NCBI GenBank assembly: GCA_921293015.1
Contig: OV121096.1
Location: 22,827,729-22,891,728, forward strand
Origin: Phorcus lineatus
Taxonomy: Eukaryota > Mollusca > Gastropoda > Trochida > Trochidae
DNA length: 64,000 nt
Direction: 5' to 3'
Position numbers and translations under genes: made by a program. Below the pieces are notes generated by a model. It did no database searches. It had not been told where the DNA came from and was given only the letters and a program-made list of their open reading frames with translations. Positions 1 to 64,000 of the stretch are shown piece after piece. The stretch's first letter is position 1; each line of letters starts with the position of its first letter.

Positions 1-372
1 TCTTCGACTTAATCTTCTGACCTCAAGTAAAGTTCAAAGACTGCCGAATAGGTACAATTATTGCAAATAATAATTGACTTTAAATTGACGTGAGAAAATA
101 AAGCATATGTGGATATATAAATGATAGATACTGTACTGTAACTTCAAAAGGTAGAAAGATGATTATTTAAACTTTACAGACATTTATTACTCATGATTTG
201 CTGTCTGAAAAACATCACTATGATCTTTTTTCAGCTTTACCCATCAAGAATTGAGCTCAGCCTCATTTTTAACCCTTTTGATTACTAGAACCTCTTCTTT
301 TAATTTCAGCTTCAGGATGCAATTTCAATATTCCATGATTGATTGTTTTGGACAAAATTCTTCCTCTCAGGC
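1..372 (+). other. TERB1 upstream region / presumed 5' UTR
   Basis: No protein-coding exon is visible here. The TERB1 start is placed at the ATG at 373-375, which gives Met-Thr and then one base joined across the GTAATT donor at 380. The segment just before it (from about 311, after a TTTCAG) could be a 5' UTR exon. No TATA element or promoter can be assigned. Confidence 0.35.
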
Positions 373-3300
373 ATGACAGGTAATTCACTTATGTTTTTAA
401 ATAATCTTTTGAGTTAAATATAATTGTAGTAGATATGTAATCTATTCTAATACATTTAAGTTGTATGTTAAATTTAGAGCTTATAACTAAAGGAAAGCAG
501 TGCAATGCACAGAGGTTAGAATCACTATATACAGAATATGATTATTTCTTCTAGAAGAGTTGTATTTCATCACCGATTTTGTCCAAATTTAAATAATATT
601 ACATAATATAATAATATTTATTTTAATTTTGTTTGATTAGGTCAAATCAGTGATTCGTACCTTAATGTTGCAATGTATCTGCTAAATAATTTACCAGATT
701 TGTCAGATTTTCATGCAATAAAATGATTTGACTACTTGTCAAAAATAATTTTCTTCTCCAGAATTTCAGACAGACATCGATGTGCTCTTGGAGTGTGTGA
801 AATGTCAGCAAGACAACTCACAAACATTGTGTCAATCATTGATTACCCTTTCTAATGTGATAAATGATGGTTTGTACAACAGAAACTTGGTAACCCCTTT
901 GATTACCCTTGCTTATTGTTGTTATTTTAAATATTTATAGTCATGATCATTCATAATCATATGATTTATATGTAATTTAAAATGTAAATACATTTTCTAG
1001 ATATTCATAAATTATTTGATATGACTATAATTAATACAAGTTGACAGAACATAATGAACATACATTCTTTTGCTAATTATCTGAAGAAAATATAAGTTTA
1101 TTAATATATTGTATTGTTTTATTTATCAAAGGTAAAACAAAAGACTATTTTCGAGAAAGTGGTGGACTGAAGTATGTTTATAATGTGCTATTGAGGACAA
1201 ATAAGAATGAAGTGAAGATTGCAACTCTGTTTTGTTTGGCGTCAGCTGTTGAAAAAAGTGGTGAGTTCCTTTGAATGTAAAAAATACTTAATGATACCAA
1301 AAAAATTACATATGTAATTTTTCTTTTTTTATTAACTGAGATTAAAGGAGCATAAAGTCACTATTAATTGATGATTTAGAAACATAGCATAGTGAACATA
1401 GAATTTGAAGTATTTCTATTAAACTTGTTCAAGGTAGTTTACTTTGAAAGAGACTTCGATAAAAAAAATGGTCAAGTTGCCAACTAATTTAACATTTGCT
1501 TCTGCGAAACTATCTTGAGTCTCTTTCTGAACTAAATTAGCTTAACAAATTTCTTATATTAAAAGAAACTTTATTCTATACTAAAGACATCCTTTGAAAA
1601 TAAAGATTTAACACGGGTTAACTGAGGTTGAGTTTGCATTTTTATTGCAGTGTTCTCTCAGAATTTGCTGACACAGCAGAGTGTGTTTTGTGTGATGCAC
1701 AGTATCCTGCAGAGCCGAGATACACAGAGCAACAAGCTACATCAGGCAGCAGTTTACTTCCTCCTCTGTCTTGTTGCAGACAACAGTAAGTACAAATCAA
1801 TGTACAATATAGCTGCTTCTTCCCAATTGTTAAGGGTTGGAAATTCGCACTTTTGGTAGATCATGGGCTAGGAAAAAGACACTTGGCCAGTAAAGCATAA
1901 TTTCAATATCTCCAGGAAGTATCAACTTAACTGGATACTTCATTTACATGCATCGGATGTGATGCATCAGAATGTTACTTTTCTGAACTATAAGATTATT
2001 TTAATCTGGGATCACTTCAGGTAGAAATTTAAGAATACTTATCCATTTATATCTGTGTACAAAATTAAAACCCCCATAACTTTCAACATGAAATACCTTG
2101 TCAAAGAGTGTGCAACTTTCATTAATATCTGTCAACAGGTCAAGCTCAGAATCAAGCTAGAGAGACAGGATGTCTTGCAGATCTAATCGACAAACTAAGG
2201 TAATGAGGTCCATTTCCATATATCAAGTAGAATCTATAGCCATTTTCTGAAGTTTTGAACAATTTCAAAGATGATGTATGATTGAGTAATAATGAATTAT
2301 ATTGAATTAAAATATTTCAGAACAAATGTGAGTAATGCTAACTGTCAAGAGGAGGATGGTAGAGAATTGGGCCTCGTCACAAGCGCACTCAGTGTGTGTG
2401 TCAACAACCCACAAAATGGTTAGAGCTATCTGATCTGTACACTCTTTCTCAAAGAAACAAAGCAAATGATTGTTAAAGTTCTGAAAATATAAGAAGCATT
2501 AAAGAATAGTATGAGATCGTAAGTTAAAGGTAAACTGGATTTTTTTCTGGTAAGGAATTTGTCTATAATGATCATTGGTCACATGATTTATCTAACTTAT
2601 AGACTAACAAAAATGATCTTGTACATTATTGTTCTAAATTATAAACTGAAGAGTGCGATTGAAATTTGAATAAAGAATGTATATGGTAGGTAAGGAAAGA
2701 ATGTCATTCAGCCTTCATGATGCAGTTGAGTACATCTGATTAGCTAAATCTTAAATCACCAAAATGTAACATTAATCATTTAGAGGGAACTTATCTTTTT
2801 CTGAATGCAGATGAGAATCAGCGACTGTGCTCACCACTTCTGCCACATATCTTCAATGTTGTGCGTCATATTACCACGTCCCAGATCCTGTCACCCCTTC
2901 TCTCGTTTGTAGGACTCATGGTCGCAAATAATGGTAATGCTATTTTCAAAAGTAATTCATTTGCAGATATATAGAAGTTTTCTTCCTAGGTTTATGTATA
3001 AACATCCATGTCTTGGGTTTTGTCTGGATTTCAATATTGATTACTGTTATTTCACTGGACACCTTGACGTTCAAACTTTGTAAAGATGTTTTCACATTCG
3101 TGTATGCACACCTTTGAATGACTTTTAGTAACATATTCACAAATAAGATTAACAGACAAATATATCAATACTAATAGGCAGATGTTTTGGGTGATATTGT
3201 TTCATTTTATAGTCAGTATTCTACACACATTCTCCTTTATATGACAATGTACAAATAAGAACGTCCTATAGTCAGGTCTTAAAGGCACTAATGTACGCTT

Positions 3301-6300
3301 TTACAGTTTAAATTGGCTATTTTAAGGTTTACGAGGACTTATGCATTCACTTATACTTTCTATCGATGCAAGGAAAAACTAAACATTCTTTACAATTTAC
3401 CTGCAATCAACAATGAAAACGTTAAGACAGTCGCTGTTGGCTTGGATATATAAAAATCTATGGTTAGCTGTGCACAAAACTGATAAATTATTGACACTTG
3501 GAAACGTCTGAACTAGTATTGTGTGCAACTATTGAATTTACCTAAACTCTGAACTGAGAACAAATCATGAAATATGTTTTATGAAAGCAATGTTGTAAAT
3601 TAACCGATTTAACAGTATTAGCATTGTTATTAGATTGACCATAGCGAGTGTCGTTTCCGCTTTTCTGGTTATGAGCAAGATTTTGATATTTCTGATATCG
3701 TAGTTCATGCGGATTTAACGTAACGTAACATTGAATACTTCCGGCCTTTAAAAATCCACTTTACTACCTGAATACGTAAATATTTGTTAAATAACTTACG
3801 AGGTAGATTACTTGAGTGAGGATAGTGAGTAATATCAAGAGATATGCAGTATCTGTGCGTTGAAAGTCTTAAAGTGTACAGATCTATTTGAAGAAATCAT
3901 AAATTAGCAGACACTAAACATTATTTTTAGTTCACTATTTGTTTGGTAAAATTCTTGTATGCAAAGTATTTTTTTGTCTTTTAACGAGCCTGTTTTCATC
4001 TATATAAAGTGAGTTATATCTAAGGGTACTTGAAGGGCAGCAAATCTTACATATCAATTGGTCCAGATACCTGTGATTTTGTTATATGTGATCGTGACTT
4101 TTTCAGTGTTCAACCAAGACCGTGTGCGGAAATGCGGGGGGCTGAATATATTAATCTCCTGTCTATGTTCTCTGACAAAAAAGAAGGAGGAAGACAGTAT
4201 TACCACAGCTGTCCAAGTTGTTGGCACTTTAGACTACTGTCTCACAGAAAATGGTGACTGATGTTTTTAAAAATAATACCTTTGGTTGTAGATGGATCAA
4301 TCATACATGTGCAAGAACCTTTGTTTTTGTAGACATTTAAACACTATTATCTACATTTAAGATTCCAATCAATGACTCAATAAATCTTTTATATAAAAAT
4401 TTCTTAGCAATTGATTCGAATTGAACCTTTGCATACTTTACAGTGTACGCTTTTCAAATGTTACTCTATTTATACAGTAATATTCCATGATAATCTTTCA
4501 TCCATTTCAAATCCTTGATTATTTCTTTTCATAATAAGGTTACCTTAATTGGCCACACAGAACACTATTGGGCACTATTGTATTCAACAGGTGACTTAAT
4601 TTGTATGCAATGGTGTTTTACTGTTTTATATCTTTGGCAAAATCATGGTATTGAATGAACTATAGTATATCTTTCTGCAATTCACAATGCCAATAGAGTG
4701 ATCATAGCACGAAACATGTCTTACATTTCTGCTTTGCTCTTCAAATGATGCCCCATTGGCTAGAGCATTCATTTACCTTTATTTTATGATGCAAATGATT
4801 TCATGATGCCAATTAGTTTGTACCTAATTTATATGTAAGTTTTGTTTAGTATAGGCCTCTGCTTGTCATATGAATATTATGACTCCAGGGCATTGTGTTA
4901 GAAAGGCAAGCAAAATATGACAGACTGGTTTCCAGGATAAAGTAGGATGACCATCCTCTCTTACTGAAAATTGTATACAATCCTGGTCCACCCACATACC
5001 CTGGGATAGAACCCCACACAAAGCTACCTCCCTCGAGCTATGATCAAGCCAATCAAACAGTTTTATCACATTGGTCCACAAAAAAATTTCAGCCATCAGA
5101 GAGCCAATATTAATTCACTACAGTTGGCTTTTGCTCTTTTACAACATTCTGACGTCCTTTGATAAGTTGGATAGAATTAAATGCTATTTGCATCTAATCA
5201 AAGTAGTTGGGGTAAATGTTTGAAAACACTGTTTTCATAAACCTGAAGAAGTTGGAAACCTGCGACTAAGGCAGTGCAGTCTCCATATTGCTGAGTCGCA
5301 TTTCAAGCACTGCCATTTGTTGACCTTTTTATTTTTTAGATAGTTCATAGGTCTTAGGTTACAGCCTGGGCTTTGAGCGGGGTTGTATCCCAGAGTATTT
5401 AAGTAGAGCAGGAACATATTTGTTTTACCCTGAGACAGGATGTAGCATGACAAGTGTAGAAACAAAGGAAAATCCTGACTTTTCAAAACTTAAAATTGTC
5501 AGTTTGTATCATATGAGTGAAGGAGTAGGTTTTAACAAAATAAGGGTTATTTAAAACTGAAGATAATGTTACAGTGAGTAGTATTGGAGTGTTTCGGGAG
5601 GTGTGTGGTGCCGGTCCCCTCTTCTCCCTCTTGTCTCCAGGACTGCTGAGTCAGCAGGAACAACTTCAGGTCATCATCACTCTTTCACATGTACTCACCT
5701 CAAGCCCAGGTCAGTGCTCAAACTTATATCCACACTGTAACAATACTATTCCCTTTCTTGCCTTACCTGGATAATAATCTGTAAGGTTTCTAGGTTGTTC
5801 TGCATTCTTTCCACAGTTATTTCTTCCAAGATAACCTCGATGTTGCTACACCTGTAGCACCTTCACTTTTTATTCTTTCTTCTTTACTTTAGTAAAATTG
5901 TTTCAAACTGAGCATGAGGTTTCTTCAAATAACAGTTGTGAATTAGAGTTCCTTGACCTGCGTGATGTGCACATAATTCTTTTTTACCTAAAAATTCAGA
6001 ATATTTTGTGATCATAAGGTACCTTTCAGCAAATCAGCTTGCTCCTAGTTTTTTCGTTATTGTTTATTTCCTAAATATTTATCTTTGTTTCAGATGAAGT
6101 TTGTCCATTGTCTTCTGACCACTACAAAATGCTAGTTGATTTGTTGACTCAAGCTGACGATGAAGAGCTTATCAAGGCTTTGAAGTATGTTTTGCACGTG
6201 TGCAAAAACTCAAATGGTGTGTATTTTCAAGGGTATTGAAAACTTCTAGTCATGTTCATTTTTAAAATCTTCTTTTACTTGTTTTTTAAAAATTTGTAAT

Positions 6301-9300
6301 GTGTTTTATACATAAGTGCTAAGAATCGAATTTAATGTTAATTTGCTTTTTTATATTTAAGGCAAGAATAGAAAGTATTAACACTTTTTGGCATTGAAAT
6401 TACCTTTCAGATCAACTTCAACCTGAGGATATACAGAATGACAAATCAAATTTAAGGTATGGTGTATTCAAATACTTAATTCTGTGTCCACATAAAAATG
6501 AATTTAGAACAATAATATTAAAATTCCAAACGCCAAATGTAAGATTAGGAATGAGACATGTCTGCAATAGTGACCTGAGTACTTCGAAATCCTGATCTGA
6601 GTAACTAAATATATTGCTGGAACAGCATTAGACTGTAGGTCCAAGAGAAGTAGAATTTCAGACTAGGTCTTATCATTAGACTTTAAAAAATTGAAGTTTT
6701 TGCTCCCACAGTATAATTGCAAGTATGGGAGCTGTACATCGACTCAAAGGGCATAACAAACCGTTCCCGAAGTACCAACATATTGAGGACATTATAGATT
6801 TATCCTTTTAAAATGCTTTTAGCTATCAATTGTTTCTCTGTAATAATTTTTGTTGCTATTATTTGAGTTCTAGTAATGATTAAGATTTATGTTTTAGAAT
6901 TAACTTGTAAAATGTGTTTTTTTCAAATAATGATAATAATTATGCTATTAATGAAGTTGCTAAGTTACTATCATACAAGTTATTTGGCATAAATTTATGC
7001 TGCTTTATCATTCACAAAGATACCTATTCACAACTTGATTAATAATGAAATAAGTTTTACTAAATTTATTCTATCTATAGGTAAGTAAATTGTCATGCTA
7101 GTGACTGCATATGTGTAGTGCGAGCACTTATAAGGTTACTTCATAATGGATCTCTTCAGGCAAAGCAACGAGCTGATCCTGTGTAAAATTGATGAGTTGG
7201 CAGCCAAACTGGATACTTTTCAGGATGAATCTCGACATAGCATCAGCCCTATGGATCAGAACAACTCATGCAGTGTGTCAGTTAGTGAAAGAGTGAGTGC
7301 TCTAAATCACTCAGTCCTTGGTTAATTCCTTGGTTAAAGACAGATGATGCCATAATATGGTCTCTCAAAGAGATTAGTTGTCACCAATTGAATCAGAAAC
7401 TAAACCCATCTATTTTAACAATCAAAATGTAATTCATGAATACATTCTATAATCTTCGACAAACAATTTGTTTGATATATGAATTAAACATTTATGAGGC
7501 CCAATGGAACTGTAATTAACTGCAATCCAACTGATAAACATGTTTATATTGTGTACTTCTTATTTCAGTTTATTGACATTCAAAATGAACCACAGCCAAA
7601 ACCAGGGAAAAAGTTTGGCATTGGAGGTAATGAGAGTTGGACTCTGTTGACAGAAATACAACCTGCAAAGAACAACTTTGAGACAAGTGTAACTGAAGAA
7701 GCACCTATCTTGATGAACTGGTTGAAACAATTAATTCCTAGATTTCTAAGAAGAGAAGCTAACGACATTCCTCAAATGCTTAATTCAAACTCCCTAATAG
7801 ATAGCCTCCCCTACGATCATGAAAGAAACTTTAATCATGTATCATCTCCGAGACCAAATGATGGGTATTTGAGAATGATCAACCCGATGATTCCTCATTA
7901 CCAAAATGATATGTCAGCATCAAATTATAGGTTTGGATCAAGCAACTGCCACCCTGAAAGTTTCCACAAGTGGGGTGTAGACCAGCCCTGCATAGAGAGA
8001 AGAGAACTTTCAAAGATGGAACCCTTCAAGCAGCGGACTCATCAATCTACCAGAACTACCCTTCATCCAAATAACTCTGTTCCAGCAAGTCCTTGCACAG
8101 TTTTTGACTACAAACATGGACATCGCATTGAAGAAAAAGCTTACCGATTAAATTGTGCAGACGCTAACCAAGTTCAGAATGACATGAGTTGTGCTCAATA
8201 TCAAGTTTCTCAAGATAACACACTAATATTCAATCAACGAAGACATGCTTACAGTTGCCAAACTGTTACTGATGATACTGGTTCTTCTCCACAGAATATC
8301 AATTGCTCTAATAATTCAAATTCCTGTCAGTTTCTGGCTGAAAAATCAGGAGCAAGAGATTCAAATCCAGATTTTTCATGCAACAATTGTGGTAATAACT
8401 CTGCAAATACTTCAGAAGGCAATATCTCTATGCTTGAGTGCAACAGAAACAACAACTGTGTAAATGAGTGTTCATCAGGGATTCATGAAATTGTGAGTGC
8501 AGAAAGGGAAGCAAACCATACGCAGGGTGGAAGTAAAGAAAAATTATTTGGATCCACTAAAGCTCAAACACAAATGCCAGTCAAACAATGTGAAGAAGAC
8601 TCAACTGTCAAAAGAATCCCATCAGCGAAAAGAACATTAAGTACAGAAAGGAGAAGACAAAGTCTCTCTGGTATGAAGTCCACACAATCCCTGAGAAAAA
8701 CTGTTCCTCTGGAACAAACTCCAGAAACAAGCAAGTCATTGTCCAACATGTTCAAGACACCGGCCACACCATGTGATGGGTCCTTTCTACGACCAACTGA
8801 TGTCCCTATCCGAAGGAAAATCAGAACACCTTCATCATGTGGCTCAAGTGCCAGCAGTGTTAGCAGCAGGCACAATGTGAGGGTTCTTGCCAGGAAGTCT
8901 GTTATTGGAATCCAGCCATATCCTATCTGTTCACCGTCCCCACACAGGATAGCTCCTCCACCAACAACACCCCTTCCCTCCCCAGCTTGTTCTGAGTTTG
9001 ACCTGTCTCTTCTGAAGTCGGCGGGGCGGAAAGAAAAGGTTCATATCTACGGGCTGTTGACACCCTCCGTCAAAAGGCAGGAGCCAGGGTTCGGTCGTTC
9101 CTGGACTGATGTGTGGACTGTGCAACCAAACTACTCTAAAATGGATGGTGGAAATCAGATAATGTCAGATACAGAGTCAGAGTTTAGTCCAACAACTTCA
9201 GATGATTTCACGTCCAGCCAGGAAGGTATGAAAAGTTATTAAAATTGAGTGGACAGATTTTGAAAATATTTTCTTTTGCATTTTTTCATGGTAGAATGGA

Positions 9301-11854
9301 TATTTTATTTCAAAATTTATACCAAAAAATTGGAGTTGATTATAGCAATAGTTTATGGTGAGAAAATCATATTGTTTGGTTACCAACGTTTTATTTTGTT
9401 TGGAGCATAAACTTGGAGGATTAGCATGGAGGACGTAACGCAATGTTTGGAGAGTGTTTAAGCATAACAGAGAAAGGCTTTATTATTGTTATTGTATATT
9501 ATTTGCAGAATAGGATCAAACTTTTAGTCAAAGACATAATTTTGTAATATTTTTCTAATTAAGTCTTGTAAAACTTGCAATGTTAAATAATAACAATTTG
9601 TATGTATTCCAGTTTAATGCTCATAGTTGAAATTTCAAAAGTGGGGTATTTACAGCTTTGTCAGGTACTGAAGAAGAGAACCCTAATGACAGCAAAGACA
9701 AACAGTCAGTTCTTTGTCCAGGTGTGTAGAATTTCGGTTAGAATTATAAAGTATTCATTTAGAAATAAATAATGATATTAATAATAACAATTGATGCAAT
9801 GTTTTCAGCTTGTTAACTTAACAACTAAATCCCAGCACTGTCTTAGTCTAATGGGATGACATAACTTGGATACTAAACTATGTTTCCACATAAAGTGAGG
9901 AACTTATATGAACTATGTATGTAAGTAAGTAAAATATTAAATAGAGATTTTATGATTGTGTTTTGGGATAGTAAATAACCTGCATTAAGAATAATCAGAG
10001 TATTTTACAGGGAATGTCATTTGTATTATGCTATCCTTATATAGTAAAATGCCTGTTCATACTATTTTGATTAGTTGAAGATTTCTAGGCCAATGTAGAC
10101 AATGATATAAGCAAATGAACACTGTAGTGACAGATTGACGTTTGGATATTATTTATAACATATTTCTGGTATGATTCTGAGACTGTTATGATTGGCCACT
10201 AGAAATTATTGGCACAATCTTTTTCATAGCTTATGTTTTATGCTACAAATATGTATTCTTTGCTTGACACAACAATTGATATATTGATTTGACTTTTATT
10301 GATAGGATGTTTTGCACCAAAGGCTTTAGACCGCCCCCTGCTGAACAGTCGAACATACAACATCTCACTTGAAACAAGTACAGGGACATGTACAGAACAC
10401 AGAAGTGTCAGAGGTACAGAGAGGCAGTTTATTCTGAAGCACAAGTCTAATCAACCTACCTACAAGAGCCGTCCTCTACCAGAACTGAATGACAGGAGCA
10501 CTGGCAGTTCCTGTCCACCATCCAGTGGGCCGAGTGTGTACGAGTTCTACTCTTCCAGTGGGAGCTCCGACCAGAAGACAAGGAAGGTGCTCCTTAATGA
10601 CTTTTCTTGTATATACTTCTCATTTGTTGTAGAAAATCAAGATGATTTATTCACAAGTACTTTTAACCTTAAGGTCTCATGGTGTGAATGATGTTGAGTT
10701 GGTAATATATATAAAAAATTGTTTCGTTTTATTCCTTGCTGCAACTACTTTTTGTCATATTCTTGTTCCTATCAAACCTCATGTTTAAAAAGTATGAAGT
10801 GGCACTTTTAATATAAAAGACTAGTAATCCATATGAAAGAGAATCACTTCTAATGTGAAGAATTATATGGCTTTAGAGTGTAAGTGTGTACAGGAATGTT
10901 TCACCACTTTTTTACTCCTCAGTGTGTGTCCCCACCTGTTGCCTCAACCAATTTGAACAAAAACAACATTGGTAATCATATTGGGAGACGAAGAAAAAGG
11001 AAACGAAGTCGTGCTCTCTACAGTGAAGAGGAAATAAAGAATCTGCTACATGGTGTAGAAAAGTTTGGAACAAAATGGAGCCAAATATTGGTCACTTACA
11101 GTTTTCATCCTTCCCGCACTGCTGTTGACTTGAAGGAAAAGCATGCTAGATTGGTTGGCCTATTTTTGGTTTTGTATAGCTCCTTATAGCTCATTTTGAA
11201 TGTTTTCTTGTTTTCATTCTTGTTCTTTTCCAAAATATTTTGCAATATTATCTTCCACCTATAGTGCAATCATCTTTCTTGTGAGCCTTGAGCACAAACA
11301 AAAATTGTAAAATTTCCTGACTTTGTTTCCTTTCCAGATTCTAACTCAAAAGTATAATATGTCATGAAAACTTTAATTTTGGTATGAACATTCAATGTGG
11401 TTGTTTTGCCCAAAACATTTTTTAAGTTAGGAGTGAAATGAGACCTGCTTTAGTTCAGGTACACAATATGACTGTTTTCAATTGTAAGAAAACATCATTT
11501 ATTGACATGATTTACTGTGCATATCTTTTGATGTTTAATGTTTTGTGAAGCAGCCAGAAAATGAGGTTGGGAGAGAGGGGGGATCACTCTTCTGTTGTTT
11601 TGACACTTATTTTTCATTTTCAGTATCATTATTTGCAGATGAAGAAGGACAAGGTATCAAAAAAGAGGCGGAAGCGAGGCCCAGTATTCTCCATGTGTGA
11701 AGAGAGACGACTGCGAAGAGGGGTGAGGACGCTTGGTTACAACTGGAGGGGAATTCTACACATGTTCCAGTTTGCAAAAGGCAGAACAGCAGAAGAACTT
11801 CGCAATAAATGGAGAACCATGAATAAGAAATGTGCAGACACAGAAGTAATGTAG
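373..11854 (+). CDS. TERB1: TERB1-like telomere bouquet protein, 17 exons
   Basis: TERB1 anchors meiotic telomeres to the nuclear envelope with TERB2, MAJIN and shelterin, allowing bouquet formation and homologue pairing. Proposed exons: 373-379, 762-869, 1132-1260, 1651-1785, 2139-2199, 2321-2418, 2811-2933, 4107-4253, 5575-5709, 6094-6216, 6411-6456, 7160-7292, 7569-9225, 9656-9721, 10306-10586, 10923-11153, 11624-11854. All phases agree; the total is 3,711 nt (1,236 residues plus stop). The assignment rests on family-like ARM motifs (YFRESGGLKYV, CVNNPQN) and a C-terminal Myb preceded by a basic RRRKRKRSR stretch. It is longer than the vertebrate protein (roughly 700-800 residues), mainly through exon 13, and has an additional Myb exon. 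Weakest points: the 7-nt first coding exon, the GTTGGC donor of exon 16, and the acceptor of exon 17 (11,624 or 11,639). Confident in family; individual edges less so. Confidence 0.88.
762..2933 (+). CDS. TERB1: TERB1 exons 2-7, armadillo-like N-terminal repeats
   Basis: Exons 762-869, 1132-1260, 1651-1785, 2139-2199, 2321-2418 and 2811-2933 each give one or two amphipathic helices of an ARM/HEAT solenoid. Recognisable segments are TDIDVLLECVKCQQDN, YFRESGGLKYVYNVLL, QAAVYFLLCLVADN, ARETGCLADLIDKL and ALSVCVNNPQN. Splicing is almost all phase 1 (donor after the first codon base), so the exons join in one frame. In the family this solenoid is the N-terminal protein-interaction domain. Introns between them hold only AT-rich sequence. 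Confidence 0.87.
3281..3800 (+). repeat. Dispersed repeat, copy A (TERB1 intron 7)
   Basis: About 520 bp that recur in reverse orientation at 38,728-39,233. Matching blocks include AAGGCACTAATGTACG at one end, GACTTATGCATTCAC, GACAGTCGCTGT and TACTACCTGAATAC at the other. No open frame. It is an interspersed, probably non-autonomous element; its class is not recognisable by eye. It fills much of the otherwise empty intron 2,934-4,106. Confidence 0.7.
4107..6456 (+). CDS. TERB1: TERB1 exons 8-11, end of the ARM-like solenoid
   Basis: Exons 4107-4253, 5575-5709, 6094-6216 and 6411-6456 continue the helical repeats. Exon 8 contains VRKCGGLNILISCL, the same Gly-Gly-Leu repeat start seen in exon 3. 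Exon 9 contains LLSQQEQLQVIITLSHVL; exon 10 contains LVDLLTQADDEELIKALKYV. Exon 11 is a short acidic linker that ends with two codon bases (AG) and joins exon 12 at 7160. Confidence 0.86.
4254..5574. other. TERB1 intron 8; possible SINE remnants
   Basis: No exon is visible. Two stretches, about 4,860-5,120 and 5,330-5,450, are richer in GC than their surroundings. They share a GGGTT(C/G)TATCCCAG-type core in opposite orientations, which resembles a tRNA B box. They may be fragments of a tRNA-derived SINE. This is a weak call from motif resemblance only. Confidence 0.25.
6711..6811 (+). other. Possible alternative exon in the TERB1 gene
   Basis: After a pyrimidine-rich tract and CACAG, a 101-nt stretch is open in the phase left by exon 11 and reads SIIASMGAVHRLKGHNKPFP, then 14 more residues to a TAA at 6809-6811. 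Used as a last exon it would give a truncated protein without the central region or Myb domains. Spliced from the internal GTACCA it would join exon 12 in phase. Direct joining of exon 11 to exon 12 gives the more family-like protein, so this is at most an alternative exon and may be chance. Confidence 0.25.
7160..9225 (+). CDS. TERB1: TERB1 exons 12-13, coiled segment and large central exon
   Basis: Exon 12 (7160-7292) encodes a short helix (ELILCKIDELAAKLDTFQDE) resembling the coil after the ARM domain. Exon 13 (7569-9225; 1,657 nt, about 552 residues) is one uninterrupted, low-complexity region rich in Asn, Ser, Cys, Thr and Pro, with no known fold. Its C-terminal third is Lys/Arg/Ser-rich with several S/T-P sites (KTPATP, RTPSS, LLTPSVK) that would suit phosphorylation. 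In the family the matching region binds shelterin TRF1 and TERB2; I cannot point to the exact binding peptides. The acceptor TATTTCAG at 7568 sets the start; an in-frame ATG at 7494 lies in the intron and is not used. Confidence 0.85.
9226..9655. other. TERB1 intron 13; nothing recognisable
   Basis: AT-rich intron without an open frame or repeat I can identify. The next intron (9,722-10,305) is likewise featureless. Confidence 0.6.
9656..10586 (+). CDS. TERB1: TERB1 exons 14-15
   Basis: Exon 14 (9656-9721) is a short acidic segment (SGTEEENPNDSKDKQS). Exon 15 (10306-10586) is Ser/Arg-rich with a PPSSGPSVYEFYSSSGSS stretch. Phases fit both neighbours. The exon 15 donor is a non-ideal GTGCTC; read-through stays open for about 34 further codons to 10,691, so a short intron-retained end is possible. 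Confidence 0.75.
10923..11153 (+). CDS. TERB1: TERB1 exon 16, first Myb/SANT domain
   Basis: After a basic cluster (RRRKRKRSR) comes a Myb/SANT helix-turn-helix: ALYSEEEIKNLLHGVEKFGT, then KWSQILVTYSFHPSRTAVDL and KEKHARL. The aromatic and Trp positions of the three helices are Tyr, Trp and Leu. This is the single C-terminal Myb expected of TERB1. The exon starts after TTACTCCTCAG. The inferred donor TTG|GTTGGC is weak; read-through adds about 11 codons and stops at 11,187-11,189. Confidence 0.88.
11624..11854 (+). CDS. TERB1: TERB1 exon 17, second Myb/SANT domain and stop
   Basis: A basic stretch (KKDKVSKKRRKRG) precedes a second Myb-like helix set: EERRLRRGVRTLGYNWRGIL, HMFQFAKGRTAEELRNKW and RTMN. 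Trp occupies positions equivalent to helix 2 and helix 3. It ends in TAG at 11,852-11,854. Two acceptors are possible and both keep frame: TTTTCAG before 11,624 or TTTGCAG before 11,639. The only plausible polyadenylation motif nearby on the plus strand is an AATAAA at about 12,373. Confidence 0.8.
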   Translation, partial: YHYLQMKKDKVSKKRRKRGPVFSMCEERRLRRGVRTLGYNWRGILHMFQFAKGRTAEELRNKWRTMNKKCADTEVM

Positions 11855-14800
11855 TTGCTTGGTAAATGCTGCGTCTGTTAAACTTGAGCCCAAGAAAAAA
11901 TTCAGTTTTATTCACATCAAGCAAATATTTTCTTGAAGCCTTTTTTACAGAAATAATTGGCATTGATTAGTTCAGCTGGTAACAGCTGACTTCATCCTTA
12001 AAAAGATTTTTTTTCCACTTCAGTTAACACTCAAACCATATTTTCAACAGGTGTTTGATCCATAGGGTACATATCTTAATCTACAATGTTACTCAGCTAA
12101 ATAGCTGAAGAAACCATTTCCTGTCATATGAGGGATTCACAGATGTTTGAAGATTACTATCTTCTCAGACATTAAACTAAATTGATAGCTTTCGATAACA
12201 TCAAATTTACAATTCATTTGGGGAAAAAATTCTTTCACTCAACATTGTGGAATATGTCTAAAAGTATGTGCCATTTTGATTATTAAAGATTGATTGCCTT
12301 ATTGCCAGTTGACAAGTGACTAAAATCTTTTGTTCCATTGTTTTTCAAAACAATGTTTAGGTCTTTTTTTAAAATAAATTACTTATTTTCATCTTTACCT
12401 AAACTGGATTTAAGTATTCTTAAATTAATTTCCTTTTGCAAGCAAGTTGTTTTTCAAGGTATGTTTATATATATTTATCATACCTTTCTCAAAAACATAT
12501 TTATTGAAAAGCTCTGTATGTGAATATTGCTTAGGGTTCACATTACATCAAAAAAGTTATTGTAAATATGCGTGAGCAAAATATTTATTGAATAGCTTAT
12601 GTTAAAAAAGGTTAGGAAATACGTCTTCTTGAATCTTTATGAGTTTGATATTACTCAGTTTTACTAATTATTTTCCATATAAATGTGTGTAGCAATGAGG
12701 AGGATAATAAGGATATATATGTAAATTTAGAAAATCAAGGATTATTTATTTTTATCTATGTTGTTGAGCAAACTGTTTTGCATGTTGATATTATTCATTG
12801 TTGATTTATCTGCAAGGTAGCATTGTTGAAATTAAAGGATATATATATCATACAACATTGTCAGTAGTTATGAAAGATGGAATAAAAGGAGGGTGAATGC
12901 TAAGTTGGAAACCTCGAGCTCTTGATGGGAGCACACACTATGAAGGGGTTATGTTTTCCAGCATGAGCATGAGAGGTGTTTATGTCATCAGTGACTGTAA
13001 ATGATGGATAATGAGATTATCATATGAGTTAGGAAAGAAACAGTTATCGAAGCACTAGTAAAATAGTATAGGTCATGTTCTTTTAAAAGAAATCATACAA
13101 TACAATTAACCAACAGTTTTCAGAGTGACCAAGGTTAACAACTTTGGTAGAGGATGTGTTCACTAGTCTGAAGCAATCTTGTCAAAGCTATCATAGCAGT
13201 AAGGAATTGATAATCAATTTTAAAAGCATGGGAAAGACAACAAACTTGGTGCTAAACTATTTTAATAAACTGCCCAGTAAAAAAATGGTTCATCCCTGTT
13301 TTGGAAAACATTGTAATTTCCAAATGATCTTGATGAAATTTGAGAGAAAACTATTTATAAGAATTATATATTAAGGGGTTCAACATAGATGTAACCTGCT
13401 GGAAGTTGAACAACCAAGAAAACCATCATGTTGGAGCAGATGATACCTTCTATTTAATAACAAATATCAGTAATAAATAGAGGATATTTGACATTTCTCG
13501 TCGAATACCATGGATATATCATCGAGTGAAGTAGAAATTTATATTTTCACGAGCGGCGTAGCTACGAGTGTAAATATTAAGGTTCCGCGGTATTATTGGT
13601 ATATCAGAAACAAAAACACCCTTTGAAAGTTTAAAAAAAATTATGAACTTGCAAAGTTGAAAAAGGACAGACATGTAAAAATACGAAACCAGTCGCTGAA
13701 TTACGCTCTGTAGTATGTGAATTACAAAACGACGTCTACTTGAGCATCGACTACTGTTACAAGTGCTGTTGTTAATCAAAAGAACATAGAGAAATTAAAA
13801 TATGAACAGTACCAATATATTGCAATACGCTTTCCTGAATCGCAATATATTGCGATATGAAAATGAGGACCGATACCCATCCTTAGTAAATATATATGAT
13901 ATCTATTTCACAAGATGAGATATTCATGGTATTCAACGAGAAATGGCAAATGTTCAATTTATTATGTTTCCCAAAACTCTGTAAATGACCCTAACTATAT
14001 GAATGGAGAAAAGCTAAAGCGCTTCGCTAGATTGGCGGTGGATGACGTCATTCAATAGTTTCATGACCTCACAGACGACGTCATATGATTGTTGCATCAT
14101 TTCACTGAGTGGAATACCATTTTTATTTCACTCAGTGAAAATACGGGTTTTATTTTCACCGATAAATTGCACATTTCACCAATCGAAATATGATAATATG
14201 TGATATGTTTGGGTTTTCCCCTGATGTCCTCTATTCCATGAGTTGATCAAGGTGCCATTCATGAACGCATGCTTAAGACGAAAAAATTCTATATTTAATT
14301 TCAAAGTTCATGTGATATTTTTTATTTTATAAACATGAAGTAGTATTATGGCAATTCAATAATTTTCATTCATTTTAGTCATAGTTTTGTTAAGAAAATT
14401 CAAATAAAAAAGTTAAAACTAGGTGATTTAATTCTTAAAATTGTTTCAGTGCAGTGTACAATGTTCAAACTAACAAATAAAACTCTCAGTATGTGAACTA
14501 CAGTTAGATTTATTAAACAGCAACATCATCAACATGTGAGAAATACAAATATTTTATAAAAGAAAAAAAGACAATTCAATCAAATTCACCGGTAATGGGT
14601 AGAAAAACAATACAATAACGTATGCTGCTCACCATATGAACTGGCATCTCTGAAATGATTGTATTTAGCGTTGATTCAGACTTCTGGCTTTGTTGGGGTT
14701 AGATAGTAAGCAGAAGCTTAATCGTAAAGATGTACATAAGAATATCATATAAGACTACTGACTAAGAGTTTACTAAAATACTTACTCAAGACAAGCATAA

Positions 14801-15278
14801 ATGCAATTGGAAGTACAAAACAGTTGTTGTGTTATCATTATCTACCGGTTAGTCAGAGGCACATTCTTTGGCACACTCAAATCATAAATATTTTGCACTG
14901 AAAATTAGAAATAATAATGTTGAGAGTATTAGAAACAGTTCAAATATTGACACAAATACATCAAAGTACAACCAAACAACATTGTCATTACAATACAGGT
15001 TTTCAATGTCTTTGTTTTTTTAACTCAAAACTCATTTAGAACAATGTTCTTTTTTTTCATTTATGTAAATTATAATTGCTCTACTTTTCCATCTTTTTAA
15101 AGGTTAATGCCACAACTTCTAAACTACATATTTGTTGGTGTCATACCCTTTAAACAATCTTCATGTGTACAACAAAAAGTCATGAACGAGTTGAATTTAT
15201 TGTCTTATCTTTTCAACACAAGATATTGACCCTAAGAGACTGTAAAAAACAATTAATTCAAACAAACATTTTGAATGA
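11855..15278. other. Convergent intergenic region, template of the duplicated flank
   Basis: Lies between the TERB1 stop and the TRPA1-1 stop on the other strand. From about 12,320 onward it is collinear with 46,090-49,350 and, in part, with 44,380-45,120. It is therefore the 3' flank (and probably the 3' UTR) of the TRPA1-like gene carried along in the tandem duplication. Shared blocks include CCTAAACTGGATTTAAGTAT, GTTGTTGAGCAAACTGTTTT and CATGCTTAAGACGA. No gene is seen here. Confidence 0.7.
13476..14235. mobile_element. Candidate MITE/foldback insertion
   Basis: About 760 bp absent at the same place in the duplicated flank (46.9-48.05 kb). It opens with AATAGAGGA and closes with TCCTCTATT, a 9-bp inverted repeat. 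Inside are further inverted motifs: ATTTCACTGAGTGGAATACC paired with TATTTCACTCAGTGAAAATA, and paired TGACGTCAT-like words. No transposase frame. Target duplication not clear. Confidence 0.45.
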
Positions 15279-17882
15279 TTATTTAGCTGGTATGTTGCTG
15301 CTCTTCTGTGTTTGCATGTCCAGGAGACTGGTCATCAGTCTGTTCATCTGTTTCTCTATCTTCTCCAGTCTCTCGTCCATATTCTCTTCAAGCTGTCTCT
15401 GTCTGCTGGCCATCTCTGGAATACTATCCTGCAACAAGATGAATCATATTCTCAATCTATGCAGAAGAATATTGCAACTTTATCAGACTACTGTCTGATT
15501 GCCAGCTCGGGAATAATATCCAGCAATATTCTGAATTATATTCTTAATCTACATGCAAGAATCTCGCAACTTTATCAGACTGTTGTCTGCTCGCCACCTC
15601 TGGATTCTTCTCCTGCAACAAGATGAATATTATTCTGAATCTATATGGACATCCTGCTGAAACAGCATAAATGAATCCGCTGCGCTCCTTCCTTATACAC
15701 TGATCTTTTTCGGACTAAATCCCTTATATTGCTGGTGGCTTGATAATTGTGGCTATGCTCACTTGGGCCCGGATTCACCAAACTTCTAAGAATTTTCTTA
15801 AGCCCTAAGAATTCTTAAGACTACTTAAGTAAAAAAAGTAAGAACATTCTTAGATGTTTAGTAAACCAGCCTCTGTTATTTTTTCAGCCAATTAAATGTC
15901 ATTAATAAAGGAGCTTAAAGCTACTAGCTTGAAACCAACAGATTTTTTCTTTCGGGTTGTGGCCTTTTTGTGGCCAGTGAGTTGTCTCATTTGCTGGTTA
16001 GTTAGCTAGCGATATGAGGGTTTTGGCTTGAAAGAGATCAGTGTATTAGGAAGGAGCGAGAGCGGATTCATGTACGCTGATTTAGCAGATGCTATATGGA
16101 AGAATCTTGCACTTGTACTGTTGTCTGCTCACCACCTCTGAATTCATTTCCTGCAACAAGATGAATCATATTCTCAATCCCTGTGAAAGACTCCTGCAAC
16201 TGTATCAGAGATTCGAATACTTTCCGTAAACAAGGCATCCTCTGCTATGAACTGCTGGAAATTTTTTTAGACAACTCAGTATTTCTCAGACACCTTTAAA
16301 TAAAATTCCTGCAAAAGAACATTCAAGCTGATAATCTCAATAGATTCCTGCAAAAAGGTCATGCACGTTGTCAATATCCTCATTGAAGTTGTTTATTCCC
16401 CTTACAGACTCAGACGGTAACAAATCACATTCATAATACTTGAATTATCACTGATAACAGGTGATTCATTCACATTTGTTGATAATTGAATATGTGGTTA
16501 CGGTCCTTATAGCAGTAACGCAATACATGTCTATGACTCACCAGATTGGCATTTTCATCAGGTTCTACTGTTTGGTTCCACCACCAGAATGGCCAGCTTA
16601 AAAAACAATTCTTTGCTTTTTTCAGACATCCAGGTTTGTCTTCACCCATTGTGGAATCCTGGTCTCGTTTTATGTAAAGTTTTCCTCGCATTCTTTCAAA
16701 CAAAACCTTCTCGACATCAAGGACGAGAGCAATCTGCAGAATAGGAAATACATATTTATTTCCCCGCCTTACAGCGTAAGCGGGGGTATATAGCGTTCAT
16801 TCTGTCTGTCCGTCTGTCTGTCCATCAGTCACAAATCTTTGTCCAGAGCTTATCTCCTAAACTATACATGCTAGCTTCACCAAACTTCATACACTTATCA
16901 ACCATGATCCCTAGATGTGCCTTTTGAGGGTTAGACCAACAAATGATTTTTATTTTTTGCGGTTTCCGTGAAAACATGACTAAAACAGTGACTCTATGAC
17001 CAAGTCCTTTGTCCGGAGCATATGTCCTAAACTATACATGCTAGCTTCACCAAACTTCATACACTTATCAACCATGATCCCAAGATGTGCCTTTTGAGGG
17101 TTAGACCAACAAAAGATTTTTATTTTTTGCAGTTTCCATGGAAACAAGACTAAAACAGTGACTCTATGACCAAGTCCTTTGTCCAGAGAATATCTCCTAA
17201 ACTATACACGCTATAGCTTCACCAAACTTCTTACACTTATCAACCATGATCCCTAGATGTGCCTTTTGAGGGATAGACCAACAAATGATTTTTAGTTTTG
17301 CGGTTTCCATGGAAACATGACTAAAATAGTGAATTTAAGTCCTTTGTCCGGAGCATATCTCCTAAACACATGCTAGGTTCACCAAACTTCATACACTTAG
17401 CAACCATGATCCATTTGTGCGCCTCTTGAGGGTAAGACCATCAAGTGATTTTATTTTTTGCGGTTTACATGAAAACATTACTAAAACAATGACTATCTGA
17501 CAAACTGCATTTTCCTTAGCATATCTCCTAAACTATACATGCTAGCTTCAACAAACTTAATACACTTATCAACCATGATCCCTTAGAGAGCATTTTTAGG
17601 GTGAGACCAACAAAGAAAGCCAGACTATAGTTTGAAGCGGGGGTATGTGAGCTGTGCTCAATTCTTTACTTGTTCTGTTTGAATTTATGTAGCAACAATA
17701 TTTTTCTATCCAAAGTGACACATCGTTGTGCAGTAATAATGGTCTTTTAAAAAACAATAACTGGAATATTTTCCAGTGTAGGCATGACACCCAAATAGAA
17801 ATTTCAAACTTACATGCATCGCAGCCCTTTTAAACGCTGCTATTCGAAGTATGCCCTTGATATCGTCAACTGCCAAACCAAC
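15279..17882 (-). CDS. TRPA1: TRPA1-1 exons 28-30, TRP-like helix and coiled coil
   Basis: Exon 28 (17882-17814) reads VGLAVDDIKGILRIAAFKRA, the conserved segment right after S6. Exon 29 (16733-16542) reads IALVLDVEKVLFERMR then WPFWWWNQTVEPDE. Exon 30 (15428-15279) encodes a coiled coil (QLEENMDERLEKIEKQMNRL) ending NIPAK and TAA. In TRPA1 this coil forms the central four-stranded bundle of the tetramer. Confidence 0.92.
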
Positions 17883-20800
17883 CTGAAAGAGGCTTCATTT
17901 GATTATGCTTGCAACAAGTAATTTTATTATAAAATTGATTTATTCAATCAACAACTGCCATGGCATGGCAACCTCATACATAATAAAGAGGTTATATATA
18001 GTGCAAAGTTTTGTTTAACTTACAAAGTGTTTATGATTCAACCTGATAAAGTATGATAAACCATTGACACACTTACCAAACCCTTCATTTGTAAACTGAT
18101 AACTCTGAGCAAAAGATTCAAGAGAACACTACACATACCTACTTTGAGTGCCACGAGATCCATTATATAAGATCAAATACTGAGAGCTGCATGAGGACTC
18201 TTGGATTTAAATAAAGATCTCATGAAGATACTTCACACATAAGTGAAAGGATAGCAGTGATTCTTTTTATTTTCCAAGGGTCAACAGGCATACTTACAAG
18301 AGGTCCAATGGGCACATAACAGATATACCGAGAGGTTTATAAGGACACATAACAAACAAACCAAAATGTTCAATATAACTCGTAACAAACTTAGCAAGAG
18401 GTTCATAAGGACACATAACAAACGAACCAAAAGGTTCAATATAACTCGCAACAAACTTAACAAGAGGTTCATAATGACACATAACAAACAAACCAAAAGG
18501 TTCATTAAAACTAGTAACAAACTGACCAAGAAGTTCATAAAGGCACATAACTAACTTACCAAGAGTTTCTATAAGGACACATAACATACATATCAAGATG
18601 GTTCAAGGTTACACATAACTTTACAGACTTACTACATATCTACAAACAGGTTTCAAAGGACACAAACCTAAAAAAATAGGGTAATAAAGACACTTAGCAA
18701 CCTTACCAAGAGGTTCATAAGGACGATGCAGGCCAATGTGATGAAGAAGGAGAAGATGACAGAGGTTGCTGTAGGATATAGGAGATTGGTCGTGTCGATC
18801 ACAGTAACGTTGTCTACACCTCCGTTGAACAGATCATTGTAATCTATTTCCCCAAGGAACATTACCGCTGTTTTCAATATTGAATTTGGGATATCTCTGA
18901 AAGCAACCTTCAATAAAAAAAATGAGTTATTTTGAGTATTTTATGTTTTAAACCTAAATCTTTACAAATGATAACTAGGATTAGAAAAAATGGTTCTTTG
19001 ATCTCCATGCGCGTGATACCGTCAGTATGTCATCCTTTTTCTTTACATTGCCATGTATATGAAAAAACAAAGGGTAACTTGACTAAGATTAAAGTAAACA
19101 TTTTTAACAAATACAATACCTATATGCAAAATGAGACTGTTCCCAAAGTAAGGAAAGAAGAGTAAAAGTGTCAAATTCATGTCAGTTGAAAAAAATGGAA
19201 CCATGGGCTCATTAGCTCACCAGGCTGTAAACTTTATCACCAACTTCCGCCACGGAATGGCTAAATCTAAATTGCCTTTTATTTCTGGAGAAAGAGATGA
19301 CAATAGTTTTGGTAGGGCTTGGTACGTATGTCCTAAATGAGGGAAGACATGAGATGCCATCGAAACACCGTATCAACACTTGGGTACAATATATATTATC
19401 TGTCAGTAGATGACGAATAGTGTTAAGGGCGTAGTCAATTTAACCTCTATTAAGATTCAGAGAATAATAAAATCGTAATCAAGTAATAATCTTCATTGGA
19501 GAAGGAATCTATATGCAACACTTTTCTATAACCTTTTAATGGAGAGGAAAATGAAAATATGTTTGATTACACTTATTTCAAAATTATTTAGAGCCAAATT
19601 AAAATGTTTAATCCCCTTTGTAGACATGAGTTTAAATATCTAAGCCTTTTCGGAGAAATATATGTAAATATGTTTTGGAAAGATGCTGTGCTATAAGGTC
19701 ATCGAGCCCAATGAGCTCAAAGTATGTTTCTTAAGTTGACATAAACTAAGTTGACGAATCTGGTTCTGAAGTAGTATGAAAAATCCGAGTGCGAATGAAC
19801 AGAATTTAATTTCTCATAATTCAGAACAGTGACATAGAGAACAGTTAAATATGTTATATATTTACATATATATATATTTATATGTACAAATTGGAACATG
19901 AACGTCATGAACAGTGCACTTCCACCTAGTTTCTACTTAAACATTGCCAATTGCATGCATTAAATGGATTTTATTGCCGATAATGAAAGTAGATTTTTGC
20001 TTATCTTTTCTGAAGACAATTAACTTTTAAAAACAGTTCCCGATTGGAATAAAGTAAATGTAGATATGGTATGAAATAATGACACGAAGACATACCTGGT
20101 TCTGAAGCAGAGTGAAGAATCCCATTGCAAAAGCGAGGATGAGAGAGAAGAAGACGATGAAGACCTTGAGAAAGGTCCAGCAGACCATCTGGAACATGAT
20201 GACGTACAGACCCAGGGAGGTGAAGGCCTTCAGGTACATCACGAGGTCAATCCATGTGAAGAAGAGAGCAAAAGCTCCAACAGACCATTGCCAGTCCTGA
20301 GGGAAACATTGTGATAAGTTAGACCCTTAACAATGAACAGATGATTGATTTTTGAGTAGGTTGTATTGATATCAAAAAGATAAATATATTGCCAATAAGA
20401 TTTTCTGTTGTTTATTGGAAGTGGATTTTACAATTTCTATTACTTATGCAATTCACTATTTGTACTTAAGCCATGTAAGTCAGCAACTCGACCATGTAGA
20501 AAGAGGTCTAAAAGAGGGAAAAACACCTTTATTCAATTAACACCAATAAACTAAATCTTAGTTTAGAATAATCAAAATATGTTCTCTCTACGAATGCTTA
20601 ATCATTGCTGTATTATTATCGTATAACAGAGTTACAGTTCCCTGAACAAAATCAGATAAGGCCCCAGTTCCTGACCTACCTGTCTATAAGATGTTTTGAT
20701 TGTGCAGCTGTTGAAGTCAAGGAGAAAAAGGAAAGAAAAGACGTAAACGATCCAATCCACGTAGTTCTCGAATTCCCTGATGTATGCCCACTTCATGTTG

Positions 20801-23800
20801 ATCACCTGTCTTATCTGTAAATCGATGCATACATCAAGCAAAAATTAAATATTTGTTTTTCAATGAAAAAAAAAAGAAAATTATATTGATTTTTCATTTT
20901 TAAAGAAAATATCAAATATGCACATGCAACCCATTGAAATAACGTTCAAAATTGTTTTTTGTTTTAGACAACATATGTATAAGTACAGATATAAATTTAC
21001 ATTGACTTTAATATCTTTTAAATTTCTGCAAACCAATTCAAGACATTTGACAACATTGGATACCAATTTCAAATGCATAAACCACCTTCAGGTCATTGTC
21101 GATCTCGTGTCAAAGGTGACAAGATCATTTGATATATAGAGAATACTCAACGACATCCCGTTTAATAACATATTTATGAAACGAGTGTGTGGTTTGTTAT
21201 TTAACGAGCGAAAGCGAGTTAAATACCGATTCCATTCACGAGTTTCATTAAAATGTAATTGAACGGACTGAGTTTAGTATATTATTTATTACTCGCTAAA
21301 TTATATCAATGAAAAAGCATGAAAACACGTCAATCAACACGCGATGTTATAATGTGTAATTACATTGTAGATTTATTAAACGGCGGTCTCTTCAACGTGC
21401 ATATATACGAGTAATATATTACCATATGTGTCAGTTTCAGAAGGTTCATATGCATATCTTGTTATCATGCGCTGTTCTAGAATCCTAATTTAAAAAAATA
21501 AAACCAAACTGACCTCAAACACCGCTCCAATTACCATGAGGACATACATCAGTACTTTCTCAGCCGGGAGCCATGCATTTTCAGAGACTTTAAAAGACAG
21601 AGCACCACAGTTGTCATCTATGATGTGCTTAGCATCCTCTGAACTGTAAAATTGTAACCCGGTGTATATTATATCTATACATACATTCTGTATTTGATAT
21701 GATCCTATTGGAACTAACACAACTTCTTGTTTGGTGTAATTTTCTTAATTTGAAAAAGCCAATTCTGAATTAGTTTCATTACTCAGTAATTTATAACTCT
21801 AATTTCCCCATTGTTTGTTTCAAACATTTTTTGTAAAATCAAGTGAAAATGACTAGTATATTATAAAAAGATTATACAGTGAGAGAGATAATCGTGCATT
21901 ATACGATTTGAACATTCCTCCTTGTAATCGAATAATTTATGATGACGTTCCTGAATGCAACTGTATTTACAACATTGTCAGATATAAACTATAAGTTATA
22001 CCATTCCGTCGAGGGTGACATAGGGATATATTATTCCCGCGAAAGGTTTTATGCAATGAGCGGAACGCTCGACGAAATGGTATAACGAATTTATCATACC
22101 TAATGTCTTTATGTATTATTAAAAATTTGCTCTCTATTATTAAAAAGACAAAGAGAAATGAACAACACCTATGACATGATCTTGTGACTTTGGTTGATTG
22201 ACGTGAAAGCACCTCGGCGGCGGTGTATATGGATATTTTTTTAGGGTCACGTGGAACAATCAGAGATCGGCATTCTTGCATGAGGTATGATAATACAGTT
22301 TATGTAGAACAGTAGAGTGGCATTAACTGTCACAGTCTGATTTGTAATTATTTAGTTGTGTTTTTTTGCGGATACATTTTGGCGTGGTAGTTGTCGGTGT
22401 CTAAAAAGCCTCACAAAATGTATCTCATTGGTGAAAAATTCGAAGGTGACGAAAATACAAATCTCCCGAGTCTCATCAAAAGAAACCATGATGAGAATCT
22501 ACGGCAGATATTTCTTGAGATATTCCACGTACAAGACTAACATAAGTTCATCATGGTGCTTAAGTCCAAACTTTGCTGTGACCTTCAAGGCCTACAGGGC
22601 CATGCTATATGGAGAAACTCTTTTATTTGAGACAATTGCTTGAGAAATCACGCTGTCAGGAATAACATTCCCCAATGGTCGAGTTCAAAATCAGATGTGG
22701 CCTTTATCTTACATAGAAAGGTTTTTTTTGTGACATGAAAAGCATCCAGTTAACGGTTTTTGAGAAATCTGATTAAACATCAAAGCCAGAAACGTTATCT
22801 GAGATCTAGCAAATGCATGAACAATATATACCTCTGAATGAGCACAATTTACAGAATAAGGAGGTTTACCTGTAAAGGTGTGGTGGTTTGGTGATGATGA
22901 CGTATCGAGTGAGGAGGATAAGGAAGAAGACGTGGATGAAGAAGGTACACAGGTAGTAGGGTATCCCGATACTGAACCATTTGAACTTCACCAATGTCCT
23001 CACGAGGTCATGCTGCAGCAATTCCTTACGTTTGTGCTTTACCTAAATATGAGTATTTTTCATCTTTATTATAAGCACCTGTTATCCAATGGAATCACAG
23101 AGGTTCATGTTGACAAATTACTTTCTCCTGTTTTGACCTGACATCTCATTTTCCACTGTCTATATATGTTACCATCATGACATTAAACAATGTCCGTCAC
23201 TTTGTCAGGCAATAGAGTTCTTGACTAACATAGTCAAAATCGACTGGTCAAAGAGCATTTTAAAGATTCTGAAGCTTTATCTTGAATGATTAGCAAATGG
23301 AAACTTGGCCTTATCACGTTTTTCGAAAGATTTATTTATTCAAATTCTCCCTTAATGCTCTCCCATTTCTTAATGCTAAATGTATTTTCTTCAGAGGGTC
23401 AAAACATCTCATTACTAAATGCAATCATCATAGAAGAAAATAATCAAGTACCTAGCAAAACCACTTGGCCCCATCTTTGTGTGAATACCTTTTGATCATT
23501 CAAATCAACCGATCATGATCCATTTAATCATCAGACATTGTCCTACAACTGGAAACATTTATTTTCGTATTCATGAGGTCATCTTTTTACCTAAAAATAT
23601 CATGCTTAGTCCCTTCAAGCCTCCATATTGTCCTGTACCAAAGCTTACCATGATCTGTAAAGGGTGGTTCTTCTTCATCACTCGTGCCCTATCTGTGTAC
23701 GCAGCGTATTCCTTTGTCTTCCGCGGTTTGCCGTCTTCCCTTGCTTTTCATGTAAACAAAACACCAGTTAGCCAACGAAATTTTGTATTCATTCGTATCA

Positions 23801-26800
23801 CCTTGAGTTTAAATAGACAAAATTAAACCCAAACGACATTAAACGGAGAAAGGATACATAATTACTTTGGACATGTTCAAAAATAATTGATAATTAAATT
23901 GTACATAACGTCCGCACACAATGTGGATCAAAACAACGTTATAAACTTTAAGTTTTCGATGCCAAAATAATAATTTTGTTAAAACTCAATGTTTGGGAAG
24001 CAAAACATCTTCATCGAGCAATCCTCTGTACCTCTACATCAAACATTGTACATTCATTACAAATGATTTTTTTTCTATAAGCTACTACTGACGGTATTTA
24101 TCAATTATTTGAATTTGTATTTTCATGAGAATTACGTTGTAACGACCAGCTATCTTTGGTCATCAAATCATCTATGAACTCGTAGTTGTATTTGAACTTC
24201 TTTTTCGGCTTTATGGTTTCATCCTTCGGTTTCTTCGTTATATCTGTGCAACACTTGTCCATCACTTCCTTGGCAACGTCTTCGTTTTTATGAAAAAAGG
24301 AATTTAAGGATATCAGCAGCAATATCTTGAAATAGAAAGTTAGGAAATCATCTGAAGATTCATCATTCTGAATAATACCTTGATAATTGATAAACGCGAT
24401 CAAATTCCTTTTAAGAAAAAGATTAGCAAGGGATTATCATTTCCCTTGTTTTGGATACCTCCTAATTGATATCATACACCCGTATTGAAAGTTCAATCTT
24501 CAACTTCCAAAAACGTTCCGTAACAATTTTGTTTTTTTTCTAAAAGAGAAGACAGAACTTGTCAAAGGTAATCATGGAACAATTGCACATGTGCTTCTTT
24601 GAGAGTGAATGCAATGAGACTAGTCAAAGAGCTGTTATACCTATGGTCATCCAATGACTGAGATAAAACCAAATGGGAATGGAATTGTCGATAAAAATGC
24701 GTCCTAGGTCAAAATTAATATGAATAATATTTGTCATTGAAGGAATATTAACTTAGGACGTTTGGTCTTCGGCAATAAACCAAGACAAGTTTTACCTTAG
24801 AGAGCAAAACGAGTTTCTTATCGGTCTCATGGTAAATAATGGGGTGACATGATGTATTTGATAGGTAATTAAAACGTTGCTACACATATTTCTATTTTAA
24901 GCATGTTGTAGTGTGGGCCTCATGGCCATATATTCGGAATAAAATGTGCTAAAGATAGGAAAGGTTTAACAGATCAATGTACTAAACATACGACAAGTTT
25001 AGCAAATCAATCTACTAAACATATGAACAATTTAAAAGATCAATCTACTAAAAAGGACAAGTTTAATACATCAGCGTACTAAACGTGCGACAAGTTTAAC
25101 GTGTGAACGTAATTAACATACGACAAGTTAACAGGCCAGCACCTGGCATATCTCTGATCATCCTCCGCATGGGCGTGTCTATCTTCCTTGAGCCCGGTCT
25201 TGGCGGGACGCTGTTCCTCATGGCGTGAAGCCAGAAGTCAGACTGGATGATGTACTGCGCTATCTCTCTACAAGCATAGCAAGTGTCATGGTACACAATC
25301 TTCCTTATCCATTCTCTTATTAAGAACTTTTAAAGGGTCAGTAACACGTTTATTGACAGATTTTATAAATATTTCCCCAATAAACATTAGTGTATGCAAC
25401 ATGTAAAATAACTTCATTATCAAACCCAAACGTCCACAGTCGTAGGGGAAATAATAAAGTGTATATCAAAATGTCAGTTGCAGCCATTTTTCATCACCTT
25501 TAATTTGAGGCAGGGAATTGAATGGCATAGCTTAAACGATCATTTTACGGTCGATCAAAAAATTCTTCTTTTGATACAGAAACATTATCTTGCAATTGCT
25601 CACATGAACGTATCTTTATCTGTTTAAAAAAACGTGCTACAACCCCTTTAGGATTGAAAGTATTTTTCAGAATCAATATGATTTTCTATGTCATTTTCCA
25701 CCTTTAAACAGTCACTCTATACACATTTATCATCACTCATTCATCATTCAACAATAGCTCGAAGAAATCTTTGATGATCAGATTCCTGGTGTAAACATAT
25801 ATCATGACAATGATCTAGAAATATTGCCAGAGCTTTGGTCTACAGATCCGGGAATGAATGCTTACTTATTTTTGTTAAAAACAATTGATAATGATATTAG
25901 TATAACTGTATACATATAACTCACTTGTGCCCATTTCTGATTGCTACGTCCAAACAGTTAAGACCATTCTCATCCTTGAATTTGACATCATCAACAGTTT
26001 TCAGCAGCAGTTTGACAACTTTGAGGTGACCTTTAGCACAGGCCAGATGGAGCGAGGATACCTTTTTATATCAAAATTATCAAAATTAATTTTCAAATTG
26101 AAGTTATTTAATTTAGGTCCAAAGTGTGTGTCCAAGTTCATGAATAATGAAAAGGTCAATGTTTTCCAAATCAAAGACCACTGGGCGTTCAAGAGATATG
26201 AATATCATCAGCGTATCTTTTATTACAAAAGTTATAAGTTAGCCATATTGAACGTATTTCCAATCACATAAACACTTGACAGCATGCGTGTTGTTTATGG
26301 ACTGAGTGGCTAGTATAAAGTTTTATGTTTGTAACCAGAATTAAAATAGTTATAGTGGTTAATCCCTGTTGAGAAGAATCCTTCAACGTGTTCTTGCAAT
26401 TTGCATTTCTTGCAATTGTTTCCACAAAATGTGTCAATGTAGATAGAGGAATATTCACTTTATACTCTAAGATTATCAAATATTGGTCCTCAGTTTCTGA
26501 GAAAACATAAATAGTCCACCGTGGTGCTGTATATTGCTCAGATAATCTGTATCAGTAAAGAAACATCAGAACTGGTTCGCCAGATTGGTTGATTTTAATG
26601 CTGGATAAACTAAACGCTTGAAAGGTGATTCCCTGCCCTAAACCGAGACATGAATTGAGAAATTGTAGCTTCATATAGGGCATGAGACCTTATTAGTGAA
26701 AAGCAGCTTAAAAACCCCAAATCACCTCACCTCACCTTATTCGAAGTGCGCCTCTGTCCACCGAGCAGTACAATTGGGAACCTGGTTTGAATTGGCAGAG

Positions 26801-29800
26801 AACCATAAAGTTCTTAAAGGGCTAAGGAGTCGCATACTACAGTGGAGATGAGATTGTAACATACGGAGTGATGTTTGTCCTTACACCAGGACAATAATAT
26901 GTGTGACGCTTACTGTTGCTGTTGAGTGCAGCGCAATACCAATGTTCTCATTACTAATATGCTGATCTTTCATGTGGTCCGGGAGCCGAGGGATGCACCC
27001 GAGACCACTTACCATGATCATTTGATCAATTATCAGTTTATCCAACTCACGTCGTCCTTGTCTAGCCACGACTGGGCCTCGAGCTGAACCAGTTGTTTGC
27101 AGATATCTAGTTGGCCAAACTCAGATGCAAGGTCGATTGGTGTCTTTTTGTGAAGATTACTGGAATATATACCATCAAAATTTTGAGTTTGTGACATGTT
27201 TCGTATTGAACACATTGCCATCAATTTCAACTTACTACTTACCAATCTATTAACCGTAATAGGACTGACCAAGAACTATAACAACTAGTGTATTCCCCTT
27301 TTTATTGGATGGAATAAAAGAAAAACTTCTAAAAGTGGTTTAAATAAACGAATGTATATGTATATTGTCTAATCTCCTGATTAGGTCGGATCACCAGGAT
27401 GACACGACTTAAGGTACCTGTATTAGCGAAAGTGACAAGGCTCGCAGCAAATGTTTGATAGGATTCATTTACCTTAAATACGGTTACAGAATATCCATAG
27501 CTATCACATCATTCTACAGAAAGCATGAATAAACTCTATCAATGTTTAAACATCTGGCCTGAAACTAGGAAATGTGGAGAGCACTTTTGGTTGGAACAAT
27601 AGAATAGGTTGATATTTGCTAAACCGTTACATTTGATTGATATTTGCTCCTTTGCCAATCAGTAAGTCCACTGTATCCTTGTGCCCCTGTCTGGCAGCAA
27701 GATGGAGAGGAGTGTTGCAGGTAGCGTCCTCTGCAAACACAGAGTTGGGGTGTTCCTCGACGATCACCTCCACACACCTGAACAGAAAACAGTCTTGCGA
27801 TGAAGAACACTTCTCGATGTCAAAAAATACCACATTGAAGCAGCCGTTCGCGTTGGGATCCTTCTTTTAACATTGAGTATTCGCGAGCGCTCGCGACATA
27901 CCAAGAGTCTCTGTGTTACTAAACGCAAAGCAGATATCAACTGTCATTTTTCAATTACTTGACAGGTGAACTCAGTCCATAATCACATTTACGTCATTGG
28001 AACAGACATCCTATTGCTAAGTTAAATATTCTTTAATACACTCATGCTCCTGGATCGGAAAAAAATGTTTTCACGTCGGTTGAGTTTTCCGAACCTTGAA
28101 GGTTTTGCCATTGCGTGAACACTGTACTGTCCTGGCAGTAAATGCATTTGAAAAAATATGCATCGATGAAAAATCAACTCTTTACTATGAATATGATTTA
28201 TGAACTATGGTGAAAGAGAACTTACTTGTTCTTCCCGTTTTCTGCCGCCAGGTGGAGTGCTGTAGCTTCCCTGTCGTTCTTCCTGTCGTACTCCGCGTGG
28301 TGTTCCTTGAGTAGACACTGGAGCACAGTCAGAAAGCAAATCACATATTTATATACGAAACACACTAATACCACTCACATGTGTGAGAGGGGGCCACTTG
28401 AGAAGGCACTGATAAACAGTCACATGACCATGCACGTAAGCCGTCACGTTTTTCTGAAAAGTCTGGAGGTAAGTGGAAAGAGAAGGGAGTGTGCGTCAAG
28501 AGATACAACTCGCAACTTTGCATAAGGTGTAAAGGCGGCCAGTGAGTGAGACGTTGCGCACTTGGTATACGAGCTGTACGAGACCACAACGTGCTTACAA
28601 ACTACGATCTCCGATCTCCGATCTCCGTGCGATTGCCACGATAACATACGGAAGCCTTCAATACTTGTGCTTCACATATTCGATTTACTTACTTTTATGC
28701 GTTAATTGCGTTCAAGTATGATGAACGAGACTATTTTCGCCCATATAAAGAAAAACATTTTAAATATTTTTCATTTTTCATATGTACACATTAATTCTTA
28801 CCTTCACAATGGCGTTGTGTCCGTTCTGTGCCGCCAGGTGTAGCGGTGTGTTTCCATCATGGTCCTCGGTGTTGACGATATTATCCTTGTATATCCTCCT
28901 CAGTAGCATCTGTAGATAAAGGACAAGATTTTCAGAGCTCTCTTCTTTGTGAATCAGCGTGTTAAACGTTTACTGGAGAGAGGAAAATATCTAGGCGCTA
29001 GGAAAACATTTCCTCAAATTTCAGTAAAATTGAAACAGGTATGCATTTGCATTCAATGTTTCCAATTTTTTAGTTTATTTCAATATATTATTCTATTTCA
29101 AACGCACTTCGAAGGTATTTAAAGACCATACTTACATCAACTTGGTCTTCAGATACAATGGTCTTCTGGCGTACAAGCTGAAATTATAATTAGATTCAGA
29201 CACAATCGAATTGATATCGGATAGGAGTTGGTTAGGGGCCCAAATCTGTTGAAACTAGAAAGTGTTTTTTCTCTTTTTTCCCCCATAGACCATTTCAGCA
29301 TAATTTATTTTTGAAAAACAGTTATTTAGACCTCAAAATTTTTTTAATAATTTTTCTACAAAACAACATAAACTATAAGTTTTCTTAATCAACATCTCAA
29401 CAGTTTTGATAAAATATTAACTACGTATGATTTACTTTAAGATTAAGAAAATATAAAATTGAAAAAGAAAATGAAACCCCCCAAAACTAAGTGTTATGAA
29501 AGGGATGTATAGCCAAATGTTGTGAAGATTGGTCATGTTGTTTCAGAGTTGTGGCCCGGAAACTAACCCTACCCTTCAAAACGACAAAGTCCAAACTGTT
29601 GCCACGGAAAAAAATGAAATTGAAAAGAAAACGAAATCCCCAAAAGGCGCATCTATATATGGCATGACGAGGATGCATACTGATATTGGTGAAGATTGGT
29701 CAAGTAGTTATAGGGTTATGAGAATGGGAACGCAAACCCCGACCCCGAACTCAGCCAAAACCAATATGTCTCCCGACCGTTCGAGGAGAGACGTAAAAAT

Positions 29801-32800
29801 CTGTAGAAATACGGTAGCTGATATAGTGTTTGAATCAATTTACCTGTGTTTGTAAGGCACCATTTTGAGTCTGAAAAAGACAAATTTAACGAGTCATTAA
29901 AGTGAGCTGAATGAATGGTTCAATTTAAGTAGTCAACTTTGTAGGAAAGAATGACCTTTTCCATAGAGAATAAAAGCTTTTTTTTAGATGTTATCAGTTC
30001 AATCACCATGAATGAAATAACTCACCGTGGGCATGACCGAAGTTTTCCTTTTCCAATTCTTTGCCTGAGCATGCAGCTAAAAGAATATAAACAAAACTAA
30101 GATGAAAAGGGATCAGTTCCGTTTGTCATGTTATATATTCAAACTAACTCAGATTCAATTTCAAGCATTGAGAGAATCTCCCAAGTGGCAAATCCGATAT
30201 GCTGGGAGGACTTTACCAATTTTCAAACTGAACAAATAAGTATGTAAAATCAAAATCATTGGTTGAAGACGTCGACGTGTATGCCATAAAACTATGGAAG
30301 ATAGAAGATAGGGAAAATATCAGAAAACTGTTTCAGATATCTTCACCAAATCTAAATACGGAATGTTGAATAAAATCAGAGGCGAAGAAGAGTGTTGGGT
30401 TTAAAAACAAGGATACTTGAAGTCATGTCGAGGTCGCTACAAACATATAAATAAACCATTGATGACCTCATATGTAGCTGATATGTTTTTTTTATCAATT
30501 TACCCGTATCGGACATACATCTAAGGATGATAAGTATGGCCAAATATAACCTAAAAATAAAGCATATAGCATATTCTGGTCTCCCTACCAGAACTAGAAA
30601 AACACCTATTACATGGTTGGTTATTGAATGTAAAACTAACAAAAGCCTTATGACCGACTGTATACATACTTTTACGAGGTTCTTGAACTTCTCTGAAGGG
30701 ACGCGGTCTTCCAATGTCTTTCCAAGTTTCTGTTCAAGAGAAGATAATATATTGTATTATATGAATGGATTATTTAATCCAAACATCTCCGGTGGATAAA
30801 AATAGATTTCGAAAATCACGCTCTACCGGAAATACAAGAAGAATAGTAATTCGTATAATAAAACAATTATAGACTTCAGACTCGGTAGATCCAATGATTT
30901 ATCGACCTTGAACATGTCATATTCACCTCGGCTTCGCCTCTGTTAATATCACACGTCAAAGGTCCATAAATCGGTTGATCCAATGATTTATCGACCTTGG
31001 ACATGTGATATTCACCTCGACTTCGCCTCTGTAAATATCACACATCCAAGGTCGATAAATCATTTTATCAACCTCACTTGAAGTCAATAATTGTTTAATG
31101 TTGTACTTACTTTATCTTGATATACAACGTGTTTTTTTAAAGTTATTTTTCATTAGATGTTCAAAGTACAATTAAAATCTATTCTTACCTATCATATACA
31201 TTTTCATTTGGCTGACCCTTACAGGGATCACCCTTGTATGGGAAGTTTCATGTGAAATGTGTATTTTCCATAACCATATAGGATGCATAAGAACATATTC
31301 TCAACGAAAGAGACTAGGGACCAACCAAATCATAAACATCCATTCATCATATGAACTATTACAAATCTCACTTTTGAAAATCGGGGTGGCCCTTAACTTA
31401 CTTTGTTACCTATCCATAGTAAGTTGAGTTGAGCGCAGATATAAAGGTATAAAGTCTGACGAAAACCTGACAATGTCACGCTTAACAATGTCAAACCTAT
31501 TGCCCCGGTAATTCCAGGAAGAAGTTTCAAACAACTGTTGATATCCGTGATTATTGTTTGAAACAGGAGAGACTATGATGAACAAGGAACTCACTTCGAG
31601 GTACTCGCGGACCACCATCACAGCTTCCTCCATGTCCTCCGTGTCCTCTGTGGTGTCCGTCTTGTTCAGCTTAAGGCCTAAACTCTGACAAGAAGAAGTC
31701 TTCGATTTAAAAAATGGACGCAGAATACTTGGTATATATGTCTACACAGACGTTTTCTTTCAAGACAGATAGTAAGTAATGTGTTAAGTTGAAATCCAGT
31801 TCCAGAGTATATATATTTGAGATCATTCATTTGGTTAGAAAAACGCCTCGGGATGACCCATTTAAAAAAATTTACTCGAGCTACAACTGAGTACACGAAA
31901 CGAGACTAAAGCACATGAAAATTCTAATAAATATAAGCATTGGCAATTCCTTCAACTTTTCAATCAAAGTATTTTTGTAGGTGGAAAGATTGAGAGTTTC
32001 GATAATTTAATTCAACTACATTCACAAAATGAAAAGTGTAAGTTCACACGAGGGCAATGATTAAAAATAAGAGAAAAAAGACTGAAATACTTAATTTGTT
32101 TCAAAATACTACCTCAAGCTTCTTCCCAATATTTTTTCTGTCTCCCTCTTTCATTTCCACAAACTTTATTCCAATCTTAGAATTTGTTGGTTTTAAGATT
32201 TCCTGCAAATAAAAAACGATGATTAAGTTCCGTTGATTTTTATAGGAAATGACTTGCAAGGTAATCGACAAGTTATTGTGATGATGTGATGCTATGACAG
32301 CCACAGTCGATTACATGACATAACAATGCCTTTTAAGTGATCGAGTAATGACAAAACAGGATGAAGTCACAATGCAATGACATCAATGCATTTGATGTCT
32401 GATTATTATCTTAGATAAAAATTTACCATCATAAAACCGACGTCAACGCCAAGGCCACCTCATATAAGACATAATCATAACAAACGGAAAAAGTTCTTAT
32501 ATTCTACATAATGAACTCAACGTACCTCAAGGGCTATCTTATTGTTGTTCTCTGCCGCCCCGTGTAACGGAATTCTGCCCCTGGAGTTCCTCTGATGGAT
32601 ATCAGCACCTTTATCCATCAGCTTAACAACCATATTTTGATGTCCATACTGCGCCGCTATGTGCAGCGGAGTGTTCCCGTCTCGGTCAGTCATGTTCACC
32701 TGCTTGCTGTAATAGAGAGATATCATTGACACCTCGCAGTGATTACTGTTGTAGAGTGTTGCCATTGACATTTTGCAGTTCTTGCTGTGATAGAGAGATG

Positions 32801-35800
32801 TCATTGACATGTTGCAGTGCTCGTTTTGATATAGGAATGCCATAGATTTGTTGCTGTGTTTGGTCTGGTATATGGATGCCATAGATGTGTTGCTGTGTAT
32901 GTTCTGGTATATGGATGTCATTTATGTGTTCCTTTTTTATGGTGATGAAGGGATGTCAGTGGAAAAAATGCAGTGTTTGTTGTGTTTGAGATATAGCATT
33001 AACGTGTTGCAGTCCTTGATGTGATAAAGGGATGTCAATGACAGGTTCGGTGTTTGTTGTACTGAAGGTATATGTCATTGACATGTAGCAGTGCTTGTTG
33101 TGACCGAGGGCATCAGTGATATGTGGGATAATATTGCATTGTTTGATAAGCTAGAATTGTCACTGAAATGCTCCAGTGCCTACTGTTAGATAGAGTTTGA
33201 GATACGATTCCATTGTAACTTAGCAAAACCTGCAAAGATTGTTGCATTTAAATTATGAAAGGTGACACCATGTTTTATAAACCTCCAGTCACGGCATACT
33301 GTTGTTATCTTAATAATGCCCTGTGCCCCGGGCAGTCATTTTGATATTTTCCTACAAATATCCATCTTCAAATAAGATAAGAACATAAGTTTTCAGGATC
33401 AAATTTTCAACCTGCTAATGTTTGAGCAATATGCAGTCTCGAAACCCACGTGGCTTGTTCATCCGCATTGGCAGTCAGATCAGCGTAATTATCATTTAAT
33501 GACGGTTTACAAAAGTGGTAAAACATTACATAATCCTGTTTAAATTATAAACGTAGGGCCTACTTGTATTTAAGGAGTTGTTCTGCAATTTCCACCCGGT
33601 TGTGTTGTGCGGCCATGTGGAGTGGTGTTGAGTGGGCCATGCTGTCAGAACGTGAACTGTAGCTACCAAGATGCTGCAACAGTTCCACCACGATCTCCTT
33701 GTTACCAGAAATAACTGCCAGATGAAGTGGGGACATTGTGTCTCTCCGACCCTCAGTCGCACTTGCACCTGCAGGTAAATAAACGGCAGTTCGTCAGCCT
33801 TCCGATATATGAAAATGAGTATAACTTATTTCATTATGGAATACAGCCTGATGGTGGAATAATAGATGTAAAGTCGTGTTTGAATATTAGTGATGACTTT
33901 CATGAGTGATGAATATTGTATATATTGTTAATCAGAATGACAGGAATTTGTTGACATAACTGCAACCATGTTGAGCTTGATGCTGATGTTGAAGGTTTGT
34001 TGAAGGTTAATTAAAGCATTTACAATGTTGGTGTCAATGTACATGTTGATTTTAGAATGGGCATTGGTTTTGATTCTTTGTGAGATGTTGATTTGACAGT
34101 AAGTATCCAAATTGTCCGTTATATTGATATTAATGCTGATATTGAAGTAAACATTACATTGTCCTGATGGTGACAATGAGGAGTTTGAATGTGCTTTTGG
34201 TGTTGATCAATGTCTTCAAGATAACAATACTGATGATTGTATTGATTTCTTTGTCATAGTCATTCTAATGCTGTGGCTGTTGATGCCATTGTTCATGTTT
34301 AGGTTGATTATCCTGTTGATGATGATGTTGATTAAGTTGAGGAAAATTTTTGTTTAGGTTGATTTTGATGTTTTACGCCATTGTTGATGTTGATGATGAT
34401 GTTGATGGCAATCGTGATGTGAAGGTTGATGATGATGTTGATGCCAATCTTGATGTTAAGGTTGATGATGATGTTGATGCTATTGCTGATGTTTAGGTTG
34501 ATGATTAAGGATATGGCAATCTTGATGTTTAGGTTGATGATTAAGTTGACGCAAATCTTGATGTTAAGGTTGATGATGATGTTTTATGGTATTGTTGATG
34601 TTGATGATGATGTTGATGCCAATCTTGATCTTAAGGTTGATGATGACGTTAATGCCATTATTCATTGTCTAGTTTGATGTTAAGGTTTATGATTAAGTTG
34701 ATGCCAATCTTGATTTTTAGGTTGATGATGATGTTTTGTGATAATGTTGATGTTGATGATGATTTTGATGCCAATCTTGATGTTAAGGTTGATGAAGACG
34801 TTAATGCCATTATTCATTGTCTAGTTTGATGTTTAGGTTTATGATTAAGTTGATGGCAATCTTGATGATTAGCTTGATGACTAAGTTAATGCCATTATTG
34901 ATGTCAAGGTTGATGATGATGTTGGTGCTTTTGTTGACGTGATGATGATGTTGATGCTAGTGTTGCTGTTGAGGTTGATGATGATGCTGATGCTGATGCT
35001 AGTGTTGATATTTAGGTTGATGATAATGTTGATGATAATGTTGATGCCAGTGTTGATGTTGATGTTGATGCTTATTGTGATGCTATTGTTCATATTGGAA
35101 ACAAAAGGAATGAGGCACCTTCTTAACCTTTCAACAAGAGGAAAAAGGTACCATGATAATAACTTTAATGATGTTAAAGCCAAAGACTTACATTACTTTC
35201 TAAGCGCTTAAAGGAGACAATAATTGAAAGTAACAAATTTAGACATGTTCTGAAGAAACGACAATTGAAATATCCATCAAAAATAAATATCTATAACTAG
35301 TCTCTATTAAAGACTAGTGTCAACTTCCTCAGAAATTAACCTGAAGATTGAGCCGATGGATTCATCGCCTATGTATCAACTGATGATATTTGTCCTGTCA
35401 CACAACTTTATGAATTGCTGATGTTTATGCTGCTTTTTCTAACTAAGGGAAATGTTTATGATGACGTAAAATGGACATTTTGATAATCATCCTGCATATG
35501 ATGATGTAGAGGATGCACTTGATGTTGTTGCACCCACCTGACTTAAGGAGTTTCTGAACCACCTTGCAGTGCCCGCTCTCGGCAGCAATATGCAAACATG
35601 TATTCTTCCCATTGTCCTTTATCGACAGGAGCTGTAAGATCAACATTAAAAGTCAAACAATTTTGATTTGACAACTTCCCATATACAGGTTCAAACAAGC
35701 TCAGACGTCAGCTAATTATTGAACAGATAAAAGAACAATATGAAATTGATATGCAAGTCAATGTTCTTACATTTTAAAGACCACTTACTTTTACTTTTGA

Positions 35801-38800
35801 ATATTAGCAAAAGAAACTTATTCTCAAAATGTATGGACAAAATGGTATAAAATTAAAAGACAATTTATTCCTTTGGTGCGCTATAACAGAATTCTTACTT
35901 GTCTTCTTTCTTCTTCTGCCTGTGGGTCATCCCTGAACCTGTCAAGTATGTCGTTGACCATATCAATGTTTCCGTTAGCACATACGTAGTGGAGCGGGGT
36001 CGAGTTGGTGTTGTCGACATGCTCGACCCTGGCGCCCTGTGACAGCAGGACCCTGGCTATGTCGATCTGAGTGTAGGTGGCAGCCAGATGAAGAGGAGTC
36101 ATTCCATGGTTGTCCTTCCACTGTGCAGATAAATTATATTCATCCATAGTTACAGGGATGAAACTTTGTTTTCCTTAATGCAAGTGACCACATGGAGGTT
36201 TACATTCATTAAGCAATGTATAAATTCATCATAATAATTAGTCATAGTGAATTGGATTAGAGACAATTTCAGTCACGACGACACATTTGTCATTCAAACC
36301 AAAACAAGCGCAAGCACTGTTCAAAGCTTCTCCATTTAACAATATGTATTTTTCAACAATAACATAAACCACTGGGTCTTCAAAAACATGTTTGATATGT
36401 TTTTGTCTTTAATAATATGTCTAAGAAGTTTGAATCAGGTTGTTAGACAAAGCAGCTATGAGGTATGACTATCATGTCGTACATATGGAGTCTGTCGTGC
36501 ATAACAGCATCCAAAATATTCCTGAGCTACTTTCTACATTCCGTGATCATCATAAACAATTGTTCACATTGTCATTAATCTTAAGAAGAAATTACAATTG
36601 AATCAGAGATAGGGAAAGGTACTTTTGACAATTGGCCATTTATATAGGTTTTAGTCATTTTCAAGAATTTGATTGGGCCATTTCTCTTTGTAGAAATGAT
36701 CAAATTTCTGATTTAATTGGCGATTTTTCCTCCGATTTGCAAAATGGCCTTGTCCCTACCATTCCTGATCCACCATCAGTGTCACCATTAAAAAATATGT
36801 TTTAGTTTCAACACGTCAAGAAGATACTGACGTGTACAAGATTGTCGTGGAGTCTGTTTGTGTCTGCTTTCAGGATGATCCCTACACAGGAGCTGCTCCC
36901 GTACACCACGGCATAGTGGAGGGGAGTTTGCTGGTTGACATTGTCTGTCACGTAGATGATCTCTGTCTCGCCGTTGTTAGCTTCCCTATCCTTTCTTATC
37001 AAGAGCTCCATACACTCTCTAGATCCATCTGATCCCTGTACGAACAGCAATGGATTGCAAACCATTAACAGCAAAGGATATAACATACTATATATTTCGA
37101 AAATAAACGGCACTGTTGACAAGTTGAAACATGAGGCATCTAATCATCATTAAAATTATATCTAGAGCAGGTGTTGTCTGAAGAATTTTCCCTTCCAGTA
37201 TACATTCAATTCGTGAATGACCTTTTATTTGAATATTTGAATATTTGACAGCCACTATATATAAGCATGCCCAAGCCATGGTGAAATGAAACCGTAACCA
37301 TGAGGTATCGCCTTGGTATAATGCTGAAGTCCGAAAGGCTGAACCGACAGGCGAGCTGATGAATGCAGATCACTCCCCTCTGGCCTACAGATAAAGCATT
37401 TAACTATTTAAGTATTTATCTGTACCCAGTCACAATATAACTAATCATTTGAAGCAATGGTTTGTCACCATATGTCACTGCCAATGGAGAAGAAATTTGT
37501 TCTATCCCTCACTTCCATCAAGGCAGACACCAATAGCTAAGGGGAATGTTTGAACTTCAGATCCAGATTATCAAAAAGTTAACTACAAAAGCATTATACA
37601 TCCCCTTTATCTATTTGACTCGAACAGTGAGTGCCAGGTGAAGGAATCGGTGAAAAACGACTGCGTTTATTTAATAAAAAAGTTCATTTAGTTATATTTA
37701 GTAGAAACCAATTTTGCGGTAACATTTCTGTCCAAAAAAATTGATTACTACTAGTTGAATTCTTTACTGCCGATTATATCTTTATCTTATATTACTTGAA
37801 AAATAGCGTTTATTAAGTGATCATCCGAAGTGAAATAAGTTAAAATATCTTTTCATGAAATGCACGCATTTAACAAAATGGTGGACCCAGCAAAGCCAGT
37901 AGAACTTCTACTCATCTTAACATGTTAATGGCTTTCTGAGCTGAAGAGCGAATCCTCTCAAATCTCAGCCTTTCATAAACAACTTTGGGGACACAGCGGT
38001 ATAATTTTAATCATGCATCGACGTACTTACACTTAACGTTGAACTACTGGCATCTGATCCCGAAGGTCTGACATCAGACTCTCTCTGTTCCTGGCCTCTC
38101 TGTGCCCTGAATTCAGGAGCGTTTCGGGTCTTTCCTCGGACTGTCTTGGCAGCGTAGTGGGCCAATGTTTGTCCATGCTCGTCTTTCACAGTGTGGTCTA
38201 CAAAGAGAAGCAAACAGCGTTCGTGTAACAGTTCCTCATCAAAAGCATTCAATTTGGAAATATAAGACTTAGTGCTATCATTTCTGCTAGTTGAATTGTT
38301 AAACTTGTCAAATAAATTTCATGTCCTAATTTATAAATGCCATAATGTCTGAATGTTTTTGAGTCTATATTACCCTCCTCAAACAACTTAGGGTGTCCAA
38401 TGGTTAATTACATATTCAACAAACTCCTCATCAGAATGTTCATATTGATGTTTCATCATTAATGCAACAGTTCCTCATCAAAACACTCAGTTTGGAAATA
38501 TAAGACTCAGTGCTATTATTTCTGTTATTGCAATGGTTAAACTTGTCAACAAATATTGTTGACCAATTGTTGACAAATTGTTGACAAATTAAAAAAAACT
38601 AATGTTAACAAAAGCATAAAAGTGGAAATCATACAAAGCGCATCTACCGACGCGGAAAGATAGGGGATTTTCGGTTGAAATACTTTCATGTTATTACTTT
38701 TCCAGAGAATAATAATAATGCAAATAACTTATTAAACAAATGTATGTATTCAGGTAGTAAAGTTGATCTTTAAAGGCCGGAAGTATTTAATGCAACGTTG

Positions 38801-41800
38801 CATCAAATGGAACTACGATATCGGAAATATGAAGATTTTGCCTATAACAACGGAAACGGCAGCCACTTTGGACAATCTAATGCTAATGTTGTGTTATTAA
38901 ATCGGTAAGTTTACGACATGGCCTTCACAAAACATATTTCATTCTTTGTTCTCAGTTCAGAGTTTAGGTAAATTCAATAGCTGAACACGATACTATAGTT
39001 TAGCCGTTTTCAACCGCCCATAATTCATTCAGTTTGTGCACAATTAACCATAGATTTTTTATATGCCGAAGCCTACAGCGACTGTCTTATGGTTTTCATT
39101 GTTGATTGCAGGTCAATTGTAAAGAATGTTAAGTATTTCATTGCATCAATAGAAAGCAAATAGTGAACGCATAAGTCCTTGTAAACCTTGAAATGGCCAA
39201 TATAAACCGTAAAAACGTACAATAGTGCCTTTATGTACATATTCAACCAAGGCCTTTTCCGAATGTTCTTACTGATGGTGACATCGCTTCAGCTTTCTCA
39301 CCTGGAATACCAACGTCCTTGTTGAACTGGTCGGTCTTGAATAGAAGAAGCTCAACAACGTCGGGTCTATTGTTGAGGACGGCGTGTTGGAGGGGTGTCA
39401 GCCCCCGGGCGTCTCTTTCGTTGATGTCCTTGACAGCACCATCACCCCTTTCCTTTAAGCGTAGCAGTAACTCATCGGCGTGACCCTGCTTCGCCAACTG
39501 AAATATACGGTAGAATATGACCTTATGACTTATATTTGACAAAAGGATTTGTGTCACTAAAGGAACCTTTGATGGATGCAACAACCCTGTATAGTAGACA
39601 ATATATATATATATAATTCGTGGTTATATATTTCAAACATCAAGACAGTCTTAGGTTAGGGTCCAACAATCTGAGATCAACATAATGAAGTAATTTCATC
39701 TGTTAAATTGTTTATAAATGTCATGGGTAAAACATTTGTAACTCTTTCTTTTGGCAAAACCCTACAGCATCTACTAAAAGTCAACGACAGAGGAACAAGA
39801 ATACTTAGCCCAAATCTATTGAACTCCATGTTTATGTGGACAACAATTTCTGAGACCTATCAACACAATAATCGTGGATCAACAGGTGTCTGTCAACAAC
39901 ATCAAAATTCGCCTTAACGGAGCACATTTTAAGAGCAAAAGACCACCTCATCAAACTGGTTGCAGCAGAAACTCCAAGAAGCCATTGACATTCGAAGGGA
40001 TCAACCTGCAATGAACCGCGTTCAAGGCATTTTCCTACCATGTGCTCACTCTACTCCATCCATCAATGCAAACAGCATTCGACTCACTCCCGTCGGAGAC
40101 AAAATCTAAGGCGTATCCACCAATCATTCTCATGAACCGTTGTACTCAGAGTCATCAAATTTGCTGCCTGGCTTCAAGGAAAAGTGCCATACCATCAGTC
40201 GATTTGACTTCACTTTCAAGGCCATTCGAAAACTTCACAATTTTATGAAATGTTGTTAGCGCGTAATCTAATGAACGAGTCAGAGTTATCAATTATGATA
40301 TAGAAATTCAACGGAGGAGTGCTCGAATACCAGTCGATTTGACATAATTTTCAATGTCATTACCATAAACACGGGAGACTGGTCGCAACGAGACTCAGTT
40401 TCATTTTGAAACATGCTGTTACAACAATATATCATGCACCGCCGGACCCAGAGTCTTCAAATTAGGTTCGGTTTTGTTTTCTCATTTGACGAAAATGGAT
40501 TTAACAGTTTTGTCCTTGATGTATGTAGGGTAACACCGATGTGATTTTAATCATTTTTCTATAGTTAATTGATGATATTTCAAGAACAAGACAATAATTT
40601 CACAGGTTTGTGGTCACGTAGAAACCTAACTTTTAGGATTGAAGTAATCCACACCCCTGAGTTTATGCTGTTGGCCAATTCAGTATTGATAACATTTGTC
40701 ATACGATGGTCGTGAATTAAACCATTTATGGAAAGCTTATTAATCTGTTGATACTCTTATGTGTGTCTACCAGTTTACCTCCTTTTGATGGCGGTGGGGA
40801 ACAAGGTCACCTTTGTGAAAATAACTTGTCTTGATTTTTTTCTTCTCTCAAGTTGGTGTGCAAAAGAATTTTCATTTATCAAGTATACTAAAAATTTAAG
40901 TTGTCAGATGAATGGTACATGTTTAATAGATGTGGCCGTGATACTTTGCCTAGGAAATGAGGTTACATTCTTATTTATAACCAAAAAGAACCCTATTCTA
41001 TTCTGACGGGTTTTGTGTTTCTCTTGTCTCAAATAAGTCTGAAAGCTGTCAAATAATATGCCTGTAATCAATTGTTTATTTAGAGCTCCCGTAGTGCTGT
41101 GATAATCAAAAGCTAATGTGAAATTATGATACCTACATACATCTACATAGCTGTGAAAGTCCAGACCCCCGACTTTAGAGCATACGTCAACTTTTTTGTA
41201 ACTTAATTCAAATAGACAAAATGTTCATTTATGAAATTTGATGTTTAAAATGTCGTACTGCTAAAGTCATATCAGCGTCAGTGTTTTGACAACCACGTCG
41301 AATTCATTTATGCGGAAACTCAAAAGAAACGCGATCTTTTCTTTCAATACACCAGTGCACGCTATACAAACATTAGACCATAAGGAGGATTAATGTCATT
41401 CTGAATGTCATTGTTAGTAATTAACCATGTCGGTCTTGAACATGTCCTTCTTAGTAATTGAACCTTTATTGACGTTACTGTAAAACGCACTCAGTCCATG
41501 ATTATTTTATTAAATACAAGAGAGGAGACTCATAGACATCGGACTTGTTGATAAACATCAGAATTGACTTGCTTTTGAGAAGTTATGTTTAGTGTTTGAA
41601 TAAATCTAATAAATTATGTAGTGCAGTCCACGGGTTAGACTAGGGCGACTCTTTCATGAGAGTGTGTTAAATGTGTTCTATTCTACATATCAGGAACTTA
41701 TTTCGGCGAGGTTAACATGAATCTGGAGATGTTTTCTTTAGTATTCGGTCAAGCAAGATGTTACCAATGTAAATTCACCACAATTTACAAAAGAACATCT

Positions 41801-44053
41801 TTTCACACAAGGCATATGCTCAGAACACGAATTTTGACTACATGTATGCAAGGTTTAGTTTGGCCAGTGCTGGGAAAATTGTCAAAAGAGAGGTTAATCA
41901 TATTTTGAATTTGCAAACCAGTTACATTCTTTTACATGTTAGAAATAAAGTTTTCATTAACAAGTTTGTTTCATTTCAAGTAAGATGTCTTTAAGAGAAA
42001 GAATAAATGTAAGAGATTGTTTATTTCAATTGAGAGTAGTGTCTCTTTCTAAAATATCGTTTACTTTTTTTAACAATTTGTTTGTTCATTCCCATATAAA
42101 TGCGTTTTGAAATGTACCAGACAAACATGAATATATATCCGAGCTTACAACTTTTTTAGACAACAGAATGACTTATATTCTCAAATATATACCGTTTGGC
42201 AGCCGACTACATTAAACACTATTAAATGTCAGTTGACTCATTTGATAGTTGTGTTTGCTCAGTTAAAATGTTTGACATATCATATGTATAAATCACTTTT
42301 TAAGAGGGCCCAAGGACTATAATGCGGGGATCATGTTACTTCGTTGTAGATTCACAAACCTTAATATTTTCGCACATGATATTTCGCATCTAGTGTGTAT
42401 GAAATGACTTGAAATCGCGGTGCAGCCAGATATAACTATACGTTTCTAAAAAGTATAAAAAAGATAATTCTATCAGTAAAGTTTGAATCATTGACAATCA
42501 GTTATGCATATAGCTGATCACACATTTGTAAAACAAATACTAAAGTTTAAAGTAACTAGGAATTATTTTTGATGCATCGTATTTTAAAACGCAAGGGAAA
42601 CGCTTTGATGACGTAATAATTTGAAATCATTTTGATCCCCTCTCTATCGGCAATGTGTGTGTGCCTGCACACGAACACATTACACACAACCAGTACACGC
42701 ACTTGCAAGCACACAAACACAACCGCACAGAAGTACAATGCAAACATGTAGAAGCTCATAAACACGTCACACACAATGCATAGACGTGCACAAACCAACA
42801 CGTTACAAACACAATGCACAAACGTTTACACACCTACACGTCACACGCATACAATGCCCAGACGTGCCAGCACACAAAAACGGTTGCAAAGACACACACG
42901 TCTATATTTTGTTTTTGAACAAGCGAAGCTAAGGAGACGAGTGGTGAGCAATGATTACACATATTGATTGCTTAACCGATTTGCTTTACGTGACAGATCA
43001 ACAGAGCACAAAAGACTATCCGTGAATGTCAATAAAAGCATGCATTTCTTTCACTTGAGTTGATTGATTTTCCCGAGATAACGTATATTTTCTTTCCACT
43101 TTATATATGCTTGTAATATTTAAGCTGGCATGGCAATATGCAGAATATTTATCTTAGGCTGTATCGCATTGAGGATATATGCAGTAAAACATTTTTGTGT
43201 TTTGAAAACATAATTGCAAAGGATTATAATCAGTATTCGGGAGTTCGAGAACATGCCTTCGACGATCAAGCATTTTTAAGTATATTTTTTAATTTGAAAA
43301 AAGAAAACCCGGCTTTAAATGCATTTCTATTTGTTGTTCATTCCCTTACGTCTAAACGTCTATCTATATCCTAATAACTACAGGAATTGAAATAATCCAT
43401 TTAAGATTAATTAAAACTGTACACAAGAACATTCTTGCCATAGAGGGTTCAAAATCATGCATTACAATTTACCCCTATACAGTCATATCCTTGTAACGAA
43501 AGGTAAAAACGCGAGCATTCGACAACGAAGTCGTCGATGTTGCATTCTTAAATTCTAGATGGTTTAAAGTCGATCTCGCATCATTTAATTCCAAACAATT
43601 CAAATCTATCTCTATCTCGGTTTAATAACTAAGAGAATATAACCCTTTAGTGCATTTTAGAAACAGTGTTTATTTGGATAGAGTTTACTGAAAGGGAAAT
43701 GTTTCCCTCCAGGGAATAGAATTTGTTTACTTTCTTAGTGATAGTTTTAGCAAATGTTAATACATTGTACTAACGTCTATCTTAGCCCTAAGGGAGTTCC
43801 GAAAATACAGCATTTGTTTCACATGGTCACATTTTGATATAATGTGAACCAGATCAACCATAAACAAACGTTTTCAGTATTGGTGTTGTCCACGTCAACC
43901 ACATTACCATTCACTGTCACATTCGGAGTTTAGCAAGCACCTGATGGTTTGATTAACTTTCAGGAACAAAGAGGTAAATTACTAAATACTCACCTTATGT
44001 ATATCTGGTTTCTTGTTGAGAAGCTGGCCAGACTCGCTGGAAGTGGTATCCAT
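15279..44053 (-). CDS. TRPA1: TRPA1-like cation channel, copy 1 (complete, 30 exons)
   Basis: TRPA1 channels are tetrameric Ca2+-permeable sensors of irritants and temperature. Exons, 5' to 3': 44053-43994, 39497-39302, 38197-38031, 37035-36832, 36120-35899, 35631-35538, 33768-33564, 32706-32526, 32202-32113, 31684-31595, 30729-30676, 30076-30026, 29870-29844, 29177-29136, 28909-28802, 28317-28226, 27777-27631, 27159-27051, 26061-25925, 25315-25143, 24279-24136, 23743-23649, 23042-22870, 21643-21514, 20814-20680, 20296-20096, 18907-18707, 17882-17814, 16733-16542, 15428-15279. The sum is 3,939 nt, a 1,312-residue protein, with every junction in phase. Order: about 16 ankyrin repeats (residues 21-770), linker (771-896), S1 to S6 (about 923-1180), TRP-like helix, coiled coil. 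The length exceeds the roughly 1,100-1,200 residues usual for the family because of a 118-residue insert in the ankyrin stack. Confidence 0.93.
15429..16215 (-). repeat. Repeats of the last-exon 3' splice site, copy 1
   Basis: Upstream (on the minus strand) of exon 30, degenerate repeats carry the acceptor and first bases of the exon: TTGCAG followed by GATA/GATT and ATTCC, with a TATCAGA(C/T)-type spacer. Clear copies lie at about 15,430-15,640 and 16,107-16,215. They are separated by the inverted-repeat element at 15,668-16,070, which must have inserted into the array. The same arrangement, uninterrupted, is at 49,514-49,760. Confidence 0.6.
15668..16070. mobile_element. MITE with about 35-bp terminal inverted repeats
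   Basis: The left end (ATGAATCCGCTGCGCTCCTT, continuing through CCTTATACACTGATCT) is the imperfect reverse complement of the right end (ending AGCGGATTCAT at about 16,069). The interior includes GGGCCCGGATTCACCAAAC and AAGAATTCTTAAG palindromic words. No coding frame. Absent from the equivalent intron of copy 2. Confidence 0.65.
16755..17670. repeat. Tandem array of about 170-bp units in a GCGGGGGTAT-bounded cassette
   Basis: Five units of about 170 bp share ACATGCTAGCTTCACCAAAC and CTTATCAACCATGATCC (starts near 16,865, 17,035, 17,205, 17,370, 17,535). The block opens with GCGGGGGTATATAGCGTTC and a CTGTCTGTCCGTCTGTCTGT run and closes with GCGGGGGTATGTGAGC. It is missing from the same intron of copy 2, so the whole cassette behaves as a single inserted element. 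No open frame. Confidence 0.75.
18281..18706 (-). repeat. 33-bp array copying the exon 27 donor, copy 1
   Basis: Degenerate 33-bp units next to exon 27. The best units keep GTCCTTATGAACCTCTT, identical to the last 17 coding bases but one of exon 27. One minus-strand frame reads with an 11-residue period around LMNLLV, the end of S6 (18,538 down to 18,281). The order and homology match the longer, more uniform array at 50,730-51,924 in copy 2. Confidence 0.75.
18707..20296 (-). CDS. TRPA1: TRPA1-1 exons 26-27, S4, S5, pore and S6
   Basis: Exon 26 (20296-20096) gives S4 (VGAFALFFTWIDLVMYL), the S4-S5 linker and S5 (FLKVFIVFFSLILAFAMGFF). Exon 27 (18907-18707) gives the pore helix, the filter (MFLGEIDY), a turret with NVT, and S6 (SVIFSFFITLACIVLMNLL). 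The filter acid is Glu, where mammalian TRPA1 has Asp. NVT in the outer pore is a possible N-glycosylation sequon. Both exons are 201 nt in both copies. The exon 27 donor lies at the edge of a 33-bp repeat array that copies this junction. Confidence 0.93.
20680..21643 (-). CDS. TRPA1: TRPA1-1 exons 24-25, S1-S2 loop, S2 and S3
   Basis: Exon 24 (21643-21514) gives the extracellular loop and S2 (AEKVLMYVLMVIGAVFE). Exon 25 (20814-20680) gives QVINMKWAYIREFENYVDWI and S3 (VYVFSFLFLLDF). Lengths of 130 and 135 nt match copy 2 exactly. Confidence 0.92.
21140..21430. mobile_element. Insertion in TRPA1-1 intron 24
   Basis: About 290 bp not present in the matching intron of copy 2. It has inverted words such as ATTTAACGAGCGAAAGCGAGTTAAATAC (shown only in part here: ATTTAACGAGC and GAGTTAAATAC) that can fold on themselves, and ATGAAACGAG repeated in inverse as CGAGTTTCAT. 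No coding capacity. Confidence 0.4.
21990..22297. mobile_element. Hairpin-containing insertion in TRPA1-1 intron 23
   Basis: About 300 bp absent from copy 2. It contains the inverted pair TTATACCATTCCGTCGAG (near 22,000) and CTCGACGAAATGGTATAA (near 22,085), which would form a strong stem with an approximately 50-base loop. No open frame; probably a non-autonomous element. Confidence 0.5.
22870..23042 (-). CDS. TRPA1: TRPA1-1 exon 23, S1
   Basis: Reads KHKRKELLQHDLVRTLVKFK, then the hydrophobic S1 segment (IPYYLCTFFIHVFFLILL). It begins in phase 0 after ATATTTAG and ends with two codon bases. The equivalent exon in copy 2 (57,755-57,927) has the same length and phase. Confidence 0.92.
23649..25315 (-). 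CDS. TRPA1: TRPA1-1 exons 20-22, linker before S1
   Basis: Exons 25315-25143, 24279-24136 and 23743-23649 encode residues 759-896. Family landmarks are IIQSDFW, then TPMRRMIRDMP joined across the intron to DVAKEVMDKCC, then a Lys-rich segment (KPKKKFKYNYEFIDDLM) and KNHPLQIM. In TRPA1 the pre-S1 linker holds the cysteines that electrophiles modify; adjacent Cys-Cys is present here, but equivalence to specific vertebrate residues is not shown. The acceptor of exon 21 (CGAAG before AC) lacks a good pyrimidine tract but is the same in copy 2 and restores the family motif. Confidence 0.88.
25925..28909 (-). CDS. TRPA1: TRPA1-1 exons 15-19, ankyrin repeats 11-16
   Basis: Exons 28909-28802, 28317-28226, 27777-27631, 27159-27051 and 26061-25925 encode residues 562-759. 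Signatures are HDGNTPLHLAAQNGHNAIVK, EATALHLAAENGKN, CNTPLHLAARQGHKDTVDLL, KKTPIDLASEFGQLDICKQL, VSSLHLACAKGHLKVVKLLL and NGLNCLDVAIRNGH. These are the membrane-proximal repeats; the last runs straight into the pre-S1 linker as in other TRPA1 proteins. Confidence 0.9.
26695..27015. repeat. Possible tRNA-derived SINE remnant
   Basis: In the intron between exons 18 and 19, a stretch contains GCGCCTCTGTCCACCGAGCA and GGGAACCTGGTTTGAATTGG, resembling a tRNA-like promoter with a degenerate B box. Not certain; no second copy in this window. Confidence 0.25.
29136..32202 (-). CDS. TRPA1: TRPA1-1 exons 9-14, six symmetric mini-exons in the ankyrin domain
   Basis: Exons of 90 (32202-32113), 90 (31684-31595), 54 (30729-30676), 51 (30076-30026), 27 (29870-29844) and 42 nt (29177-29136) encode residues 444-561. 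All begin and end in phase 0 with good splice sites. The peptides are charged and not ankyrin-like: SKIGIKFVEMKEGDRKN, KTDTTEDTEDMEEAVMVV, KTLEDRVPSEKFKNL, AKNWKRKTSVMP, TQNGALQTQ and VRQKTIVSEDQVD. They form an insert between ankyrin blocks. Any one can be skipped without changing frame. The 27-nt exon is supported only by splice sites and phase, so it is the least certain. Confidence 0.75.
29260..29842. repeat. Degenerate two-unit repeat in TRPA1-1 intron 13
   Basis: Two related units of about 170 bp share GTGAAGATTGGTCA, AATGAAA(T/C)-type A-rich blocks and a following GTT(A/T)-type segment (near 29,520 and 29,688). The plus strand has a 108-codon open frame without a recognisable domain, which I attribute to the repeat. 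Confidence 0.4.
30870..31085. repeat. Nested palindrome / foldback repeat in intron 10
   Basis: CCAATGATTTATCGACCTTG occurs twice in direct order (near 30,891 and 30,980) and its complement (CAAGGTCGATAAATCATT) near 31,047. CACCTCGGCTTCGCCTCTGT / CACCTCGACTTCGCCTCTGT occupy the loops, and GTGATATT / AATATCACAC also pair. The block can form one long or two alternative hairpins. Confidence 0.65.
32526..39497 (-). CDS. TRPA1: TRPA1-1 exons 2-8, ankyrin repeats 1-10
   Basis: Seven exons (39497-39302, 38197-38031, 37035-36832, 36120-35899, 35631-35538, 33768-33564, 32706-32526) encode residues 21-443. Ankyrin signatures include GLTPLQHAVLNNRPDVVELL, HGQTLAHYAAK, QQTPLHYAVVYG, HGMTPLHLAATYTQIDIARV, STPLHYVCANGN, NTCLHIAAESGHCKVVQKLL, SPLHLAVISGNKEIVVELL, STPLHMAAQHNRVEIAEQLL, GNTPLHIAAQYGHQNMVVKL and GRIPLHGAAENNNKIALE. 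Exon 3 contains a charged Ser-rich loop (residues 105-141) that interrupts the stack. Exon 7 is read in a frame different from the longest open frame at that place; the phase of exons 6 and 8 decides it. Confidence 0.9.
32707..33180 (-). repeat. 39-bp array copying the exon 8 acceptor
   Basis: Directly upstream of exon 8 on the minus strand are 39-bp units, each an image of the region around its 3' splice site (for example TCTCTCTATCACAG then CAAG). The nearest five to six units are open in the exon frame and read as 13-residue periods: MTSLYHSKNCKMS, MATLYNSNHCEVS, MISLYYSKQVNMT; the last overlaps the real exon. Farther units (beyond about 32,925) are degraded and out of frame. Confidence 0.75.
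33950..35100. repeat. GTTGATGATGAT-type low-complexity array
   Basis: Over 1 kb of degenerate TGATGATGTTGATGCCAATC-type repeats in TRPA1-1 intron 6. Open frames in several phases on both strands (rich in Met/Leu/Asp or Ile/Asn) are products of the repeat and have no domain. Confidence 0.8.
36121..38030. other. TRPA1-1 introns 3 and 4; nothing recognisable
   Basis: Apart from exon 4 (37035-36832) these introns hold AT-rich sequence without an open frame, repeat or RNA gene that I can support. Confidence 0.5.
38728..39233 (-). repeat. Dispersed repeat, copy B (TRPA1 intron 2)
   Basis: Reverse-oriented partner of the repeat at 3,281-3,800, lying in TRPA1 copy 1 between exons 2 and 3. The shared blocks appear in the opposite order on the complementary strand. 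Single-base differences and small gaps throughout show that the two insertions are old. Confidence 0.7.
39498..43993. other. TRPA1-1 intron 1
   Basis: A 4.5-kb intron. The part at about 39,830-40,240 is less AT-rich and could be an old gene or transposon fragment, but both strands are broken by stops and I recognise no domain. 42,640-42,910 is a degenerate CA-rich tract (listed separately). The rest shows no structure. Confidence 0.4.
42640..42910. repeat. Degenerate (CACA)n-rich tract
   Basis: About 270 bp of alternating ACACAC / ACACG words with interspersed TGCA. Short open frames on both strands (Cys/Val-rich on minus, Thr/His-rich on plus) derive from the repeat. Confidence 0.8.
43994..44053 (-). 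CDS. TRPA1: TRPA1-1 exon 1 with start codon
   Basis: Encodes MDTTSSESGQLLNKKPDIHK and ends in phase 0 at a GTGAGT donor. The ATG (complement of 44,051-44,053) sits in CCGCCATGG, a near-ideal Kozak context, which fixes the start. There is no signal peptide, as expected for TRPA1, whose N-terminus is cytosolic. Intron 1 is 4.5 kb. Confidence 0.88.
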
Positions 44054-44125
44054 GGCGGGTGCACCCGTACAAGTGCACCCGTTCAATATACCCGGGTAGA
44101 TAGCGCTATCCCACTATACAATGTG
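44054..44125 (-). promoter_or_regulatory. TRPA1-1 5' UTR / proximal promoter
   Basis: Directly upstream of the ATG the minus strand carries the perfect 10-bp palindrome GGGTGCACCC and, 14 bp further up, a partial repeat of it (GGTGCAC), then GGGTATATTGA, which could serve as a TATA-like element. This cluster of GC-rich words stands out from the AT-rich surroundings. Its role is inferred from position only. Confidence 0.35.
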
Positions 44126-44379
44126 GGTGACATGAGGGGTGAACGTATGATTACCTCAGTAAGTTTTAATTGCCCACAGATTCCGCTTTGCGTTATATCC
44201 GTTAATCTTTAGAACGCTACCCGTTTTCCTACAGCGCTTGCCCAGGCATGAATGATCGATCGGTTTCCTGGAACTCGTAAGTTACCGAGAAATAAAACAA
44301 AGCATGTTGCAAACTATCACGGTTGTTTGCTTCCCCTTTGTAAACTCGTTTCTTTGTGGAACATGACTATGACTCTGTA

Positions 44380-45800
44380 AATTTACATAATCAAGGATTA
44401 TTTATTATAATCTATGTTGTTGAGCAAACTGTTTTGCACTGATATTATAGATTGTTGATTTATCGGCAACATAGTATTGTTGAATTAAATTTAAAAAATT
44501 AAATTTATAAAATACAACTTTGTCAGCAGTTGATTAAACAAAAGGAGGGTGATCATAGAGTTTGAACCCTCTCGAAGGGAATAACCTGAGGTTAGCTTTC
44601 CAGAATGACCTTCAGAGGTGTTTAAGTCATCAGAAACTGTCATTGATGTATTAGAGATTATCATGTAAGTTAGGACAGCAAATGTCCTAGTAAAATATAA
44701 GTTTAGGTCTTGTGCTTTTGAAAGAAATCATAAAAAACCCAATTATGAATGATATTCAAATAAAAAAAGTTTAAACTAGATGATTTAAATCTTTAAAATG
44801 TTACAGTACAGTGTCTAATGTTCCAAAAAACAAATAAGACTCTCGATTTGTGAACCATAGATAGACTTTATTCAAAAGCAACATCATCCACTTGTAAGCA
44901 ACACAATATATTTAAAAAAAGAAAAAAGTCAAAGCAATAAAATACTAGATAATTCACATGCAATGGATAGGAAAGCAATACAAAAACATTCGCTGCTCAC
45001 AATATGAAGTGGCATCTCTGTAATGATTGGATAATGTACTGATTCAGACTTCTGGCCTGGTTGGGAATTGGTGGTAAGCAAAGGTTTAACAGTAAATATG
45101 TGTATACATAAGAATATCATAGATGACTACTGAAGAGTATACTGAACTACGAACTCATATCAGATCAAGTAGAACTACTCACTCATATCAGTTCAAGATC
45201 AAGTAAAACTACTCTCTCATATCAGATCAAGATCAAGTAGAACTACTCACTCATATCAGATCAAGATCCAGTAGAACTACTCACTCATATCAGATCAAGT
45301 AGAACTACTCACTCATATCAGATCAAGATCAAGTAGAACTACTCTCTCATATCAGATCAAGATCAAGTAGAACTACTCTCTCATATCAGATCAATATCAA
45401 GTAGAACTACTCACTCATATCAGATCAATATCAAGTAGAACTACTCACTCATATCAGATCAAGATCAAGTAGAACTACTCACTCATATCAGATCAATATC
45501 AAGTAGAACTACTCACTCATATCAGATCAAGATCAAGTAGAACTACTCACTCATATCAGATCAAGATCAAGTAGAACTACTCACTCATATCAGATCAAGA
45601 TCAAGTAGACCCACTCCCTAATATCAGATAAAGATCAAGTGGAACTACTCACTCATATCAGATCAAGGCGAGCTAAATGGAAATGTAAACGGATATACTA
45701 AATGGTTGTCCTGTTGTCAGAGGCACGTTCATATTTCATAAATATTTTATATTGAAAATTAGAATTTTTATACAGTGTCAGACCAAAAATTAAATCAATA
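44380..45800 (-). repeat. Third, partial copy of the TRPA1 3' flank
   Basis: Blocks at 44,390-44,700 match 12,740-13,080, and blocks at 44,755-45,120 match 14,400-14,770 (GATTATTTATT, GTTGAGCAAACTGTTTT, ACATCATC near GTAAGCAACAC). The middle part is missing. It lies directly before the full second flank copy, so the locus has had more than one duplication or a partial deletion. Confidence 0.65.
45141..45666. repeat. Minisatellite, 34/28-bp units
   Basis: About 17 units of AGAACTACTCACTCATATCA + GATCAAGATCAAGT, some lacking one GATCAA step. The single-copy ancestor is visible in the sister flank at 48,603-48,640 (GAACTACTCACTCATATCAG then ATTGAGACGAGC), and the last unit here runs into the same GGCGAGCTAAATG context. 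Confidence 0.85.
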
Positions 45801-46039
45801 TTTATTTTACAAATGACCAGCTCGATTGATCTGAGGACTGTTTCTTCTTAGTTAGGTCAAACATGTGGGCTCATATTAGCAGCGAAGCTGACTGATTGAA
45901 AATCTCAAATATGATGGATGTGGATTACCTATAGATCCCAAAGGACCCAGTAAATGTAAGCATATACATTCAAGACGATATAATTAATGTAAGTGACTAG
46001 ATGGCTTGACAATTTCATGATTTTTGAGTGATTGAAATA

Positions 46040-49000
46040 TTAGAAACATTTTCACATTGAATGGAGGTGCACTGACATCGTTTTACGATATGCAAAAATC
46101 TTTTGTTCAATTGTTTCTCAAAACAATGTTTGGGTCTTTTTAAAAGAATGAATTACTTATTTTTAGCTTTACCTAAACTGGATTTAAGTATTCCTAAATT
46201 AATTTCCTTTTGAAAACAAGTTGTATTTATATATATATTTATTATACCTTCTGTTCTGTATGTGAATATTGCTAGGGTTCAGATTACATAAAAATAGTAA
46301 TTGTAAATATGCCTGAGCAAAATGTTTATTGAATAGCTAATGTTGAAAAAGGTTAGGAAATACGTCTTGACGAATCTTTATGAGTGTGATATTACTCAAT
46401 TTTATTTATTATTTTCCATATAAATGTGTGTAGCAATGAGGAGGAAAATAAGGATATATATGATAATTTACAAAATCAATGATTATTTATTTTGTTGAGC
46501 AAACTGTTTTGCATGTTGATATTATTCATTGTTGATTTATCAGCAAGGTAGCATTGTTGAATTAAAAGATAATAACATACAGCATTGTCAGTAGTTATGA
46601 AAGATGGAACAAGAGGAGGGTGAATGCTAAGTTGGAAACCTCTCGAAGGGAGCACACACCATGGAGGTGTTATGTTTTCCAGCATAAGCATGAGAGGTGT
46701 TAATGTCATCAGTGACTGTAAATGATGGATAATGAGATTATCATATGAGTTAGGAAAGCATAAATGGTTCATCTCTGTTTTGGAAAACATTTGTAATTTC
46801 CAAATGATCTCGATGAAGGGGTTCAACATAGATGTAAACTATTGGAAGTTGACTAATAACCATAAAAACCTTCCTTTTGGAACAGATAGTACCGTCTTTA
46901 CAATGACAAATATCAGTAATTGTTACGGTCAAATACTTTTTTTCCATAAACTTTATTTTTCTAAATTTTTCTTCGTTAAATTTCAAATTTTTTATTCAAC
47001 CATATTATTTAGCTCCTATTTCGCATAAGTGCCCTTGCCACTTTTGATAACTCTACAAAGGGAAGTAACTGTCATTTTTGGCCACATGTTAGCTTAGAGC
47101 ACAAGAAATTTGAACCTGAAGAATGTCTAAAGTAGCGGTAAGCATATTTATTATATTTCATCACTCTTATAGTGTTAAATTGGTAAGAGTAGCTTCTTTT
47201 TGTTTTCATGTAGGTTAGGGTAACTTTGTGCTAAATTATTGCTTTATTTTGTAAACTTTGTGGCAAGTGGTGAGTTTGTCAAAATCATTGAAGTAGGCCT
47301 ATTTATATATATTTGTTAGGCATAAGAATACTCTTTTCTAATTGCTTTTCAAGCAATATATATATTAGTAGTAATTTATTGTATTTCATGGTACTGAAAT
47401 GCATATATATAATATTTTCTAGGCCATGTGCTTTTTTTTGTTGGAGTTACTTGTTTAAAGCGCTCATAAAATATCGATGCAAGTTGCCAGTACAGCAATT
47501 TGTTTTAGTTTAATTAAGTAAATCGTTTTGGTAAATTTAATAACTTTAGGTTTGGTATTTTCAAAACTGATAATGTTTTCTGTTTTTTTTCAGTTAATCT
47601 ACTGTTAAGAACATATGGAAACATTTGGAAATGAGAATTTGGAAATAAGATATGAATAATTGAAAAGGATGTTGAAGATTATTGAAGCAGAATATGTTCA
47701 ATTGTTGTAAACATTGAATTGATGAAACTGAGCTTAGAAACAAGTGGATTTGAAGATTATTATGAGTTATAACACTGAAATGGATTTGAAGTTGTGACAA
47801 TATAGTCATATGGAATTGGAATGGATTTGAATGGATATATCTTGAATTGGAATTTATTGAGGATACATGAATGAATATAAAAAGAAGCCTTAAGGAATAA
47901 ACTTGAACATTTATTTAAAATTTGAACTTTGTTTTACTTGGAGTTGGAATGGACATGAAATGGATTAAAAATTTAATCATTCAAAGTGGATATTAAGAAT
48001 AGAAACTGAGATTTGGATTTTGAATCATGTTGTTCGCAACAGTAATAATGATATGTTGGGATTTTTTCCTGATGAGTTAATCAAGGCACAGTCCATGAAC
48101 GTATGCTTAAGACGAACAAATTCTATATTGATCTCCAAAGTTCGTGTGGTATTTTTTATTTTATTTACAAGTACCCAAGAACTAATATTATGGCAATTCA
48201 ATAACTTTCAATCATTTTAGTCATAGTTTGTTTTAGAAAATTCACATAAAAAAGTTTAAACTAGGTGATTAAGTTCTTTAACTTGTTTGAGGGCAGTGTA
48301 TAATGATCAAACAAAAACATAACAGGTATATTTATTAATCAGTCACATCATCGACATGTAAGCAATACAATACATTTAAAAGAGTCAATGCAATAAAATA
48401 CAGGATAATTCACCGGTTACGGGTTGGAAAACAATACAATAACGTTTGCTGCTCACCATATGCACTGGGATCTTTGTAATGATTGTATAAAACGTTTATT
48501 CTGACTTCTGGCCTGGTTGACATTTGAAGGTTAGCAAAAGCTTAACAATAAATGTGAATACATGAGCATATCATCGGAGACTACTGACTAAAGAGTTTAC
48601 TGAACTACTCACTCATATCAGATTGAGACGAGCATAAATGCAGATGGAAATACAAAATGGTTGTCATGTTATCATTATCTTAGTCTCAGGCACTTTCATG
48701 GACTGTAAGCACAAGCAAATCATAAATATTTTGCACTGAAAATTAGAATTTTTATACAGTGTGAGACCCAAAATTATATCAACATTAAATTTACCAATCA
48801 CCAGCTGAATTGATCTGAGGTCGTACAAATACATTAACTACTAGTACAAGTACTATCAAACAACATCATTATTGCCTTTCAGGTTCCAGATGTTGTTTTT
48901 TATTACTTTGTGAATTGAGTTCAAAACTCATTTTGAATAATGTGTTATGTTTTTTAAGTACTATTTTAAGTGCTATAAATTCCAATCATTTTAAAGGTTA

Positions 49001-49363
49001 TTGCCATGAATTCTAAACTACATATTTGTTAGTGCCATACCCTTTAAACACGTGTAAAAATATTGCCATACATTTTCAAGATATTGACCGTAAGACGCTG
49101 TTGAAAAACAATTCATTCAAACACGTTGAATAGTTATTTGACGGGTACAGTGTATGTTTCTGCGCTTCCGTCTGGTCATCAGTCTTTCATTTTAAAGGTT
49201 ATTGCCATGAATTCTAAACTACATATTTGTTAGTGCCATACCCTTTAAACACGTGTAAAAAAACAAGAACAAGTTTGAATTTGTTGTCTTATCTTTTCAA
49301 CACAAGATATTGACCCTAAGAGACTGTAGAAAAACAATTAATTCAAACGAACATGTTGAGTGG
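46040..49363 (-). repeat. Second copy of the TRPA1 3' flank
   Basis: Collinear with 12,320-15,278, about 33.8 kb away, with insertions and deletions. The part at about 46,930-48,040 replaces the element at 13,476-14,235 and holds A/T-rich, GGAATTGGAATGG-like degenerate sequence. A segment near 48,980-49,060 (CATATTTGTTAGTGCCATAC) is repeated at 49,195-49,260. It separates the promoter of copy 1 from the end of copy 2. No gene is seen. Confidence 0.7.
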
Positions 49364-50410
49364 TTATTTGATTGGTATGTTGTTGCTCTTTTGTGTTTGC
49401 ATGTCCAGGAGACTGGTCATCAGTCTGTTCATCTGTTTCTCCATCTTCTCCAGTCTCTCGTCAATCCTCTCCTCAAGCTGTCTCTGTCTGCTAGCTATCT
49501 CTGGAATTATATCCTGCAACAAGAAGAGACATATACTCAATCTATATGGAAGAATCCTGCAACTTTATCAGATGCTATTGTCTTGCTATCTCGGGAATAA
49601 TATCCTGCAACAATAAGAGACATTTCTTTGATCTCTATAGAAGAATCCTGCAACTTTATCAGACTGCTGTCTTCTTGCTACTCTTTGGAATAATGTCCTG
49701 CAACAACAAGAGACATATTCTCAATCTCTGATATAGACTCCTGCAACTTCAGAGATGCTGATAATATCCCTTAGCAATAATCCTGATACAGACCCCTTGA
49801 AATACTTGAGACAACTCAATATTTCACAGACGCCTTTAATCTCTGGAACATGATGCCTGCAAATTGATTCACAATTGTTTACTATTGAATATGAAATTAG
49901 CATCCTTATAATGGTAAAGCAATATTTGTGTGTCTATTACTGACCAGAACAGCATTTTCATCAGCTTCCACTGTTTGGTTCCACCACCAGATTGGCCGGC
50001 TTATGAGATAATTCCACAGTCTTTTCAGACATCCAACATCATCTTCATCCCTTGTATAATTCTTGTCTCGTTTTATGTAAAGCTTTCTTCGAATACTTTC
50101 AAACAAAACCTTCTCGACATCGAGGACAAGAGCAATCTGCAGTAGAGGTAATATGAAATAATTTTTTCCGTTAGAATATATGTAGCATCAATATCTTTAA
50201 GTCCAAAGTGACACATCTTTGTGTAATGATAATGGTGTTATTTATCAAGAAAAATAACTTGCAAGTTTGCCTTGTGTAGGCATGACATCCAAATACTAAC
50301 TGAAAAAATACGTAAATAGATTTATGTCACTTCAAACTTACATGCATTGCAGCCCTTTTAAACGCTGCTTTTCGAAGTATGCCCTTGATATCGTCAACTG
50401 CCAAACCAAC
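49364..50410 (-). CDS. TRPA1: TRPA1-2 exons 28-30 equivalents, C-terminus
   Basis: 50410-50342 (VGLAVDDIKGILRKAAFKRA), 50136-49945 (IALVLDVEKVLFESIRRKLY then RPIWWWNQTVEADE) and 49513-49364 (coiled coil QLEERIDERLEKMEKQMNRL, ending NIPIK and TAA). The donor of the middle exon is GTCAGT where copy 1 has GTGAGT. Confidence 0.92.
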
Positions 50411-53400
50411 CTGAAAGAGGCTTCCATTGGTTATGCTTGCACAAAGTTATTTTATTATGAAGGATTTATTCAATCAATAACTGGCAAGTACACATCCCTT
50501 ATACATAATGAATGAAAAATGAGTTTATAGGTTCAAGAGAACACTAGCCATAACTACTTTGAGTGCCACGAGATCTCTGAGATCATATACAGAGAGCTGC
50601 ATGAGGACTCTTGGATTTTGATAAAGGGTACGTGAAAAAACTTGATACCTAAAGGATCAAGAGGTAGGAAGGCATGTTTTATTTTCCAAGCGTAAACAGT
50701 CATTACTTTATCCAAGAGGGCACACAAGGGACTTACTAAAGGTTCATAAGGACACACATCAGACTTACCAAGATGTTCAAGAGGACACATAACATACCTA
50801 CCAAGAGGTTCAAGAGGACACATTACATACATACCAAGAGGTTCAAGAGGACACATTACATACATACCAAGAGGTTCAAGAGGACACATTACATACATAC
50901 CAAGAGGTTCAAGAGGACACATTACATACATACCAAGAGGTTCAAGAGGCCATATTGCATACCTACCAAGAGGTTCAAGAGGACACATTACATACCTACC
51001 AAGAGGTTCAAGAGGACACATTACATACATACCAAGAGGTTCAAGAGGACATATTGCATACCTACCAAGAGGTTCAAAGAGGACATATTGCATACCTACC
51101 AAGAGGTTCAAGAGGACACATTACATACCTACCAAGAGGTTCAAGAGGACACATTACATACATACCAAGAGGTTCAAGAGGACATATTGCATACCTACCA
51201 AGAGGTTCAAGAGGACACATTACATACCTACCAAGAGGTTCAAGAGGACACATTACATACATACCAAGAGGTTCAAGAGGACGCATTACATACATACCAA
51301 GAGGTTCAAGAGGACACATTACATACATACCAAGAGGTTCAAGAGGACACATTACATACCTACAAAGAGGTTCAAGAGGACACATTACATACCTACCAAG
51401 AGGTTCAAGAGGACACATTACATACCTACCAAGAGGTTCAAGAGGACACATTACATACATACCAAGAGGTTCAAGAGGACACATTACATACATACCAAGA
51501 GGTTCAAAAGGCCATATTGCATACCTACCAAGAGGTTCAAGAGGACACATTACATACCTACCAAGAGGTTCAAGAGAACATATTGCATACCTACCAAGAG
51601 GTTCAAGAGGACACATTACATACCTACCAAGAGGTTCAAGAGGACACATTGCATACATACCAAGAGGTTCAAGAGGACATATTGCATACATACCAAGAGG
51701 TTCAAGAGGACATATTGCATACATACCAAGAGGTTCAAGAGGACACATTACATACATACCAAGAGGTTCAAGAGGACACATTACATACATACCAAGAGGT
51801 TCAAGAGGACACATTACATACATACCAAGAGGTTCAAAAGGCCATATTGCATACCTACCAAGAGGTTCAAGAGGACACATTACATACCTACCAAGAGGTT
51901 CAAGGGTACCTATGACAGACTTACCAAGAGGTTCATAAGGACGATGCAGGCCAGTGTGATGAAGAAGGAGAAGATGACAGAGGTTGCTGTAGGATATAGG
52001 AGATTGGTCGTGTCAACCACTGTAATGTTGTCTACACCTCCGTTGAACAGATCACTGTAGTCAATTTCTCCAAGGAACATTACCGTTGTTTTCAATATTG
52101 AATTGGGGACATCTCTGAAAGCAACCTTCAAAAACACAAACCAGTGAGTTAGTTATAATTATATATTTTAAACCTTAGCTTTAACTTTAAAATAGGTTTG
52201 ATAGCACTTGTTACAAAGTTATTTGGAGCCACAGAGTCACCTTATTAAAATTTATAACCCACTTTGAAGACAAGAGCTAAAATACCTTGGCCTTTCGTTC
52301 TGGATAAATATATGAACATTTCTTTTGGAAAGACGCCATGCCATAAGGTAATCTGGTCAGATAATCTATAAATATGTTTGTTAAGTTGACATAAAGTAAA
52401 TTGACAAACCTGGTTCTGAAGTAGAGTGAAAAAGCCGAGTGCGAAGGCGAGAATTAACGAAAAGAAGACGATGAAGACCTTGGCAAAGGTCCAGCAGACC
52501 ATCTGGAACATTATGACGTACAGACCCAGGGAGGTGAAGGCCTTCAGAAACATCACAAGGTCAATCCACGAGAAAAAGAGAGCAAAGGCTCCAACCGACC
52601 ACTGCCAGTCCTTAGGGAAACATAATATAGTAATAAGTAAGACCCTGGATTTTATAGTAGTTTTTATCGATAAAAAAGATGAATAAATTACCAATAAGAC
52701 TTTTTTTTTTTAAGTGGAAGTGTTTTTTTAATTTTTTTAATTGGTTTTGCAATTTACTATTTGAAATTAAGCCGTGTCAGTCAGCAACTTCGCCATTGAA
52801 GAAAAGATGTAAAAAGAGAGACGAAGTACATTTTTTTTACTTTAACACCAATAAAAATAATCTTTGAGAATGATCAAGATATTTCTTTCCAAAAGGTGGG
52901 ATGAATGCTAAATGATGCAATCAGCATTTGGTATAGTTGGTTTTGAATTGCTCTTGTTTTTGTTTTCATCCTTGTGTCTTAAGCTCTTTCATATAATTGT
53001 ATACACATATATTTTGTGGACAAGTGTTGGTTATTTTTTCAAAGAAGATCAGTTTGAGAGACTTTATTCTCAAAAAGGGCATTATATCGGCTCTCATTAG
53101 TAGCCACAACTTTTTCACAGTTTCAAGAATCCAAGTTTCAAACTATATTTTTTGTGTGGACGTTAGAATTGTTATGCCAGGTCAAAAAAGGAAAATACAC
53201 ATAACAGGGTTATACTGCAGAGTTGCCATTGGCGTATTATTATCGTATTAAAATATTCTATGTCCCTTATCAGAGTCAGATAAGGCTCCTGACCTACCTG
53301 TCTATAAGATGTTTTGATTGTGCAACTGTTAAAGTCGAGGAGAAAGAGGAAGGAAAAGCTGTACACGATCCAATCGACGTAGTTCTCGAAGTCAAAGAAG

Positions 53401-56400
53401 TATGCCCACCTCATGTTTATCAGCTGTATGATCTGAAGATTAATAAAATCAAGCGAAAATTACATTATATTCTGTGAAGAAAACAAAATTAAATAGCTTT
53501 TTAAATGCATGTCACGAAAGAAATTACATTCAGTATTGTTTTACTGAGATATCAAAGTTTTCGTTTTAGACGAAATAGGTAAAACTACATATATACATTT
53601 AATCTTGTATACCTTTAAAATTCCTACCATTTCAAGGAATTTTACAACGTTGGATATCTCATTCAGTTGCAAAGACCACCTTCAGGTTAATATTCATCTT
53701 CCAAAAACGTTTTTTACTGAAATATCGTAAATGCATCAGTTGCAGAAAGTAGATATGCATTTCTCTATATCAGGTTCTGTTACAGAATCTTATTGAAAAA
53801 AGTCCAATCCAACTGACCTCAAACACCGCTCCTATTACCATAAGGACATACATCAGTACTTTCTCAGCCGGGAGCCATGCATTTTCAAAGACTTTAAAAG
53901 ACAAAGCACCACAGTTGTCTTCTTTTATGTTCTTAGCATCATCTGATCTGAAAATTTTTAACCCGGTGTGTTATCCAAATATTCTCTACTTGATATGATG
54001 TTATTGTAAATGACACAACTTGTTGTCTGGTGTTAGTTTCTTTATTTGAAAAAGCTCGTTTTGAATTAGTTGAATCCTCAGTATCTGTAACTATACTTTT
54101 CTCCATTGTTTGTTTCACACATGTTTTGATAAATCAAGTAAAAATAACGAGTATATCATAACAAGATGATAGTGAGAGATAATCATGCATGATACACTCT
54201 GATCATTTTTTGTGTAATCTCCAAATTTCTGATGACGTTCCTGAATGTAAGTTGTAGTATGTATGTGAAATTGTATTGACAACATTGACAGATATATACT
54301 ACATTTTATGAAGGACAGAAGGATGGCATTAACTGCCATAGCCTATTATAAGGCCTATTTATTTTAGCCTCACATGAAGTCTCTCATGCTAAAAAATTCG
54401 AAAGTCACGAAAATAGATATCTTCCAAGTCACATCAAAAGATGTTTGGTGAAAACTATGATGAGAATCTATGGCAGATATTTCTTAAGATATTCCACAAG
54501 TCTAGCATTGTGTTTCTCATTGTGCATAACTCCAAACTTATTTGTGATCTTCAAGACCTACAGAGCCATACTAGATGGAGAAAATCTTTTATTTGATAAA
54601 TTTGATTGAGAAATCACGCTGTCAAGAATAACATTTCGCCATGAACAAGGGCAGAATCCGCTGCGCCCTGTATCTAAAATAGAAATAATTAGTGACATGA
54701 AATGAATCCAGTTAACAGGTTTTGAAATATTTTATTTGAGTGAACATCTTAGGCCTTGTTCACATGCCATCAAATACATATATAAGTATATTTGCTTATA
54801 TAAGTATATATACTCCTAATGAGCAAATTGGTCATGTGAACGCATTTGCCTATATGGGCAAATTTGCTAGGGTAGTAAATTTACTTCACCTCAAGAGGTA
54901 TAGTAAAAGCAAATTTGCTTATATGAAAATTTGCCTATATAAGTATTTGTGTCTTGTGAACGCAAAATACCTTTGCATATATGAGCAAATTTGTTTCTTC
55001 ATATATAAAATAAGTAATATATTGCATGAATTCTTAAAAAAGATATTGTGTTGAGAGCTTTGTGGTGTAAGGCCATCTGCTGAATGACATTTTGAGTTTA
55101 AAAAACTATTTGGCGGGACAGAAATGAATTGGAAAAGGAGGAACTCTTGGACTGATGATGATATCGGAGACATTGCTGTCCATATGGAAGGAACAGTGAA
55201 GAACAATTGGAAGATCCAAAAAGAAATAAATCAGCCATTTATCATCGTGTCTCTACAGCTATGAGAAGTCATGATTGAAAAGATTACAGCAATGCAAAAA
55301 CCGGATGAATACACTCATTTTGTGAGTGCAAGGGATTCCATCGTCATCCTCTGCATCCGCTACATCTTCGTTCTGCTGGTCTTCCCCGTCAAACTCTTCA
55401 CGGTGCATCTCACAGAGATATGGAGAACAACGCATGCAATGACCACTATGCTGGTGAACTCGACAGAAGTGTCCAGAAGCGAGCTTCTGTAGACATCGCC
55501 ATCTACCTTTAAGTCTCGCAAATGTACGTTCTATTGTCATACGTGCGCGACTCAGGCGGATATTAAAAGTGGTCTGATAGAGGCTAAGGTTTAGTTCTGT
55601 TAGTCAGAAATATGAAAATATGTACCTATGGTCACAAACAGCTTGTAGAATCACTGAGTAAAACGCCTTTCGATTCAGGTAGTCGCCGTGGGCATGGTCT
55701 GGAGCGATGATAGAAATATTGGTTCATTCAAGGGCCCTCGCACAATTAGGAAACCCCCATGATTCAAACTGTTTCAAATCCTTTGACACATATATTGTCA
55801 ACATTGTCTCTTCTATAGCATCACACTTCCCGAACACATTTCCAGACCGTTGACTTGCCGCCACCAAACAGATTTCCTATGGTCCTGTATTAATAGTCAG
55901 CTAAGGAAGCGAGCCACTAAACTGTGATAGCAACTTTGCTGTCAAGTTGTAGTCACTCTCGCACAGGCTGACCTGTGTAGTTTCATGACAGTTCAGGTTC
56001 CAGTTCACGACACAGAATGTCAAATGCCGTCTTTGTCATAATCAAATGCTCTACTCAGTTATTGGTGAATGTTTCTTTGGCAACAAAATACCACCAATGT
56101 TGTGATCTCGGTTTCACACATATTCAAAACCAGTACCCAAGAAAGAAGGAAAAAACAACACATTTTGTATGCCAAAAGAAGTCTTTGCATCTTCACAACT
56201 CAAGGGAATACAGTCATAAGAGAACAAATTACAAATACCTATATAAGCAAATGCGTTTTGCACCCGCCACATTTTTGCCATGTGAACGCATAGTAAATTT
56301 ACTTTTACTCATATAAGCAAATTTGCTTTAATAAGCAAATTTACTTATATAAGTAATTGCTGGCATAAGGCCTTGTTCACATGCCATCACTTACTTATAT

Positions 56401-59400
56401 AAGTATGTTTACTTATATAAGTATATTTACTCCTAATGAGCAAATTGGTCATGTGAACGCATTTGCCTATATGGGCAAATTTGCTACCGTAGTAAATTTA
56501 CTTCACCTCAAAAGGTATAGTAAAAGCAAATTTGCTTATATGCAAATTTACCTATATAAGTATTTGTGTCATGTGAAAGCAAAATACATTTGCATATATG
56601 AGCAAATTTGTTTCTTCATATCTAAAATAAGTAATATATTGCATGAATTCAAAAAAAGATATTGTGTTGTGAGCTTTGTTATGTAAGGCCATCTGCTGAA
56701 TGACATTTTGAGTTTAAGAAACTAATTGGCGGGACAGAAATGAATTGAAAAGGAGGAACTCTTGGACTGATGATGATATTGGAGACATTGCTGTCCATAT
56801 GGAAGGAACATTGAAGAGCAATTGGAAGATCCAAAAAGAAATAGCTCAGCCATTTATCATCGTATCTCTACAGCTATGAGAAGTCATGGGATTGACAACA
56901 GCAATGCAAAAACCGGATGAATACACTCATTTCGTGAGTGCAAGGGATAACATCGTCATCCTCTGTATCCACTACATCTGCTGGTACCTATGGTCACAAA
57001 CAGCTTGTAGAATCACTGAGTAAATCGCCCTTTGATTCAGGTTGTCGACATGGGCATTGTCTGCAGCGATGATAGAAATATTGGTTCATTCAAGCGCCCT
57101 CACACTAATAGGAACCCATGATTCAAACGGATTCAAATCGTTTGAGACATATTTTGTCAAAATTGTCTCCGCTATAGCATCATACACTTCCCGAACATAT
57201 TTCAAGACCGTTGACTTGCCGACAAACAGATTTCCCATGGTCCTGTATTCAGCCAAGCAAGCAAGCTACTAAACTGTGAATCTAGCATATAGCATCTTTG
57301 CTAGATTGTGTAGTTTGATTACAGTTCAGGTTCCTGTTCACGACACAGATGTGATCTCGGTTTCACCAAAGTCAACTCTCTTGAATAAGTACTATGACAA
57401 AACTAGTACCAAAGAAAGAAGAAAAAAAAAAACGCATTTTGCATGCCAAGGTAGTATTTGCATCTTCAAGGCTCAAGGGAATACAGTGATAAGAGAAAAA
57501 ATTACAAATACTTATACAAGCAAATGAGTGTTGCACCTGCAACGTTTTTGCCATGTGAACGCATAGTAAATATACTTTTACTCATATACTCAAATATGCT
57601 TTTATAAGCAAATTTACTCATATGAGTAATTGATGGCATATGAACAAGGCCTAAGTCAGAAACGTAATTTAGGATCAAGCAAATGCATGAACAAGATATA
57701 CCTCTGATTGAGCACAATTTACAGAATAACAGATTGAATGAGGACCAGGTTTACCTGTAAAGGTGTGGTGGTTTGGTGACGATGACGTGTCGAGTGAGGA
57801 GGATAAGGAAGAAGATGTGGATGAAGAAGGTAAACAGGTAGTAGTAGCCCCCGAAACTAAACCATTTGAACTTCACCAATGTCCTCACGAGGTCGTGCTG
57901 CAGCAGTTCCTTACGTTTGTGTTTAACCTGTATAATAGAATTTTTCATCTTTGTTATGAGGAACTGTTATCCTATATTCATATAGAGGTTCTTATTGACA
58001 AAATACTTTCTCCTTTTTTTTACCTGACATCTCATCTTACAAAGGTCTATGATACCACCATGAGGTCAAACGATGTCCGTCACTTTGTCAGGCAACAGGG
58101 TTCTTGACTAGCATAGTAAAAATCGACTGGTCATAGAACATTTTAAAGATTCAGAGGATTTACCAAATGGAAACTTTGCCGTATCACGTTTTTTGAAAGA
58201 TTTATTTATTAAAATTCTCCCAAATAAACAATTCTGAATGCTAAATGTAGGGTCAAATCATCTTATTACTCAATCCGATCATCGTAGAAGAAACCTAAGT
58301 TTTTCAGATAGTTTGGTAAATATGCATACTAGACACCTACTTCCTTAGTAACAATTTCACAAAGGTAATTTGGCGGATAATGTTTGACCAACCCTTCTTA
58401 CAGTAACTTGTTTCTGTGTTCTTAGTGCTAGGATCTGCAATTGTCAGTGCACGGGCGCTTGCTTTTCCATGGTCATCTTATCTAATAAGTTCCATTATTT
58501 TCGCTTTTTCTAAGGATCAGCATGGAGTCTGGTGTTTCTATGGCTACTATCTGTCTTGGTTCATCCTGTCATGTCCACACGTCCAATCCAACGACTGAAC
58601 TATGGAGTCATCTTTCAACCAACGACACAGCTGTTCTTGGCAACTGAATATTGGGTTCATACTTATGAGGTCAAGCTACCCAATATCCCAAGCATTCCAA
58701 CAATGAGTGGCTGTCACAAAGGAAATGATGACTGTGCTCTTTTAAACCAATTCCAGATGCATCTAAATGTTGTAAAGACAAAATGCATAACTCAATTAAA
58801 TGCCACACGGAATCAAATTATTAAATTGGTTCCAGAATCAAGGATTCCTTCTACAACTCGTTCAAAACGAGCTATTTTAGGTTTTGTAGGGTCATTGTCA
58901 AAGACATTGTTTGGTACCGCAACAACAAATGATGTCAATATTTTAGCACAGCATATCAACGCTCTAACCAAAGTTGAAAATAACATGGCAAACACACTGA
59001 CACAACATGCTGCTCATATGTCATCCTTTATGAAAGTCGTTGATAAACGTTTCAAAAATGCATTAAAAGGTATAAAAGAAAATCATGATGCAATTCGGTT
59101 TACAACCATTGCTTTAGAGAAGAATATTCAGTCTATTAGATCACTTCTGGTTACTCTAACCTCTCTTTTAATTGACCAAATTGAAAAAGCATCAATTTTA
59201 GAACACCAAATTGAAGAATTCAAATTAGGCATGTACGATTTAGTAAAGAATAAGTTATCCCCCTTAATTGTACCCCCAGAAGTCCTCCAGCAAACAATTG
59301 ATCATATATCAAAAATTCTCTCCAAAGATCATCCATCATTTCGAATATTGCACTCTTCCCCGAGTTATTATTTTGCCCAGGGTAAGTTTGTCTTCACTAG

Positions 59401-62400
59401 GTCCAAAACCAATGTCTATATTTCACTCAAGTTTCCAATATCCTCCTTGACCCAACCATATGACATGTACAAATTATTATCCATGCCTCTGCCCATAAAT
59501 GATACATCAACCCATTCCACTCAACTCTTGGACTTACCGGATTTCCTTGCCATCTCACATGACAAACAGCACTATGTAGAGTTATCTAGTTCTGTCATTT
59601 CGTTATGTTCAGGTGATGACAAAACTCTTCATTGTCCTTTCAGAGTTGCACTTCATTCTATGACAAAACCATCTTGTTCACTAGCTGTCTTTCAAAATAA
59701 TAAACATCACGTCAAAACTATCTGTGACTTCCGCTATATCACTGCACCACAAGCACCACAAGTATCTATGATAGATTCCTCTCATATTCTAGCATATAGA
59801 CAACCTCTTCTTCGTCTCGCCTGTCCTGATGGTCATCGAATGATAAAAGGTTGTTCATTTTGCATCATAGAAATTCCTTGCTACTGTTCTATTGCAACAG
59901 AAGAATTCTTTTACCCTGCAGCATTCTCATCATGCAACAATTCTTCGCAGGACATTTCCCAACTTTTCCCTGTCAACCTTGCCTTGCTGCAACAATTCTT
60001 TGATTCATCCGCTCTTACAACTATTAAAGGTGATACAACATTTCAAAAGGCAATAAATTTTTCTATTCCAAATTTTAAAATGTATACACATCAAATATCA
60101 AACGTTTTAGCCAATGATAACAAAGCACATCTTAGTCTTAAACGTATTGCCAATAGTGCCAAAAACGATGAAACTATATTTCAGACAATGGCAGAACCTA
60201 TCTTAGATGGCACCATTCCTGTGGACTCTTCCTGGTTTTCTATCAATTCATTAGTTGCCATCGTCTCTGGCATGTTCTCTATGATTACTCTATCCCTTGT
60301 TATCTGGATGTTCTTTAAAATCAAAGCGCTATCTGCGGCTATCATACTTATCACACGCCCAGACGCAGTTAAAGCTGTTCTTCCTCCAGAACTTATGTAC
60401 ATTCCCTCAACTACTCCTGCATCAGGATTAGTATACTTTGTTCAGAATAATCTTTCTGACAATATTGTTTCAATCCTTCTTGGATTATTATGTGTTTTGC
60501 TTTGTGTTGTTCTGTTAGTCTTGTATCGTATTCATTTCTCTCACCCAAATGGACTCATGTTAGAATTAACAACAAAGACAGAGTGTGTCACTGTATTTAT
60601 TACACAACTTTCACTCTGCCCAACACATTACGATTTCGAAGCTCCCTTTACCGCCAATAACATTAAAGTAACTGGTACACTCTTTCCCAAACTTTCTGTA
60701 ACTTGGCAGGAGTTTACTATTAAAAACAAATATTCGAATAGATCCTTGAATGTGCCAGATGTCATTGACATCTCCATCTTTCAAGCCCGAAAAATTAGGA
60801 AAATTATATCTCAACAATTTGATGCATATGTCCTTTTAATGCACAATAGAATGTACACTGTCCTCAATAAACACCATGTTTTACATCTAGCATAAATACG
60901 GGCAAGAACGATCTGAGCAATACATCCATATGTATAAACAATGTCATTTCATGTATTCATGTTTTTTATATTGCTTTGCTTATAACCTTCTATTCTTTTT
61001 TTTTTTGTATATTGTATTTTATACATGTATCTTTCATTCAAAGTCACTTGGTCTTCTTTTTCTTAAGAATGCTTTTGAGGACAAAAGCTCCTCGAAGCCA
61101 TAGGGTACTATCATAGATCTCTATTTAGGCATATATTTTGTATATTTTGTAAATAATATTTTCTTCATAATACGCTCAGGTTATGTCAGTAAGTGACTCT
61201 TAGATAATCTCATTGCGCATACAAACACCTATTGTTTTGATAAAGTGCCGCTAGGAATTAGCCAGCCGGCGTGCCTGAAGCGTTCCAATTAAACAATGAA
61301 AGTCTGATTTAACTGAGCTAACCATATGTCAATTAAAGTAATTACAAAGGACTCAATGGACTGGCCAATAGACAGGGAAGTGTCAGTCTCAATAATTAAT
61401 TGCGATGTCTGATACGGTAACGGGTATATATAGTACCTCAAACTTTGAACCGTCATATTAAAAGACTCGCTTTAACTGACGCTTCTCTCTGGTTTATTTA
61501 AGGTAAGCTTACGTTCATTCATATTGTTTCTTTGAATATTTAGGTTAGCATGTGCTATTGTTATTAATTTCTTTACTTTGCATAAGTTATCTTGTATAGG
61601 TTCAGATTATGTTAGAGACCATATTTAGCAAAGTGACTTATTTGTAACGAAGATCATTTATACAGTTTTTGCATTGCATTATCGAATGAATGTCAAGTGC
61701 ATAGGACTCATGCGTATTGAGCATCATTTATGTTGTATTTAGCAAAAACCACTTCGGGTCAATTTTGAGTGAATATACCTTTTGATCATTCGAGACACGG
61801 AAGTTAATTCGTTAAGCGTAACCAATAATGATCCATTTGTTCTAAAACTGCCTTTTTTGGGTAAAATTCAATTTACTGCCCTTGAAAACCTTTATTTTCA
61901 TTTTCGTGAGATCACTTTATATATCTAGAACAAGCTCAAGTCGCAAAAGCCTCCATTTTCTCCTATGCCAAGCTTACCATGATCTCCAGAGGGTGGTTCT
62001 TCTTCAGCACTCCTGCCCTATCTGTGTACGCAGCGTATTCCTTTGTCTTCCGCGGTTTCCCGTCTTTCCTTGCTTTTCATGCAAACAAAACAACATTTAA
62101 TCAACTAAACTTTTGATTTATTGATAAATTATTTTGCAATTCACCTTCGGACATTTTCAGATTCACCCATACGATAATTTCCATCTTTGTACCTGTTATC
62201 CAACAGAATCATGTATAAGTTCAAACTGACAAATAACTTGGATCTTCTTGCCTAATGTTACATCTCAATTTTTGGGCAAAACATATTTCATCGAGCTTTA
62301 AAAAGGTACTCTATACCTCAAAGGGGTAAACTCATTTCGCATACCTTATACATTCATTAAAAATGGATTTTTTTCTAAAAGCTAATAATGACGTATTGCT

Positions 62401-63927
62401 AAAATGACATTTTCAGGTCCACATTGCTGCCTCTAGTTACTACAGTTCAAATGCTGGTAACAAAGGGATGATCAGTTTACATCACATAATTCCAAAAGGA
62501 GTTTCAGAAAAAGAGAAACATGTTTCAAGGCGAGAATGTGAGTCATTCAAAAGAAATACCCCAATTAATAAAAGTAAAGAATTTAAATAAGATAATTAAG
62601 AATAAAGAAGAACGTTCGATCATCAACACTTGAACGTTACGCGTACGTTGTAACGACCAGCTGTCTTTGGTCATCAAATCATCTATGAACTCGTAGTTGT
62701 ATTTGAATTTCTTCTTCGGCTTTATGGTATCATCCTTCGGTTTCTTCGTTACATCTGTGCAACACTTGTCCATCACTTCCATAGCAACGTCTTCGTTTCC
62801 ATGAAAATTTAAATTAAAGGTTATCAGCAGTAATATCTTGAAATAGAAATTTAGGAAAGCAGCTGAAGATTCAGGATTCTGGATATGACTTTGATCGTTG
62901 ATAAACGCGATCAAGTCCCTTTAAAGAATAAATAAGCAAGGGTATTATTATTTTCCGTGTTTTGGATACCTCCTTCTGGACATCATAAATCTGTTTGTGA
63001 AAGGTCAATCTTAAACTTTAAAAAATGTTCCGTAACAAGTTGTTTTTTCTAAAAGAGAAGACAAAACTTGTCAAAGGTCTACTATGCTCATAAAGCAATT
63101 CCACATGTGCTTCTTTGAGCGTGAATCTATTGAGACATGTAAAAGAGTTGTTATTTCTATGGTAATCCAATGGCTGAGATAAAACCAAGGGGATTGGAAT
63201 TGTCGATAAAGATACGTCCAGGTCAAAATTCACCCCCTACAAGTTTTACGTTATGAATAAGCATATGAGTTACATTTGTCATTGAAGGAATTTTTACCAA
63301 GGACGTATAGTTTAGGCAATACCAGTCGCTGATCATAATTCAAGATAAGTTCTACCTTATAAGAGAACAAAACGGGTTTCGTATCGGTCTGTAGAAAGTA
63401 TGCTAAATAATGGAGTGACATGAAGCATTGAACAGGTTATTTAATCGCTGCTATACTTATCGTATATCTTAAACATGTTGTACTGTGTGCCTCATGGCTA
63501 TTAGGTCAAGTTTAACAGATCCATGTACTAAACATACGACAAATTTAACAGATCAAACTACTTAAAATGGACAAGCTTAACAGATCAACGTACAAAACAC
63601 AGGACAAGTTTAACAGATAAACGTACAAAACACAGGACAAGTTTAACAGGTTAAAATACTAAAAATGGATAAGTTTAACAGACGTAAGTAATAAACATAA
63701 GACAAGTTTAACCAATGAGTTCACTAAAATTCAGACAAGTTAACAGGTCAGTACCTGGCATATCTCTGATCATCCTCCGCATGGGTGTGTCTATCTTCCT
63801 AGAGCCGGGTCTGGGCGGGACGCTGTTCCTCATGGCGTGAATCCAGAAGTCAGACTGGATGATGTACTGCGCTATCTCTCTACAATCATAGCAAGCTTCC
63901 TGGTAAACTATCTTCCAGATGAATTCA
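49364..63927 (-). CDS. TRPA1: TRPA1-like cation channel, copy 2 (3' half; continues past the window)
   Basis: Eleven exons match exons 20-30 of copy 1 in length and phase: 63927-63755, 62790-62647, 62072-61978, 57927-57755, 53947-53818, 53432-53298, 52610-52410, 52125-51925, 50410-50342, 50136-49945, 49513-49364. They give 553 residues plus stop, covering the pre-S1 linker, S1-S6, pore and coiled coil. There is no frameshift or premature stop, so the copy looks functional. The ankyrin half must lie beyond 64,000. It is head-to-tail with copy 1. Introns are longer than in copy 1 because of transposon and envelope insertions. Confidence 0.93.
49514..49760 (-). repeat. Repeats of the last-exon 3' splice site, copy 2
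   Basis: Half-units of about 46 bp alternate between TTGTTGCAG+GATATTATTCC and AAAGTTGCAG+GATTCTTC. TTGCAG or TGCAG words occur near 49,514, 49,555, 49,603, 49,648, 49,697 and 49,740 (minus strand). Each carries an AG acceptor and an imitation of the first 10-20 bases of the last exon; all but the real one reach an early stop. Confidence 0.7.
50730..51924 (-). repeat. 33-bp minisatellite copying the exon 27 donor, copy 2
   Basis: About 36 head-to-tail units, on the minus strand GTCCTCTTGAACCTCTTG followed by GTATGTATGTAAT or GTAGGTATGTAAT. The first part copies the end of the S6 exon (GTCCTTATGAACCTCTTG) and the second its GT donor. Central units are nearly identical; those at both ends keep TTCATAAGG like the exon. 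A 34-bp unit at about 51,072 shifts phase. Since 33 bp is 11 codons, long open frames appear on both strands; they are not genes. Confidence 0.92.
51925..52610 (-). CDS. TRPA1: TRPA1-2 exons 26-27 equivalents, S4 to S6
   Basis: 52610-52410 encodes S4-S5; 52125-51925 encodes the pore (MFLGEIDYSDLF) and S6 (SVIFSFFITLACIVLMNLL). Filter and gate are the same as in copy 1. The donor GTAAGT at 51,924 is followed at once by the large 33-bp array. Exon read-through would stop after VSLS. Confidence 0.93.
53298..53947 (-). CDS. TRPA1: TRPA1-2 exons 24-25 equivalents, S2 and S3
   Basis: 53947-53818 encodes the loop and S2 (AEKVLMYVLMVIGAVFE, identical to copy 1). 53432-53298 encodes INMRWAYFFDFENYVDWIVY and S3. 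The S1-S2 loop differs (DDAKNIKEDNCGAL here). Confidence 0.92.
54749..56366. mobile_element. PIF/Harbinger-like transposon, element 1
   Basis: The left terminal repeat TTAGGCCTTGTTCACATGCC is at 54,749; the right end (GTAATTGCTGGCAT) stops at 56,366, where element 2 begins, with about 15 bp of the repeat missing. Subterminal regions are packed with AGCAAATTTGCTTATATAAG-type palindromes. It holds a broken transposase (minus) and a possible SANT-like fragment (plus; RRNSWTDDDIGDIAVHME near 55,130). It sits in the intron between the S1 and S2 exons of TRPA1 copy 2 and is absent from copy 1. Confidence 0.8.
55259..56040 (-). pseudogene. Harbinger-type DDE transposase remnant
   Basis: Reading the minus strand from 56,040 downward, in several frames: TAFDILCRELEPEL, then a segment like RTIGNLFGGGKSTV, then NIRLSRARMTIERTFARLKG and RWRCLQ, then CEMHREEF. 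The order and the LSRAR..IER.FARLKGRWR block are typical of PIF/Harbinger (HARBI1-type, DDE_Tnp_4) nucleases. Frame changes and in-frame stops show that it is inactive. Confidence 0.75.
56367..57654. mobile_element. PIF/Harbinger-like transposon, element 2
   Basis: Begins AAGGCCTTGTTCACATGCCA at 56,367 and ends GAACAAGGCCTAA at 57,654, the inverse of the left end of element 1 (27 of 29 positions across the terminal repeat). It repeats element 1 with internal deletions, including most of the IER.FARLKG region. The pair is in direct orientation. Confidence 0.78.
57755..57927 (-). CDS. TRPA1: TRPA1-2 exon 23 equivalent, S1
   Basis: KHKRKELLQHDLVRTLVKFK then S1 with FSFGGYYYLFTFFIHIFFL. Differences from copy 1 concentrate in the first half of S1 (IGIPYYLC against FGGYYYLF), which is also the most divergent part of the membrane domain between the copies. 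Confidence 0.92.
58071..58293. other. Left flank of the envelope insertion (TRPA1-2 intron 22)
   Basis: Intron sequence homologous to 23,170-23,430 of copy 1 (GACTGGTCA, TTTATTTATT, ATTCTCCC). It serves as the reference for placing the insertion border. No coding sequence. Confidence 0.6.
58490..58514 (+). promoter_or_regulatory. Probable 3' splice site of the env message
   Basis: A pyrimidine-rich tract (ATTTTCGCTTTTTCTAAG) ends in AG at 58,512-58,513 preceding GGATCAGC; the frame stop TAA overlaps the site (58,511-58,513). The env frame is open only downstream of it, as expected for a spliced env transcript. Confidence 0.5.
58514..60895 (+). CDS. Intact envelope (class I-like fusion) glycoprotein of retroelement origin
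   Basis: Open from 58,514 to TAA at 60,893-60,895 (about 793 codons). Layout: hydrophobic leader (LVFLWLLSVLV, from about 58,529); furin-type site RSKR (58,859-58,870) followed directly by a Gly/Phe-rich fusion-peptide-like segment (AILGFVGSLSKTLFGTA); helical heptad region; Cys-rich region (CPDGHRMIKGCSFCIIEIPC); membrane segment at about 60,251-60,316; a second at 60,464-60,526; a tail of about 120 residues. Cleavage plus fusion-peptide pattern resembles baculovirus F and insect errantivirus Env (Baculo_F family). The first in-frame ATG is at 58,571, after the leader. The leader is included only if an upstream exon provides the start. Whether it is expressed or domesticated is unknown. Confidence 0.85.
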   Translation, partial: GSAWSLVFLWLLSVLVHPVMSTRPIQRLNYGVIFQPTTQLFLATEYWVHTYEVKLPNIPSIPTMSGCHKGNDDCALLNQFQMHLNVVKTKCITQLNATRNQIIKLVPESRIPSTTRSKRAILGFVGSLSKTLFGTATTNDVNILAQHINALTKVENNMANTLTQHAAHMSSFMKVVDKRFKNALKGIKENHDAIRFTTIALEKNIQSIRSLLVTLTSLLIDQIEKASILEHQIEEFKLGMYDLVKNKLSPLIVPPEVLQQTIDHISKILSKDHPSFRILHSSPSYYFAQGKFVFTRSKTNVYISLKFPISSLTQPYDMYKLLSMPLPINDTSTHSTQLLDLPDFLAISHDKQHYVELSSSVISLCSGDDKTLHCPFRVALHSMTKPSCSLAVFQNNKHHVKTICDFRYITAPQAPQVSMIDSSHILAYRQPLLRLACPDGHRMIKGCSFCIIEIPCYCSIATEEFFYPAAFSSCNNSSQDISQLFPVNLALLQQFFDSSALTTIKGDTTFQKAINFSIPNFKMYTHQISNVLANDNKAHLSLKRIANSAKNDETIFQTMAEPILDGTIPVDSSWFSINSLVAIVSGMFSMITLSLVIWMFFKIKALSAAIILITRPDAVKAVLPPELMYIPSTTPASGLVYFVQNNLSDNIVSILLGLLCVLLCVVLLVLYRIHFSHPNGLMLELTTKTECVTVFITQLSLCPTHYDFEAPFTANNIKVTGTLFPKLSVTWQEFTIKNKYSNRSLNVPDVIDISIFQARKIRKIISQQFDAYVLLMHNRMYTVLNKHHVLHLA
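61140..61740 (+). promoter_or_regulatory. LTR-like segment downstream of env
   Basis: GGGTATATATAG (TATA box at about 61,425-61,433), ATTAAA at 61,457-61,462 and a strong donor AAG|GTAAGC at 61,502/61,503 follow in the order expected of U3-R-U5 with a leader splice donor. The right end coincides with the end of the insertion. The left edge is not defined. It may be the 3' LTR or an LTR plus leader left by deletion. Confidence 0.45.
61978..63927 (-). CDS. TRPA1: TRPA1-2 exons 20-22 equivalents, linker before S1
   Basis: 63927-63755 reads EFIWKIVYQEACYDCREIAQ then TPMRRMIRDMP; 62790-62647 reads VAMEVMDKCCTDVTKKPKDD and a Lys-rich segment; 62072-61978 reads TKEYAAYTDRAGVLKKNHPL. Lengths of 173, 144 and 95 nt equal those of copy 1. 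The GAAG acceptor of the middle exon is conserved. About 70 bases of intron follow to the window end. Confidence 0.9.
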
Positions 63928-64000
63928 CTGAGAAAGAACTTTTAAAGGGGCAGTAACACGTTTCCTCAATAAACATTAGTGTATGCAAAATGTATGATCT

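Follow-up and report, generated by a model that had tools for sequence, protein, structure and literature searches.

A minisatellite made of exon-intron junctions in a cluster of TRPA1-like genes of the gastropod Phorcus lineatus

Behind one exon of a channel gene of Phorcus lineatus stands a row of 33-bp repeats, each of which resembles the junction at which that exon ends. This raises the question of how a splice junction came to be multiplied in tandem and what the copies may mean for the splicing of the gene. We addressed it in a stretch of 64,000 nucleotides (the window), in the gene cluster to which the stretch belongs, and in the genome as a whole.

A junction array in a TRPA1-like gene

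The joined exons of the window gene, P2, match the TRPA1 structure 6wj5 (E = 2.2e-36), and the closest proteins are TRPA1-like proteins of Haliotis (50-55% identity). Taken alone, exon E9 gave a weak match to a TRPA1 chain (E = 0.11) and a Pfam Ion_trans match under the curated cut-off (E = 0.0009). We assigned it as the S6 exon because the joined exons match TRPA1 and the Haliotis TRPA1-like proteins match as well. The genome as a whole contains 112 Ion_trans matches. Among the best 120 rows, its COX1 (C74) shows 99% identity to Monodonta labio and to a Trochidae cluster and 100% to a cluster with the label Gastropoda, which most likely indicates a top shell (Trochidae). Across the S6 junction, the stretch LMNLLVGLAV is unbroken in seven of the eight Haliotis rows examined. 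It is missing from Haliotis P0060 (annotated isoform X4), whose alignment to a sister protein stops before S6 and which could be either a real isoform or a gene-model fault. An NLL[VI] stretch is present in 113 of the 127 homologous proteins that we fetched.

The S6 exon of P2 (E9; 51925-52125, minus strand) ends with GTCCTTATGAACCTCTTG at 51925, and the intron runs from 51924, opening with GTAAGTCTGTCATAG. Its authentic 5' splice site is GTAAGT (51919-51924, minus strand), and an in-frame stop follows 12 nt into the intron. The exon passes directly, with no gap, into a 33-bp array that TRF placed at 50740-51942 on the minus strand (period 33, 36.4 copies, 93% matches). Each unit is composed of 18 nt resembling the exon end and 15 nt resembling the intron start, and over this 1.2 kb the intron part of the units opens with GT. 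Counting the exon's own junction, we found 37 units on the minus strand; the GT is in register in 35 of the 36 units after the real junction, one unit at the far end being without it. The donors of these 35 units are GTATGT (17), GTAGGT (17), and GTAAGT (1). The centre of the array consists of CTCTTGAAC, as opposed to CTTATGAAC at the real junction and in the last unit, and the 37 units, which differ at many places, fall into 16 types. Both the unit list and the unit types show a homogenised centre with divergent ends, the pattern of the mirage minisatellites considered below.

When 30 bases across the S6 junction were compared with the P2 intron, they recurred with at least 22 matches at 35 places (best 24), as compared to a maximum of 20/30 in 60 shuffles of the same intron. 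This intron is ~1.5 kb long, and the next exon, E10 (VGLAVDDIKG..., 50342-50410, minus strand), lies downstream of the array. These results bear out the initial annotation, which had described a minisatellite of about 36 copies at the S6 exon-intron junction, with units made of some 18 coding bases of the exon end plus a GT donor, beginning at the real donor at 51,925 and homogenised in its centre with exon-like ends.

Two repeated junctions in six paralogs

When the S6 exon was used as a protein query, eight places were found: six lie in the cluster (P1-P6) and two are distant. All six clustered paralogs carry an array at the S6 donor, ranging from ~6 to 36 units. We mapped P1-P5 exon by exon over the channel part, while P6 (locus L012) lies on the opposite strand. 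For the channel exons E1-E12 of P1-P5, with the ankyrin exons left out, a 30-base query spanning the boundary was drawn at either end of 10 introns in each of the five genes, which makes 100 boundaries, and copies of it were sought inside the intron. A candidate exon "E4," which proved to be conserved but non-coding intron, was removed before the boundaries were counted, and P6 was scanned at two boundaries only and without shuffles.

We found that two junctions were copied at 22 or more of 30 bases in all five paralogs: the S6 donor, at 5, 35, 8, 6, and 3 places in P1-P5, and the E12 acceptor, at 3, 2, 1, 2, and 1 places. The other 90 of the 100 boundaries in P1-P5 gave no copy at this threshold; the best match was 21 (E2 donor of P5), and shuffled introns reached at most 21. 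In P6, the S6 donor was copied at 22 places at the same threshold, and the E12 acceptor had one copy at 26/30.

The S6 exon of P1 (E9; 18707-18907, minus strand) is followed by a degenerate 33/66-bp junction array (18292-18605, minus strand). Its real donor is GTAAGG, as are those of P3 and P5; GTAAGT is used in P2, P4, and P6, and both contexts occur within the P6 array. The idea that an array unit has supplanted the real donor was nevertheless unsupported, as a clade of P1, P3, and P5 was not rejected (AU p = 0.37). The last 29 nt of the S6 exon are identical in the six paralogs; with p ~0.04 over 10 codons, this is weak support for an unusual invariance of the exon end, which we set aside. 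An AATAAA motif lies right behind the S6 array of P2 (window ~50681, minus strand) and likewise behind those of P1, P4, and P5, the three other paralogs examined for it. Together with the in-frame stop, it could mark an early-ending message or be due to chance in AT-rich DNA.

E12 is the last mapped exon. Its acceptor is copied in all six paralogs, with a single copy at 22/30 or more in P3, P5, and P6, and TRF reported an array there in P1-P4 only. The copies contain the pyrimidine tract, the CAG, and the start of the exon. In P2, the acceptor-side array has a period of 91 bp (49484-49760, minus strand; real E12 start 49513), and its two decoy acceptors, with exon-like starts at 49604 and 49697 and a CAG each, lie 91 and 184 bases upstream of the real one; read-through from them reaches stop codons. 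The corresponding array of P1 has a period of 92 bp (15399-15644, minus strand), with copies at 15612 (CAG) and 15520 (AG lost) and a further acceptor copy set apart at 16150, such that one of the three P1 copies is without AG.

Arrays of 32-33 bp also begin 6-108 bases behind the E1 donor in all five mapped paralogs. The exon end lies outside the unit both in P2 (33/98-bp array, 6-44 bases behind the donor; 63502-63750, minus strand) and in P1 (33-bp array, ~44 bases behind it; 24943-25100, minus strand). In two of the five paralogs (P3 and P5), the opening 30 bases of the E1 intron resemble the remainder of that intron more closely than in 100 shuffles; in P1, one 15/20 match to the exon end lies outside the array. 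Because their unit does not include the exon end, the E1 arrays were not counted as junction arrays.

Other repeats occur in the region. An array with a 34-bp unit (TATGAGTGAGTAGTTCTACTTGATCTTGATCTGA) is present in 15 copies behind the 3' end of P2 (window 45155-45667), within a partial repeat of the P2 3' region, and in 30 copies behind the 3' end of P3 (L015, near C37:22.914 Mb); no exon boundary was found at this array. At the E2 donor of P5, three identical 29-bp copies lie a few bases into the intron (C37:23,038,042-23,038,128; cluster 210314-210400). They were seen in P5 only and are perhaps a young donor-side array. Intron 10 of P1 holds a 170-bp array (window 16837-17614), similar units of which occur in the intron before the P5 S6 exon and between P3 and P4, and beyond P5 lies a 9-kb array of 191 copies of a 48-bp unit (C37:23,048,687-23,057,780; cluster 220959-230052). 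The window also contains two long open frames on the plus strand. One, of 793 aa (58514-60895), lies within intron 3 of P2, has no Pfam match, and presumably resembles an envelope-type retroelement protein; the other, of 584 aa (7488-9242), looks like a host exon.

Origin and age of the array

The order of events can be read from the two distant homologues, L039 (55% identical) and L040 (38%). Both have an intron at exactly the place of the S6 junction, which opens with gtgagt and is followed by an exon reading VGLAVDDIK. Neither intron contains the array, the best copies being 19/30 and 16/30. Because L039 and L040 share the place of the intron without the array, the S6 intron is older than the array. 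Most simply, the array was probably added once, in a common ancestor of the six cluster genes; its distribution could also stem from several independent origins or from exchange between paralogs. In the outgroup P6 (~80% exon identity), one unit consists of GTCCTTATGAACCTCTTG followed by GTAAGTCTGTTATGT and keeps all 18 bases of the exon end unchanged, together with an intact donor GTAAGT. At the other end of the time scale, P2 and its sister P4 show 98.4% identity across eight exons and share 284 of 303 aligned bases in the array-free part of the S6 intron. Because these near-identical genes carry 36 and ~8-10 units, respectively, growth of the P2 array or shrinkage of that of P4 is recent.

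We propose that a 33-bp stretch over the S6 junction, with 18 exon and 15 intron bases, was tandemly duplicated in the ancestor of the six TRPA1-like genes, within an intron that already existed. The array would then have grown, shrunk, and been homogenised via slippage or unequal exchange, and its length would have changed recently in either P2 or its sister P4. It would remain intronic, with the authentic donor, the first in the row, being mostly used and the rest being spliced out; splicing at a decoy would bring a stop codon into the message, which would be truncated or degraded. According to this best explanation, to which we give a probability of about 0.72, the array is a minisatellite of the mirage type that sits in an older intron and is tolerated there as a passenger, with no function that the gene needs. 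The initial annotation had also proposed an origin by duplication of the junction, and this is supported by the P6 unit with the exact exon end, by the older array-free intron, and by the restriction of the repeat to the cluster within the reach of the searches.

The last of these points was examined against the possibility, already raised in the initial annotation, that the unit is a genome-wide satellite that settled by chance beside the S6 exon and resembles it by accident. The region does hold other minisatellites, some of them with units of 33-34 bp. However, across 958 Mb in 74 contigs, a 29-base unit pattern had 26 exact matches, of which 22 fall within the window array and 2 each within P4 and P6, all of them inside the TRPA1 cluster, and the reversed pattern used as a control had none. 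The pattern does not detect the arrays of P1, P3, and P5, which have diverged, and copies elsewhere that had diverged as far would escape it as well. A segment of the array used as a DNA query returned at least 21 pieces, all 21 in the TRPA1 cluster (C37, 22.846-23.123 Mb), although both searches can miss strongly diverged copies. Moreover, part of the unit encodes VLMNLL, a stretch conserved among TRPA1 proteins of other molluscs. We thus rejected a dispersed satellite as far as the searches reach and regard it as the least credible of the explanations considered. Scarcely more credible is that the S6 intron itself was born from the array. In the model of Rogers (as cited in PMC3087553), introns are gained by tandem duplication of AG/GT segments, and the stretch duplicated in the snail, like those of the model, has coding bases and a splice signal in every unit, as such models require. 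Unlike in the model, no new intron arose, as the intron is older than the array: in the distant homologues L039 and L040, which belong to the same genome, it occupies that place in the absence of the array, and we rejected intron gain for this reason. In addition, the acceptor of the S6 intron is uncopied within the intron (best 15-17/30 in five paralogs). It is also rather improbable, if less so, that the junction duplication is genuine while the length of the array is partly a product of assembly. Long homogeneous arrays are hard to assemble, and the 36 units of P2 contrast with the ~8-10 of its sister P4; against this, the P2 units vary at many places (16 types in 37), and each of six separate S6 exons is followed by an array.

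Decoy donors and the meaning of the arrays

The array confronts the splicing machinery with many potential donors. We computed pairing energies with the 5' end of U1 in a locked register and with unmodified bases. In P2, the real donor reached -9.1 kcal/mol, as compared to -7.2 for the GTATGTAT decoys and -10.7 for the GTAGGTAT decoys, and 17 of 35 decoys equal or surpass the real donor in computed pairing strength. Thus, the dozens of decoy donors (GTATGT or GTAGGT) described in the initial annotation are supported at the sequence level, and because 17 of the 35 match or exceed the real donor, their silence in P2 would not be guaranteed. The decoys that equal or exceed the real donor number 1/8 in P1, 2/10 in P3, 6/9 in P4, 1/7 in P5, and 7/22 in P6; the filter admits a few sites beyond the arrays, for which P2 was corrected from 36 to 35 while the counts of the other genes are uncorrected. 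In all six paralogs, an in-frame stop lies 12-36 nt past the real donor; therefore, upon the use of a decoy, the protein would end just after S6.

Among units scored at 19 or more of 33 bases, with the real junctions excluded, the GT was kept in 85 of 98 (P1 8/12, P2 36/37, P3 9/10, P4 8/8, P5 4/6, and P6 20/25). Removal of one P2 match beyond the array gave 84 of 97 array units, the other genes remaining uncorrected. Purging of decoy GTs was thus not seen across the arrays of the six paralogs (84/97 keep the GT).

Recursive splice sites are juxtaposed AG/GT motifs that are conserved among relatives. The 17 TAG/GTATG sites behind the P2 S6 exon resemble them. Unlike such sites, however, the motif is not conserved, with 2 occurrences in P4, 1 in P1, and 0 in P3, P5, and P6, and the intron is just 1.5 kb long.

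Mirages in amphioxus were reportedly the subject of a 2002 paper on Adh3. As described in passages of two articles, mirages are known in this animal from Adh3, the globins BflGb6 and BflGb9, and TnC, and PGBD5 has tandem repeats at its splice boundaries; the repeats may lie at 5' as well as at 3' boundaries, the ends escape homogenisation, and the copy number varies (PMC3087553, PMC3902484). BflGb6 is given with 3 and 6 units in two haplotypes, and data on Adh3 together with RT-PCR of the globins suggest normal splicing of the mirage genes (passages of PMC3087553), which is repeated for Adh and TnC (passages of PMC3902484). Like these mirages, the snail units are tandem and span the exon/intron boundary (18 + 15 bases, at the E9 donor of 5/5 mapped paralogs and of P6), carry splice signals (GT in 84/97 units, two CAG decoy acceptors at E12 of P2), and, in P2, form an array with a homogenised centre and divergent ends. 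In contrast to them, the snail case comes from another phylum, the molluscs, has 37 units in P2 as compared to the 3 and 6 of BflGb6, and involves two junctions repeated in each of six paralogs.

Human genes in segmental duplications also have internal tandem repeats at exon/intron boundaries, as described in passages of PMC2812944. These share with the snail arrays minisatellite units of ~30 bp, recently duplicated paralogs, and, in some cases, the position at the boundary; they are said to cause new introns, whereas the snail intron predates its array. Passages of two papers on gastropod gene structures (PMC3862624, PMC7931591) and of one on amphioxus VCBP (PMC2632668) mention no such array, and a literature search, to which most subscription papers were external, found no mirage in a mollusc. 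What is new is the phylum, a number of units above the reported counts that we found, and the series of six genes, the kind itself being known from amphioxus.

The tolerated-passenger reading is supported because the decoy GTs have not been purged and because the amphioxus mirages are reported not to disturb splicing. Alternatively, the array may act on splicing, with U1-binding decoys competing with the real donor and array length tuning the full-channel output of each paralog. We consider this unlikely, and to the same degree its mechanism, in which the use of a decoy would extend the S6 exon into the stop 12 nt on. The strength of 17 of the 35 P2 decoys, the in-frame stop 12-36 nt past the donor in 6/6 paralogs, and the GT kept in 84/97 array units speak for such a role; the small number of decoys as strong as the real donor in P1 (1/8), P3 (2/10), and P5 (1/7) and the reportedly normal splicing in amphioxus speak against it. 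Furthermore, none of the 127 homologous proteins repeats NLL[VI] or ends within ~25 residues after it, although protein sets would hide such messages. Because the choice between competing donors depends on their strength, spacing, and bound proteins (passages of PMC5585400), the 35 decoys may still have a role in splicing. In addition, a pure passenger might not have survived, as the array has, in 6/6 paralogs across ~20% exon divergence.

Pushed further, the same sequence features would allow a length-coded dimmer, in which the decoys and the immediate stop determine, paralog by paralog, how much of the splicing is productive and the junction itself is replaceable by a unit. We hold this to be a doubtful proposal, somewhat less probable than an action on splicing as such. 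If it were true, fast change in array length would let expression drift or be selected gene by gene, and, as the units hold both coding end and donor, a unit could take the place of the functional junction while leaving the protein nearly or wholly unaltered.

Amphioxus mirages have been offered as a source of new introns. The snail arrays bear on this idea of an intron nursery, as they indicate that such arrays can persist in an older intron across several gene duplications. Six paralogs in which one donor and one acceptor junction are repeated, with donor arrays of ~6-36 units, represent a graded natural experiment on how the spliceosome tells the true site from its near-identical neighbours.
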